DNA of 64,000 bases from Auricularia sp. M13 (Eukaryota > Basidiomycota > Agaricomycetes > Auriculariales > Auriculariaceae). The first letter of the stretch is position 1. Each line of letters begins with the position of its first letter. The stretch covers positions 992,001 through 1,056,000 of the forward strand of contig CM073202.1 in NCBI GenBank assembly GCA_037042915.1, in the 5' to 3' direction. Shown one piece after another: positions 1 to 64,000 of this stretch. A model generated the notes under the pieces. That model was not told the origin of the DNA. It did no database searches and saw nothing but the letters and a program-made list of their open reading frames with translations. The position numbers and the translations under genes are program-made.

Positions 1-629
1 CAAAAAAGTGTGCGCAGAGAAGGCAGCATCGGGGTGTGGTGATCCATGCGTGGCCATGGCCAGTATAATTGAGAGGCCCGGAGGTGCTGAAGAGCAGGAA
101 ATTTTGGTGCCAGAAGTTGGAGCTGAATCGAGTTGGTGTCTGGCTGGCTGTTCTCTGATATATCTTCGAGAAGAAGCCAGTTCAGTGCTGGCCAGGAAGT
201 GTCGAGAATGCGACTGAAGGTCTCCGTCGGACCACATAAGAATAGGTATACAATCCGCTCTCGGCAATTCCACAGCATCTCCTGCACTGCTTGGGTTGCG
301 AGTGGAGCATCGTGGATAATGCTTCGGAAGAGAGTAACGCCAATGCTAAGCGTGTGATCTCTGCTACGCAGGACAGCCGCCTTGAGGAGTGCAATCTCTG
401 CCCTCCACGTATGCGGCTCCAAGCATACGTCTGCTCTTGCCCATAAGGTGCCGTGGGTAAGTGCGAGCGTGCGCCAGGTCGAACAGGTCATTGCAACACG
501 ATTGAGGTCGTCAATTGGCAACCTTCTCCAGGTCATCAACCAGAGCTCGGGCATGATACGATGTAGCAAGGACTGGCTTGGACGGTGCATGGCGCTGAGA
601 TAGCGCAGGGCGCAGTGATTGTAGCTGCC
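1..629 (-). CDS. F-box/LRR-like protein, 3' end outside window
   Basis: One open minus-strand frame runs from a likely splice acceptor near 630 to the left edge without a stop. It reads a typical agaricomycete F-box start: MPELWLMTWRRLPIDDLNRV, then a segment of the form VAMTCSTWRTLALTHGTLW, followed by leucine-rich stretches (LNWLLLEDISE, LQHLRASQLYWP). Proteins of this type are substrate receptors of SCF ubiquitin ligases. Possible initiator codons are at 588-590 and 552-554; the in-frame sequence continues upstream to a CAG acceptor at 630-632, so a short first exon may be missing. The C-terminal part lies outside the window. The family call rests on the sequence pattern only. Confidence 0.55.
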
Positions 630-938
630 CTGTGTGCCAGGTGTTGACGAAGAGCAAAGTGAGATCCGCTCCGCGCAGTCGCCCAAAGTTTGTGACGACC
701 AACTTGGAAGCAGACATGAAGTCTACAACTGGCGAGAGAATGCATGGCATAAAGACAGACATTCATGCACCAAAAGAGGATATGCACTCCGGCTGCTTCC
801 GGACGGAATATGTCAAGCATGCATATGTAGAAAACAAATATGCACTGCGAGAGTGTGCTCTCTCTCATGTGCAGAAGACTGCACGCGACATAGAAAATCA
901 TATAAAATTTTTAAATGCTGTATCCACACCCAAAACTG
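630..938. other. Intergenic, no gene recognised
   Basis: This stretch lies between the F-box start and the 3' end of the next minus-strand gene. It contains short overlapping open frames on both strands, none with a recognisable motif. A first exon of the F-box gene could lie here. Confidence 0.4.
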
Positions 939-2071
939 CTATCCGGAAACTGTGAAGACCCATTCCTGGTCATTGAGAACACGGAGACTATCCTGTAGCT
1001 TTTTCTCCTTCTTGCGGTGCGTGACAAGCGCCCGCATGTAGGCATTCCAGACGCGGCGATGAGCAGTACTGGACGTGATCTTGCCATGGACAAACAGAGA
1101 CACTGTCTGCTCCACAGAATGCTGGATCGTGAAGGCCACAAGGCAGAAGGCCAATATGACTTGGGCAGGTCCGCTGGCAATGTCGGCGATTGCACCAGGG
1201 AGCGACGCCTGGTAAGGGCGCAGTGCCTGCATGAGATCGGATCCTGCAATTTCGACCTCGTGCTTCTGGTGTTCGGAAAGCAGATCCAAGATGTGCGTGC
1301 CACTCGTAGATTTCATGCTGTTGCCAGCAAAGTCGCAGAAAGTGAGGCTGTCAGGCTGACGACCGCAGCAAAGGGATGCCCATTCAGCCATGAGCTCTGC
1401 GAACGGGGAGCTGACTGGTGTCTGACAGATATGCTGAACAATGTAGGATGCGTGGTGGAGATACCATGCTGGGGCAATAGAATAGGCATGTGCATCAATG
1501 TCCGAAATTTCCACATCTTCGGCAGGCCACAGAATGCGAGCAACCTAGAAATTGTGAGTGTATTGCATAAGTATGGCTGTGATAACAATACCTGTGTTAC
1601 TCGCAAGGTCGAATATGGAAGCCCCAAGAGGATTTCGCCTTCCGTCAACGACAAGGGGCCGAGCGACGATGGAGGGTTTGCAATTCGCTCGTAAGGAACC
1701 AGAGTATATTTCATGTTGATAGCATCGGCGGCAGTAACCTTGTAAGGGTAAAAAATGACATCCTGGCGAGGGCGTTGCAAGACGAACTGCCCGACAGTAT
1801 ATGTCAGGTCGTCGGATGCTGAACGGGGTTGCCCCGGGGGGACAAGGATGGTCGAGTGCGATGCAGCATGTTTACTGCACTGCTGGGCCTGACCCAGAGC
1901 CATTGGGAATGGTAGCGGAGCAGACTGCTTGTTTCCAGTTTTGGAACGCACAGGACCTGTCAGAGGAGGCTTCCCCTCGTCGGCTCCCTTCCTGTTGTCG
2001 GCACTTGCAATTGACATTGGCTCCAGCTGTACAGGAATGAGGTGTACCTGTGATGGCATTGGGCGAGGCAT
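939..2071 (-). CDS. Uncharacterised two-exon protein, 361 aa
   Basis: Two exons (2071-1592 and 1544-939) join across a 47 bp intron with GTATTG donor and CTAG acceptor; both are exact codon multiples and give 361 residues. The N-terminal third is low-complexity and proline/serine-rich, with an optional in-frame intron near 2047-1990. The C-terminal two thirds look globular and partly helical (for example YLHHASYIVQHICQ and VILAFCLVAFTIQHSVEQTV), followed by a basic segment THRKKEKKLQ. I do not recognise the family. The promoter region carries a perfect 26 bp palindrome at 2226-2251 that resembles one upstream of the gene at 5706-7323, suggesting shared origin or regulation. Confidence 0.5.
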
Positions 2072-2199
2072 CCTGTTACAGGTTCAGTTGAAGGCGCAAG
2101 AGATTATGCAGTGAGAGTGTAGTCAGAGGCACAAGAGAGTAGGGAACACGCCGGTTACTTTTTTGGAGCTCAGCTTGAAACACATTCAATGGTGCACGT

Positions 2200-2251
2200 G
2201 TGACCGTCACAGATGTGACATGTTACTTTTGCGCGGGCGCCCGCGCAAAAG
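2200..2251. promoter_or_regulatory. Promoter hairpin (perfect 26 bp palindrome)
   Basis: Positions 2226-2251 form a perfect palindrome with arm CTTTTGCGCGGG. The preceding bases hold GTGACCGTCAC and GTGACATGTTAC. The site lies 155 bp upstream of the start at 2071. A very similar arrangement occurs at 7645-7694 upstream of another minus-strand gene. It could be an operator for a dimeric regulator or a small mobile-element end. Confidence 0.45.
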
Positions 2252-2331
2252 CTTCGGATGCTAATTTCGCAGATAGAAGCTCCATTTGAGGACGTTGAAG
2301 AGAAACATCCAGAAGCTATGTGGTGATATAT

Positions 2332-3589
2332 CTACTTGAATGCATCCCAAGAAATATGATCTGTGTCAGAGTCCCATCCATCTTCAGCCTCAGGGAATGT
2401 GCTCGGGCGAATGGCCGGACGCTGAGGCGCCTGCGCGGCGGGATTCTTCTTCTTGTAGTCTGCCTCCCAGCTTGCATGAACGCTGATGAGGCGCTTAAGC
2501 CAGCCGCTGACTCCAATCGTGACCTTGGCATTGGCCATGTCTGAGACAATGGCGGGCTGGGCTCTTTCTCCCCCTCGACCATAGATTGATTGCCACTCGT
2601 AGGCTTGGCAAGCCTGTTGGACCCACAGTGCACGACGCCCAACGACGGCACCCACATATGGTGCATAGATGGGGCCTGGGATGTTTCGAGCGGCAAGAAC
2701 GGCTGGAGGGGGGCGGCGAAGAGCGTAGACGAAGTTGATGTGCCTGACAAGGTCTGGAACTGGAATTGACGCCTTTGCGGACGCGCGGCCACTCAAGTTA
2801 CGGATTTCCTGAGCGATTGGATGCTCCCAGTATTTGGCCACAAGCTTCTGCATTGCCAATGCCTTTGCGTTTTTGTTGAGCTTGCCGTCGCTCGGGATGT
2901 CGCGCTTTGGTCTCAAGGGTGACAGAGGTACAATGATAGACGAGGTGGTGGGATTTTGCGGAACGGCGAGTGGAAGTGGGGAGATAGCCTATAGATATTC
3001 AGCAGAGGAAGTAGCAAAGATGATGCAAGCTGACCTCGAGAGAAAGCGGAAGCCAGGCAAGAGCAAAACCCTGAGCGGACCTCTCGCAAACAGTGGCTTG
3101 CACGTCGGGCAAGAGCACACCAAAGTAGTCCTTGGCGAACTCTGCAAGAAGCAAAGCATTGAGAGAAAGGTAGCCTTTGTGATGATAGGTAGCTTGGCCA
3201 TCAGACGAAAATGTAAACAGGTCGAGGACCTCGCGTTCGATGGAGAGATCAAGGGAGTTGTCGCAGATTAGTTGCACCTTACAGGGAAAGAGGCCTGCAG
3301 ATAATTCAGTTGATCTATTTATGTGTAAAATTTGAGAGTCGCACTCAGACTCTCTACTTCCTGCGCAACCTTGCGGCAGAGTTCTTGGACGGGCAGATGA
3401 AACATTTCGTCTCGCACAGTGAATTGCTTGAGTTCAGACGGATGTGGAGATGGAATAGTAGCATAGGTGCTGATCGTGGGCACGCCTGCCTCCAGGTATA
3501 TGAGCGCAATGACTGCCACAATATTGTATTTGCCGTCGGGAATTGTGTCACTTGCGTCCTTCTGTAGGCTGTCAGATTTGACTGGTATG
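2332..3589 (-). CDS. C-terminal exons of an uncharacterised protein (gene probably split)
   Basis: Three minus-strand exons can be joined. The first runs from about 3589 to near 3330 (contains DGKYNIVAVIALIYLEAGVP). The second starts after a CTGCAG acceptor near 3297 (contains VLDLFTFSSDGQATY). The third, reached by a 46 bp GT-AG intron, ends at the stop 2332 (contains PPPAVLAARNIPGPIYAPYV and an acidic tail EAEDGWDSDTDH). The reading frame is lost above 3590, where a repeat-filled block resembling a DNA transposon begins. Matching upstream exons may be those at 4890-5520. Family not recognised; probably a fungal lineage-specific gene, possibly no longer functional. Confidence 0.4.
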
Positions 3590-4345
3590 AATAAATAGGG
3601 ATAGGCACGGGTACGGGTAACCCATGCGGGTATGGTACCCACACCCGCCTTGGATATGAGTACGGGGTCCCTCATTGGAGATCCGCAACCCGCCGTACCC
3701 CCGGGTCTTGAAACCCGGTTCAGGCCTGCTCATCGGCGCTGGAGCTGGCAGCGAGCGCGCTCGCCCCGGGACTGACCAACCCGGGCGCCCTGAGCCCTCC
3801 AGCCCGGGCGCCCGCACGCGATTATGGCGCAGATTCGCCGTGCCAAACACCCGTACTGATGTATGGGCTGGCCGCGTCTTTGCGCCATTGCTGGAGCCAG
3901 CGACGAGCACGCACGCGCCGGCTTCGGCCAACCGCGGTGCGCAGGGCTCTCCATCCCCCACCTGCGTGTGCGGATACGACGCGCGAAGCAGCCCATACCG
4001 ATGTACGGGCTGGCAGCATCTTCGCGCCGTCGTTAGAGCCGGCGACGAGCATGCGCACGCCGGCTTCGGCCAACCACGGTTTGCAGGGCTCTCCATCCCC
4101 CCCATGCACGTGCGGATACGACACACCAAGCAGCCCGTACCTAGGTACGGGCTGGCACCGTTGTTTGAGCCTGCAACGAGCGCGCGCCTGGTGTGTGCGG
4201 ATTGCGGGTAGGGATATCCGTCTAACCCTCGGCCATAGACCCGTGCATCAACCCATAACCCGTGTGCATACACGGGTGGCACGGGTCTCACCCGCAGAGG
4301 GTATGGGTATGGGTACTCCTCAGGTTATCCGCGGGTTTGCCGTGC
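3590..4345. mobile_element. Candidate non-autonomous DNA element with CGGGTA-rich ends and internal 142 bp tandem repeat
   Basis: The block begins with runs of the CGGGTA type (3605-3660) and ends with the corresponding GGGTATGGGTATGGGTA runs (4296-4316), so its termini are loosely inverted copies (TAGGGATAGGCACGG against TAGAGATCGGCACGG on the other strand). Inside are two and a fraction copies of a ~142 bp unit, each starting near GATGTA(C/T)GGGCTGGC (about 3859, 4001 and 4143). CGGGTA-rich ends are seen in some hAT-type elements. I could not define a clean target duplication. It interrupts minus-strand exons found on both sides. Confidence 0.4.
3859..4160. repeat. Tandem repeat, ~142 bp unit
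   Basis: Two full units and the start of a third are visible. The shared landmarks, in order, are GGGCTGGC, GAGC(C)AGCGACGAGCA-like, CCGGCTTCGGCCAACC, GCAGGGCTCTCCATCCCCC and TGTGCGGATACGAC-like. Units differ by scattered substitutions. Confidence 0.7.
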
Positions 4346-4889
4346 CGATCTCTACGGCGCATGATAACAGGGACACACATTTGAGTGACGCATAAGCTCA
4401 CGGCCAGTATTCTATTTTATGGTAAGCAGAATGGAGAGAGAATACAAATCACACTCACGACTAGGTCAGATGAACGATAAACAATCAACTCCTGACAGGT
4501 GTTCTGCGCGTCGGACTCCTGGGAACAATAAGAACACATGCTGATAAGGACAAAGAATGCTCACATCAGTCTGCTGGGAGTGCATGGAGGTCAACGAGAC
4601 TGCTGACCCAACGTCATTGCCGCCTGGCTGGTTTCCATCCTATATAAATTGTTCACAGTGACCAGGGCAGTCAAAAGACAGACTACATACTAAGTCAATT
4701 GACATCCTTGCGACTTTGCCGTGGTCCGCATTGATCTGATGTTTGTACTGTGAACAAAGCTGTCAGACCGGCAGGCAAGGCAGAGCGCAAGATCCAGTTG
4801 GACCCACCACTGGGACGTTCTCCATGCTAGTGTTCCTCGCTTTGCCGTCGCCGTCTGGGATCTTCACGGATGGATTGAGCCTGGTTCTG

Positions 4890-5520
4890 ATCCATGACCA
4901 GCGCAACAAAAGAACCCACCTTGGAGCTGACTGTTACGTCCTTGTTGACATTGTTTATAGTATCCTGAATGCCAAAACATCAGCAGCCGTGTTAAGCGAG
5001 ATTAAGCGTGTTGAAACAAAACACACATACCAGAGATTCGCTCATTGGGACATCGTCATTGCCATCCGCGTCGTCTTCATGCAGCTAGAATTTAAGAGCC
5101 ATTAGAATGGAAGGCAGAGGTGCAGAACAGCACATAGCACCATTGAATCGTCCCTCGCTTCCCTTTCGCTGTCCTGCAGATTGTTTAATATATCAGAGCT
5201 CTAGAATTATAAATTAAGGATAACATACTGGGCGGAAGAGCTTGCCATTCGAGATGAGCTTGAATAAGAAGTCTGCATAACGACTTTGGCCTGTCGGTGT
5301 ATGCCCAAGTAGATCCCAGTCGACAAAGACTCCCTCGGCAACGATGCGTGCGAGAACCTGGTCCCTAGTTTTTAGTTGGGAAGATCCAGCAAGATTCTTT
5401 AGGCCCTTATGGTCGGTGACAAAGATTCGAACGAGCTCCTGCGATTGCAAGGTGGGCAGAAGGTTGCGCGAAGTCAAACATGCATACTTTGCAGTCAGTG
5501 AGGCTAAGTTTTTCCCTGGC
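4890..5520 (-). CDS. Upstream exons of an uncharacterised protein
   Basis: The longest exon ends at 5229 with a GTATGT donor and reads SLTAKYACLTSRNLLPTLQ, then VDWDLLGHTPTGQSRYADFL. Below it lie tiny exons with consistent splice signals: DSEREARDDSM, then LHEDDADGNDDVPMSESL, then DTINNVNKDVTVSSK, ending near 4900. The 5' end was not resolved. These exons may have belonged to the same gene as the exons at 2332-3589, separated by the repeat block at 3590-4345, but continuity was not shown. No known domain recognised. Confidence 0.35.
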
Positions 5521-5705
5521 AAGTCGTGTTAGTGACGGCATACAATAGCAGGTAGCAGACAAGCATACAAGCAGGCTGCATCAAGCTTTGTTTGAACCAT
5601 AGGCAACGGCGGAGGGCACAGTACGTTTGTGGACAAGGACGAGAGGACATAAGCTCTCGGAATCAAATTTTATGATCTCTCGTCGAGGATCTGCACGAAT
5701 GTGGA

Positions 5706-7323
5706 CTAGATGGTGCCAATACAGTTATGCAGAATTTTTCCCCTCCTTCTTAGCGCCTTCCTGAACGCATCCCATGTGGTGTGCTGCTTCGTAGAGTACT
5801 CCTCCCTGAGAGTGGGACTACACTTCTCATAGAGAGGTGCGTGAAGGTGCCAAGTGCTGGAGTTGAAGCGATACTCTGGGAACGCCACAGCGAAAGCAGA
5901 CGCGTTCGTGCTCCCACGCTGAGTGATGGCCTCCTTAAAGAGCTCAAAGCCTTTTGCCATGTCAGCGTAATAATAAAGAGGCCAGCCTTGCCCGCGGCGC
6001 CCTCTCGTTGGTGTTCCCCTGCAAATTTTCTTAACTGACAACACCTTTCTCCTGCATAAAGTAAAACTTACATTGTACTGGATGAAGGCGACGATGGTTG
6101 AGCATGTTCATGTTTTATGACTGCACGTAGACTTGTAGAACCAGAGCCGCCATCGTCGTCGTCTGAGACCAGGATTGGTACATCCTTGGACCCTGGCGAA
6201 CGAATACATAACTGCTACTGTACCTCAGCGTGGAGACTTGTAAAATGACAGAGACCCCATACCTTACGTGGCCTGGCAGTGGACGGTTCCTCATCGCATG
6301 CAGCTGGACGCTTTTTCGAGGGGGTCTTTGCTATAGCCGGCTCAACCTTGACCTCGAAGACCTCGTTGTGAGATTGCGGCATCACAAGACCCCCAGTCGG
6401 GACACCAGCAGAGACGTCGAGGGCACAGAAGTGAAGAGTATTGACGCCGTCGACATCAATGTCTGGGGATGCACTAGAAAAGTGAACCCAGTGACGGAGT
6501 GTTCCGTCAAACCACCTGCATCGCTGAGCACCGATGTCAAGAAGCTCTGCGATTAGCGTGTGGTGTTTGGGATGGAACAACCGCCCGTCATGAACAACTC
6601 TGGCAATCTCCGCAGGCTGGTCTTGCTGTTAATAAAGTGTCAGTACGAGCAGGTCGAGACAAAGACACATCCTGCATACCTTTGACCACCAATAAATAGT
6701 GAGCGTACGACCTGGAGTTTTGTGCTGCTGCGCTGCCTGGAGCTGCCGGCGTGCGAGTTCCTCGGATTTGATCGAGTCGTACTGAACCTCGTACAGAGTG
6801 CTGATGTACTGGCCGTTAATTGGAGGGCGGTTAGCAACTGCACCGGAAGTTGCAGAAGGTTCCACGGCAGACGCGCGCACGCCCTTGTGATCTCCCACAC
6901 GGCATACACCTCGGAATCCACGATCTGCACGAAGCAGTCGGCAGTCCTTCGAACAGGTGCCACAGACGCAGTCCTTGTTGACAAAACCCTTACCCTGGCA
7001 TGCAACACCAGGGCAGGGAGTCCGCCTTTCGACCTCGCCAGGATTGAGGATACGCTTGGCTTTCGGGCCCTTGGCAATGTCGTCTCTCCAGACGAAGCAC
7101 TTGCAGGCTTCAGCAAAATTAGCGTTCTTGTCGAGGCACTAAGGTCACAGTCAACGGCAATACTGATGACTGCAATATTGGAACATACGATCTGGTACCA
7201 CATATTCTTGTGTGCTGGATCTTCTTTACCAGCACAGAGCATGGGTGGGCTCAGGTACCCATCACAGCGAGGGCATTTATTGAGCCAGCTCGGTGCTGGG
7301 TATTTGGGTGACCCCTCACTCAT
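5706..7323 (-). CDS. Uncharacterised cysteine-rich five-exon protein, 470 aa
   Basis: Five exons (7323-7189, 7138-6680, 6625-6263, 6214-6072, 6018-5706) join across introns of 48-54 bp to exactly 471 codons. The N terminus carries paired cysteines: CPRC at residues ~17-20, CKCFVWRDD, CPGVACQGKG and CVCGTCSKDC, which look like a metal-binding cluster. Then come a helical segment (EELARRQLQAAQQ), the strand TLTIYWWSK, a middle domain beginning EIARVVHDGRLFH, an acidic linker VSDDDDGG and a C-terminal block with YYYADMAKGFELFKEAI. I believe this resembles a lineage-specific family of wood-decay basidiomycetes, but I know no function. Its promoter contains a hairpin and a 42 bp direct repeat. Confidence 0.6.
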
Positions 7324-7538
7324 CCCGTTGCGAAGCGACGAGAGAGAGGAGAATTTTGGAAGAGAGATAAAGAGAGACAAACACAGTAGGGACATAAAGT
7401 CTGTGGCGACGCGAAAACGGTTGTTCACACAGTGAGTGATGCATGTCAGAAATTTACATATGCAAATTTCAGATGCACCGACTTGTAAACCCTGGACATC
7501 GGACTTCGTCAGTTTCCAGCGTTGAGTGTATTGACACA

Positions 7539-7622
7539 CCAAGATCGTACTATAGTTCAAGGAAACAGTGCGGACTCAGACCAAGATCGTACTGTAGTTC
7601 AAAGAATCAATTCGGACTCATA
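7539..7622. repeat. Two adjacent 42 bp direct repeats upstream of the gene at 7323
   Basis: Units 7539-7580 and 7581-7622 both begin CCAAGATCGTACT and contain GTTCAA and GGACTCA; they differ at several positions. They lie 216-300 bp upstream of the start codon at 7323. Confidence 0.75.
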
Positions 7623-7644
7623 CTCACCAAGGAACTTCCTGTAA

Positions 7645-7694
7645 GTCACTGTCACACGTGACCGTTACTTCTGCGCGAGCTGTCGCGCAGAAGT
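7645..7694. promoter_or_regulatory. Promoter hairpin similar to that at 2200-2251
   Basis: Perfect 12 bp arms (ACTTCTGCGCGA, 7667-7678 and 7683-7694) surround a 4 nt loop. It is preceded by GTCACTGTCACACGTGAC, which includes a CACGTG box. The order of elements matches the site at 2200-2251. It lies about 340 bp upstream of the start at 7323. Confidence 0.45.
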
Positions 7695-7699
7695 GTCGG

Positions 7700-10362
7700 A
7701 ACCAAATTCACTCCGGCAGAAGTTGGTTTGTCTTGTGGCGAAGATATTCAGGTTGCATATAATGTGTTGATCTTCCACGTATACACAGATAGCATTTATT
7801 GCTGACCCCAAGGCCTTGATTTCGAACATGGACGCTCGAATCGTAGCAGTCAATACAGGGAACAAGAATTTGCATTCCAGGATCTACTAATCACATATCT
7901 GAAATACGGCAATGCATTGACGGAATGTGCGCATGCATGGCCCTGGTCATACTATGGATATTGCGAATACATACGTCAGTGGATTAATTCCCTAGTAGCT
8001 GCACTTGCCCATGACCTCGGTCGTCGACATCCAGTATGTCCAGCCCCACCCGCTCTGATTTCATGCATTTTAAACATAGGTCGCGCTGACTGGGACGTCG
8101 AGCCCATCAGACCTATTCAGCTGCTCCCACGCAGCGAGCCTGGCTACATGCAGTTGTACCATGGGCCTATGCCGTGCACATTCAAGTTCTATTGTGTGCA
8201 TGAAGCGTGAGCATCGCACGTGGAGAGGACAACTGACGGTAAAAACATACCACACCTGATGTTGTGTTTTTGCCGGGTCTTGCCTACAACCAACGAGGTA
8301 AATGCGCAGTACCGCGACGCCTGTGCGCACGCTGTTGATAGATGCTATGCACTCGACGCGGGCAGCCGAACGACCGGCCACTGAGCCCGGAAGCCCATCT
8401 GGTACGGTCCCGCGGTTGCTTACTGGGTGTTTGCGCGGGCTCAGCGGCCGGTGGTGCTGACCCTGTGAGCCTTTTTGGCCGCCCACGCTGAGCGCAGCCG
8501 CGGCTCCCACCCACGCACGAAGATCGTGTGCCCAGATGCCGGGCTGCTGGGCGTGTGCTCGGGCGGCCGAAAGGCTCCCGGCGTAGACACGTCCAGCCGC
8601 TGAGCCCGCGCAAATGCCTAGCAACACGACACGGTAGGGCTGCCAGCGTCAGAATGCGTGCATCCTGAAGCGGGGAGTGAAGACTCACCTATGAGGCCTG
8701 CATGATGCAGGTCGGCGTTGGTAGCTAGTTCTGCGCCCAGGTGATGGCCTTCGCAAAGAAGGGCAGCTGGGCCCTGGACATGGTCGCCGTTGAAGACATG
8801 TCCACTGGCAGTCTGGCAGTGCTCGGCAGCTGGACGTGTAATATGCCCACGTCAGCATTCATTACCCGCGCTCACGCTGATATGAAAGCCCTGCGCGTAC
8901 CCATGCAGCAAGTCCTGTGCGGTGTCATGTAGGCGTTATGTTGATGTTGAGCACGCTCTGTGCTGCCAACCTAGGTACTGTGAATGAGACCGACACACGA
9001 CTGGGAGGACCGATTGGTACTTACCATACCTCTGCTACAACGTGGTCACCATGTCCACACTGCACCGAGCACGGCATTGAATGGCTGCAACTGAAAAGAC
9101 AAAAAGATTAATGAGAGAAGTTAGGCCGCTATCACCCATGCGCTCAGTGCCCAGGAGGCCTGGAATGCCGAAGGATATGGTGAGTATGATGATTGCCTTC
9201 ATAAGAGGGTTGTACAGACTGTTAAAGTAGTGCGACTGTCACATAGCTGAGGACAGCGAGATTGTGCGCCTCGAGGGTGGTGGTTGAGAAAAGAACATCG
9301 CGAGTTGCCAGGTGTGCCGTGGACGCAAATTAGGACAAATCTCAGGCTGCAGGGCCATTAAAACGCCGACTACATGGGAATGGATGCCCACGCTGTCGGC
9401 TATCCAGACTTGCGAGTGAAAGCTGTGATACTGGAACTTGCACAAACCACGATCACACATGCATGTGCAATCGATAGGCATCCAAATTCGACGAGCAAGG
9501 TATCCAGTACGGCCACCCCCCTGTGGAATTCAACGACACGAGCATGAATGTCGGGATTGACGTATGCTTGAATGTCGCGTAGTTACGACATTCATGGCGA
9601 CACGGTGCATATGCATATGTCAGTTCTAACATGAGCGACTTGTCGGTCCAGGCATGCATAGCCAGTAAATGGCGCATGGATTCCCCGATTTCGGTGTATG
9701 CATTTCTGGATTACAGGCGTGCATAGTCCATGGAATTCCATGGACTCCATGGAATCTCCCGGGCAGCATCGTCGACGATCTCAACAAGCAAACAGTCGGA
9801 CTTAGCCGAATGTGTCCGCAATGAGCAGCACGTCTGTCAGTGTGAGACCATCTTTCACTCGCCCTATGGAGAATGGAACTGGAATTGGAAAGAAAAAAAA
9901 AAAAGTCAAGGCCCGGGGCCGTAGACGGCCCCCATCTTTCTCAAATTTCCTCATAGAGCTTTGCCAACACCAACACTGTTTGGCTTCATATTCAAGGTAT
10001 CGTGAACAACTTGAGATTTTGACAAATCCCCAAGGTAGAATGAAAATCAAATTGAAACTTGGCTCTGAAGCTGTACTTATAGGTTAATAAGTAACTCACG
10101 CTTTTAGTCTCCGCCATGGCGCGCGCGCACAGCCGTCTCGGATTTCAGCCTGATCGGCCAGGGCAATCTTCGTCGATGCTGTAGGTATTTCTATCAAAAG
10201 GCCGAGTTTTCTCGGACGCGCCAAGGGCCAAGGCATGCCGCGGGCCCGGTTGCCCGTAAATCCGATTGCGATTGCCGTAAGGGTTACATAATCCCAGGCA
10301 TCTTTAAAAAGTGGGCGCATGGGGCGCATGCTGTGACGCGCCGTTCACTCGCCCTCGTCCCC
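7700..10362. other. No gene supported
   Basis: Many short open frames occur on both strands, including overlapping GC-rich ones at 8070-8690, but none shows a domain or a convincing exon chain. A cluster of CCATGGA(A/C)T-type palindromic words lies at 9729-9756 and an A-run at 9891-9903. The last ~60 bp form the promoter and leader of the MFS gene. Confidence 0.4.
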
Positions 10363-12302
10363 ATGAGCCCGCTATTGACCAAGCCGCCTATTGGGTGGAA
10401 ATGGCGGTCCTCTGTATGGTTTGTAACGCTCGGTGAGCACACGACTACCCCGCACAACTGCCGGACTACTAGCTGAGACATGATTTCTCAGTCGTCGGGT
10501 TCGGCCTCGCTGTCGACATGCTTGTGTATGCTCTCACAGTGCCCGTTGTACCATTTCGAGTATACGATCCGACCGTGTGTGCGAAATCGAGCCTTACCGG
10601 GTGCCTCTTCAGCTTCAAGACTTAGGATATGACAAAGTGTCCTCGAAAACGGGATGGTTGCTCTTCGCATTCGTACGCAACGCTCCTCGCAGTTGTTCAC
10701 TCTTCATCTGACGCTATACATGCGGGAAAGTCTACTGGGATGATAGCTTGTGCGTCTCTCGATGCTCAGCGAAACCGTCGCTGACTCCCTTAGTCACGCC
10801 GCCAATATCTTGGATCTCGGAGCACTACCACGCGCGCCGCTGGCCGCTCATAGGCGGCCTCGCCATCCTGCTCGGCTCACAGGCGCTGTTCATGGAAGCA
10901 GACAGGTTCTGGATGATGATTCTCGCGCGCGTCATCCAGGGCATAAGCTCCTCGGTCGTCTGGGTCGTCGCCCTCGCTCTGCTGTGCGGGATCTCATGCC
11001 GTAACACTGCATACCACGCAGCACGCTGACGGCATATAGGTGCGATACCGTGCCACAAGACATCCTCGGCAGGCAGCTGGGTGTCGCACTTACGGGCTAT
11101 TCGCTTGGGTGTGTGCTATTGTGCTCATGTTATGAATGCGCACGAAGCTCACCAACAACTTATAGTTTGATTGTAGCCACACCCATTGGCGGTCTGCTCT
11201 ATGGACAATTGGGATATCGCTCCCCTTTCATCTTCGGTATGATATGCACCGCGATAGATCTCATCGGGCGGCTGCTTGTCCTGGAGAAAGGGGATGTCGA
11301 GAAATGGCGACTCGCGGAATTGAGCGGCCAGGCTGGACAGATCCATGCGACTTCAGACATGGAACGCAAGGAGGACAAGGAGGCAGCTCGGCCTTCGAAT
11401 GCCGAACAGGAAAATGGTCATCAGCCCGAGGGAACACCGAATACAACTGAAGAACCCAAGATATCGGAGATGCAGGTCCTGAGACGATTGCTCACCTCTT
11501 CCCGGCCCGTGGTTGTGCTTCTTCTTTCCTTTGTTTGGGGGTGCGTCTCGTCACGAAAGTATCTCTCATGCATACAGCAGGCCTAAGCGTACCTTTCCAG
11601 ATTGTACTTCACAGCGCTCGAGCCCACTTTGCCACTGCGTGCACAAGATGTCTGGCATCTCAACACGACCAAAGTCGGTATTCTCTTCCTCGCAGCGACG
11701 TGTCCGGCTCTACTCTGTGTGTATTACATCTCTCTCACTCTCATCCTCGTCCTCACACCAACGGACGCATAGCGGGCCCGATTACTGGCATACTGACAGA
11801 CCGTACTAGCCCGGGCCTGGTCTCAGCGTGCTGCGTCCTTCTGTCGATGCCGTGGCTTTACCCATTTGCGCTGAAGGGCCATCTCGCGGTCTTCGTCGTC
11901 GCGCTCATGTTCTCGATGTTCTTCGCGTCCGGCGTCCTCACGCCGATCACCGCCGAGCTGGCCGCCGTTGCGAGGGATATCCCCGGCATGGGATACGCTC
12001 ATACGTACGGCGCGTTCAACATGGCCTATGCGTTCGGCAACGCCGTCGGTCCCATCATCGGTGGCCAAATCTACGACGGCAGCAGGAACGGCTGGGCCAT
12101 CCTCTGCGGCGTCCTCGTCGGCATCCTTGCGGTCGGTCTCACTCTCACGTTCTTCTTGGGCGAACCGTCCGACCGCCTTGCGTCGCGCCAATTCTGGAAA
12201 CAGAAGCGATGGACAGGCAGATACAAGATTGATAACAATGACGCTGACGCTCACGAGACTCCCACTGCTCCGCCCACTGGTAATGAAAGTGCTGCTGCAT
12301 AG
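10363..12302 (+). CDS. MFS transporter, DHA1/SLC18-like, 498 aa
   Basis: Nine exons (10363-10432, 10492-10559, 10613-10672, 10731-10749, 10794-10983, 11040-11108, 11166-11540, 11601-11716, 11773-12302) join to exactly 499 codons. The protein has the major facilitator plan: TM1 with VGFGLAVDMLVYALTVPVVP, the loop motif SWISEHYHARRWPLIGG (motif A region, TM2-3), RVIQGISSSVVWVVALALL (TM4), a ~90-residue polar central loop, and a second half containing GPITGILTDRTSPG and YGAFNMAYAFGNAVGPIIGG. It is probably a proton-coupled antiporter of amine-like compounds or drugs in the plasma or vacuolar membrane; the substrate is unknown. The 19 bp fourth exon is unusually small. It is convergent with the neighbouring AAD gene. 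Confidence 0.85.
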
Positions 12303-12823
12303 ATATAGCCTCTTACAGTGCGTTGCTGTAGTATGGGATCATTGCTTCAACCCCCAATTCAATAGACATACGGAAGGAATTGCGACGATTGGCCTCAGGC
12401 TGTATCTACTTTGTGCTTGCGGGCGGCGTCGGTAACCAGACATTTCTTGAGAGGTTCGCGTTTCTGTCTGACGCCGGCGCAGGAATCGGCAACGAATGCA
12501 CTGGCCGACCCTTTCCCTCAGGTTGTTCTTTCCCCGTCTTGCCGACGTGCCACAATCCGAAGACCCGATCAGCAATGCACACATGCACACGCCAGGCGAA
12601 CACGGCAAACAGTTGGGGAAAGTGTGAGCCGCTCTCGTATATAAGATTGAGGTCGACGACAAAGACGTTGCCTGCATTCTCTGCAAGCCCTTTTACCGTT
12701 ACTTGCACTCGAATGAAAAGCATTCCCCAGAGACCCGTCCACTAGACATAGCTGAACATGAAATTGCTGGCTTTTATTCTATCTGCCTATGTCTCCGATG
12801 ATACAAATGCAATTGCTGAGAAT
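12303..12823. other. 3' intergenic between convergent genes
   Basis: This lies between the MFS stop and the stop of the minus-strand aldo-keto reductase. Only short open frames without motifs occur; no RNA gene was seen. Confidence 0.5.
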
Positions 12824-14309
12824 CTACTGGGGAACCTGCGCAGGCAAGACGTAGGGCACCTTGTCGATCTTGGCCGCCGTCTGGTAAAATACACACGGCT
12901 CCGTGCCGTCGCCCTGTCAAATATATCTCAGAGACAGTCTCGGACAACAGCCAACAAATTGGTACTCACGATGAAGCTATGCGGGAAGCCCGGGTCGAAT
13001 GTGTTGATGCTCTCAATGAACTTGATCTGAGCCGGAGAGAGCTTGAGCGTCAACGCCTTGATGTTGTCCTTCAGGTGCTCGATCTTGCGCGAGCCCACGA
13101 CGGGGAACACGTAAGGCGCCTTGCTCTGCAAATACGCGATGGCGACTATGGGAGAACCAGAACCCGTCAGCAGCCGCCAGGCAGCACGCTTCGCAGGAGA
13201 GCAAACATACCGGCCGTGACGCTGTCCGTGCCGAGCTCCTTGGCGACCTTCTCGAGCGCGTTGCTCATCTTGCGCTCCTCGGGCGTGCGCTCCCAGCCGG
13301 CGCCGAACACGTCGCGGCCCTTCTCGCCGGACGCGCGGCGCCGCTCCTCCTCGGCGTCGGAGCGCAGCTTGCCGCCGGCGAGCACGTTCCACGGCGCGAG
13401 CGCCATGCCCCACTCGCGCGCCATGGGGATGATGTCGCGCTCGAACGCGCGGTCCATCACGTTCCACGCGCCCTGGTAGATCGCGAACGGCGTCTTGCCG
13501 TGGTCGAGCGCCCACTGGTTCGCCTGCGCGACGACCCACGCCGGGCAGTCGCTGATCCCCAGGTAGAGCACCTTGCCCGCCGCGACGACGTCGTGCAGGT
13601 GGCCCATCACCTCCGGGATGGAGGTGTCGTAGCCCCACCAGTGCACGTACAGGATGTCGATGTAGTCCGTGCGCAGCTTGCGCAGGGAGTCGCGCAGCGA
13701 GATGTGCAGCGACTTGGCATTGTTGCCGACGTAGTTCACACGCGCGTGCGGGGGGACGGACTTGTCCGTCGTCTTATACAGCATCGAGTACTTCGTCGCG
13801 AGCACGATGTGGTCGCGCACGCCGCGCGATTCCATCCACTCCCCAAGGAACTCTTCGGAGGATTCTTCCTGGCTTCAAGTCCAACCAGTCAATATCCGCA
13901 TTAAATTGCTTTGGAAGCGACATACTCTACAGAAACAATGATCAGTAAACTGTGCGTATACTTTCGAAGAGAGGCACTATAACTCACAAGAGTTGGCCGT
14001 GTCGATGAAGTTGCCGCCCGCATTGTAGAACGCGTCAAGCAGCGCAAACGAGCTCGCCTTGTCCGTCGACCCGAAGCCGATCTTGGACCACCGGTCGCCG
14101 ACGGACATAGCGCCAAGGCAGAGCGGGGAGACGAGCACGCTCGCGAGCTTGGACAGGTTGCGGTACCGGCCGCTGCAACGCATCAGCAAAGCCCCAACCA
14201 ACACCACAAATCATCAGCCGACGTACAGCGCGGTGGGCGGCTCGGGCGCCGGCGCAAGGAAGACGGTAGGCGAGCGGTCGTCGGAGGTGGAGGCGGAGGA
14301 GGAGGCCAT
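12824..14309 (-). CDS. Aryl-alcohol dehydrogenase, aldo-keto reductase family, 401 aa
   Basis: Five exons (14309-14227, 14172-13978, 13872-13211, 13145-12970, 12913-12824) give exactly 402 codons. Family landmarks follow in order: [21 protein letters not shown] near the N terminus, GGNFIDTAN (catalytic Asp region), [20 protein letters not shown] (catalytic Lys), [20 protein letters not shown] (catalytic His), [16 protein letters not shown] (cofactor binding) and [16 protein letters not shown]. Such NADP(H)-dependent enzymes interconvert aryl aldehydes and alcohols and belong to the lignin-degradation and aromatic detoxification tool kit of wood-decay fungi. The enzyme is predicted cytosolic. 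A diverged paralogue lies at 17692-19277. Confidence 0.9.
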
Positions 14310-14968
14310 GGCTGTCGACGTCGGGTTGGCTTCGGTGGTTGGACGTGTTCCAATGGGGACCGCACACAGGAGTACTCAGGCGACCCTACATATATACTGG
14401 CCCCCTGTCGCGCGCTGACTGACGCGGGCAACGCGCAAGCTGCGATTTGTCAGCTGGGCCGTGGGTGGCCTTCGTACCGTTGAGGAAGGTCGAACGAGAC
14501 GCCCTCGGGCGCTACACGCTGCCAATTACCAAACAGCCGACAAAGCGTATCGCTGTGGCCTGTCAACGTCAGAAAGTGACGCCGAGCTGTGCATGATCTG
14601 GATGTGCTCTTCACACGGCGAAATCGTACGAGGAATGCTCAGAATCATTGCATCGGAGTCGTATGAATCGTCACCGGAATAGAGAATGCGTGCTCTGCGA
14701 GTCGATCTGACTGTGTACTGTACCCCAGCGCAGACCTGGAGCACTGAACCTATGTAAAATTTATCTTCTGCATATAAGGGTAAGCTGAAGTTTAGTCTAA
14801 ACACAGTAGAAGCATGCTTACTGTGCTTGCCTTGACTCTTGCAAAAGTGTCTGACAAAGCCGTCCGGGTCGTCAAAACATCAGACAGCCTTTGCTGGCAG
14901 ATCCGAGTGTCAATGCTGCTTGTTGCACGAGTGGTGATTATGCCAATTGAATAAAGATACAGAAAATG
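14310..14968. other. Intergenic
   Basis: This contains the promoter of the minus-strand AAD gene (a TATATATA-type motif near 14389-14396 on the coding-upstream side) and the 3' flank of COX11. No further gene was recognised. Confidence 0.5.
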
Positions 14969-16068
14969 CTACTTGGAAGGATTGGTATCCTTCTTCTTTG
15001 CGAGTTCGTAGTCGCTGAATCCGAGGGAGGCCTGCACGACGTCTTCGCTCGCGTCCGGCTCGAGCTGGCCGCGCTGATTTCGCCGTGCTCTGTTTGCATG
15101 GGTCAGCTAGATTAACAGCGCGCTGACTGGCACGCACCTGAAGAATGTGTACGAAAGGACGATGTCGTCGACGTCGCGCATGAGCGGGTCGTCGAGGAAG
15201 TCCTTGTCGATGAAGAAGAACAGCGGCAGGTCGACCTCCTCGCCGGCCAGCAGCTTCTGCTCCTCGAAGCAGAAACACTCCACCTTGGCAAAGTATGGTG
15301 CAGCCTACACCAGTTAACCTTTGAGCTTCCACAAAAGAACATTAGACGCACCTTTGCCGGCGCAACGCTGTAAGTCGCAATGCCGATGATGTCCTTGTCA
15401 CTACGATTACGCGCGGTATAGAAGGCGAGAGCAGTCTGGCCGGGGACGACATAGACGTATTTCTGCTGGGGCGCGAAGCCCCAGGGCAGGGCGTCGCTGG
15501 TGTCGGCGTTGAAGTTGACCTTGATCCTGCGCGCCGTCTCGTCCGACGCGGGCACCAGGCGCTCCGGCGCAAACTTGCCGACGCCCGTCTGCGGCGTGCC
15601 CGCGAAGCCCGTCGCGGCGCAGAACGCGCGGTACAGCGGCACGGACGCGTATGTTATCCCCACCACCAGGAAGATCTGGACCGTCGCAGTGCACCGTCAG
15701 CGCGCGCGGGTGTTGGACAACGACGACGAGCGTACGAAGGCGGTAGAGTACATGAGCAGGGCCCGGTTGCGTGCTGCGTACACCTTGCGCCGGGCGGCCA
15801 TCATCTGGTCGCTGCTGGGATACTGAGGCTGGGATGGCTGCTCGGGCTCGGGCGTCGTCGTGCTCATTGCGCGTCGTACAAGCAGTGCGCCAGGCCATGG
15901 CCGCGATATGCGCGAAAACCCGAGGTTATATGGGCCTGTATGGAGTGAATGGCGCGCCAGAGAGGGCCATGGTCGGCTCGCAGTGCTCAACGACCGGCTC
16001 GCAATGTATAAAAGGCTGCTGCATGGCTCTGACCGCGTCCGAAAGCGAACCTGAGCCCTTTCAATCAT
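14969..16068 (-). CDS. COX11: Cytochrome c oxidase assembly protein COX11/CtaG, 314 aa
   Basis: Four exons (16068-15736, 15675-15352, 15304-15138, 15089-14969) join to exactly 315 codons. The first ~100 residues are rich in Arg and Ser and fit a mitochondrial presequence. A single membrane span follows (FIFLVVGITYASVPLYRAFC, about residues 111-130). The periplasm-like domain contains KVNFNADTSDALPWGFAPQQ and the copper-binding CFCF motif (Cys at about 229 and 231, within ECFCFEEQ). COX11 is an inner-membrane copper chaperone that helps build the CuB site of Cox1. The start at 16068 is preferred because it supplies the presequence; an in-frame Met at 16095 and one at 15867 are alternatives. 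Confidence 0.93.
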
Positions 16069-16223
16069 AATTTCAATATTGAAGCTGGGAAGCACTCACC
16101 AGCGACGGGCTGGGACGCGTACTCAGGCCTCTGGCGCACGCGCGCGACCCGGCGGAGACGAGTCCGAGGCAAAGCATGGTGGCCGGACCGACCGACTCCG
16201 ACTCTTGCTCTCCTACACCCACC
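16069..16223. promoter_or_regulatory. Short divergent promoter of COX11 and the DNAJC8 homologue
   Basis: Only 155 bp separate the two proposed start codons, so the genes probably share a bidirectional promoter. No TATA-like element is evident. Confidence 0.45.
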
Positions 16224-17091
16224 ATGGCCTCCACGTCCACCGCCGCCGCGTCCAGCTCCAAGCCCGAGCCCACCGCCGAGGAAATCGAGAAGCTGCTGGC
16301 GCGCGAGGCGTCGGCGTTCCAACGCGAGAACGAGGTCGAGCGCATCTTCAAGGCCTTCAAGCTCAAGTGCGCCCTGCTGCTGCCATTACCGCGTCCCAGC
16401 TGCTTTCTGACCATTAAGCCCAGCCCGTACGAAATATTGGACCTGGACGACGTGTGCACGCCCGATGAAATTAAGAAACAGTACCGCAAGCTGTCCTTAT
16501 TCATCCACCCAGACAAGTGCTCGCACCCCCGCGCGCCCGAGGCCTTCGACCTGCTCAAGAAGGCCGAGCAGGAGCTCTCCGACCAGCCCAAGCGCGAGGA
16601 GCTCGACGCACTCATCACACGCGCCCGCATCGACCTGCTCAAGGCCAACGGCATCCCCGCCGCTACGCCCTCAAACGACTACAGAGTACAGAGCATCATG
16701 CCGCCCTTCAAGACACAACTCCGCGTGCGCGTCAAGGAGATGCTGATCGACGATGAAGTGCGCAGAAGGAAGTGCGTGCTGGGCTGCGTGTCTGACCTGG
16801 ATTCCTCGCGCTGACTACTGGACGACCTTTCGTAGGGCTATCAAGAACAATCTTGCAAATGAAGGCTTCGAGGCGGCCAAGAAAGAGGAGGAGATACAGC
16901 AGCGCAAACGCAAAGCCGAAGATGAGAAGACTTGGGAAGGTACCGTCCCCAGCCCCTTTCACATTGTCCTCGTGTTCACTCATTCCGCGACAGAGGGTCG
17001 CGAAACGCGGGTCGACAGCTGGCGCACCTTCTCGTCCGGCGCGAAGAAGCCCAAGGTCGAGAAGAAGAAGAAGACCAAGATCCTGGGATGA
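16224..17091 (+). CDS. J-domain protein, DNAJC8/Spf31 homologue, 230 aa
   Basis: Four exons (16224-16366, 16424-16771, 16836-16939, 16994-17091) join to exactly 231 codons. After a short N-terminal region comes NPYEILDLDD, then DEIKKQYRKLSLFIHPDK with the diagnostic HPD tripeptide, then HPRAPEAFDLLKKAEQEL. The C-terminal half is basic and helical and ends in a lysine-rich tail (KKPKVEKKKKTK), as in DNAJC8/Spf31, a spliceosome-associated J protein. It is predicted nuclear. The start at 16224 has a good context (CACCATGG); an in-frame Met at 16176 would add 16 residues. Confidence 0.88.
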
Positions 17092-17420
17092 CCACGAAGA
17101 CCAACTCTTGTACGTATAGAACTCCCGCTGCATCCTCCTCGCTAGGAGCACTTCGGGTTTTTGTAGATTTTCATATTTCGTGCAATGCTATCGACTGTTG
17201 TGTTGTTTCGCTGATCTGGGCATACTTAGTTCTGTCCTTTGCGCCTTTTTGTCAGCCTAGTTCAACGAAGGCAACGGCTCGCCACGCATCATACCTCTGC
17301 GCGACCCTTCTCGGGCTGACCAGCGGGGACAGGAGGGTTCGGATACGCATCAGGTTTTCTGTCAGAAGCCCCAGTACCGCGGTCAGAGCGAGGAGGATGG
17401 CTCGCACTCCCTCTTGCGGC
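17092..17420. other. Intergenic
   Basis: This is the 3' flank of the J-protein gene and distal promoter of the AAD gene at 17692. No further feature recognised. Confidence 0.5.
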
Positions 17421-17448
17421 TTACGTAACGAAGTGCCTCATTACGTAA
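17421..17448. promoter_or_regulatory. Two TTACGTAA sites (Yap1-type response elements)
   Basis: Perfect TTACGTAA octamers lie at 17421-17428 and 17441-17448, about 245-270 bp upstream of the AAD start at 17692. TTACGTAA is a known binding site of fungal AP-1 (Yap) factors, which control oxidative and xenobiotic stress genes, including yeast AAD genes. Confidence 0.5.
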
Positions 17449-17468
17449 TCGACCTCAGTTGACGGACG

Positions 17469-17531
17469 CTGCGACCTGCTGCGACCGTGCCACACGAATT
17501 GCTGCGACCGTGACGACCTGCTGCGACCGTG
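17469..17531 (+). repeat. Repeated CTGCGACCGTG words in promoter
   Basis: CTGCGACCGTG occurs at 17479-17489, 17502-17512 and 17521-17531, with a shortened copy CTGCGACC at 17469. The copies lie 160-220 bp upstream of the AAD start codon and may be a factor-binding array. Confidence 0.5.
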
Positions 17532-17691
17532 ACGAGGCATCCCAGGCCGCCGGATTGGAAATTCTTGCGCTCTCACTTGCGCGTCCCATCCCGGCATGCG
17601 CCTTGCGCTGGGGCTACTTAAGGACCGGGGGTTTGGGCTGATCCAAACCCACGGACAGCTCACGCTCCAGCTCTGAGATCTGGCCGCCGCC

Positions 17692-19277
17692 ATGCCGCAG
17701 GAAAGCCTCTTCACTCCCGCGCCGCCGCCGCCCACGCTTTTGTACGTCTGCTCACTAAGGTGGAGGGTTCCCCTGAAGTTGATGCTGTCGGTGGGGTAGA
17801 GGACGGTACCGCAACCTGTCCAAGCTGGCGAGCGTGCTCGTCTCCCCCATCCAGCTCGGCGCCATGTCGATCGGCGATAAGTGGCACAAGATAGGGTTCG
17901 CGTATATGGACAAGGAGCAGAGCTTCAAATTGCTCGACGCCTACTACGAGGCCGGCGGAAACTTTATCGACACCGCCAACCTCTAGTCAGTTTTGTCGTG
18001 ACTCGCGATGCTGCATACTTAATGAATGTTATGGGATCAGTCAGGACGAATCGTCCGAGGAGTTCATCGGCGAGTGGATGGAGAAGCGCAAGAATCGCGA
18101 TCATCTGGTTATTGCTACGAAGGTGCGCATTCGGACATTGGACGTCGATTCTGACCCCTGGCGGGGAGTCTCATGAGTGCAATTGGAATTGCACGAGCAG
18201 TATACCTCGGGGTACAAGCGCGCGGACCCGAACGTCCCGCCGTACGCGCGCGTCAACTACTTGGGCAACAACGCCAAGTCGCTGCACACGTCCATCCGTG
18301 ACTCGCTGCGCAAGCTGCGCACGGACTACGTGGACATCCTCTACGTGCACTGGTGGAGCTACGACACGTCCATCCCCGAGGTCATGTCCCATCTCCACGA
18401 CCTCGTCGCGCAGGGCAAGGTGCTCTACCTCGGAGTGCGTAACTGGCATCTCTCAGCCTGCTCCCTCCTTCAAACTGACTTCCTCGTCCAACGATACTTA
18501 GATCAGCGACTGCCCCGCGTGGATCGTATCGCAGGCGAACCAGTGGGCGGTGTGCAACGGCAAGACGCCGTTCGCGATCTACCAGGGCAAGTGGAACGTC
18601 ATGGAGCGCGACTTCGAGCGCGACATCATCCCCATGGCGCGCGAGTGGGGCATGGCGCTCGCGCCCTGGAGCGTGCTCGCCGCCGGCAAGATCAGGACGG
18701 ACGAGGAGGAGGCGCGGCGCAGGGAGAGCGGCGAGGGCGGCCGCGATCAGCTCGGCGTCGGGTGGGAGCGCACGCCGCGCGAGCGCGAGGTGTGCGTTGC
18801 GCTTGAGAAGGTCGCGAAGGAGCTCGGCGATTATAGCATTGGTGCTGGTACGTGCATGCTGGCACTTGACCACGCAGCCTGCAGGCTCTCATGAATCTGC
18901 AGTTGCCATCGCGTATCTCTTGCACAAGACGCAATATGTCTTCCCCATAGTCGGCGGCCGGAAAGTCGAACATTTGAAGGAAAATATGAAGGTCAAGCCA
19001 TTTCCAGATCCCGCAGCGGCGCAACTCACGCACTAAATTCTTCCTCGTAGGCTTTGGAGATCAGCCTTGGCCACGAGCAAATGGCATACCTTGATAACAT
19101 TGCCCCAATTGATCTTGGCTTCCCTCACAACATAATGGTACGCTAACTTCACGTTTGCGGTGACGATGCTGAAGAGAGATACAGGGGACCAGCTTGCAAA
19201 CCAATCACGCCTACATGTTCACTGCTCATGTCGATAAGATACCCGCGCCGGAAGTCATTCGCCCCGCCAGGAAATGA
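17692..19277 (+). CDS. Aryl-alcohol dehydrogenase, aldo-keto reductase family, 388 aa
   Basis: Eight exons (17692-17741, 17800-17985, 18041-18122, 18201-18434, 18502-18847, 18903-18991, 19051-19137, 19185-19277) join to exactly 389 codons. The same landmarks as in the paralogue at 12824-14309 are present: [95 protein letters not shown] and [16 protein letters not shown]. It should reduce aryl aldehydes with NADPH in the cytosol. The promoter has two TTACGTAA sites and a repeated 11-mer. Part of this gene (18378-19061) was recently copied to 21266-21940. Confidence 0.9.
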
Positions 19278-19467
19278 ACGGGAATCCAAGGGGAACGTGC
19301 GTTCTTTCTTCCCGGTGGAATGCTGTCAGTCTGTATGCAGGTAAATCGCCAATAAGAGTGCTCGTACTGAAGGACGTGAAAGCTGCCGGAGTCGTTAAAT
19401 ATTTAGTATCACTCGTAAATTTTCGCCTGGGAAGACCAAGTGGGTCTTCTGGTCAAGGAGAAGTGTA

Positions 19468-21265
19468 TTAGTCAAATGTGTCGAGCGCCGCGACATCCAC
19501 CCCGGCAGTGAGAGTCTCCTTCGCAACACCCACGGCCCACTGTACGAGCTGTCCCTCCGGACCTTCTAAAGGCTTCTTGAACGCGGTGTTCAGGAAGTAC
19601 AACAACCCTTGTTGTAATGGCGGCACACGTGCTGCAAACAGCATAACTCGCTCCACTTCTTCCCTCTTGCGTGTAGCCTTCGCAATGGACGCTGCAGGAG
19701 ATGTTACCTGAGTGGAGACGAACAAGTGGACGAGAAGGCGCGTGATGAAACGTCGTGTTTGCGGCTGGAGTAGCTCGAATTCAAGCGGCTGCAAAGTCCA
19801 GAATTGTCAGTGCTGATGCCCAATTCGCAGCGAATGCCATACCTTTAGAGCGGTGATAGCACAAGCACCTTTGGCGATCCACCACCCGTAAGCCCGCGCA
19901 ACATTCTCCAGCTTGGTCTCACTGATCCTCCTAGAGTCGTTCCCAAACGCGTCGGCGTCGGCGTTCTTGACGACCTCTGCACCACCGACCCTGGCCTCGC
20001 CCATCCCGCGCAGAAAATCCCAGAGCGCAAACTGCAGCGTGATCTTCTGAGCGGGTGTCGTCGTCTTGAGGATGACGAGCGCCCAGAAGGGGTTGTAGGC
20101 GCGCTCCGCGCCGAGGCAGTGCAGCGCAACGCGCGCGACCTCGCGCTGCTGGACGTCGTTGAGGCCCAGCGCGGCGATCCGCGCCGCGGCATCCACGCAG
20201 TCCTCCGACGACATAAGCACGATGAAGATGCTGCGCCGGACGTCCGTGTTCATCCCATGCTTGCGCGCGAGCGCAAGCAGCGCCTCCTGCTCCGTGTTGA
20301 CTTCGACCTTTGACGCTGATTGTGGTTGGTGCTCCACCAATGGGTCGCCTGCCCAGGCGGCGCCGACGAGCCACCAACGCCCGCGCTTGTCTGCCTCGCG
20401 GAGATCGACCAGGCCGACGCGGAGGGGCTCGTGGGCCATCACTGCGCATCTTCAGAAATGCGTTACATGGAATATACGTCCAAAATGGGCACCTTGTCGT
20501 TTTTTAGACAGACCGGACAGGAACTTCTTCATACGCTCCACCACCTCGCGCGCACCCGCGGACCCGTCTGCATCGGGGCCGTGTTTCGCTTTGCCATTCT
20601 TGAGGTTCACCAGCGTCTCGATCATGAACTTGGAGCGAGATCTGAGACCTAAGGTCAACATGCAAAATGGCAGACATAGCCAAAAAGGACCATCACGCAC
20701 CCAACGGCAGCTTTGTTGTTCTCGACTTTGTCTTGAACGAGTTGCACAATATCCTTGAGCGCAGATGGGTCGTCCGCACGCATCTGCTGGCCGGATGCGC
20801 GCACGAGCTTCAAGAGCAGCTCGACGTCGAGTTCATCAAGCGGGCCGGCAAGCAGCTCGCGCACGATGTCGTATGGCAAGACGCATGCGACGACCTGCAG
20901 CGCGTAGAGTGCCGCAAGCAGCGCAAGCAGGTTCGCGCATTGTTTGCTGCTGTCGTCCACCGCACCGTCCGCCGCATTTGCCTTGGTGTAGGCTGCATCG
21001 TAGCGCTCTACGCTCGCCTGCACGAAGTGCGCGGCAAATTCTATGCCCACAAGACGGTGGAGCGCGCCGACTAGCGCAGCATGAACGACTACGAATGCGT
21101 CGAGATGAGCACCGTGGGAGGCTATGCCCTCGATTATGAGGTTCGTCAATGTGCTTGTCACATCTGCATGCGGTTCAGCTTTGCACCCTGTCGAGGGAGT
21201 TATGAGGACTGACCATGCCGACGATGCTTGCGATATGCCTCCTCAAAGTCGGCTAGGACGCTTGC
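19468..21265 (-). pseudogene. SGD1/NOM1 homologue (MIF4G + MA3), 5' truncated
   Basis: Minus-strand exons read the C-terminal two thirds of an SGD1/NOM1-like protein. They cover part of the MIF4G domain (ADFEEAYRKHRRHD, LTNLIIEGIASHGAHLDAFV, RSRSKFMIETLVNLKNGKAK), the linker RWWLVGAAW, the MA3 domain (RRSIFIVLMSSEDCVDAAAR) and a conserved tail ending VDVAALDTFD at the stop 19468. Splice sites are normal at the four introns read. SGD1/NOM1 is a nucleolar factor for 18S rRNA maturation and is essential in yeast. Coding sequence stops abruptly at 21265, exactly where the copied AAD fragment begins, so the N-terminal region before MIF4G is missing from this window. A full copy would be expected elsewhere, or this is an assembly junction. 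Confidence 0.75.
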
Positions 21266-21940
21266 GAGGTCATGTCCCATCTCCACGACCTCGTCGCGCA
21301 GGGCAAGGTGCTCTACCTCGGAGTGAGTAACTGGCATCTCTCAGCCTGCTCCCTCCTTCAAACTGACTTCCTCGTCCAACGATACTTAGATCAGCGACTG
21401 CCCCGCGTGGGTCGTGTCGCAGGCGAACCAATGGGCGGCGGTGTGTAACGGCAAGACGCCGTTCGCGATCTACCAGGGCAAGTGGAACGTCATGAAGCGC
21501 GACTTCGAGCGCGACATCATCCCCATGGCGCGCGAGTGGGGCATGGCGCTCGCGCCCTGGAGCGTGCTCGCCGCCGGCAAAATCAGGACGGACGAGGAGG
21601 AGGCGCGGCGCAGGGAGAGCGGCGAGGGCGGCCGCGATCAGCTCGGCGTCGGGTGGGAGCGCACGCCGCGCGAGCGCGAGGTGTGCGCTGCGCTTGAGAA
21701 GGTTGCGAAGGAGCTCGGCGATTATAGCATTGGTGCTGGTACGTGCATGCTGGCACTTGACCACGCAGCCTGCAGGCTGAGTTGCCATCGCGTATCTCTT
21801 GCACAAGACGCAATATGTCTTCCCCATAGTCGGTGGCCGGAAAGTCGAACATTTGAAGGAAAATATGAAGGTCAAGCCATTTCCAGATCCCGCAACGGCT
21901 CAACTCACTCATTGAATTCTTCCTCGTAGGCTTTGGAGAT
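21266..21940 (+). pseudogene. Duplicated fragment of the AAD gene at 17692-19277
   Basis: This 675 bp block matches 18378-19061, exon and intron alike, with only a few substitutions, a 3 bp gain (GCG near 21437) and a 12 bp loss before the sixth-exon acceptor (near 21777). It starts at GAGGTCATGTCCC inside exon 4 and ends at GGCTTTGGAGAT inside exon 7, so it lacks both the N terminus and the last exons. It cannot encode a full enzyme. Retention of introns shows DNA-level, not retro-, duplication. The left junction abuts the truncated SGD1/NOM1 gene. Confidence 0.88.
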
Positions 21941-22072
21941 GACTACAGCTTGATCTCAATAATGACACCGTTTTAAAGCGCCTAGAAAGAACAGGCCAAA
22001 AGGGGACTAACGTCAGCAAAATACATACCATTGCTATACGCAAGTTGACGGCGAGAGTTCAAAGCGGGTGGA

Positions 22073-22288
22073 TCACAAATAGACGATGCGCCGATGCGCG
22101 ACGTGGCCTACGCTAAACGAAGCCGACGCGACCTTCGGAATCTTCTTGCGTGCCCACGGTAGCCTGATAACAGGGTTGTCCAGCGGTTCTGGGATAGCAA
22201 GGACGATATCCAACCCCGAACACGGAACAGCCCTGTCAGGATAGTCTTGACACGGTCCATGAGTGCCGGAATCGGTAGCCGCGGCCAT
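22073..22288 (-). CDS. Small open frame, 71 aa or first exon of a small gene
   Basis: An ATG-started frame reads MAAATDSGTHGPCQDYPDRA and has balanced codon use. A candidate GTATGT donor lies downstream near 22029, so the true C terminus may differ. No family recognised. A (GTAG)n-rich stretch at 22333-22380 lies upstream. Confidence 0.25.
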   Translation of the reverse strand: MAAATDSGTHGPCQDYPDRAVPCSGLDIVLAIPEPLDNPVIRLPWARKKIPKVASASFSVGHVAHRRIVYL

Positions 22289-22443
22289 AGAGGGAAGGAT
22301 GAAGAATGAGGCCTGAGATCCGAGGCTTTGGCAGGTAGGTAAGTAGGTAGGTACTACAAGTTAGGTACGGTAGGGAAGTAAGTGGCCGGCGCGCGCGGGA
22401 CTTGCCGACTCGGACCTATCTTCCTTTGCCATCCGCGTCAAGC

Positions 22444-24165
22444 ATGAAACCGAGCATATCAACGACATCGGTCTTACCGATTGTCCCTCGGCTTGCGTTA
22501 TGGAGTCGACGGCAGCACATTGACGCCCTACCTAACGAGGTCATCGGACGCGCGTTTGCGAGTTTGAGCGTAGATGACCTTCGTTCTGCTGCCCAAGTGT
22601 GTGTCCGTTGGCGCAGGCTTGCAGCCGGCTACATACGCCGCGACCATTCTCTGCCCTGGAACGTTCTGAAGGACTTGTTCTCACTGCTGGATTCTCCAGC
22701 TCTCCAGAATGCATCCCGTGTTTCTGTCTCCTGGAACGCCGCCGCTCTCTCGTTCTTCTCCAAGCGCCTGGGGAAACGCCATGTCCACGAGCTTCCGGCC
22801 GAGGTCGTGAAGCATGCGTTCGCGTTCCTGGACTTCGACAACCTCCGGTACGCTGCCCAGGTGTGCGTGCGCTGGCGCGATCTTGGAATCGAGCACCCTG
22901 GATTCTGGCAGAATATCGTTGTTACATCCGCTTCCGCCGGCTCATTATCGATGTTGGAGGCTCGTCTGGGGCAGAGCGGTAGGAGACCCTTTACACTGAC
23001 CGTCGACATTCCCAGTATGCATCCGCTCATCGAGACGCGTCTTATGAACCTCCTCCGTGCTATTATGCCGAGTGTTCAAAACCTTTGCATTCGCCTGGAT
23101 TCGTTCTATCTGATCTCCTTATGGCGAGTACTTGACCATCCTGCTCCTCAACTGGTCAAATTCGAGTTGAAGCTATATTCGCCGGATGATATCTTGTCTC
23201 GCATCCCTCTCGCCCCTTGGATCTTCGACGAGAAGTCCGGTTCATTGAAGGAGGTCGTGCTCCACAATGTTATCCCTGTCAACGATTCGATCCCATATCC
23301 TGCTTTCAGTAAACTGCGCAACCTGTGCATAAACCTTCCTCCTGGCAGTATCTGGGAATTTCCCAGCTATCTCTTCGACTTCTGCCCCCACCTGGAGGAA
23401 TTTGCGCTTTACTGTGGGACGCTGACCTTCAACAAAGGCGTATCTGAAGAGACTCGACAGGGACTCGCACGGCTGAAGCTTCTAGACATCCATCTTGACC
23501 CGCCTGCGCGTGCACAGTTCGTGCAGTCCATGCCTCTCAAAGATACCAACATAGTCCTTTTCACAACGCCCCATGACTTCGACGCAACCTACGACTTTCT
23601 CGCGGACGTCCGCTCCCCCTTCAACCTTGCAATAATAAGCCTGACGCCAAGACATCTCGGTATTATCGTTCAGGATATCAATTCCGCTTATCAGCGCACT
23701 TTCGTCGAGCCGGTTGACCTGTACGTGTCAGACCCCGAGGGCAACGAGCTGGCCAACGTGCTATTCGAGAACAACGAATTTCCAGCCCAGGTCGTTATGT
23801 TCAAAATCTCGATCTTGCTGTGGGATCGCCTCGCGCCATACCTGGCGTACTACACGACGATCGCCAAGCTGGTCATAGACTTCGATTCCATGCCTGCTTA
23901 CACCGAGTTCGTGGTCGCGCTGCCTCGTAAACTCTTGCATTTCCCATGCCTCACAACATTGGTGCTCGAGAGTCGGAAGGGCGTGCATGCTACCGTTGCC
24001 GCCGAAGATGTCGTTCACTTTGTGGACACGGTCATAGCGGCGCCGCTATGCCGTCAGCTCGAGCTGTATCGCGTCCTGCTTGGGGGTTCGCGCGTTGCAG
24101 TCGCGCAGAGATTTGACACCGTGACATTCTCAAGCGAGGGGAGCGCAGGACTTCTTGTAAAATAA
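22444..24165 (+). CDS. F-box protein with three F-box-like repeats, 573 aa, single exon
   Basis: The frame is uninterrupted from the ATG at 22444. Three successive F-box-like segments occur at roughly residues 26-60, 75-105 and 118-155: IDALPNEVIGRAFASLSVDD, LPWNVLKDLFSLLDSPALQN and VHELPAEVVKHAFAFLDFDN. The first and third share the ending AAQVCVRWR. The rest is a leucine-rich region typical of basidiomycete F-box proteins. SCF receptors normally carry one F-box; here the repeat suggests internal duplication, with the middle unit diverged. Predicted to bind Skp1; the target is unknown. Intronless structure contrasts with its neighbours. Confidence 0.75.
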   Translation: MKPSISTTSVLPIVPRLALWSRRQHIDALPNEVIGRAFASLSVDDLRSAAQVCVRWRRLAAGYIRRDHSLPWNVLKDLFSLLDSPALQNASRVSVSWNAAALSFFSKRLGKRHVHELPAEVVKHAFAFLDFDNLRYAAQVCVRWRDLGIEHPGFWQNIVVTSASAGSLSMLEARLGQSGRRPFTLTVDIPSMHPLIETRLMNLLRAIMPSVQNLCIRLDSFYLISLWRVLDHPAPQLVKFELKLYSPDDILSRIPLAPWIFDEKSGSLKEVVLHNVIPVNDSIPYPAFSKLRNLCINLPPGSIWEFPSYLFDFCPHLEEFALYCGTLTFNKGVSEETRQGLARLKLLDIHLDPPARAQFVQSMPLKDTNIVLFTTPHDFDATYDFLADVRSPFNLAIISLTPRHLGIIVQDINSAYQRTFVEPVDLYVSDPEGNELANVLFENNEFPAQVVMFKISILLWDRLAPYLAYYTTIAKLVIDFDSMPAYTEFVVALPRKLLHFPCLTTLVLESRKGVHATVAAEDVVHFVDTVIAAPLCRQLELYRVLLGGSRVAVAQRFDTVTFSSEGSAGLLVK

Positions 24166-24498
24166 CCCAGTTCGTTCATTCGGCTTTCTGTGTTTCTAAT
24201 GCGCTCATACTCACCATGAAAACTCCACGCTCTCGATATGCCCCCCACCCCCACCACGACCACCACTACGCACACGCACACATTTCATTCCGATTGATTC
24301 TGTTGGCCCACAAAATAGCAATGCTACTACTCCAGGAGTTCTTTCTCGGTCTACTTATGTAATAGGTTTGGCGGCGGTGTTCCCGGATCGGGCCCCTGCA
24401 CAACGCTAGACAATATATCGTGTATGTACTACGTACGCGAGATAGCACATAATCCGAGACCAGTAGCGCCTTGCACCACTACAATCAGTGAATCAGTT
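24166..24498. other. Intergenic between convergent genes
   Basis: This holds the 3' flanks of the F-box gene and the tRNA-ligase-like gene. It contains the C-rich run CCCCCCACCCCCACCACGAC around 24241-24260. No gene seen. Confidence 0.5.
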
Positions 24499-27400
24499 TT
24501 ATGACGAGGGTAGACCTTGCAGGCGAGCAGGTACATGGACGCAAATGTCAAGTGGAAAGCTGTATATACCCTTTGCTCCATGTTCAAATGCTTGAATCAT
24601 CGCGATACCCTCGTGGGGTGCGACCAGTGGATGGCGCCGTGCAAGGACAACATGCAGCCCCGCCAAAATGGTCTTGGGTAACCTTGAAGCCAAGTCGAAA
24701 GCAGAAGGATCTTCGGGATCGCTGCCAATGGTCTCCACCGTCGCCACGATAATTCTGCTGTTGAATATCAGCTTCCCAAGGGAAACTTCGAAGAGCATTG
24801 TTGCAGGGACCATAGCGCAGTGCAGGAGGAGATCCCGCGTCTCCACAGGCGACAGTAAAGATCGCTTGGGATGTACGAGTGTGATGTGCGGCTGCGTGTA
24901 GATGAGGCGTGGTTCCGAACGTGCTGAGACCAGAGTGTCTTTCCATGTCGTACTCAGTAGGCCTGAGGTAGACTGGTTTACTGCACGATCCAGCAACGTC
25001 ACAACGTCGATCTCTGGCAACAGAGCGTAGTGGCACATGGGTCTGCTGCCCTGGTCGACCTTCGACGGCATCTCCTCGCGTAACGAAGAAGCGCCCAAGC
25101 CAGCACATCGAACTGCGGCGCGGATATCATGAGGGGACGGCCGTCTAATTCCCAGTCTCTCGATAACGCCATCGACTGCACGGTTGAGAGCTTCCTCCAT
25201 GTCATCCTCATACCGCATGAGAATAACGGCGTCAGCTTCGTGGTCTTCTATAGCTTCGTATTCTGCGGAGAAACATCTGACCGTGCGATCCGATGTAGAA
25301 CACAAGGTCGCCATGTTACGTTCCTTTATGCGCCACGAGGAGACCCTTTGCGCCATGGCAATATTATCTGTGGTCATCTTCCAGTCAAACACTAGGACTT
25401 TGGGCTCGGGAGTGATAGACGGCATCGCATCGAATATCCTCTGGCGGCGTGATGCACGATGGCAATTTCTGGGTAGCGTGTCAACAATGCCAAGCGCTAC
25501 GAGCTTGGCTGGCGCACCCATCGGCAAGCACGACGCTGTTGTTCTTGAACGCTGGACCAATGGCCTGATCGAATTGTGCCTTTGCCTTCTTCGCAGATCT
25601 CGCGCTGCCGGTTCCACTTTCGATATGCTTGAAGCCGAATAGAATGGATAATGCACGAGCTATGGAGGTTTTCCCTGGATGGATAGACATCAGTGGGCTG
25701 GTACGGTGCACGTAAGGACTTACCACAACCCGGCAGGCCTAGGAACAGAAACAGCCACTTGTGATCGATTCCATACTCGACTGCCTTCAGAAACGGCGGC
25801 GTCTGTGCGGCACGAGTTTCGAGCTCGCGGACCTGGCCGATAGCCTCAGTCCAGCATTCCATGCCTTGAGGAGTATAGAACCAGGTTAGAAAGCGAGTTC
25901 TGATGGATATAAAACCGCGTCGCTTCGACCTATCCAACAGTATCGCCTGAGACGCTATCTGAGCAGAGATCCACGTTTCGAACGCTTTCAGTTCCGATCG
26001 AGCGAGCAGGATCTTGCTGAGTGGGTGCGCTAATGTTATGGCTGTTCGAACAACATGGCGATCAATTAGTTGTTACACGCACCGCTCATTTCGATCCGAC
26101 GCACCTTGCCCATTAAGCGCTGCCAACGTAATCATGCGCATACCGTGGTAAAATTTGTAACGATTGAAGTAGACCTTAAAGAAGAAGGGGTATCCAGCGT
26201 CGTGGGGGGGCGGGTAGGGCATGAAGAGTGGCCCTGGAGACACGTTCCCCACAGATGCCCCTACGGTGCCACGGACAACGACGCCTTCGACAGGTATGCC
26301 GCGCCAAGACGCAGAGTTCGTGTGATCGTTTACAAGGCCTTGGACCTCGTCGAGGCTACTGAATGTCTCATGCACGACCGGAAATAATCCCCACTCGATG
26401 GCAAATGCAGCAACGCATTCTGGGCTCTCCGTGGAGAATGTTACCGTGCGCACGTTGATCCCGTGCAGATGAAGACCAACACGGGTTTGTGGAACCGGCA
26501 TTACGCGCTCTTCGAAAGCATCGTCCAGGAGCTATGCGCAACGATGAGATTGCATTCATGAACTGACATGAAATGATGTTCACCTCGCACATTAGTGTCC
26601 AATTATTGCACCACAGTAAATCAGCAAGGGCTTCCGGAGACTTGTTTGCCCTTTTCAGCTGCTTCAGCAACCACGTTTCACCGATATCTGCGTGCTGGCT
26701 TTCGCGACATGTCTGAGCACGAAGCGAGCCTCTTGAAGACACGAGAAGCTGCCTGGGCGCGACCGCAGAGACCATGATGAGGCTCCCATTCAGCTTTGCG
26801 GTAACATGAAAAGGCCCATTCAGATATGCAGCCAGCGACTTCCACTGAAACAAAAGTAAGATATGTGTTGTGGGAATACATGTTCACTCACAGTGCTCCA
26901 GGGCACCTCGTCAACACCATAAATCTTGTCGTATCCTCGAAATACAATTCGATGGGGCACACACATATTCGCACTTCCTCCTGGTGCAGGCGCGCAAGGT
27001 GTCGTCCAGAGAGAACGAGCAAATGTAGGCAAGGCGGGAGGGAACCTATAAAAAGCACGCTTCGGGATAGTCCAGATCGTGATACAGTGACCATAGCCCG
27101 TGTTCAACGATTTTGCTCGTACCATTGGATTGCACCGCATTGTATCGACAAGCGCCGTGACTTCGTCTAGGTGTGAAATCTCTTTGGGGCACGAGCTGAG
27201 GGCAGAGGCCGCAAGGAGGACGCTGGAACCTGACATATCTACGTGCCTATGCCCAAGAGTGACATCAGAAGGAACCAGCACGCGGTGTCTATCCAGCCGT
27301 CTCGAAATAGGCAGACAATTCGTCAGGAAACGAGCGCCGATTGTGTCCAGCAGACGGCGCTGCATAGGTGTCCTGCAAATATCATGAAGTGCAGCGGGCA

Positions 27401-28076
27401 TTTCGAGTCGTAGAGTCTCCGCAACTCCGGTGGCCGCTCGCAAAAACGTCGCGGCGAAGCCTTCGGCAGTGTCGAGATCAATGCAGAGGTCAACCTCGAC
27501 CGGTTGTAGTGCCTCATACTCATTGACACAGCCTAGGATTGCGGCTCTAGATTCAGCGGTGCGTCTACTGCCATTCAGACAGAAAGACTCGATCTCAGAC
27601 ATGGGCAGTGACGAGATGTCCCAGTGTAGTGCCAAGATTCGCGGACTCGGGCTAGTTCCAAGGAGCTGAGCACGAAAGGCTGCCCGATGCTGGGTAGTGT
27701 GGTTAGACCTTCGTATGCCATCAGACCCCGCGTATGCGTGATACAGAAATGCAAACCTATCCGCTATGACGACGGGGGTTTCATCAAGCATTTCGATCAC
27801 TGAGGACACGAACATCTCCGTGCTGAACGCCTGAGTCGCAGAAACCACACGACCAAAGCCGAAAAGATGGCTCAATGCAATCATAATTTCAGAACAATCT
27901 AGTATGGGTATAGGTCTAAGCTCATTGCAAGCGAGGGAAATGTGCTTCCTGGACGTACTTGTTCCTGGGATGGATACGGGGAGAATAATCCATGGACTTC
28001 GGCGCGTCGGTGAATCGACGGTGGACGTCGGGGTCATCAAGTCGCTGGAGAGAACGGTAGTATCCTCGAAAGACAT
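24499..28076 (-). CDS. Fungal tRNA-ligase (Trl1)-like protein with extra N-terminal kinase-like module, 1069 aa
   Basis: Eight exons (28076-27959, 27898-27757, 27708-26892, 26844-26584, 26531-26105, 26041-25724, 25674-25518, 25468-24499) join to exactly 1070 codons. Residues ~30-150 resemble a polynucleotide kinase whose P-loop is lost (PVSIPG followed by TNCSE instead of CGKTS). The ligase region has RIVFRGYDKIYGVDEVPW, motif I KLNGSLI with Lys ~376, GLHLHGIN, motif IV VEGVVVRG and motif V around FFFKVYFNRYKF. Then come WFYTPQG, a good P-loop GLPGCGKTSIAR (Lys ~696), a DGNCH motif, and a 2H-phosphoesterase-like end with HITLVH (~941) but HVV (~1019) in place of the second HxT. Trl1 heals and seals tRNA exons and HAC1-type mRNA. 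The unusual motifs suggest a diverged paralogue. Confidence 0.8.
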
Positions 28077-28328
28077 GATAGTGTAGAAGTGTATGGTGCC
28101 AGGTGGGAAGGCTTATTGTAGCGGTGTGCAGGGAGCTTGTATATGGTTATTATCGTCGCCAAGGCGATGAAATCCGGGCCGGGTTTCCGAGGTCATTTGC
28201 ACTCCGCCGGCTTCCGGCGTACGGCCGGGACTTCGGCCCTCGAAGCTTGAAGCTTGAAGTACAACAGTGATACTTACAAAGTACTGGTACAATAGACTGA
28301 TCTCTCTTCACCTTCATTCAGCCCGACC
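28077..28328. promoter_or_regulatory. Divergent promoter of the two RNA-ligase genes
   Basis: The 252 bp between the start codons must drive both genes. It includes palindromic CCGGCTTCCGG and GGCCGGGACTTCGGCC words (about 28207-28236) and a short repeat GAAGCTTGAAGCTTGAAG (28241-28258). Confidence 0.4.
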
Positions 28329-29412
28329 ATGACTGACGCTTTCATAGGATATCCCCGCACACCAACGTTCGCGCGTTTCAAGAACGAATACGTGCGGGCT
28401 CAAGAGGCCGCGACTGATGGCGGCGTTCCTGCGCTGCCACTCCCCTCGCGGGGCACGTTTTTGGGCACCGTAAAGCTACATGGGACGAACGCGACGATAG
28501 TATTTCGCAGCAACGACAAACAAATGCCTCAGTTTCAATCGCGGACGCGTATTATCGACATAACGACGGACAATTGCGGGACAGTTGCCCATCTCTCGCG
28601 CGCACCGCTGCACGAGCTTGTTGACCGGATCCTCCAAATATCCGGCGTGAAGACCTTCGACGAGATAACGATCGCGGGAGAGGTGGCAGGTACAGGCATC
28701 ATGAAGGGCGTGGCGATTGCGTATGTGCCGCGACTCTTCGCTATCTTCAACCATTCGTATTGACGGTGCATGGGTCGACATGCGTCGCTACGCGTCCGTC
28801 GCTCTCCGTGACTACCGGGTATTCAACCTCGCCGCGTGGCCGACATACGAAATCGATATCGACTTCACGAAAGACATCGCCGACATCGATGCGAAGCTTT
28901 CCGCGCTGACTGACGAGGTGGTCGACGTCTGTCCGGTCGGTCGGGTACTGGCGGGCGAGGCACAGCCCACCGAGGCAGGCCAGGCGGTCACCCGTGCGGG
29001 TGAAGGCATCATCTGGACGCTTGTCGAGTCCCTCGATGACGTCCCATTGAACCGAGGCCAACTCTTTAACTTCAAGACCAAGGGCGCAGCTTTCGCAACG
29101 GCTGCTCATGCGCCAAAGGTTTCTCCTTCTGCAGACAAAGTCTCCAAGGCTCAAGCATTCGCGCGGTACGCTCTGGCTGAGCGTCGCTTCGAGCAAGGCG
29201 TCGAGTTCGTCGAGCAGGAGCTGGTGCTCGCTAGAAGAGTAGGCGAGACGGCATATCAGTCTGAACTGCTACCCAAGTTCACCGCATGGGTGATTGAGGA
29301 TGCGACCAAGGAAGAGCGATATATGATGGACGAGATGGGGGTAGGCGAGCGGCTCGCGCGCAAGGCCATGGATCAGCTGGCCACGTCGTGGTTTTCAGCC
29401 CGAGTACTGTAA
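28329..29412 (+). pseudogene. Rnl2-type RNA ligase with a single-base frameshift
   Basis: The N-terminal frame reads TFARFKNEYVRA, then motif I GTVKLHGTNATIVF, with the KxHGTN signature of T4 Rnl2-like ligases, and motif III GEVAGTGIMKGVAIAYVPRL. It runs into a stop just after LFAIFN. The next frame, one base earlier, continues at once with IRIDGAWVDMRRYASVALRD, then motif IV GEGIIW and motif V LFNFKTKG, and ends at 29412. Total length is 3 x 361 + 1, as expected for one extra base, near 28754-28759 (AACC). No GT-AG intron explains the shift. Such enzymes seal 3'-OH/5'-PO4 RNA ends. It may be a recent pseudogene or a sequence error. Confidence 0.8.
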
Positions 29413-30245
29413 ATGCAGCTAGCGACCGGATGCTATCATCTTAGGCACTGTATCGTCCACTGTATCGGTATGTCGTTAATATTTCACGAAGTACAGTTCG
29501 AGCGAGACGCCGCTGGGTGCCAGGATTGGTACAGAAACTGCCGCACCCGTTGCTGCGGTTCGCATGACTTGCCCCGGCTTTTGTCGTGCGAAGGACAGAT
29601 AGTACTAGTACGCTCGAACCCCCAACAGCCTGCGCGAAGAGTGGCCAAGCAGCATTTACTAAAAGCAGAACGAGCAGCACCAGAGGCACCAAAAACGCAG
29701 TGAATACCCACAGCTGCTGCCTAGATATTTTCCACTGATTGCGGCTTATAGTGGCAAGAATGGACCATCGAGTCTGCATGAAAGGCGGGCAGGGCGAAAG
29801 AAAGCTAACTGATCGTAATTGCGCGCTAGTGAATACATAAATGCTGTTGAACCTATCCTTGCGCCTCTGACAGGCTCCTGCCTGCGCACCACAACGCTCA
29901 AGTCGACGCACGGTCTGTCCGGGCCTGATGTGCGCAACCAGTGAACGGAGCGGAGCCAATGGGTTCCGTTTCAGCAAGACCGGCCTAGTATGACAATCAG
30001 AGACTGCGGGAGAGTGCTTGTCGGTTCGACATACCAGGAGTAGTTCTGAGTCAAGCGTGGGCCGGCGCTTGGGTTCCTACAGCGGCGGCACCATCCTGGT
30101 CATGACACGCGTTCCGATGTGCTGTCGCATCTGGCAGCGGCGCAGCACCTGTCAGAAAGATCGGTATGGATGGTAAACGATACGCGGGTGTAGTGTACCT
30201 CTGGCATTCACGATAGAAGGTTCTTGTGGAAGCTGCAACGGCGCT
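29413..30245. other. No gene supported
   Basis: A minus-strand frame at 29441-29977 includes a hydrophobic run (WVFTAFLVPLVLLVLLLVNA) but no recognisable start, splice chain or family. No other signal was found. Confidence 0.4.
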
Positions 30246-30338
30246 TCAGAGTTGGCCTGGGTCGGCAAAGAGCTCGTCAGGAACATGGAGAGGCGGCACG
30301 AGAATCCAGTCTAAGAGCTCGTCCGAAAGCCTGGTCAT
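30246..30338 (-). pseudogene. F-box gene 5' remnant
   Basis: The minus strand reads MTRLSDELLDWILVPPLHVP and a few more residues, then a TGA at 30246-30248. This matches the start of a common polypore F-box family (LSxELLxxIL.PPLxVPDxxF). The expected continuation was not found, so it appears to be a fragment. Confidence 0.45.
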
Positions 30339-30617
30339 CGTTCTTGATATCAACCAGATGTGCAAGGTGCAGCAGCGCACGCAGCTCGATTGCGTCAATG
30401 GCTAAGATATCCCCAACCTTCGGAGGTTACCGAACGGAGATATCACGAGGGCTTCCTAGGATCTCATACTACTATCATCTCAAGTCTGCAATCAAATAAC
30501 ATAGGCGAATTACGCAGGACAAAGAATACAATACTGTAAGTCTAGGAGCACAAATACAAATACCCATACATACAGTACAACGAAGATACCCGAGAAAAGA
30601 GACACAGAAAAGGAAGC

Positions 30618-33600
30618 CTACAGCTGAGAAAGCTCGTCGATCTTCTCCTGGCAGCGCTGCACGGCGCGGCCATCATTGCCCTTCTTGTACAGAGCAAGCG
30701 AACGCTCGTAGCGGACGCGGGCGCCGTCGCGGTATCCGACGCCGAGGCAGACGTCGCCCACGCGCGAATGCACGTCGGCGGACAGCCGCCAGTAGGTCGG
30801 GCGGCGGCAGAGCGCACCTGACACATGGTACGCCGCAAGAGCGGGCTTGGGCGCGCCCTCCGCAGAATAGTAGTCCCCGAGCCAGCGCAGCTCGGACGCG
30901 ATGCCGTGCTCTGAGCGCATCTTGCGGTACAGCGCGAGCGCAGTGACACGGGACGCCAAACCCGCCGCGAGGTTGGTCTGCATCGCGTGCTGGGCGTCGC
31001 CAATCTTGGCGAGCACATCTGCTTCGGAACGCGGCGACGCCACGCGGCGATAGGTGGAGCGCGCAGAGAAGTAGTGCGCGAGCGCAGTCTCGGGGTCGTT
31101 CATGCGGAAGCTGAGGTCGCCGAACGCGACGGCGCACGCGGCCTGGCCGAGCAGCTCGCCCTTGTGGTCGTTGAAGATGGCCTGGGCCTCCTCGAACCGG
31201 CTGCGCGCGAAGTCGAGGTTGTCCATGGAGAGCGCGACGTTGCCCAGCTCGAGCAGGGAATGCGCCTCGCGCGCGCGGTTCACCGCGCTGCCCGCCACGG
31301 CCACGGCGGCATGCGCGACGGGCGGCGCGAAGCGCGGTCCCCATGCCATGGGCCCGAAGCCACGGACCATCATCAGCACGTCCTCGTGCGTGGCGAGCGC
31401 GTCTGCGAAATCGCAGCGCGCGCGCGCGATCTCCGCAAGCCGCGCCAGGGCGTCCGCCATCTCCGGCGCGCGACCCGCCTTCTTGAAGAGCCCGAGCGCA
31501 GATGAGAATTTGTTCGCGGCGGCAGCCAAGTTGCCGTTGCGCTGCGCGACGATGCCCATGACTTTCTGGCAGCGCGCCTGCCAGGTCGTGTGGTTGTTCT
31601 TGCGGAAGATGCGCATCGCCTCCTCCGCGCGGGCCTGCGCCTGTACGAGGTTGTCGGCGGTGAGGTCACCAAGAGGTCACACTGAGCAAGATGGAGCAGG
31701 CATTCGCCCTCGCCCATCTTGTCGGCAGCCTCGCGATAGAGCAGTCGGGCCTCATCGAGCTTCTGCGCCGCCAGGACGTGCGCATCGGTGCCCGAGAGTG
31801 CGAGCGCCCACTGCTTGACGCAATGCGCCTGTCCGCGCACGTCGCGGACCATGTTCATCGCGGCCTCGAATTGCCCGACAGCGCCCTCGACGTCGCCGCG
31901 CTCGCGTGCAGCCTCGGCAGCACGGATCATCCACTCGCCCTTCAGGGAGTCGTCGCCAATGGCCTGGGCAGCCTTAATCGCGAGCTGGAAGCTCGAGCTG
32001 CGCAGGGAGCCGCGCAGGATGCGTCTCGCCGTCTTCCGCGGTGCCGATCTTGGCAGCGCGCGCGGCAAGCGAAATGTAGTGCGCCTCGAGGACGGCCAGA
32101 TGGTCGTTCTTCGGCTTGCGGTTCGCGCAGAAGTACGCGCGGATGGGGCCGAGGACGCAGAGACGGCGGGTAGAGCGCGGGTCGGTCGATGCGGGCTTGT
32201 GCGCCTCCAGGAACTTCGCGGCGGGGGAGACGGCGAGCGCAGCGGCAGGGAGCGGCGCAGGACCGGGCAGCGGAATCACGTCGTCGTATGCGAGCGCAGT
32301 CTGGCGGAGCACGCTGGCGGCCTTGCCGACGTTGGGCAGCGCGCGGGCGATCTCGCCGAGGCACTCCTCGGAGAAGCCGTCGGGGACGAGACACAGCAGC
32401 GCCATGAGCTCGAGCGCAGGCTCGCCCTCCGCCCTCATGCGCGGCGCCGCGATGGTGATCTCGATGCAGATGTCGAAGTTGCAGTCGCGCGATTGCACGC
32501 CGCGGTAGAGCATGGACGTGCTCTCCTGCTCCCAGCGTGCCAGCAGCGCCGTCATGGAGTCGTACTGCGCGATGTTGGCGAGGAGCGTGATGGCGAGCGG
32601 GTGCCCGCCGCAGCGGTCCAGCAGCTTCGGCATCGTGGGCTCGTCCTCCGCGGCATCGGAGATGTCCATGAAGGTGTTGCGCGCAGCCTCAGTCTCCAGC
32701 GTGCCGAGCGCCGGGAGGAACGGGTGCGACCAGCCAGGCCCGAGCGGACGCTCGGCGCCGCGCAGGACGACGATGAGGGCGAGCGTGTCGATGCCCGCAA
32801 TAGCGCTGAGGACCTTCTCGACGGCGTCCCGGCGTCCCTCGCTCGAGTCTTCCCACGGATCCTCAAAATGATCGAGCACGAGAATCGCGCGCTTGCCCTT
32901 GCACGCGAGGCGCGCGAGCACCATGTCCTGCACGGGCGTGTCGTCCATGCGCTCGGAGACGCGCAGCTCGAAGTGCTCCGCGAGCTTGCGCAGCAGCTCC
33001 GAGTCGCTCTTCGTGCCCTCGCAGGAGACGTAGTAGCGCCGGAACGCGTAGCGCTCCGTGGTCCGCGGGTGGTGCAGCGCGGAGAGGGCCAAGCTCGACT
33101 TCCCGATCCCCGGCGCGCCGAGGATCGCGAGACGTGCGGGGGGCGCGGGTGGCGCGTCCTCCAGGGGGGCGATGTGCTTGAGGATGTCGTCTATCATCGC
33201 CTTGCGCCCGTGGAAGATGCCCGGGCGCGGTTTCAGAAGCGGCTCCTCGAATCTGAGTAAGCGTGTTAGTCTATCTCTCCAGCGTCAGGAATTAATGAAT
33301 ATACGCACTCAGGCGCGAGCGGCGTCTTGCTGCGCGCTGCTTCACTCTGCAGGCCATCTTCGTCCTGCGCCTCGCACTCGCCATTCTCCTGCGACGTTGC
33401 AGATGAGTATTTCGTCGACAGTGAAGGCCGATATGAAGCTCACATCTTCTGCTTCTTCCGCCACTTCCTCCTCGCCATCTTCGCCGCGGATGGCGCGCAT
33501 GTACAACTTGTGGTTGCGCTGGACGGTCTGCAGGATTTTGTTGTCGTATTCCTGCGCGATGACCGTGGAGCGGTGGATTATTATCGTCGAGCACAGCTGA

Positions 33601-35911
33601 GGAAACATGTCAGTACTCTGGGAAGAGCAAGGAGGTGAACAAACGCACGCCGAACAGATCGAGCGCATGGCGCAAGTCGTCGCTGTACTGTTTGATGACA
33701 TCCACATCGTCCTGGCTCCGTATGAAGCGCGAGAAGTAGGTCCGCTTGGCCTATTCCTGGACGAATTTGTGGATTTTCTGCAGCGTACTATCCGCGCGTC
33801 AGAGAGTCGTTACAGTACATCCCAGCGAAGAACGAAACGTACTCTGTGAGCTGCTGGATGTTGAACTTGAGTTGCGGGGAGATATTCTCCTTGCCATTCA
33901 TCTGGTTGATGGCCACGACAACCTGGCAAACATGCTCGGCCAGGCGCTCGCACGCCTCTCGGTTCGTGGTTACGAGCTACAATATGAATTGTCAGCATTA
34001 AGCGGACATTTTGGATGGAAGTAAGCTCACCTGAACGCTATCCGTGATGAGCACGGCGAGGCCTGCGATACCTTTCGCGTAGGGGATGTTCATCCCCATC
34101 GGCGACTTCGCGCAAAGCACGGAAGGTGAGCGACGCAGCTGCGAGCGCGGTCTCCTTCGCGCCACCACTGGACGACCGCCGCGGCGGAGGCCTGAGAGGC
34201 ATTGACGGGCCTACAGAGGACGACGAGGTCGCAGTCGGCGACGCCGCCAGCGTGCTGGTCGCGGGCAGCGAGAACGACACGCGGTGCTTGGCGATGGAGC
34301 TCTTGCGCTTCACGGCGAGCTCGGTGTCCTCGTCCTCCTGCTCGTCCTCCAGATCAGAGTCGGTCGCGCGCTCCTTGCCCTTGCGGCTGCGTCGGCGGCG
34401 TAGGCCCGCGGACGGCGGGTAGACGTGCGCCTGGGCGGACGTCGAGGCCGTCTGGAACGAGTCGGTGCGCGAGATGCTCGCGATGGGGATGTCGAATGTA
34501 TACAGGTTGTCGGCCTTCTCGTCTGCGAAACCCGACGACGTGGAAGCGGGCGACGGCGTCGACGCCGCGCGCTGCTTGCCCTTCCATCTGATGCTACTCA
34601 TCGAGGTACTGCCTACGACAGTCGACGTGCCAGTCTCGAGCGAGTCGCCCGAGAGCGCGCGCGCGTGCTTGCGCCCGAACGAGCCGAACTGGAGCGGGCC
34701 GCGCCGCGTCGGCGTAGGTGCTGGAGCGGCGGCAGCGGCGTGCTCGCCCAGGTCGAACGTGTTTGCCGGCGAGAGCGAGAGCGGGCTGTCGACGAACAGC
34801 GCTGCGCCCGCACCCGCGTCGCCTCCCTCGCTGTCTATGCTCTTTCCGGGCTTGGATGAGACTGGGGACAGCGGCGGGGAGGCGAGGCTCGCGGCGGCGG
34901 CAAAGAGCCGCCTCCGAGGGCTGGGCGTCTGGTCCTCTGCGCTATTCGCAGAGGGCGGCTGATCGTCCTTGTTCTTTCCGAGCTTGGATGAACCTGCGGA
35001 CGATGTCGCATGACCAGAGGGCGAGGGCGAGGGCGGGAGGCTCTTGCGGGCAAACAGTCGCCTGCGAGGAGGCGAGGGCTCCCCCGCAGCTTGTGCGGCG
35101 TCTTTGTGCTTTCCGTTGTTGGATGCAACTGGGGACGCGACCAGAGGATCGGAGCCAAAGTCGACTGAGGACGCGGGCGAGGGCAGCGTGGCACGTTTCT
35201 TGAGGATTCCGCGCGTGGGAGTGGGCGCGGGCGAGTCGAGATCGAACGAGGAGACCGGGGAGAGCGTGGGCGGGCTGGGAGGCAGTTTCTCAGCGACGGA
35301 GGGCCCGGGCGAGGGCGAGCGGAGCGCCTCGACCGATTCGTTGGGCGTTGAGGATGTGGAGGACGACGACCGAGAGCTGCCGCGAGAGGACTTGCGTCTC
35401 AGCGGGAGCGACCAGTCAAAGCCGGAAAGGCTCCTGCGGTGCTTGGGAGCAGTCGACGTCTCGGAGCCAGACTTGTCCTTGGACGGGCGACGCGAGAGCG
35501 AGGCGAGCGACCAGCGGCTGGAGGCTGGCTTGTCCTCGTTGCTGGCCGTGCTGGCCGAGCTGGAGTCGGACGACCGTCGGCTAGGCGTCGGCGACGCTGG
35601 CCGGTGCGGCTTGCGGAGGACCTTGAGCGGGACCGGCGGCGGCAGCTGGAGCGGGGGAAGAGCGGCGGCGGCGTTGCGCTTGGCCGCCGACGAGCTCGAC
35701 GCGAACCATGTCTTCGGCGACGGACCTTCTTCGTCGGGCTCAGCCTGGGCGACGTCGGCGGCGTCGGGAGCTCGGTGGGCGCCTGAGATGGCGCGGCGGG
35801 GGCGCTGGGCGCTGGCGGTGACGGGGACCGCTTGCGGAAGCCAAAGCGCCGCCTGGCGGGCGTGGGCGACACGGGGGTCAACGGGCTCGGGGAACGAGCA
35901 GCTGTGCTCAT
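30618..35911 (-). pseudogene. NB-ARC/TPR (STAND-type) protein, decayed
   Basis: In order on the minus strand: a long Ser/Pro-rich N terminus, a helical MLKL-like segment (IAGLAVLITDSVQ, REACERLAEHVCQVV, LRHALDLFG), an NB-ARC domain with P-loop ILGAPGIGKSSLALSAL and Walker B AILVLDHFEDPWE, and TPR repeats (AREAHSLLELGNVALSMDNL, ALYKKGNDGRAVQRCQEK) to the stop at 30618. The frame is broken several times: near 34090 (GGGG run), near 32030 and near 31675, with an in-frame TAG at 33751-33753 in the helical segment; a further frame change occurs in the low-complexity region near 35740. Intact relatives are presumed innate-immunity or incompatibility receptors of fungi. Several lesions argue for a true pseudogene, though assembly indels could add to it. 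Confidence 0.75.
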
Positions 35912-36249
35912 CGTTGCGGCCGGCGTCGAGGGTGTCGTTGGAGTTGTGAGAGCAGAAGAGACAGGCAAATCGCACCGGGCAGACATCGCCGCAACGCACG
36001 GGCTGTGTGCCAGCCTGATCCGTCCGGCTGATGCCGACGTGCTTCTTGAGCGCCTCGCTCACAGTCCACCTCATCCTGTGTCTGCCCTTGCCCGCCGTCT
36101 CGCTGTAACACTATCCCCACATAGACGAGTGGCAGACCTTACGGAGGCTCTGGTCAGATTATTCCCACCAGAATCCCAGTTGCACGCTGTCCCATCACGA
36201 AGGTGTTACATGAAACCGCGAGTCTGGCATTCACACGCTCATGACAGTT

Positions 36250-36595
36250 CATTGTAACAGCGGATCCGCCGACTCCACAACAGCTCTCAGCCAGCTTGGA
36301 CCTGTGCTTATCTGCCTCTGCCTATACTCTATCTGTCTTCGTTGTAGCTCAGGTGTACTGTCGTCTGCGTTGCGCGGAGCTGATTTGGCTCAGGCACAGC
36401 TTATCTCCGCACTGTCAATCAGAGATCGTAGCGTGCTTCCCCCGATCGGCGAATCGTCTGCTCGGCGGGCCGATCTGCCGGTGCATGTGCTGGCATCGTC
36501 GACGTCCTGCACTTCATGTCACTTGCACGGGGCGGCACTGAGCACGCTTGTTACAATGGCCGTGCCGCTGCTGTGTCGTGTGATACAGATCTAAT
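36250..36595. repeat. Diverged copy A of a locus-specific repeat
   Basis: It shares with 37970-38140 the ordered words TTGTAACAGCGGATC(C/T)G, CGACTCCAC, GTGCTTCCC(C)CGATCG and GGGCCGATCTGCCG(G/A)TGCAT. It lies just upstream of the ligase-like remnant at 36671. Confidence 0.5.
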
Positions 36596-36670
36596 GATGA
36601 CGAGCATGTGCAAGACTGTGCCTTCATTGAACGACATGTCGCGCTGCCAGTGTATCACTGTGTAGTCATC

Positions 36671-36919
36671 ATGAGTACTGCACGCGATGGTCATTGTGAC
36701 TGCGCTCGCAATGAGTTGTACATGTCGAACGAGGTAACCCTGCGCCCAATATCCTTCGGAAAACAAGCCTCAGACCGCCGCTCCGAAACAACAGCTAGTA
36801 CCAAGCCACTGGCAGACTCGCTTCCCACGCGCGGTCGCGTGCTTGGAACATTAAAGGTTCTGAATGCCAAAGTCTGCGAAGAAGACGACGACTGGTTCGC
36901 CGATCATGTCCTACGGTAA
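36671..36919 (+). pseudogene. Possible RNA-ligase-like remnant
   Basis: An ATG-started frame of 82 codons contains SLPTRGRVLGTLKVLNAKV. This lines up with LPLPSRGTFLGTVKLHGTNA, the motif I region of the ligase at 28329, but the HGTN part is changed to VLNA. The frame ends soon after, and nothing ligase-like follows. Similarity is short, so the call is tentative. Confidence 0.25.
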
Positions 36920-37406
36920 ACTAAGGGACGAACTCGCATGATGGTCCATTGTGCGTTATCATGGGACCGAGAATACAATGGTGGATTGCGCCTTAGCTCT
37001 CTATTAATTCTCGAAAGCGTGCCGCGAGGCAACCGGCACAGGCAGAACACAATGATATCGGATCCAGCACCACTGTTCCAAGTGTTGTTGTCCACTGCAC
37101 CTTGTCTCCCGCTCACGCGGACGCATTGCTTCGCGAGGAGCTGTATGCCTACGTGTTGTCAATGTCATGTGCTCATTTTGAAATTAGGCACGTCTCCGTC
37201 GATGTTCGTGTTGATAGCCACGTCTCGGAGACCCAGCGGAGGTTGACCGGCCGGCGGTAATCAACATCGCGTCTCAAGCCGTTCTCGCGCATGCGTCGCC
37301 CTTGAGGACTTTGACATATGGAAAAAGAGAGGAACATAGCTCGAATTCTTATGGGCATTGGGTTGAGAGTAAATACAACAGGCTCGCAGCGAGACCTGCG
37401 CACTGC

Positions 37407-37758
37407 GGCTACTTCCGCATACGCGGACGATATGAGCGCGCTGCCTGGATGGCCCCAGCCTTCTTGTCCTCGTTTGGCATGTCCAATCCCAGAAAATCAA
37501 CTACACCAGACACTGCGCGCCTCAAAGAATCTTCCAAGTCCTCGAGAGGATTCATTTCCACGACCGCGTCGACCTCGTCCTGCATGAGCGGCTCCGCCTT
37601 TTCCAAAACCCTCCAGAGAACGCTGCGCAGCAAAGAGCATAGACGAGAGAAAAACTAATCTGAATTTGTCTCCAAGAGAAGATACGTTTGCTTGCATCGA
37701 AACTGCGAGCCGAAACGCACAAATCCGAACTGCAGGAATGTACTTCAAGTTCCTTCAA
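37407..37758 (-). pseudogene. Remnant of the kinase-like module C terminus
   Basis: Two minus-strand frames, shifted relative to one another near 37650, read SFDASKRIFSWRQIQ and then LRSVLWRVLEKAEPLMQDEV, MNPLEDLEDSLRRAV and DFLGLDMPNEDKKAGAIQAA. These match, in order, ILSWRQGQ, LTRVLWKFLREVQ, MDPLEGLEAAMERVI and DIVGLDIPHPARLLGAIHAA at the end of the fusion gene at 38443-41184. The P-loop part is absent, so this is a broken paralogue in opposite orientation. Confidence 0.7.
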
Positions 37759-37969
37759 GCAGGGACGGTCCTAGTCTCCTTCGCAGACTTTATGTTCGAA
37801 GATAATCGTTCGAAATAAAGGACGGTCCTTGATCGTACTTGAAAGAGAGGACTGATTTCGGTGAAGGGAAAGGCGCTGCAGCTGTCGGCGAAACGGTAGA
37901 AACGTTCCGACCATTTCGATTGCCCGTTCCGACTCGTTTCGACTCGTTTCGACCGCTGGGACACCCCCC

Positions 37970-38140
37970 CTTGTAACAGCGGATCTGACGACTCCACCCC
38001 TGCGACATCTGCCAGCATCTGCCTGCGCTTTAGTAGCAAGGAAGTCCCTGCGACTCCGACGCTTGCACGACGTGCTTCCCCGATCGTGTGCACAACGGGC
38101 CGATCTGCCGATGCATATGCGTTTGGTCATCTTACTGTAG
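37970..38140. repeat. Diverged copy B of a locus-specific repeat
   Basis: Counterpart of 36250-36595, sharing the same ordered words. It lies upstream of the Tpt1-kinase gene. The pairing suggests that an ancestral segment with its upstream flank was duplicated. Confidence 0.5.
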
Positions 38141-38442
38141 TATCAGTTTGCTACCATGTTGAACCTGTCCCTGTCCTTATAGAAGAGATCGCGCCCTATT
38201 ATATATTCTACTGCTCTGCGAGTCGTAGTACTTACCTGTTTAGTACGTACGGGTGGGTCCGGTGATGGTGGTAGTCGCCGATAGCCGTGGCTCCGCTTGT
38301 TCCCGGCCACGGGATGCACCTGATTCCGTTGTTCTTTCGTGGCACCCCTGGCCATTGTAATTTCGCTTCTTCAAGTTGAATCGTGCGTGACAGGACCATT
38401 GTGACCCGTGCGCTCAACGCCCCAACGTTTCTCCAACCCATC

Positions 38443-41184
38443 ATGAACTCTGCAGACAGACACCAGCTTTCGCGAGATCTGGGCGTAGTTCTGCGTCACA
38501 GCGCTCCTCTTTATGGCCTGCCCATCCGCGAAGACGGCTGCGTGAAGGTTTCAGACCTGGTACGGCTCATCTCGCGACATGTGACGATGACTGACAAAGT
38601 ACTCTTGTAGCTCAGACTCGATGAATTCAGTGACGTGTCGCTCGAAGGCTTGCAAGAGGTGGTGGACAGCTGCCCAACTCAACTGGAGCTCATCAACGAG
38701 ACTGCATCCAATCGTCCTGAGTGGCTCATTCGCTCCACCAGTGGACACACCATACCAGTGTGCAGCTCTTTGCCCCATTTTTGGCGGACACGCGAGCTGA
38801 GGTTCCATTAGTCTGTCTGCGTCGGCACTCAGCCCGCGATCGACGTCGCAGGAATGCGGCTCGAAACTATGATCTACTGCACTACAGTTACAAACTTGAA
38901 ACGAATACGTGAGTCTCGTTTAGGTGCGTCCAACGTTGCGGTCTAATTGTACCAGGGCGAGCATGCGGTGTCAAGAGACAGGAAGGTTGCAAATACATTA
39001 TCCTTAATCGACAAGAGCCTTTCACTCGCCACAAATGTGTGCCATCTCCACGGATTCCTGTCTTGTTCTGACGCGGGACAGCCGTTCTCCTATTCCTCGA
39101 CATCGAGAGAGCATTGAAGGCAAAGCTACAGTTTTTTAGGGTGGGAAGAAATGCCTTCGCGTGTCCAGGCAATGCCAAAGGTGTAATTCCTCTGAGATAT
39201 TTCTTCAAGATTGAAACACGCGAAGCATCTGGTATGTCGCTTGCTCTCGTCCTCCGCGTAGAGTGAGCTAAGATTGCAGCGTCGATAGAGCTCTCTCCCT
39301 CGAGCGGTACACTAACGCGGAATGGCGAGAGCTCTGGCGCAGACGGGCGAATGCAGACTCAGCTCTCTGGGCGTTCGGTGCGAGCCACGGAAAGGGGCGC
39401 CCGGCGGTGGATGAGGGCCTTTGTTTCCATGCCGCAAGCACAGTCAGAACACTATACTTGCGGTCTGGCGGCCAACTTTTGCTGGACTGACGCATCGGAG
39501 CCTGGACCGTCGACTTGGCCACCGACTTGGGATGCGCAGGACGACACGACGAGTCTCTGCGATAGTGACGAGTCGGACGACATCGAGATCATTACATCGA
39601 CGACGCAGAACCTCGCTGGCCCACATAAGCTGTCGCCGGAGGCTCCAACATTCTTTCCGTCCGCCGTGGAAGTGCAAGCGAGTACTACTTCCTCAATTTC
39701 ATGCCTCCTCGTTCCAAGCGCGACGCTATTCCGCTATCCCCGCAACGCGGCATCTTCTGAACTTTCTGACAAGTGGCTTATCTTTCCTGTCTCTATCCCC
39801 GGCTGTGGTGCGTATCAGCGACACTGTGACCACATACGTCCAACTAACAAGCTTTGCAAGGAAAAACCAGTGTTTGCGCGGCACTGGCGCACCTATTCGG
39901 CTTTGCACATGTGCAGGCTAATGACGTGACTCGCAATGTCAGTGACAACGGAGGACGTCGCAGCTTTGGGCGCCGCGCGCAGCCTTTCCTGGACGCTGTC
40001 TCAGGGCATTTCAGGATAAACAGTGTCGTGCTAGCCGATAGGTGCATACTTCGTGGATCCATCGCGATGTCTGACCTAGGGTTCTGTGTACAATGCCACG
40101 TTTTAAACACGGGTTAAAAAACAGTGTTTAAAACATTGTTTTAAAACAGATGTCCGAAAATTGGCTGTTTAAAAACAAAATACAGTTCAGTTGCAGGACC
40201 TCTGAGACATGTGTTGGAGGCATGGATTTTGTCTTTGTGCCATTTCCTGCTATATCCTAGCAGCCTCCATTGCTGGTAGCATATGAGTTAGCTGCATCTC
40301 GCATCTCACACAGGTGATCAGTGAAAGATTCATTCAACTGCAGGAGCTGTCTCAGTGCTGTAAGTAACTAATTAGCAAGATCTCACAAGAGAACAGCATT
40401 CTTCCAGTGCCCAGACCTGAGAGTGTTGTTAAACATCTAGTATAGAAAGTGGCTCATTCTGACCTATATTCTCACAGGTAGAAGTTTACAACATTACATC
40501 GAGCATTAAAGTTTCAAGTACCATGCATTGCCAATCATACCTGGCAGGTATCTGTGATATCCTAGGGTATGAGGAGGTATACCTGGGCAAATTTGACTGG
40601 AAGGTTGCTTTTTCTAAGCTTGTCTCGATGTTTCTAATGCATTACATAAGCTTTGTTTTAAACACTGTTTTAAACACCTGTTAAATAACGGGTTGGTAAA
40701 AAAACAGGTTGAGAATAGCTCGGGCATTTTGCACAGAACCCTAGTCTGACCTTTGCAACTCAGGAATAACCATCTCTTTCACCACCGTTCGGAGCTGCGC
40801 GCCGCCTGTCAATGGGCAGAAGTAGCGGGAGGGAGCAAGCCCAAGACAATCGCCTTGCGCTGGTGCCCAGGACCGCGATCAATGCGAGCGGTGCACACAA
40901 GTTGCATGCAACGTATTCTATCGTGGAGACAAGGTCAACAATGGTTCGACGCGCGGCCTGGGGACACGCTCACTCGTGTTCTTTGGAAATTTCTACGCGA
41001 AGTCCAATTCCAGCCGCTTGGAATGGACGAAGTCGACTATGTCATTGAGATGGATCCATTGGAAGGTCTGGAGGCGGCGATGGAACGCGTCATTGTCAGT
41101 TTGGTTGATATTGTTGGATTGGACATACCCCACCCTGCGAGGCTGTTGGGGGCTATTCATGCAGCTCGGTCGTCCCTCGCGTAG
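38443..41184 (+). CDS. Predicted fusion of Tpt1/KptA RNA 2'-phosphotransferase and polynucleotide-kinase-like domain, 573 aa
   Basis: Eight exons (38443-38559, 38611-38757, 38812-38908, 38956-39036, 39082-39231, 39280-39807, 39861-40041, 40764-41184) join to exactly 574 codons. The N-terminal half is Tpt1-like: LSRDLGVVLRHSAPLYGLPI with the Arg-His pair, RPEWLIRSTSGHTI with the second Arg, VLLFLDIERALKAKLQFFR and a GVIPLRYF end. Tpt1 moves the 2'-phosphate left by Trl1-type ligation to NAD. A polar linker follows, then LIFPVSIPGCGKTSVCAALA (P-loop, ~residue 377), HLFGFAHVQ, LADRNNHLFHHRSEL (DRNNH motif of the Trl1 kinase) and a C-terminal helical block. The first two exons fix the start. The last intron contains a 667 bp hAT-like element. 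No CPD or ligase domain is visible. Confidence 0.8.
40077..40743. mobile_element. hAT-like non-autonomous element (MITE), 667 bp, inside an intron
   Basis: Terminal inverted repeats TAGGGTTCTGTG...CACAGAACCCTA bound the element. The exact 8 bp duplication GTCTGACC lies at 40069-40076 and 40744-40751. An 8 bp duplication and TAGGG-type ends are hallmarks of the hAT superfamily. The interior is AT-rich with many subterminal TTTTAAACA words in both orientations and has no open frame of note. Removing it and one duplication restores a 47 bp intron of normal size. Confidence 0.88.
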
Positions 41185-41635
41185 ACGAAACGGCAAAATG
41201 TATACTGTACAAGTACGTCAGACGAGGAAATTGAATGTCATCTCAGCATCTCAGTGAGTAATTGGTATACAGAAGTAAATACATCAACGAGCATTGTTGT
41301 TTACATTGTTTACATATCATTACCCACCTTCAGTCCATGGACCTTCAGGCTACGCCTCGACGGGTCTTAATGACATGAACATAAAGGTACTTTTCGAAAA
41401 TCACGGTCAGACAGGGTGGATCTGTAGTTGTCTTACCTGCTTTTGGTGATCATCGTCGTTACATATGAGTGACATATTAGCACGCGATGCCCGCCGGTTA
41501 CTTATCTCCAGCCTGTGATCGTCAAAGTGTCAGGTGATTCGGTGCGACGATGCTCATGCGGTGATCTTCTCGCACGCAGGTCACAAAACCATATCAAAAT
41601 CTAGCAGCAGTCCAATGTCCAGCTCTGTTCCCTCA
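41185..41635. other. Intergenic
   Basis: This lies between convergent genes. It is AT-rich near 41260-41330, with no motif recognised. Confidence 0.5.
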
Positions 41636-42193
41636 TCAGACAACGGACCGTTTTACACAGGTCGGTGATGAACTGGAATGGGGTGCGAAGGCAGATGCTA
41701 TGAATGAATGTGGTAGAAATGTGTCAGATGGGGAAAGGCGACAACCTCTACTCCGACGAGACCCGAGAACATGGCTGGGGACACTCCAGCGCGACCGAAG
41801 CCGGAGCGTTGAGGAGCCACTGATTCTCGACTCGTGTGCGGTGTCTTCGCGCAGACGTTGGAAAGAGCAAATGTGGGACATTCTGATCGTCTGCGTCGGG
41901 CGCCACGTCTTGAGGCTACCGTGTCCGAAGCAGCGAGACGGTCGTGCAGCGTAAAACGGCATCGTTGCCTGCTGTCCGGACGTGGGAACCTTGTTGAGAC
42001 TAGACGTCGACTGCCCGTCCACGGCCTGGGCCTGCGTAACGTTCGTCGCGGGCCGCGAATCTATTATTATTGATGCGCCAGCCTCAGGCTGAGCTGAGTC
42101 GGATGCCGCCGTGCTGTTAGGCTGACCCGTGCACGCTGTGTTACGAGGTGCGGAATTGGAGGTCGAGGGCGAAGGTGAGGAGGTTGCGTTCAT
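41636..42193 (-). CDS. Hypothetical protein, 185 aa
   Basis: A single open frame from the ATG at 42193 begins MNATSSPSPSTSNSAPRNTA. It is Ser/Thr-rich in the first half and basic in the second (RMSHICSFQRLREDTAHESR). A TATATAAA box on the same strand lies about 60 bp upstream (around 42247-42256), which supports a real promoter. No domain recognised, and the composition would also fit a non-coding frame. Confidence 0.35.
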   Translation of the reverse strand: MNATSSPSPSTSNSAPRNTACTGQPNSTAASDSAQPEAGASIIIDSRPATNVTQAQAVDGQSTSSLNKVPTSGQQATMPFYAARPSRCFGHGSLKTWRPTQTIRMSHICSFQRLREDTAHESRISGSSTLRLRSRWSVPSHVLGSRRSRGCRLSPSDTFLPHSFIASAFAPHSSSSPTCVKRSVV

Positions 42194-42647
42194 GAGTGAG
42201 TGGATAATTGAGACTGTGACTAGCGAACAATGGTCGCCAGGTGATACTTTATATACCCGGCCCGTGAGATCTTCGAATTGCGTCAGATCCCCACCCGTCC
42301 GGTACACCGCCAAAGGGCCCTGTTGTGATGAACTGAGGCCGGCGGACTTGTGCGGGCACTGGGAGATCAGTTCACGCCGCGCATCAGTTGGGCACGGGCT
42401 CCGCTTGAGCTCGTCCGGCTTCGGCCCGGCTGGGGGGAACACTCGAGCGCAGCCTGTGCTGCTTCTGTTGCTACTCACGTCATGAATAACTCAAGCCGAG
42501 TACGGTGTAATGGCGCGACTGAGCATAAGCTGACAGCATTACATCGTATAAGAACAGCCCGAGACGTCATTATGACGGGGAATGAAATATACGGCCGAGC
42601 ATTTCGTTTGCCGACACCGTAACATCCGCCCGCATTACAAGCCTATC
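42194..42647. other. Intergenic, possible 5' part of the mobile element
   Basis: This contains the promoter of the minus-strand gene and the leader of the transposase. The words AGCCTGTGCT...AACTCAAG at 42440-42495 have a diverged direct copy near 51380-51425, which may mark both ends of the first transposon, but no clear inverted repeat was found. Confidence 0.3.
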
Positions 42648-45600
42648 ATGCACACACTGCCGAAGAACCTGTCAAGCAGGAAGCGCGAGCTTCAAGATCC
42701 ACAATGTGCGTCGATTTGCTCTTCTGTGCCCAGCAGATTTCTAATTTTGTTGCAAGGTTGGATTGGCAGCGCCGAGGACGCTACTCTACAGTGCCTCGCT
42801 TGCAGAGATGGCAAGCAGAGAGATAAAGCGGCAGCCGTGCGGCACGAAAACGCGAAAAATCATCAGAATGCACTTCAAGCGTGGAAACGCGAGCTGGCCA
42901 CGCAGTCCAAAGCTGCTGTCGAGAATTTACCCATAAGGCCAACCTTTTTCTCAGCGCAAGAGCAAGCTGCGAAGCCGGATCTCCTGTTTGGCCTTCAACT
43001 CCTCGCTCAGGATCGGTTGCTACAGCGCCTCCAGGAAGAAGCCGCCGCCGCAATCCTAGCCGGTGGCACGTCTCCCCGACCCCCAACACCGCAAGACATG
43101 CCAACTGCGTCTCCACACAACATGGAAGATTGGGACTCTGAGGATCACCCGGCACAGACTTTTGAAGATATTTTGGATGCGGATATCGCGGCTCTCCTCG
43201 CCGGCGAGCTGTCTGATTCGGAATCGGACTCAGAGTCAGAGTGCCGCCAGCCCTCAGAAGCTAGCACAGGTTCCCAATCAAGCGAAGAGGCATGTGCAGT
43301 GCGCCTGGGCTTTATCGTAGAAGCTGAAACCATTCCCAGGAGGCGGATCTGCCACGCGGCGGCCGCAAAGCTGAACGGGTGCAACATCGTCAGTTCGACC
43401 CCGAGAATGCGTTTTTTCCTTGGAGGAACCAGCGTGTAAGATCAACAATGACCTGGGGTTTTTATTCTGACTTCCCTCAGGAATTTTCATTACACGTGCT
43501 TATGCATTTGCCACGCTCGGTCTTGTCCGATCGACAACTCGACCTCATCCGCTGGTGCCTCAAATACAACGGTGTTGACGATGTGCCAAGTAAGAGCAGT
43601 ATGAAAAGTCTAGATCAAGTCCTTCAGCTCTTATGCGGGGTTGAGACAATCGAATATACGGGCAAAATGGGGCATCACTATTTCGTCAACTCGTTTGCCG
43701 ACCTTATCGCTCAGGTCTGTGTCTAAGCCGCATCATATGCACTTCGTCTAATGCATCTCCAATAGGAGATGGCCAATCCGCGCGTCTCTCAGTATCTGGA
43801 GCACCTCCCGACGGACGCCAGCCCGACCGTCGGAAGTACCTTCGAGGCAAATAAATGGCTCAATGAACTAGATCCCTGGCTCGCCACCCCCATGATTCGG
43901 CACGGAACATCTCAAGACTTCTACGTCTTCGAGCCTGCGATGCTTCGTGATGGGTCTATGTGCATCCCGACTCGTTGGTTCCGGCGTGGGGCAAAGCGCT
44001 ATGCCCGCGTATGGTGTCTAACCGCGGATGTGCGTTCTGACCCTGCCACTGGATCAACCAAGCCGGGTTGGTGTGTACACGAGTACAGGACGCTTGATGT
44101 ATCAGAGGACGACTTTCACTTGTCTTTCTCGGAACTCCTCGAGCGGCACAGTTTCTACAACATCACGTCGCCTTCAGCAATTCTCGGTCAGTGAGCCATT
44201 TTATCATTCAGCTGATTGTTTACACTGCTCCAGGTAGCTATATTACTGCTGAAAACGCTGAAGCTCGCTCTCTCTCGCCGTGGGTTCACACCGATCCCGC
44301 GAAAGGAAATCCGCGTCGCGCGCAGGCCTGTGGCGCCGAAGTTCGTGCGTTGCCATTCTGGCTATACTGCGACGATACTTCAGGGAATCAATCGAAAAAA
44401 TGGAACAAGCACAACAGTTTCTTATTCACGCCGGCGGGCCTCCCGCGTGCTCACGCCCATCAAGAATACAACGTACATTTTCTTACGACGTCCAACACAG
44501 CACCCGTCGCAGAAATGCTTGACGGCGTTGTCGATCAAATCGAGTGAGTCCCAACGGCTGGTCAGGTGCATCGCGCTGAGTCGTCCTTCGAGGCAATGTC
44601 AGCAGAATGGTGTCTGGGCGTTCGACTGCACGTCCGGTACCGTAGTTCTTGTGATTCCCTTCGTCATGGGCCTCCTCGGCGACAATCCAATGCAGGGCGA
44701 GCTTGCGTGCCATATCGGCATGAAGGGAAAGTATTTCTGCCGTATGTGCTGGGTCAAAGGTGTCGATCGGAGCGATGGGGAGGCCAATGAGGACGACAAT
44801 GGCGCCTCCTCCGACGACTCCGTGTCTGATGGGAGTGTAGAGGATGACCGTGGAGTCGATGGAGCGGGCAAGAAAAAGCGCCGGAAATTCGTCGAGACGG
44901 CGCAAGACATGCTCGCGCGCATCAAGCGATTTGTAAAGGTGAGATATCTTCTTTTCTTATCCAATACATCCCGACTTACCAATCTACAGCCGGGAGTGCC
45001 GCGGAATCGCGCAGAGACTGTTGCTGTCATCGACGAGCTTGCAGACCTGGCAAAGTCCGCGGGCGGTCAGCAAAGCATCAAGAATCTGAAGACGGCCAAG
45101 GGCATCAAGGACACGTCTCTCCAGGTGTTCATTGACAGGCTCGCCGCTGCAATGAAGGGGAAACGTGGCCAGGCTTCCCGCAAGAATGCGTTCGACGCTG
45201 CGTTCGCCAAGCTGCCGACCGTTGACTTACGCAGCGCGATCTGGCGACTGCGAGGTCAGCGAGTTGAATGATGTTATCCATTGCTAACGCACCCTCAAGG
45301 ACTTGATCCGCACAGCGATACACCAGTTGAGGTGCTTCATGTCATACTTCTCGGCATTGTCAAGTACTTCTGGCGCGATGTGACGAAGAACCAGCTCACG
45401 AGTGATGCGAAGCGACAACTTCTAATCGCTCGTCTCAACTCCTTCGACACTTCGGGATTGGGAATTCCTCCTCTCCGCGGTGAGACTCTCGTCGATTATG
45501 CTGGTTCTCTAGTTGGCCGGGACTTCCGCACCATAGTGCAAGCTGCGCCGTTCGTCCTTCCAGGGATTGTGACCCCTGCTTGCTATGACGCCTGGGTTGC

Positions 45601-47630
45601 CCTCTCCCTCTTAGTGCCGCTTGTCTGGCAGCCTGAGATACATGATATGGATCAATACCTGGTACGTTTGAATCTCGTGGTTCTGATATTTGACCAATAT
45701 ATCTCTGCCGTAGGAGCGGTTAAATAAAGGCATCAACGACTTGCTCGCAACGACCGCTCGCTGGTCTACGCGATGGTTCAACAAGCCGAAGTTCCATCTA
45801 CTTGTCCATCTCCCTGAGCACGTCCGCCGCTTTGGTCCTGCGATTATTTTCGCGACAGAAGCATTTGAATCGTTCAATGCGGTCATTCGTGCAAAGAGCA
45901 TTCATTCCAATCGACAAGCACCATCTCGGGACATCGCAGTCTCCTTCGCTCATGGAAATCGATTACGGCATTGCCTGAGTGGAGGTTATTTCCGCATGCT
46001 ACCACTACCTGCCAAGGACTCCCTGGGCCGCCATAGCGAAGAGCGCGCAAGGCTCCGTCTTCTCAAACCAGAAGCAGGCGACTTTCTCCGTGCAGGACGC
46101 AGTGTCCGTGCGACTCCTATGGTCCATGAGACGCTCCGTACCTACATTGGCATGTACGATGTCCCCCCTGCTCGTCCAAGCGGTACGTGTCAGTGACTTT
46201 CGCATTGGCTCAAATCTGAATTTCGAGCACCACCGATAGTAACAGTCCCGGTAAATACCAGCGCAGCTCCGGTCGTGTTCGAGTCGACGCAGATGGCGCA
46301 GGCGAGGGTTGAGACTGGCATTGCCCCAGACTCCGCAGCCGTATTGCACAGGTCCATCTATCTTGCTAACAGCGATATTTGTTCCCCAGAATCGTGGGCA
46401 CTTGCGTGTCAACCGAATCAACATGGCACCCTGCCCGTGGTTGGACAGATTCTCGAAATCGTCACCCCCGCCGGCAACGTTCAAGACCCCAGTCAATGTC
46501 GTGTTCTCATGAATTCAGCGCCTTCCTTGCCACAGGTTGCGGACAACTACTGGATGCCGGCCATCCCAAAGGACCTTATCCCAACAGTTGTTTCTGCGTC
46601 GGTGCGTTTGTGTTGTTGGAACATAGAAACTATTCACGACAGCGGGGCTAACTGATTTCAGGACATTTTATGCACGGTCAACGTCCAGCACAACTGTCTG
46701 CAGCACAAATGTGCCGCAACAGCTCAAGTGCAAGTAGTCCAGGAACGCCAGAAGTCCAGCGAAACGCGCGCTGCTATCGTGCACCTGCACCCAGACGATC
46801 GTGTCCTCAATCTGGCGCAGATGCGCGACGCACATTATGTCCAGCAGTTGGCATGTCCTCGACCTCGTCTTGAGATGGACGCCTGCATTCAAGAGGGGGT
46901 TACGCAGGTGATACGGGCGCGAGAAGCTCAGAAAGCAGCCAGAGTGAAGGCGACGGCTGGTGCACGTGCGACGACGGCAAAAGCGAAGGCCAATGCAGGA
47001 CCGGTGTCACGCATATCTCCGAGGCCACCTACAGGTTCCCGTGTCCAGACCAGTGCGTCTGTCGCGTCTGGGTCTTCCGTGCAACAGAACACGCCTCGGG
47101 CTGGACCTTCGGTGCAACCATTGTGGCGCGACACACCAGGAACCCTCGAACGCGACATCCCAACGGCTGCGCACCATTTGAATTTACTCGCGCATCCATC
47201 GGGCCACGCTTCGCACGTTACAGGGAGCCAGTCCCATTCGCACATGAAAGAGCAGCAGCTGCACGTGCCGTATCTTCCGCGCAGCCAGCAACAGTCCGGA
47301 TACCCACAACACCACCCAGCGGATGAGCCCGGAGCGCAGCCACAGTCAAGTTCTGCTGCCCAGCGAGTGCAGCTGACGGAACGGCCATTTATGTACCCAG
47401 GGCCCCCGAGCAGGAATGCATACTGGGGCCAGTACCACGCGGGACCCAGTCTGGCTCCAGCCAATGCTGGGTCTGCAGAGGCTGGTCCTTCTTATGCATC
47501 CTCTGTGCGCGCCGGAGCAGGTGGAGTTGGAGGAGTAGTGCAGCAAAATGACGGCGTCGATTGGCCTGGGTTGCAGTGGCCCACAATGTACGAGCCGCAT
47601 GGCGATGTAAATCCAGATCATCGTCGTTGA
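42648..47630 (+). CDS. Tnp2/Plavaka-like DNA transposase, multi-exon
   Basis: A chain of exons with short GT-AG introns runs through the region. Near the N terminus is a zinc-finger-like CLACRDGKQ...HENAKNH (C2H2 spacing). Then follow HVLMHLPRSVLSDRQLDL, QEYNVHFLTTSNTAPVAEML, LACHIGMKGKYFCRMCW, and the core block DTPVEVLHVILLGIVKYFWR, then WFNKPKFHLLVHLPEHVRRF and FATEAFESFNAVIRAKS. The C terminus contains VNVQHNCLQHKCAATAQ and a long Pro/Ser/Gln tail to the stop at 47630. These blocks are characteristic of a large agaricomycete transposase family usually grouped with Tnp2/CACTA or Plavaka elements. It looks intact, but every exon edge was not verified; a separate downstream gene for the last two exons is possible. 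Confidence 0.75.
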
Positions 47631-48135
47631 ATAAGAGCGCCGTGCCACATGAGCAAGTATCGCAGCGTCAGATGGCAGATTTGTGGTGCTAACGAAGGCA
47701 AGAGTACCAGGCCAAAGAACTGGCCACGTCGAAGGTGCGTTTGTTTGGTTTGATTCGGCTGCAGATTAAACATGGCTGACAGGACGTAAACATCGATGAT
47801 CGCTCGCGCACCTGCAATGCTGCTCACCGCAAGCTCTCTGCTGTTCTCAGAATTGCGTCTCACCCGTTTTCAAGAGTATGGGAAGCACCATAATGATCAA
47901 TTGCATTATAAACACCAAAATAAGTTACAATTACGCTCTGCACGCAGGCAGCACAGTTGGCAGACTGTAAGGAGCCTACGCTGCGTTTTAATGTCGGAAA
48001 TCGTTCTCTCACCAGCTCAGACTGCAAGATCATCAGAATGACGCGTGTGTCACACGGAATAAAAGCGGAGTACACGTCCTGTCACATCACACACTCACCT
48101 TGACCTCGTACACTTTTTTTTCCTCGCGCGCCGAC
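47631..48135. other. Spacer within the first transposon region
   Basis: No coding signal was seen. An AATAAAAG TATA-like word near 48057 precedes the next gene by ~80 bp. Confidence 0.4.
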
Positions 48136-49966
48136 ATGCAGCAAGGCAACAACGGCTTCAACTTTGGCTACAACACGTCTCCTATATACCAGGGCCAGCA
48201 GACAAGCTCGCCTGCTAGCCAGGAGATTTTCACGAGGAGCCTCCCCGCTGGGAACGACAACTTCTTTGGTGGGGTGGCTGTCACGCCCACGTATCTCACC
48301 AATGGCTCAAGTAGGTGTCCTATGGCATATATCGATATATTGGCATGTATTTACACGCGTTGTAGGTGCAGGACAGCAGTCGCTCGCATCTAGCAACCCA
48401 GGGCCACTTCCTGCTCGCGGCCAGACTCAGGTCGGCTTTGGTGAACGTGCTACCGGTGCGTGCAAGCCCACCGCTACATAATTTGGAGACTGAAAAGCGT
48501 TCATCTGTACACAGAAAGTCAGCAAATCCCAGAAAGGGCGGGTGGGAATAATGGGGACATCCTTCCTGTTACCATGCTCGTCGACATGCTTTCGCAACAG
48601 CTCGGATTGACCGCAGACTATGTCGGCGACCTACATAGCTATGCGCAGGTTTGTGGCAATGTCTAATCGCCCATAAATTATGTTGCTGATGCACGAGTTT
48701 CAGTTGGGAAAGACTCTTCCGACCGCGGCACTCACGCTGCACGTTCTGACCCAGGCGTCCATCTATAAGCTTATCATGCTCGTCAATCCGCTTCTCTCGG
48801 TTGGCCCGGATGTCATGCGCGAGCTCAAGGTAATCCGCACCGAGCTTGAGACGGGATTCAAGTTCTCGGAGGCTCAAAAGGTCAGTCAGATATTCGGTTG
48901 AGCCAGACAGACACACTCAGCTGATCTTAACTAGGAGAATATTCGTTCCGTTGTCAAGGACATCACCTTTGAGCCTAAAAGATCGTCGTATACCACTTCC
49001 TATATTTCTGTGATGGTGAGGAGCTCGATTGTGCGTCGCCGCGTCATACCACTGAATGTCCGTTTTCAAGGAACGTCTGAAGAAAGAGGCTGACGACCTT
49101 GGACTCAAGAACATATTTGGAAATCCGTCGCGCGAGTCAATGCTACGCTCGCATGTGAGAGTGGCTTGTTCTAGCGTGAGGAACGGGTTCCGAGCGGAGG
49201 TGCGTGCTCAGCGACGCTCTCCGCCAGTTATTTAGCACATCTGACCGCCAGCAGATCAGGGACAGTGTTTTCAAGCACAAGTCAAAGCTTGTGGTATTCA
49301 CAAAGAAAATGGCTGACCGCCTTATCTGGGGAGGATCGGCCTCAATCATCACCGAGTCAACATCGCACGCGAAGAAATGTGCGCTACTCGTAAGTCCGAT
49401 CCAAACCAAGTCAGAGGGTTGTATACTGAGGCAATAACTGCAGAGACGTTTTGCAATGGATAATAAGCAGCTCCTCGTGTCGAAGAAGAAGACCAAGAAA
49501 GCACGGGCCGAGGACGACGACTTCGCGGGGGACGAGGAAAACCGCGGCGATGGCGCTGAGCCGTCTGAAGACACTGTCAATGAAGCGAGCAAGAAGCGCA
49601 AGCTGGACGATGATGTCGACGAGGACCACTTTTGGCTTGCAGTAGACAAGTACATCCAAGCGAAGGAGGCCGAGTTTGGCGGCACGAGCTGGAGTCTCCC
49701 GAAGTGGCGCGCGTGCGTAACTCGTCTGAATGAAATACTGCACAGCTGATATAAGAGTTCAAAGGTACTTCTTCGCCACCATCAACGACGATGTGACGAA
49801 GTTTGGCGGAGAAAAGGTGACGGCGACGCTGGAGTCGGCCACTGGAACAGACGTCGGTGTCGGTGCGACGACACCAATTCCGGCGGCTACGATGACCGCG
49901 GGAGGCGGCGCCTTGGCAGGGATACTACAGATGGCCTCCCAGCGCGCTCAGAGCAGCTCCCAGTAA
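48136..49966 (+). CDS. Transposon-associated companion protein, multi-exon
   Basis: The ATG at 48136 opens MQQGNNGFNFGYNTSPIYQG, a Gln/Ser-rich N terminus. Exons joined by ~50 bp introns continue with LVDMLSQQLGLTADYVGDLH, LGKTLPTAALTLHVLTQASI, KNIFGNPSRESMLRSHVRVA, an acidic/basic segment KKTKKARAEDDD, and KRKLDDDVDEDHFWLAVDKY, ending at 49966. Tnp2-like elements of agaricomycetes often carry such a second gene of unknown role, and its position and strand fit that pattern. No enzymatic motif recognised. Confidence 0.6.
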
Positions 49967-52195
49967 TTTCTGTCATAGGCGGTAGCGTCAATTTTGGAAT
50001 AATGCGAACATGAGTTGAATTTGGTCTTTGTTTGGTTGCTGTTCGAACCGCTCTCTTCCAATGCTGGCGCACCATGAAGGTGCAGCCCAATCGCCCGCCC
50101 TATACGTGCCGGACACAGCAATACCGCGTCACTGGCTTGTTGTTCCACGAAGTGCGCAAAAAGTTCGTCTTTGGCACATTCCTGGGCAGTCGCGCTCGCG
50201 GCATGCACTTCGCGTCGATAACCCACCGCTGTTCCACTACGGCGTCGTCGTAGCAGCGCATTGGGCGCTCCCATGGTCAGTAGCACAGTGCAAGGCATTT
50301 TGTGCCTATCTGCAATGCTAACGCAACCTGGTTGACTGTTTTTGCAGGATGCACATTCTATCGCTGAACGCGGTCCCCAGCAAGGTGAGGCTATCACCAC
50401 GCACATCTGTGTTGGGCCCGCTCAAACTATACCCTGCAAGAAGGTCGTACGGCACACCGCAGATACTATTGCGTGTCGCCTTCAGCTTGCTCGCGCACTC
50501 GATGTCAGGTGCCGCCGCCCACGAGTTTGCAGGAGGTACGCGTCGAGCTCACTGCTTATCAAGTGCACCGAACTGATACCAGCCCACCTGAGCAGCTGCT
50601 ACCATCAAGCTGGACGACTTCATCGATGGGACTGTGTCAAGTTTGTGCTTCGTGAGTCTGATCACTGGCGCTCGAAGAACATGCTCATATAGTCTTCGTG
50701 TATGGCCTTGTGCATTGACTAGCCGGCGCGGACTCTGCTGCACAGGACATTTGCGCTAGGTAAGAGATTCACTTTGATAATCATTCTGCTGACGGGCCAC
50801 TTGCAGTTTTTTTCACGCCATCCGCACTGGGCCAGGACGCGCTTTGAGTTCAAGCATGGACATATTGTGTGCCCGACACTGCTGGTACGTGAATCCGCTC
50901 CGATGCCCACTCCTAACGCTGCTCTGTGTCACAAGCCTTGCCATCGCAGTCCACACTGGTTGCTTCGGGTCGGGTTGCTCTCTGGGTTTCTGGGTTTGCT
51001 TGGCTCTGGATTCCTGGGTGCTCGCTGCTAGTGCTTTCTTGGTCCCTGGCTCTGTTCTTATGTCCCGGTGCTCCCTGCTGCCTGAGTCTTGCCAGTCTTT
51101 GCTCCTGGATCTACTGCTGGCTTTCTCTGCTCAGGTATGCCGTGGTTCCTTATACAGGTAATGATTTTTCATATTTATCTCAGAACAAGATTTAGTCTCT
51201 TATGGGTTATGCATAATATTATTATTTTTCCTACTTCAACTTCGTCTGAATTGGCTTGCAGTCGTGCAAAAGCAAAATGGCAACGAGAGACGAGCTTGCG
51301 TCCGGCCCGGCAGAAGGTGGCTGTGCTGGGCTCAAGCCGGGCCTAGCTTCGGGCGCAAGCTCAGCTGAGGCCGGGCCAGCCTGTGCTCCGCTGCTGCGTG
51401 ACATAAATCAACTCAGCTCAAGTGACGGCAGAAGCGGCGTCGAGTTCGCCTGCATGCGGCCACGTCTCATCAATTCTTAAACCCAGCTTCCGCCCAGTCC
51501 ACGGCGGTGTACATACTATTCCGGACCAGGAAGCGCGCACCCCCCGGGAAGCGCGCACTTTCAGCAATCACTTTCTCACCGTCCTATCCGTTGCGCAATG
51601 CCCTAAGAAAAAAATTAATTGGCTTCTATAGGCCCTTTCAATCTTGTATGCCAAATCCGGTCTTGCATGGGCGTCTTGGGCAGTAGCAAGAATTCAGATA
51701 TTTCGGCCAGTTACACACCCATGCGTCAAAAGAGTTGATTCCCAACCGTGGGACAGCCACTCTGTCCATATATTCTCCAAGATGCTTTCTTACACTACCA
51801 TTAACGTATAATCCACGTTACTGAGACATCGTCTCTGCTCTACGGTGAGACCGTCGAAGGTACGGTATTTGGTGGGATTGCCTTGCCTCGGTCGGACCTC
51901 GATCCGTCATCGGTGATCACCGACTCCTAAGTCGGTTCCTCTGGGGGGGGTCTTCAGATTGGACAACCCGGTCTGTTCCGAGACTGCTTTCCGTAACCTC
52001 CCGAACTCATAAGACGTCCACACCACCGTCCTACCCCGCTCTCTCACTGAAATTGAAGTTTACCATCAATATTTGATTCATTTCCTCAGTAAGCTGGCAC
52101 AAAACTTATATATCTCCCTGACTTTTTATCGGCATTCTCGAGATTTATGTTTGCTGATCGAAAGCACACTAACCTGGCACGGGCGTTCACTGGGC
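49967..52195. other. No intact gene; repeat-derived DNA
   Basis: Short plus-strand frames at 50028-51160 show no domain. A 28 bp segment at 51513-51540 recurs in opposite orientation at 61465-61492 with one mismatch, next to the gypsy remnant. The stretch 51790-52190 has the base composition of an LTR, but no ends were defined. Confidence 0.35.
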
Positions 52196-52357
52196 GCTCA
52201 CACCCAGTGAAAACCGATTCCGGGCAACTCCGTTCGAACGCGTTTGGCCCTTGCTTAGAACCGCTGAAACACGTCGATTCCCGTTAGAACACAGACATGA
52301 CCGTTATATCCCCCCCAAATTCTGACCGATCTGACGATTTGAGCTTGCCGTTGTGTT

Positions 52358-52677
52358 TACAGCCCTTGTCATAAGATTCTGGACAGCCAGAAAAAAATAC
52401 AAAGTCGGATTCGGCCGTGCCGACCGATGCCGACCGGTTCCGATGCGGCGCCGCCGCACCGTCGACGCCGTCGCCACCCCTCCCACTCGACCAGGCCGCC
52501 AGTCATGACTTCAGGCGGCATTCTGGCTCTCCTTGACTTTGACAATAAATTCTACATTGTCAAAGCGCAATTCGGGGGTGCCCTGGCGCATCCGGAACTG
52601 GTCGGAGTCGGTCGGCACGGCCGAATCCGACTTTGTATTTTTTTCTGGCTGTCCAGAATGTTATGACAAGGGCTGTA
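52358..52677. repeat. Large inverted repeat (fold-back), ~75-90 bp arms
   Basis: TACAGCCCTTGTCATAA...TGCCGACCGA (left arm from 52358) recurs inverted, ending at 52677, nearly identical over ~75 bp. The arms enclose ~150 bp. It lies between the left end of the transposon and the transposase start (52780), so it would fold in the leader or be a nested MITE. Confidence 0.85.
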
Positions 52678-52779
52678 TTGCACTGAGAAGAGATCCAAGT
52701 CGCCTTCTTGCCCAGCCAACTTGTTGCGTGTGTCCGCCGACGCGTCTCGGTGCTTTCTTGCCTCGACAACTCGAGACCT

Positions 52780-55700
52780 ATGCCAAAGCGTGCTCGTCAG
52801 GACACAGATCTGGATGACGTCGATATCCACAACCAGAAGCAGCCTTGTAAGCGGCCCACAAAGCTCTGCACGTGCTGGAGGTACTGCAAAGGAGGCCAGG
52901 AACGCTCGTATTCGACTTGGAAGAATCACAAGGCATTTCGTGACCTGGCTACTGGTGCTCCTGCCCCTCAGCACCCTGAGCAGCGTCGACGTCTGCATGC
53001 GCGGGGCGAAGCGGCGGAAGGCTCTCGCGACGCGGACAATCGCAATGCTCCGTACAATGAGCCGCAGGTACGTTGCACACACATGCATGTGCATGGTATG
53101 GGTGATAAATCTAAATTTCCTAGGATCGCCCAGGCTCTCCGATACGCGGTAACTCGTTGTCACGCTCCGCAAGCCCTCCGGTACATGATTTCGACGCTGC
53201 CGCTCATGCAGCTCGCACTTCCACGCCTGTAGGCTCGCGTCCATCATCCCCGGACTCGATGGCAGCTCGACCTGGCCCGATCTCTGATGATGGCGATCCC
53301 GACGGACTTCAGCCCACGTTTGACGTCGATGACGATGAGGAGCCAGATGTCGGCAGTGATGAATACCTTCGCCGCACTGAGCAGGACCTCGATATTCCGC
53401 CCGAACAGGACTCATCGGACCACGAGCAGGAGGTTGCACGGTCTAACATCGCAGATATTGCTGTCTTGCAAGATTTTAATGCGCTCCTTCGGCGCGCGAC
53501 TCTTGCAGACTGCGAGCTGTCGCCCACGCAGCTCGACAGGCTTCAAAACCCGCCAGAGGGTCCTCTTGTGCTTGATCCAGTCTCGGATCGTATTCTCTTG
53601 CTCTGCCTTCGAACTTATATGACCTGCCGCTCTGGTTCTCATGTGCAGTACGCGCAGCACATTGCCAACATGCGGCTTGCATATCCCGACGACGCCGACG
53701 ACTATCTCTCGGAATCCCAGGTCCAGGACAGGCTGGAGAAGCTCACTGGCGTTGTTTCAGTCATGACGGACATGTGCATAGACTCTTGTGTCGCATTTAC
53801 TGGTCCTTGGTCGCATCACAGAACCTGTCCGTTGTGCTCTAAGCCACGCTACCACGCCAATGGGAAACCTGTGAAGCAATTCAGCACCGTGCTTCTCCCT
53901 CAGCAAATCCAGGCGCTCCGTCGACACCCAGAGGCTGCTAAGGATGGTCAGTACATCTGGCGGAAGCTCGAGGAGATCGAGCGTCTCATCCAGCAGCATG
54001 GCTTTCTACCGCACTATGATGATATCATTTGCGGCAGTGAACTGCGCGAGGCCTTTCTCCGAGGCGATATTTCCGAGAATGACACCGTTCTCATGGTCAC
54101 GGTCGACGGCGCACAGCTATATCGGAATAAAGCTTCGGACTGCTGGATGTATGGCTGGATCCTCGTTAATCTACACCCTGGGATTCGCTATAAGCAGCGC
54201 TACCTGCTTCCTGGCGGTTTCATCGGCGGCCCGAGCAAGCCGAAGATCTTCGAGTCCTTCCTGCACATTGGCCTGCGCATCGTCTCAGCCGTCAATAACA
54301 CCGGCGGACTTCGCGTTTGGGATGCTCATTTGCTGCGGAGCTACCTGACAAAGCTGTTCATTGCGTATGGACTTGCCGATGGTCCTGGTAGCACGGTTTG
54401 GAGCAGTCTTGTTCCCCACCATGGCAAGGTGCCATGCCGCATTGCGTGTGGGATGCCGGGGCGACATAAGGCGAACAGTCCTATCTATTATCCTGCGGTT
54501 CTCAAGCCGGCCAACTACGCGGTCGCTGGATCTGATCACGGCGATATCAACCCGACACTTTATCGCGCTCCCGACGTCTCCGCCTATACGCGAAATCTTC
54601 GCTTTGTGCTCAAATCGCGTACCCAGACCCAGTTCGAGCAGCGCCGTCGCGATACCGGCGTTGCCAAACCGAGTCCGTTCTTGGGCTTGGATCCAAAGAC
54701 TGTAATCGGACCGCCGAGCATGTTTCCCCTCGACATCATGCATGCCTCACTGAACTGGGGTGATCTACTGCTTTCACTCTGGAGAGGAACAATTGACTGC
54801 GACTCAACTGATTCCAGAGCCTCCTGGGATTTTGCCGTCTTGCAAGGCCGGGTTTGGACGCTGCATGGAGAGGACGTCGCGCGCTGCACTCGGTATTTGC
54901 CCAGTCCATTTGGCCGTCCTCCGCGTAACCCTGCCGAGAAAATAAACAGCGGGTACAAAGCCTGGGAGTTTGTGCTATACCTCTGGTCGCTGGGGCCGGG
55001 GCTCTTCTTTGGTGTGCTCCCCATGGAGTACTGGTCGAACTTTTGCATGCTGGTGTCTGTTATACGGCAGTGCAAGCGCGAGGGCATCCCCGCAGAGCAG
55101 GTTACGCGTGCGTATCAGGTTGCTCTCGAGTTTGAAGTTGACTTCGAGGAGAAATACTACCGCCGTCGCGCCGACCGCCTGCACTTTATTCGGCCAACGG
55201 TGCACAATCTGACGCACCTCCCCTCCGAGATTCTACGTGTTGGTCCGCTGCCATGTCTCTCTCAGTGGACGATGGAGCGCTTCATTGGTTTGATTACCGC
55301 CGATCTCAAGCAGCACTCGACGCCGTATGCCAACATCGCCGCACGAGGACTGGAGCGAGCACAGCTAAATGCCCTCAACATCATGGTACCAGAGCTCGAT
55401 ACCAGTCCGGTAGCTCTTCGCAAGGGGCGTCTTCCCCGCGGATCGAAGGATCTCGGCGCTGGCTACGTCTTGCTTCGTGCAAAGGAGTCGCGAGCGACGT
55501 CAATGACGGGAGCTGAAACCGCTGCGTTGGAGACCTTCATTCAGGAGCAGGGTATAGAAATTCCAGCTAACTGGGAATTCGAGATCCAGAGATGGGCTCG
55601 ACTTCAGTTGCCCAATGGGCAGGTTGTACGCTCTGCATGGAAAGAGCGGCTCAAGGCTCCCGACGCACTGCGGCGTGCACGAGATGCACGGGCAAGTGCA

Positions 55701-56153
55701 TGCAATTATATTACTCCGTGCATATAACTCATCCTGTCTCAGCTTTGCTACATCGAGGATCAGACGGATTACGCTGAGGTCCATTACTACTTCCGCTATG
55801 ACCTCGACTTCTCGAGAACCGAACCAGACATTCGCACATTGGCTATGGTTTCGCTGTGCACGCGGCCAGATGAGGGTATCCTCAAGGCATCTTATGGAAC
55901 CCTCTGGTCGTGCAAGCATCAGGGGGAGCAGGGCCTCCGTGTCGTAGATCACACAGCGGTGCAGGCACTTGTGGCACTTGTGCCGCATTCTCAGATGCTT
56001 CCCCCTGAGTTCTCAGACCGTGTCTTCGTTGCTGAAATGCCCGGACTTGATGTAGCAGATCTCGGAGGATCTCTCAGGGCGACAACGGAGCAGATCGAAC
56101 GGTTGTATCAGGAACGCGAACATCAGACTAACGGCGCTGAACCTATGTCATAG
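52780..56153 (+). CDS. Tnp2-like transposase, 1088 aa
   Basis: Three exons (52780-53067, 53124-55691, 55743-56153) join to exactly 1089 codons. The N terminus has a zinc-binding-like CTCWRYCKGGQ...WKNHK. An acidic linker follows, then CPLCSKPRYHANGKP and the block VTVDGAQLYRNKASDCWMYG, WILVNLHPGIRYKQRYLLPG, GFIGGPSKPKIFESFL, CGMPGRHK and MFPLDIMHASLNWGDLLLSLW, which are hallmark regions of Tnp2-type transposases. The catalytic acidic residues probably include the Asp of VDGAQ. The C-terminal exon begins LCYIEDQTDYAEVHYYFRYD. The second intron appears to use a GC donor (CGG|GCAAGT) with a normal AG acceptor. It looks intact and could be active. Confidence 0.85.
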
Positions 56154-56310
56154 ATGATATTTACCTTCGTATGCATGCGCTTTAGAGTAAAACAGAGTTT
56201 GAGAGTGGTCTTTTTTATCATGGAACATGTTCAAAGCGGTACGCGTAGGTGGAGCTGCTGTTGAGTTCGAAAATTTGCGCTGCCCTTCTCCCCAAGTCCG
56301 TATCAGCGTT

Positions 56311-58675
56311 ATGCTCACCCCTTCCTTCGATTTCCCCATGGACCTAGGGCCAAATCCAACCAGCGACACTGCAACCCCTTTTGCCCGAGGCTTCGACTTT
56401 CTACTCCAGACGCAGATGCCAGCGCAACTGCCTGGAAGCGGTACCAACTCTACCACTGGTTCAGCATCCTTGTTGCCCCAGCTCACCGGCAATGTCATTG
56501 GTGCAGGGGCGCCGCGTGTCTCGCCTCCGATAATGGAGCTTATGGGTACCTCGGAAAACCCAATGGCAACTCTCATGCACGAATACCAGGTGCTATACCA
56601 GAAACTCTACAAGGCGCAGAAGGATGTAGAACATCTCTCAAAGCACAATGCCAGCCTGTCCGAGAGGATCATTGCTGTTGAAGCACAGAAAACCCAAATT
56701 CGGTATGTCTCGTCGTCCTTGCTCTGCGCCGTCTTTTAATCTTTGGACAAAAGCGACGATTATATCCAGCTCGTGCAAAACATCCAGCACTCGACCCAGA
56801 CCCCACCCACGAGACCAGCGTTCATCAGATCAAGTCAGGACGACCACAACACCCGCTTCTGGACGCGTGAGGAATGGGTAGCACACAAGGACCGGTCTGA
56901 CGCAGGCAATCCATCCATGCTTCGCGAGGACGGTGTTCCGTTGTGGTTCGAAGGAAGCGACGGCCAACCGCTCTCGAAGGCACGCTACACGGAGGCGCGA
57001 ATGGTTCTGCAAGGCGCCTTTGCAGATCTGCAAGCTCTTGGCCTGGCGAGAGCGCGCTACACGGAAATCGGACAGGAAGGGAGGACAAAGCTACAGAATG
57101 CAGTATACCCCGCCATTCGCGAGCTTTCCTTCTGCGACCACGACTGGAAGCTGCACGAAATCTGTGTCCAGATTTATTCGGACTGGGCTCGTGCCAGAGG
57201 CTTGACTGGAAAGGCTACGAAGCAGGTCAAGTTGGAGCGCGAGGCCACTCCCATTGCAGTGTTCGACAGCAGGAAGCATTCCATCGTGGACGACAATGAT
57301 GATCGTGGCACCAAGAAGAAAAAAGCAGCTTCAGCGACAGCTGTGCCTGTACGTTGCCGTCGTGACTGCCGCCTGGTGCTGATACTGAACCAACCTAGAA
57401 AGTAGCGTCGGCGACCGTTGCCAGCGGCAAAACTCCGCCAGCAGCATTTCCCACCGACACTCGTAGCTCGACCGCAGTCACGCATGCTAGCCAGGGTTCT
57501 TCGGCGGCGAACAGCACTGCACCTGCCATTCCAGCGCCGCCAGCCCCAACAAGGGCACTGACTGTGAGTGCGATGTCTTGCTGCAACCTCTATCGTCTGA
57601 CATCGTCACATCGATGACCGTACAGTTCAAAGATCCTCTGTGCGTCTATACTTTCTTGCAACCTGGTGACCTACTCAGTCTTCCATTTTTAACAGAAGTA
57701 ATGTTGTAGCCCGGCGAGGACTCAACGAGTCTGCGCTGGCCACGCACATGATCACCACTCCAATCCAGAGCACGAGCAAGTCGGCGCCCGAGCCTACGGA
57801 ACTGGTGGTACCTACGAAAGACAGCAACGAGGCCGCGCTGGGTTCTACAGCGACCTCTGCGGCCGTGCCGCTGCAGTTAAGCGTATCTTCCTCGGGCGAA
57901 TCATCGCCGGCGGCACCGCCGGTATCACCCACCGACACCGACACTCTCCCTACCTCCATGTCATCCACGCCAGCACCGCAGCCAGCAGCACCACTTCCTG
58001 GCGCCGTGTTGTTGCCGGTGCAGGCAGGCCTTCCGAGTTCCGCACAGCCTCTGGCGAGTACCGCCTCGCCGAATGCAGAGGAGTCGTCCGCCGCAGTGTT
58101 CTCGCTCCTGGCGCTCAGGCAACAAACTGCAAAGCAACTGCAGTCTGGCTCCATATTGCATGCGCCAGAGGACCACGCGGACGGCAAGAAGATCACGAAG
58201 AAGTCCAAAGCCAAGGGGCCCGTCGTTGACACTGGTGACAAGACACAGAAGCAGCGTGGCCGCGCAGGGCAATTCAAGATGCCCGCGGAGGATACAACCA
58301 AGCCAAAGTAGGTTGTGCATTGTGTTTACAGTCCTTTGACCGACGCCGTGTAGGGAAATTTGCAAGCGTGACTGGGCTGCTTCTCAGGACACTGCTTCCC
58401 TCTCAAACGCGAAGTTTGAGGCACACTGGAAGGCCTTGCCGTCAGCGCAGAAAGAGGTAAGGTTTTTCTAGTCAGTTGTCTTCCAAATCGCTTACGACGT
58501 CCAGGAATGGAAGCAGCGTAGCAAGTTCAAGAAGGCCGCCGCAAAGCTTGCGGCCAATGACCCTGGTGCATCGGCCCTGGTGCGTTATATTGTCACTGCA
58601 CATAGTCTCCCTTGTGCTGATGATCTGCAGAGGAATGAAGGCACTGACGACGACGATAATGCCGCCGACGATTAG
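56311..58675 (+). CDS. Transposon companion protein, multi-exon
   Basis: Exons 56311-56702, 56754-57348, 57399-57563, 57626-57639 (14 bp), 57696-58307, 58354-58456, 58505-~58580 and a last exon to 58675 keep one frame. The product starts MLTPSFDFPMDLGPNPTSDT; an in-frame Met lies at 56227. It contains a coiled-coil-like LYQKLYKAQKDVEHLSKHNA, a globular part with HDWKLHEICVQIYSDWARAR, a long Ser/Thr/Pro/Ala tract, and a C-terminal module EICKRDWAASQDTASLSNAK and EWKQRSKFKKAAAKLAAND that is vaguely HMG-box-like. It is transcribed just behind the transposase within the same element, so a role in transposition (end binding or regulation) is an inference. Confidence 0.6.
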
Positions 58676-59156
58676 GCTACCTCCCACATTCCTTGCTATC
58701 GCGCCACCCGGCGCACGGACACTCTCACTCATTGCCATCTATCCCCCCATACATTGAGCATTCCCCCCTGCATTTTCTTTGACCAATCTTGTCCACTCGG
58801 TCTGCTTCATGCATATCATTATCATTTGCACGTAGTATATTCCCAGCCTGGAGCTCTAATCAGCGTAGTACATTATTTAATAGATCTTGCTCCCGTTGGA
58901 ATCCGCTTGAATCCGTTGAAACAGGAATAAAGGAAGGCAACAAATTGCAGTCAGCTTGCAACGCTGCATTCCGTTCAAAACCGGTCGTGTCAGTTGCACG
59001 GATGCCGCCTGATTTGACCTAATGCGAGCGGCCAGATGGGCCAACTTTTCCGGTCAGATCCCGTTGAATGTGCTTTCCCCAGGTCAACCTACAGTGAGAC
59101 CGTTTCACCGGGTTTGAACACGTCTGGCCGGAACCGATTTTCACTGGGGCTCACAC

Positions 59157-61411
59157 TCCATTCTTCTACTCCTGATACGACTTAACGACTTCGGCATGCA
59201 GATGTATCTGGCGCTGGACTCCCTCACTCGTGCTTTCGCGCTCGAGCCCGACACTCTACCGAGATTAGAGGCCCTAGCGAGGGCTCTACATTTCTTGAGA
59301 TGCAGCAAGCATCAGGAACTTGCATGCATCAATGGTACACAGGATGACACGTTAGCGCGCCCTGCACAACACGGCATTCACAGTAGTCGATTATCCTTCC
59401 GTGTTCTCGGCAGGTTCATGCTGCCGCTGCGGAGACACCCACGATGTTCAAGGCTTGCGATGAGCGAACGGTACATGTCGGTGTGTTCATCTTCTTTGAG
59501 CTGTGCATTTTTGTGCTGAATTCCGTGCTAATTGAGCTGCCAAGGATCCTGAATCTTGAATTGGGTGGCAATACTTAGCGCACAGCCCAATGATGCGCGT
59601 ACTGTGCACGGGTCGGCTCTACTGCAGAGGCCGTACAGCATGCTCAACTGGCATTTTTCGCGTGTCCGCGGCCTACGGCGCGGCGGGATGTAGCAACGGC
59701 TGCCGGCCGCGGAGTTGCAAGTTGTACGCGTCGATGCGCCTGCAGCTCCTGGCTGTCTATGCGTATGACTCGCTGCTCGCGAGCTCTGTCCGCTGACGCC
59801 CTGTATTGCCCTTCTGCTCCAGGACACTAGCGCCTGTCTTGACTACGGTCCCGCTGATGACGCAGTTCCAACACAGCGAGGACCTGCGAATCCGGATCCG
59901 CGATGAGCGCGAGCATATAGTCAGATGTGACTGCGGGTGCACCTGTGCTCGTTGGATACTGGCAGGCGACAAAAGACTACGGCCCGTCACCGCTCCATCC
60001 TGCCTCCCACCACAATTGGCGCCGCCTCGTGCGTACCGTCACGTTGCATGCCCTCGACCCGCTGCGCTCGCAGCATGTCGTGCTCGGCTCTGGAGTCTGG
60101 ACTTTTGGAACAACCAGTGACAGAGCTATGTCTCGGATCCGCTCTTTCAGGCTCAGCCGCTCAGGAATATTCTCTGTCTGCTCTGCTCAGCATGACAGAC
60201 TTTCTACCGCATTATCGAGTCAAAGCGTAATACTATTCCAGGTGGCAATTCCAGATATTTGTTGTGTTCTCCTCTGTGACCTTCGCCTTCATGTTGCACA
60301 CGTGTCCGGCGAGTAGATCATGAAACTCGTCATCGACTGCCGCGTGCTCGTCTGGCTCGCGCAACAGAATTGTCGTCTCCTCGTCTGTGCTTGGCTCAGA
60401 GACGTCGCCATCGTCGTTGTGGTTGTGTATGCTTCTCGGTGAGCTCGTCCTTTCGTTTCCATAATCCCATTGTAGGGGCGCTGGGTGTCGCCCACTCGTA
60501 CTCCGGACCAGAATGACGTGCACAACTTGCGCACCGCGACCAACACATGAACTCTCTCTGACAGAAAGCCGTTGCATGCTGCCACCATTCCACTCGCCCA
60601 GCCTGTTGTTATGGAAGAGCATGCGTGCGTACGCGCCCTGACCGGGAAGTATGCTCGACCTTGTCCTTGGACAGGAACGGTTCCAGCAACGTGCCATGAG
60701 CATTGGCTCGCGCGGTGCATCGTCAGCGCCAGAGACCAGTAGGTACATCGTGCTGACGACAGGCGAGCACAGTGAAATGAACAGTCTCTTGGAGCCTTGG
60801 ACGACTGGAGGCTGCCTTGTACTTGAGAACTTGCAGCCGCTGCAGCCCCATTCCTGGCCAAACCATGCGGTGACTGATGTAAGAAAAAGTGGTACACCAA
60901 CAATACCCGCGAACGGCGAGGCTCGCAGAGCCGAGCCTTGCGCGGTGATCCTTTGAATGCTCGACAATGATATATCGTCAGGCCAGTAGAAATGTTTGTG
61001 AACCTTCTCCTCAGCATACATAATGTACCGTCAGTTGTCAGACTGCTAGTCGGCTGCATGGAGTGCAGTACACCTTAGGAGTCGGTGACTGCCGCTAGCG
61101 GCGCTACGATGTACAATGATTCCGGGCATGGTTCACATGAAGTCAACTACCAGTAGCACTCCTTGCTGTTTCTCACTTTTATCAACGAAATATGTGCTAA
61201 AAGTAAATTTGGACCAGGTTCCGAGGCGAAATACTCTGTGCAGCAAGGGATGGAGCATCCGAGGCCCTGGCCGAACTCGGATCCGGCCCATCAAAGGCTC
61301 ACCGGAAGTGCGCGCATCCCTGTCAGTAGCCGGCATCTCTTGCTCTCTCGTTGAGTCTCCTCGAAAAAATTTAGTCGCCCAAATACTATAGTATTAGATG
61401 ACGATGAATCT
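59157..61411. other. No gene confidently identified
   Basis: A minus-strand frame of 262 codons at 60233-61021 begins MYAEEKVHKHFYWPDDISLS and a plus frame at 59927-60316 contains LVGYWQATKDYGPSPLHPAS; neither shows a known domain or convincing splice chain. They may be remnants of host or transposon genes. Confidence 0.3.
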
Positions 61412-62999
61412 TGCTCAGATGAGCTGAGGGTCATCAGGCAAGTGAGGGAGGCGGCAGGCGAAAGTGCGCGCTACCTGGTCCGGAATAGTATACCAAACAA
61501 GCCTAGTTAGGACTGTATCACCGGGGGGGGGGGGGGGGGGGGGTGATGCAAGCCTAACACCAGGGCAGAGAATTAGTATAATGACCCAATATACTCTGTA
61601 TCCGACCGTACACTGCCGGACAAAATGATGGACGGAGGTTGATACGGAGCGATGCACTGGTGTATCGGACCATGATGAACCGTGCGTATTGTCTGGTTAA
61701 GCTGGAACCAGGAGCAACACATGGCATTGCTCGCAAGATGAGCCTCAGATGACCGTTGATTGTCCTCAGCACAAAGCATGAATAGATCCGATCAGTTGCT
61801 CTCCAGCTTGTTCCGCGGGTGGGGCAGCCCCTGGGCAGCCCAGCGCATACCCGTTTATTGATGGCTGAATTGTACGCCATTTCACTCGACCAGTATTGAG
61901 AAAAAAGTGTGGAATTTCTCAAGATTGCCAAAAGTATCTACAGTGCACAACTACGAGCGCCATTCCAGGCGTCAGCAGATGCCATCGGCGGGATTCTTCA
62001 GCCACGGAGAGATACACATCTGGGATGCAGGCCTCGAATGAGTAAACAGGCGGACAATATGACAAGAAAAACGACGACGACAACGGGCAGAGGAGGTTCT
62101 TGGCGTTGGCCGGGGAACGCTTCTCGAGGGTGAGGTTCGAGTTGCAAGACGTGAAAGACCGGATGTATGCAAGCGAGGTAGTCGGGTAGGCTGAGAGTGA
62201 ACGATTGCGAGCTAGGTTGATCAACGATCGGGAACGGGCCTAGGTATCGATCGGCAAGCTTGCGAGTGGGCTGTGTCGTCTTGATGTGCTCCGAGAGGAC
62301 GTAGGCCATGTCGCCGACCTTGAAGTTGGGCGGGGGAGTGCATCGAGCATTCGCAGAGGCAGTGTAACGTTTCTGAGCGGCAGCGATCTGCTCCTTCAGG
62401 ACGTCCTGCAGTTCGTGGATGTCGACAGCGAAGTCGCGGGCGCGAGCAGAGGCAACGTCGCGCTCGGGGTAGACGGAGATGTTCGGATGAAAACCCTTGT
62501 TGGCGAAGAAGGGCGAGACACCAGTCGAGTCGTTCGGGGTGTTGTTGTACGTGAACTTGGCGAGAGGGAGTAGCTCGGACCAGTTGTCCTGCTCGTAGTT
62601 GCAGTAGAGACGGAGGTACTGCTCGAGCGTCTGGTTCGTGCGTTCGACTTGACCGTTCGCCTCCAGGTGGTGACCCGAGGTGAAGTGCATGGTCATGTTA
62701 AGGAGCGAGCCGAGTGCGCGAAAGAAGCGGGAGACGAATTCAGAGCCGCGGTCGGTGCAGACGTGCGAGGGAGCGCCATGCTTGGCAAAGACGTTGATGA
62801 GGAAGAGACGCGCAAGTTCTTCTGAGGTGATCTTGCCCTTGGTCGGGACGAAGATACCCTGCTTCGAAAGGCGATCAATAATGACGAGGATCGCAGTGTA
62901 ACCGTTGGACTCAGGGAGTTGTTCGATGAAATCCATCAAGATCGAGTCCCAGTTGCAAAGCGGAATCGGGAGCGGTTGAAGTCGACCGTACGGCTTGTG
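61412..62999 (-). pseudogene. Ty3/gypsy retrotransposon remnant: integrase and 3' end
   Basis: The minus strand reads a gypsy integrase core: HKPYGRLQPLPIP, MDFIEQLPESNGYTAILVII with the first Asp region, HVCTDRGSEFVSRFF with the second Asp, HLEANGQVERTNQTLEQYLR with the catalytic Glu, LAKFTYNNTPNDSTGVSPFF and VGDMAYVLSEHIKTTQPTRK. The expected chromodomain-like end after FPGQRQEPPLP is frameshifted and lost by about 61998. Upstream, homology stops abruptly at 62999, so reverse transcriptase and protease are missing. The region down to 61412 probably includes the 3' LTR. The element is dead. Confidence 0.85.
61523..61543 (+). repeat. Homopolymer of 21 G
   Basis: An uninterrupted run of 21 guanines is flanked by TATCACC on the left and TGATG on the right, so that ATCACC and GGTGAT words bracket it. 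Confidence 0.95.
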
Positions 63000-64000
63000 T
63001 CATCGAGTGTTACGGTGCACGGCGATCTTGCCTATACGCCGCTTCCGTTGGATCTCTTTCGCCGCTTCACCTGCTCCGTAGGACCGATATACCCGTTCCG
63101 CATGCCTCTCCGGACCGCTGGCACATTGGCTACCTTCTCTCAGCGTCACCGGACTCTTGTCAACCTCAGTCTTTGGATGCGATGCGCCATTGCCATTGTC
63201 GTCGACCACCGCTGCGCTGGTTTCCACCCGGTGTGTATCCATTTGTTGGTCCGTCTCCTCGGTGTCACATTATGGCCTACACCTTCGGAGATGCAGCACA
63301 CCACACCTCGGGTATTACCCTGCATGGCCGGTGCGCACTGGGAGTACAGGTGAAGCTGCAACGATCTTGCCGATGTACATCCTTCACCCTCGGACCCATG
63401 GACGCTCGACCGCACCAATATCTCGGACCTCGGCCACCACACTCTCCTCGGTCCGCGCGCGGCATAGTCCATGGTCCGGAGGCTGTCCGGATGGAGTGGG
63501 AGTGTTGATTGTTGGGTGGTGCGCTCGTACCTCGCTCGCCGACGCGTTGCGCTCGCCATTGCGTCAGCGCCTTTCGCCCCAGGTGTCGGTGCGTGCATAC
63601 ATGCAAGGACGCCTCGGTCTGTCTCGGATACCCGCCCGATACCCTCCATAGGCACGGACATCCTTTATCCCCTTTGTCCGGAGTCGTTCTGCGCCTTCGG
63701 CACGACGCTTCACTCTTTCTTGACCCTCCCTTGACTCCCTTTACCCCCCATTGCTTCCACTGGCTCCCGATTACCCTCGGTGACTTCTCCGATGCCTTTC
63801 CCATTGCTTCCGGACCTCTCTTTGGTGTTGGTTGGCTTCCTTTGTTGTCCTGAGTGTTCGGATCCGGTTTGCCTCCGATCAGACTATATGTACCGGCAAT
63901 TGCCCTCGGATGTACCCTAGGTTGGATCTGGTCTATTATGTGTTCGACCTTCCCCTCCTGAGCACCCTTCCTGGTCGGCTACGCCTCCTGGTCGGTGGTG
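63000..64000. other. Unidentified GC-rich tail
   Basis: Overlapping open frames exist on both strands (for example 63146-63661 minus, 63157-63651 plus) with repeated TCCGGA and CCCTT words. None resembles a known domain. The sequence begins exactly where the gypsy integrase is cut, so it may be another element inserted into it. Confidence 0.3.

Follow-up and report, generated by a model that had tools for sequence, protein, structure and literature searches.

Two old protein families, probably derived from host tRNA-splicing enzymes, with altered catalytic residues at one locus of Auricularia sp. M13

Introduction

Yeast requires both Trl1 and Tpt1 for viability, and these enzymes are usually seen as single-copy housekeeping functions. 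RNA-repair systems, including Swiss-Army-Knife proteins, were reportedly surveyed by Burroughs and Aravind (NAR 2016). PMC6949252 describes how yeast Trl1 phosphorylates the 5'-OH fragments of no-go decay ahead of Xrn1. Here, we analysed a 64,000-nt stretch of the Auricularia sp. M13 genome (GCA_037042915.1, contig CM073202.1, positions 992,001 to 1,056,000; hereafter the window), in which a preliminary description had proposed an expanding RNA-repair cluster of 17 kb, distinct from the housekeeping tRNA-splicing set.

Results

The separate canonical genes for which that description had proposed a search were both found, namely a three-domain TRL1 on C7 and a TPT1 with HGT on C4. With 66% identity between this TRL1 and one Auriculariales protein, and 49–54% for six others, the fungus probably stands closer to Auriculariales than to the polypores mentioned in that description. 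Thus, the window genes are not the only copies, in agreement with a non-housekeeping set, and profile searches gave hits that identify the ligases, kinases and Tpt1 named earlier as real by Pfam, with the Rnl2-type copy just under the cut-off. TRL1 aside, matches to the families of two window genes, here called T and K, were confined to C10 between 0.70 and 1.03 Mb, so that the proposed expansion holds as multiplication of both families within one chromosomal region.

Gene T (28076-24499, minus strand) was modelled from splicing, Pfam and its relatives C10:706k and P0001 as eight exons (28076-27959, 27898-27757, 27708-26892, 26844-26584, 26531-26105, 26041-25724, 25674-25518 and 25468-24499) encoding 1069 aa, with seven of seven introns (47–63 nt) bounded by GT-AG. 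Its architecture is K1-LIG-K2-CPD (kinase-ligase-kinase-CPD), every module being Trl1-derived; the LIG, KIN, CPD order of Trl1 is therefore present, the CPD by alignment, and the single kinase module previously assigned to T is corrected to two. Pfam scores for the whole protein, taken on a first model (1085 aa, seven exons), were 178.1 bits for RNA_lig_T4_1 (cut-off 28.3) and 37.7 bits for tRNA_lig_kinase (cut-off 22.7). Although the CPD end scored 17 bits when searched as an exon and 13.3 in the spliced product, both under the Pfam cut-off of 23, it aligned end to end with the CPDs of C10:706k and P0001, and the earlier reading of a 2H-like end was upheld. All four modules lie on the minus strand with approximate limits: K1, an N-terminal Trl1-type kinase, at 27369..27998 (set by hand from alignments and the kinase tree), the RNA ligase LIG at 25887..27071 (Pfam and residue table), the second Trl1-type kinase K2 at 25099..25760 (residue table) and the 2H phosphodiesterase-like CPD at 24502..25041 (residue table, Pfam below cut-off). 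K1 has no intact P-loop (GTNCSE where GCGKT is expected); LIG retains motif I KLNG and motif IV EGVVVR.

Active-site residues were compared at 25 sites with 12 canonical Trl1s (the genome's own TRL1 and 11 others; C. thermophilum numbering), and departures from the canonical residue were found at 8 sites in T, 13 in the 706k paralog and 10 in P0001. Residues shared without exception by the 12 canonical proteins are missing from each of the ligase, kinase and CPD of T. In the ligase, the motif I Lys, motif IV Glu, first motif V Lys and Arg337 are kept, and the second motif V Lys (to Y), His227 (to R) and Arg334 (to H), retained by 12/12 canonical Trl1s, are lost. His227 is likewise missing from 706k and present in P0001, and Arg337 occurs in all three proteins; PMC6592678 reports both residues as essential. 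K2 has an intact P-loop (GCGKTS) with the invariant Asp changed to G and NNH to NCH, and the CPD has an intact first HxT motif (HIT) with the second changed from HVT to HVV. Judged by the residues of active Trl1s, T would fall short in ligase, kinase and CPD alike, and active repair is not supported.

T is 38% identical to its 706k paralog, the frame of which is open from K1 through the CPD end (start codon not located). The T architecture appeared in one of nine outside search hits (about 8000 candidates scored), P0001, the other eight being canonical Trl1s; P0001 keeps the same K1-LIG-K2-CPD order across 99% of T. Its AlphaFold model matched solved Trl1 LIG structures at TM 0.77–0.82 (by target length) and KIN structures at 0.68–0.73, with a weaker CNPase match of about 0.5. 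The T family branches apart from the 12 canonical Trl1s with support 100/100. No ortholog of T was found: P0001 clusters with 706k in the tree, and the T branch is long, so that constraint on T itself may be relaxed. A further T-family copy is broken into pieces spread over about 67 kb, and four of four pieces gave a dN/dS of 0.29–0.35 against C10:706k. Together with the Rnl2-type pair described below, to which dN/dS comparisons were also applied (T and K lie outside both), these ratios show purifying selection in relatives where testable (0.24–0.35).

Gene K (38443..41184, plus strand; splice model, Pfam and P0010 alignment) is a Tpt1-like, PAM2-like and Trl1-type kinase fusion of 573 aa in eight exons (38443-38559, 38611-38757, 38812-38908, 38956-39036, 39082-39231, 39280-39807, 39861-40041 and 40764-41184). 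All seven introns are GT-AG and the spliced frame is complete; an apparent break is in fact a 669-bp transposon-like element (MITE-like, with inverted ends CTAGGGTTCTGTG, at 40076..40744) within the last intron (40042-40763). P0010 spans six of the seven exon junctions, five of them gap-free to nine residues on each side, including the joint across this 722-nt intron, and one gapped. K scored 72.2 bits for PTS_2-RNA (Tpt1; cut-off 26) and 45.2 bits for tRNA_lig_kinase (cut-off 22.7).

The Tpt1-like domain (38443..39231, plus strand) has intact LRH and IR...GH, and the NAD+-holding HGT, present in the genome's own TPT1, is replaced in all three K proteins (YCTT, YRST and YCTT). The first three residues of the Arg-His-Arg-Arg tetrad, those of the RNA lobe, are retained in window K and C10:763k alike; the fourth falls in a shortened, unalignable loop, and P0010 lacks the N-terminus. 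Tetrad and HGT were judged against structure-function data in PMC6333775. The Trl1-type kinase (39771..41184, plus strand) carries P-loop GCGKTS, ADRNNH and the subfamily motif SWRQGQQWF, and GxGKT and ADxNNH occur in 3/3 K proteins. The Asp after the P-loop helix, invariant in Trl1, is N, S or I in these proteins, followed by an acid in each (D, E, D), and W-x-x-GQQWF stands in place of the RGxNHQ lid. Because of the replaced Asp and the lost lid, this kinase may be inactive too. Subfamily motifs are conserved.

K is 40% identical to its C10:763k paralog, which has a complete spliced reading frame, and in the kinase tree is nearer to P0010 than to this paralog (support 99/94). The K architecture was found outside in one of four search hits, P0010 (about 8000 candidates scored), so that outside conservation of the T and K architectures amounts to one protein each; both are probably transcripts, given their uninterrupted frames on short contigs. 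A third K-family copy survives as a decayed kinase end (37415-37692, minus strand; 45/92 residues identical to the C10:763k copy), which accounts for the kinase-module fragment noticed earlier.

Between the Tpt1-like and kinase domains, K contains a PAM2-like motif, HKLSPEAPTFFPSA (39624..39665, plus strand), of the type that binds the MLLE domain of poly(A)-binding protein. The PAM2 profile PF07145 (cut-off 20) gave 30.5 bits in C10:763k and stayed below cut-off in P0010 (17.6) and the window K exon (12.9), and a Pfam search of the whole window K protein listed no PAM2 match. The strict core is present in 3/3 K proteins and was reached by 0–1 of 5000 shuffles. A genome search returned a single MLLE match. 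We give K an even chance of being bound to Pab1 through this motif. Among the matches listed in a literature search, no PAM2 protein carried an RNA-end-healing kinase or Tpt1-like domain.

An intronless Rnl2-type RNA ligase copy (KLHGTN; 28329..29412, plus strand) has one +1 frameshift near 28752, which may be an assembly error. Its RNA_ligase score before the frameshift was 25.5 bits, just below the cut-off of 27, and a six-frame genome search with this profile gave no match in the window. The intact paralog at C11:491010-492125 scored 36.9 bits, and is 71–75% identical to the window copy (dN/dS 0.24 for the pair); a sequence search of solved structures with this paralog gave no match at E 0.1. 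Elsewhere on the same chromosome, at C10:1494k, lies a Swiss-Army-Knife gene (PF22784, AAA_33) that either adjoins a PF09414 ligase or is fused to it.

A gene with three F-box stretches (22444..24165, plus strand) is convergent with T, and a homolog in the same arrangement adjoins each of the two other T-family copies (F-box identity 49–50%). Positions 30254..36487 are a recent segmental duplicate (92–98% DNA identity) of C10 ~754.6-760.9 kb, holding a Ser-rich 690-codon ORF (34041-36110, minus strand) and a decayed NB-ARC/TPR gene (30621-33284, minus strand). Compared to the uninterrupted 926-codon ORF at C10:754981-757758, with which 865 of 884 aligned residues match, the latter lacks 41 residues and has two frameshifts. 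NB-ARC genes adjoin both K loci, among at least 13 NB-ARC matches in the genome. The decayed NB-ARC gene seen earlier is therefore real; as a sign of a conflict setting it is a weak clue, considering the number of matches and the recent duplication.

Discussion

It is highly probable that the locus holds two old families that arose from host tRNA-splicing enzymes and were given a new, non-housekeeping job. Old copies fused anew, with many catalytic residues lost, suggest that broken RNA would be sensed or tagged rather than mended, and neofunctionalised RNA-end-recognition proteins are the best explanation overall, which we hold with middling confidence. A specific role of K and T in end tagging or decay is a more tentative proposal. 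T and K would recognise RNA ends or 2'-phosphates arising from endonucleolytic cleavage or Trl1-type joining and leave repair incomplete; the PAM2-like motif would dock K on the MLLE domain of Pab1 and place its kinase on mRNA fragments, 5'-OH pieces would be handed to 5'-3' decay (the second role of the yeast Trl1 kinase) or marked, and T could bind such ends without catalysis or serve there as a decoy. A bolder and rather unlikely version is that K is a reader of 2'-phosphates or cleaved ends, whose Tpt1 RNA lobe would grip the 2'-/3'-phosphate junction with removal no longer possible, with PAM2 as the tether to Pab1 on mRNA, a 5'-end kinase of its own and T as a pseudoenzyme partner in a eukaryotic surveillance branch; this branch would then route endonuclease-cut or Trl1-joined mRNAs (e.g. 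from HAC1-type splicing) to decay, or shield them.

An active cluster, as the preliminary description had it, in which tRNAs or further RNAs are rejoined after cleavage by anticodon nucleases or ribotoxins or under stress, would fit the presence of ligase, kinase, CPD, Tpt1 and Rnl2 modules within 17 kb, the Lys of motif I and the Glu of motif IV retained by T, and purifying selection on the Rnl2-type pair (dN/dS 0.24). However, it is improbable in view of the 8/25 altered sites of T (in the ligase His227, Arg334 and the second Lys of motif V, in the kinase the Asp and in the CPD the second Thr, among others), the loss of HGT from 3/3 K proteins and the frameshifted Rnl2 copy, and "repair" is the part of that description that found no support. 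Were the genes simply old TRL1 and TPT1 duplicates decaying without a present role in a transposon-rich region, the broken T-family copy, the frameshifted Rnl2 and NB-ARC copies, the K relic and the long T branch would be expected; yet T, K and C10:763k have complete frames and 706k an open one despite identities of only 38% (T/706k) and 40% (K/763k), window K is nearer to P0010, from outside, than to 763k (99/94), the 706k comparison gave a dN/dS of 0.29–0.35, and subfamily motifs are conserved, which makes plain decay a poor candidate. The F-box gene beside each T-family copy and the NB-ARC genes beside both K loci could instead point to conflict or allorecognition genes that detect the cleavage of RNA, foreign or self, and signal degradation or cell death with these neighbours. 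This, too, we consider quite doubtful, as F-box genes are widespread among agaricomycetes, NB-ARC matches number at least 13 genome-wide, the NB-ARC pair is one recent duplication with a broken window copy, and the T/F-box pairing may be mere co-duplication.

If a kept family of RNA-end-recognition proteins is indeed present, a tRNA-splicing toolkit would have been recruited for mRNA surveillance, the K proteins would be natural Tpt1 variants possibly separating 2'-phosphate binding from removal, and the idea of RNA 2'-phosphates as read marks would become directly testable.

Compared to Trl1 (LIG-KIN-CPD), T has three modules in the same order and three introns at the positions of those in the C7 TRL1, but differs by an extra N-terminal kinase without an intact P-loop and by altered ligase, kinase and CPD active sites. 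K shares with Tpt1/KptA the PTS_2-RNA domain, the RNA-lobe Arg-His and Arg, and the position of the first intron (as in the C4 TPT1), whereas HGT is replaced by YCTT or YRST, the loop before the fourth tetrad Arg is shortened, and the domain is part of a fusion with PAM2-like motifs and a kinase of Trl1 type. A PAM2-like core, L-S-P-x-A-x-x-F-x-P, comparable to PAM2 proteins such as Upa1 of Ustilago maydis (PMC4466420), lies in an interdomain linker in 3/3 K proteins. The window/C11 pair has the KLHGTN, EGIIW and FKTKG motifs of T4 Rnl2-type ligases (PF09414), although the window copy is frameshifted. As in the surveyed RNA-repair systems, end-healing and sealing modules are linked at the T/K locus; here, instead, they are Trl1 and Tpt1 derivatives that have lost active sites.

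Housekeeping genes and extra copies

The preliminary description had set the RNA-repair genes of the window apart from the housekeeping tRNA-splicing set, and a separate canonical TRL1 and TPT1 were indeed present in the same genome (52 Mb in 14 contigs; the window is C10:992001-1056000): TRL1, with three domains, at C7:526-529 kb and TPT1 at C4:1.61 Mb. This TRL1 shared 66% identity (541/816 residues) with an Auriculariales Trl1 and 49-54% with six others, which makes a fungus akin to Auriculariales more likely than a polypore. An intact Rnl2-type ligase was also found at C11:491 kb. The RNA-repair genes of the window are therefore additional to these three.

The Rnl2-type copy of the window (28329-29412, plus strand; ligase motif KLHGTN) showed 71-75% identity to the C11 gene, with one +1 frameshift near 28752. 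The dN/dS of this pair was 0.24 overall (359 codons), 0.22 before the frameshift (141 codons) and 0.26 after it (218 codons). The pair thus diverged under constraint, and the frameshift either arose recently or reflects an error in the assembly. The C11 paralog had no sequence match in the PDB at an E of 0.1, and none of five proteins scored above an NCBIfam cut-off. Elsewhere on C10, at 1494-1497 kb, a Swiss-Army-Knife type gene (PF22784, AAA_33) adjoins or is joined to another Rnl2-type ligase (PF09414, 118 bits).

Gene T and its relatives

Gene T (28076 to 24499, minus strand) has eight exons encoding 1069 aa, with seven introns of 47-63 nt that are all GT-AG, and the module order kinase K1, ligase, kinase K2, cyclic phosphodiesterase-like CPD. 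A model of 1085 aa was rejected, as it took a 48-nt intron as coding; it had been used in the P0001 search and alignment, the profile search, the 706k comparison, the Pfam scan, the six-frame genome search and part of the work on the broken T-family copies. The paralog at C10:706k had the same module order, introns at the same places (7/7) and an open frame from K1 through the end of CPD; its start codon was not located. P0001, a protein from outside this genome (1047 aa), also had the module order of T, at 34-36% identity over 99% coverage; it is encoded without interruption on short contigs (3370 bp at most), which suggests a spliced transcript. A protein search with T gave nine matches, namely P0001 and eight canonical Trl1s, and a profile search for further members of the family found none beyond P0001. 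When the aligner used for splice modelling was run on the broken T-family copies at 784k, 801-804k and 849k as a control, it could align them only with intron-like gaps hundreds or thousands of bases long, and in two of the three with frameshifts as well.

In the ligase tree, T, 706k and P0001 formed one branch (support 100/100) separate from 12 canonical Trl1s. The kinase tree, in which the T rows had long branches, placed K1, K2 and the kinases of gene K and its relatives in three distinct supported branches, without a resolved order among them. Three introns of T lie at the positions of introns in the TRL1 of this genome. A phase-1 intron at the P-loop and a phase-2 intron at the AD(R/G) motif occurred in both kinase modules of T and of 706k and in the kinases of K and its paralog at C10:763k (phases of the K genes were derived from exon lengths); TRL1 itself lacks these two. 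Horizontal transfer of T and K is disfavoured by the intron positions held in common with the host TRL1 and TPT1.

Active sites of T and predicted fold of P0001

Residues at 25 sites were compared among the TRL1 of this genome, T, 706k, P0001 and 11 other canonical Trl1s. Across the 12 canonical proteins, 24 of the sites were invariant, the exception being one lid Asn (11/12); departures from the canonical residue numbered 8/25 in T, 13/25 in 706k and 10/25 in P0001. The ligase of T retained Lys of motif I, Glu of motif IV, the first Lys of motif V and Arg337, and carried His227 to Arg, second motif V Lys to Tyr and Arg334 to His replacements (C. thermophilum numbering); His227 and Arg337 of C. 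thermophilum Trl1 are called essential in PMC6592678. Further losses in 706k were motif I Lys to Met, motif IV Glu to Gln and first CPD His to Arg, and P0001 retained His227 and the kinase Asp, with motif IV Glu to Gln and first CPD His to Gln. The CPD motifs of T read HIT and HVV. In K2 of T, the P-loop was retained and the invariant Asp was Gly; this Asp in PDB 5u32, which we take to be the general base, is Asn in PDB 6tzx. None of the three K1 modules had an intact GxGKT/S P-loop (GTNCSE, GCGKGL and GCGGGP).

An AlphaFold model of P0001, built from an alignment of 12 sequences consisting of canonical Trl1s, had a mean pLDDT of 68.6 and a pTM of 0.42. Its top match was a solved Trl1 LIG-KIN structure (E 3.8e-37), and it scored TM 0.77-0.82 by target length against LIG structures, 0.68-0.73 against fungal RNA kinase structures and about 0.5 against CNPase. 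Given these matches to solved structures, the folds are probably retained despite the lost residues. The P0010 model (mean pLDDT 38.6) was unusable.

Gene K and its relatives

Gene K (38443 to 41184, plus strand) has eight exons encoding 573 aa and GT-AG introns throughout (7/7); both its Tpt1/KptA domain (72.2 bits) and its kinase domain of Trl1 type (45.2 bits) exceeded their Pfam cut-offs. The paralog at C10:763k (seven exons, 733 aa) had the same domain order and three PAM2-like motifs. A protein search with K gave four matches, three canonical Trl1s and P0010, a protein from outside this genome (533 aa, on one 1923-bp contig) with the domain order of K and 47-48% identity to it. The P0010 kinase clustered with that of window K and not with that of 763k (support 99/94), which suggests that two K lineages predate the split of this fungus from the organism of P0010.

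Two readings of K as a damaged gene were considered. Decay of its Tpt1-like domain was hinted at by apparent frameshifts in a first alignment; the seven-intron model removes all stops and frameshifts and agrees with P0010. P0010 begins within the Tpt1-like domain, so that exon 1 of K is outside its coverage, and at the other six exon junctions the two proteins aligned gap-free within nine residues on each side in five cases and with a gap in one. Disruption by a transposon was suggested by a 669-bp MITE-like element (40076-40744; 22-nt inverted ends, 91%) inside intron 7; the element lies wholly within this GT-AG intron, whose 722 nt it accounts for, and P0010 reads ADRNNH joined. Both readings were rejected. 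A DNA search with the element gave at least 20 matches on several chromosomes, at least 11 of them near full length including the window copy, and the other ten such copies among the matches listed were 98-99% identical, indicating recent activity of the element.

In the Tpt1-like domains of K and 763k, LRH was retained, as was IR within the IR...GH motif. In place of HGT stood YCTT in K, YRST in 763k and YCTT in P0010, and the loop ahead of the fourth Arg was shortened. All three K-family kinases retained GCGKT and ADRNNH, with N, S or I at the invariant Asp, D, E or D at the following position, and a conserved W-x-x-GQQWF motif in place of the RGxNHQ lid. With the invariant Asp and lid replaced, the K kinase may have altered specificity or be inactive. 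The strict PAM2 core occurred once in window K, twice in 763k and once in P0010; 5000 shuffles attained this 1, 0 and 1 times, respectively. By Pfam, PAM2 of 763k scored 30.5 bits (PF07145; cut-off 20), P0010 (17.6) and the window exon (12.9) scored below cut-off, and the motif was absent from the listing for the whole window protein. As MLLE had a single match in the genome, Pab1 (MLLE domain at C4:1692633) is the likely partner of the PAM2-like motif, which in window K lies at 39624-39665.

The C10 region

Six-frame searches of the whole genome gave at least 24 matches for T and at least 11 for 763k without its linker, and those listed were confined to C7 (TRL1) and C10 0.70-1.03 Mb. Along C10 lie the T-family gene at 706k, the K-family gene at 763k, a broken T-family copy in complementary pieces (784, 801-804 and 849-851 kb, spread over ~67 kb), gene T (1016-1020k) and a K relic with gene K (1029-1033k). 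By eye, a copia-like polyprotein ORF lies directly upstream of the first piece of the broken copy. Each of the three T-family copies had a convergent F-box gene directly downstream (window 22444-24165, C10:709257-710984 and C10:851223-853453; the latter two with 49-50% identity to the window F-box over the whole length, one of them with a 497-bp gap), and the duplicated unit was thus probably the two genes together.

Between 706k and the broken copy, dN/dS was 0.29, 0.30, 0.31 and 0.35 in the four pieces (435, 151, 61 and 277 codons), so selection likewise maintained the ligase and CPD parts in which residues are altered. T and K stand outside these dN/dS comparisons; at 36-40% identity, their synonymous sites were assumed, without calculation, to be saturated.

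A recent segmental duplication links window 30254-36487 and C10 ~754.6-760.9 kb (three pieces, 92-98% DNA identity). It carries a Ser-rich 690-codon ORF with no Pfam match and an NB-ARC/TPR gene that has an unbroken frame at 757 kb and a disrupted one in the window; this duplication accounts for the decayed NB-ARC gene that had been taken as a sign of a conflict setting. The window also contains a Tf2-type LTR retrotransposon integrase fragment (61998-62999, minus strand; SH3_Tf2-1 50 bits, above cut-off; rve 31 bits, slightly below) and an 867-codon ORF (53124-55727, plus strand) with a weak DUF4218 match (12.3 bits, cut-off 27), perhaps a transposase.

Proposed role

The T/K family has probably kept its folds and has kept residues that bind RNA and NTPs, it has lost catalytic residues, selection was evident wherever it could be measured, and K may carry a ligand of poly(A)-binding protein. 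Together these features point to recognition rather than repair as the role of the family. No Tpt1 fusion or Trl1-PABP link was found among the papers listed from an open-access subset of the literature. The family may already be known in annotation pipelines; P0001 and P0010 are recorded without names. Beyond the domain anatomy, we infer the steps of a mechanism by comparison with yeast, whose Trl1 kinase, according to PMC6949252, phosphorylates 5'-OH no-go-decay fragments and so enables their degradation by Xrn1: by joining a Trl1-type kinase to a Tpt1 RNA lobe and tethering both through PAM2, K would carry a function of this kind to mRNAs.
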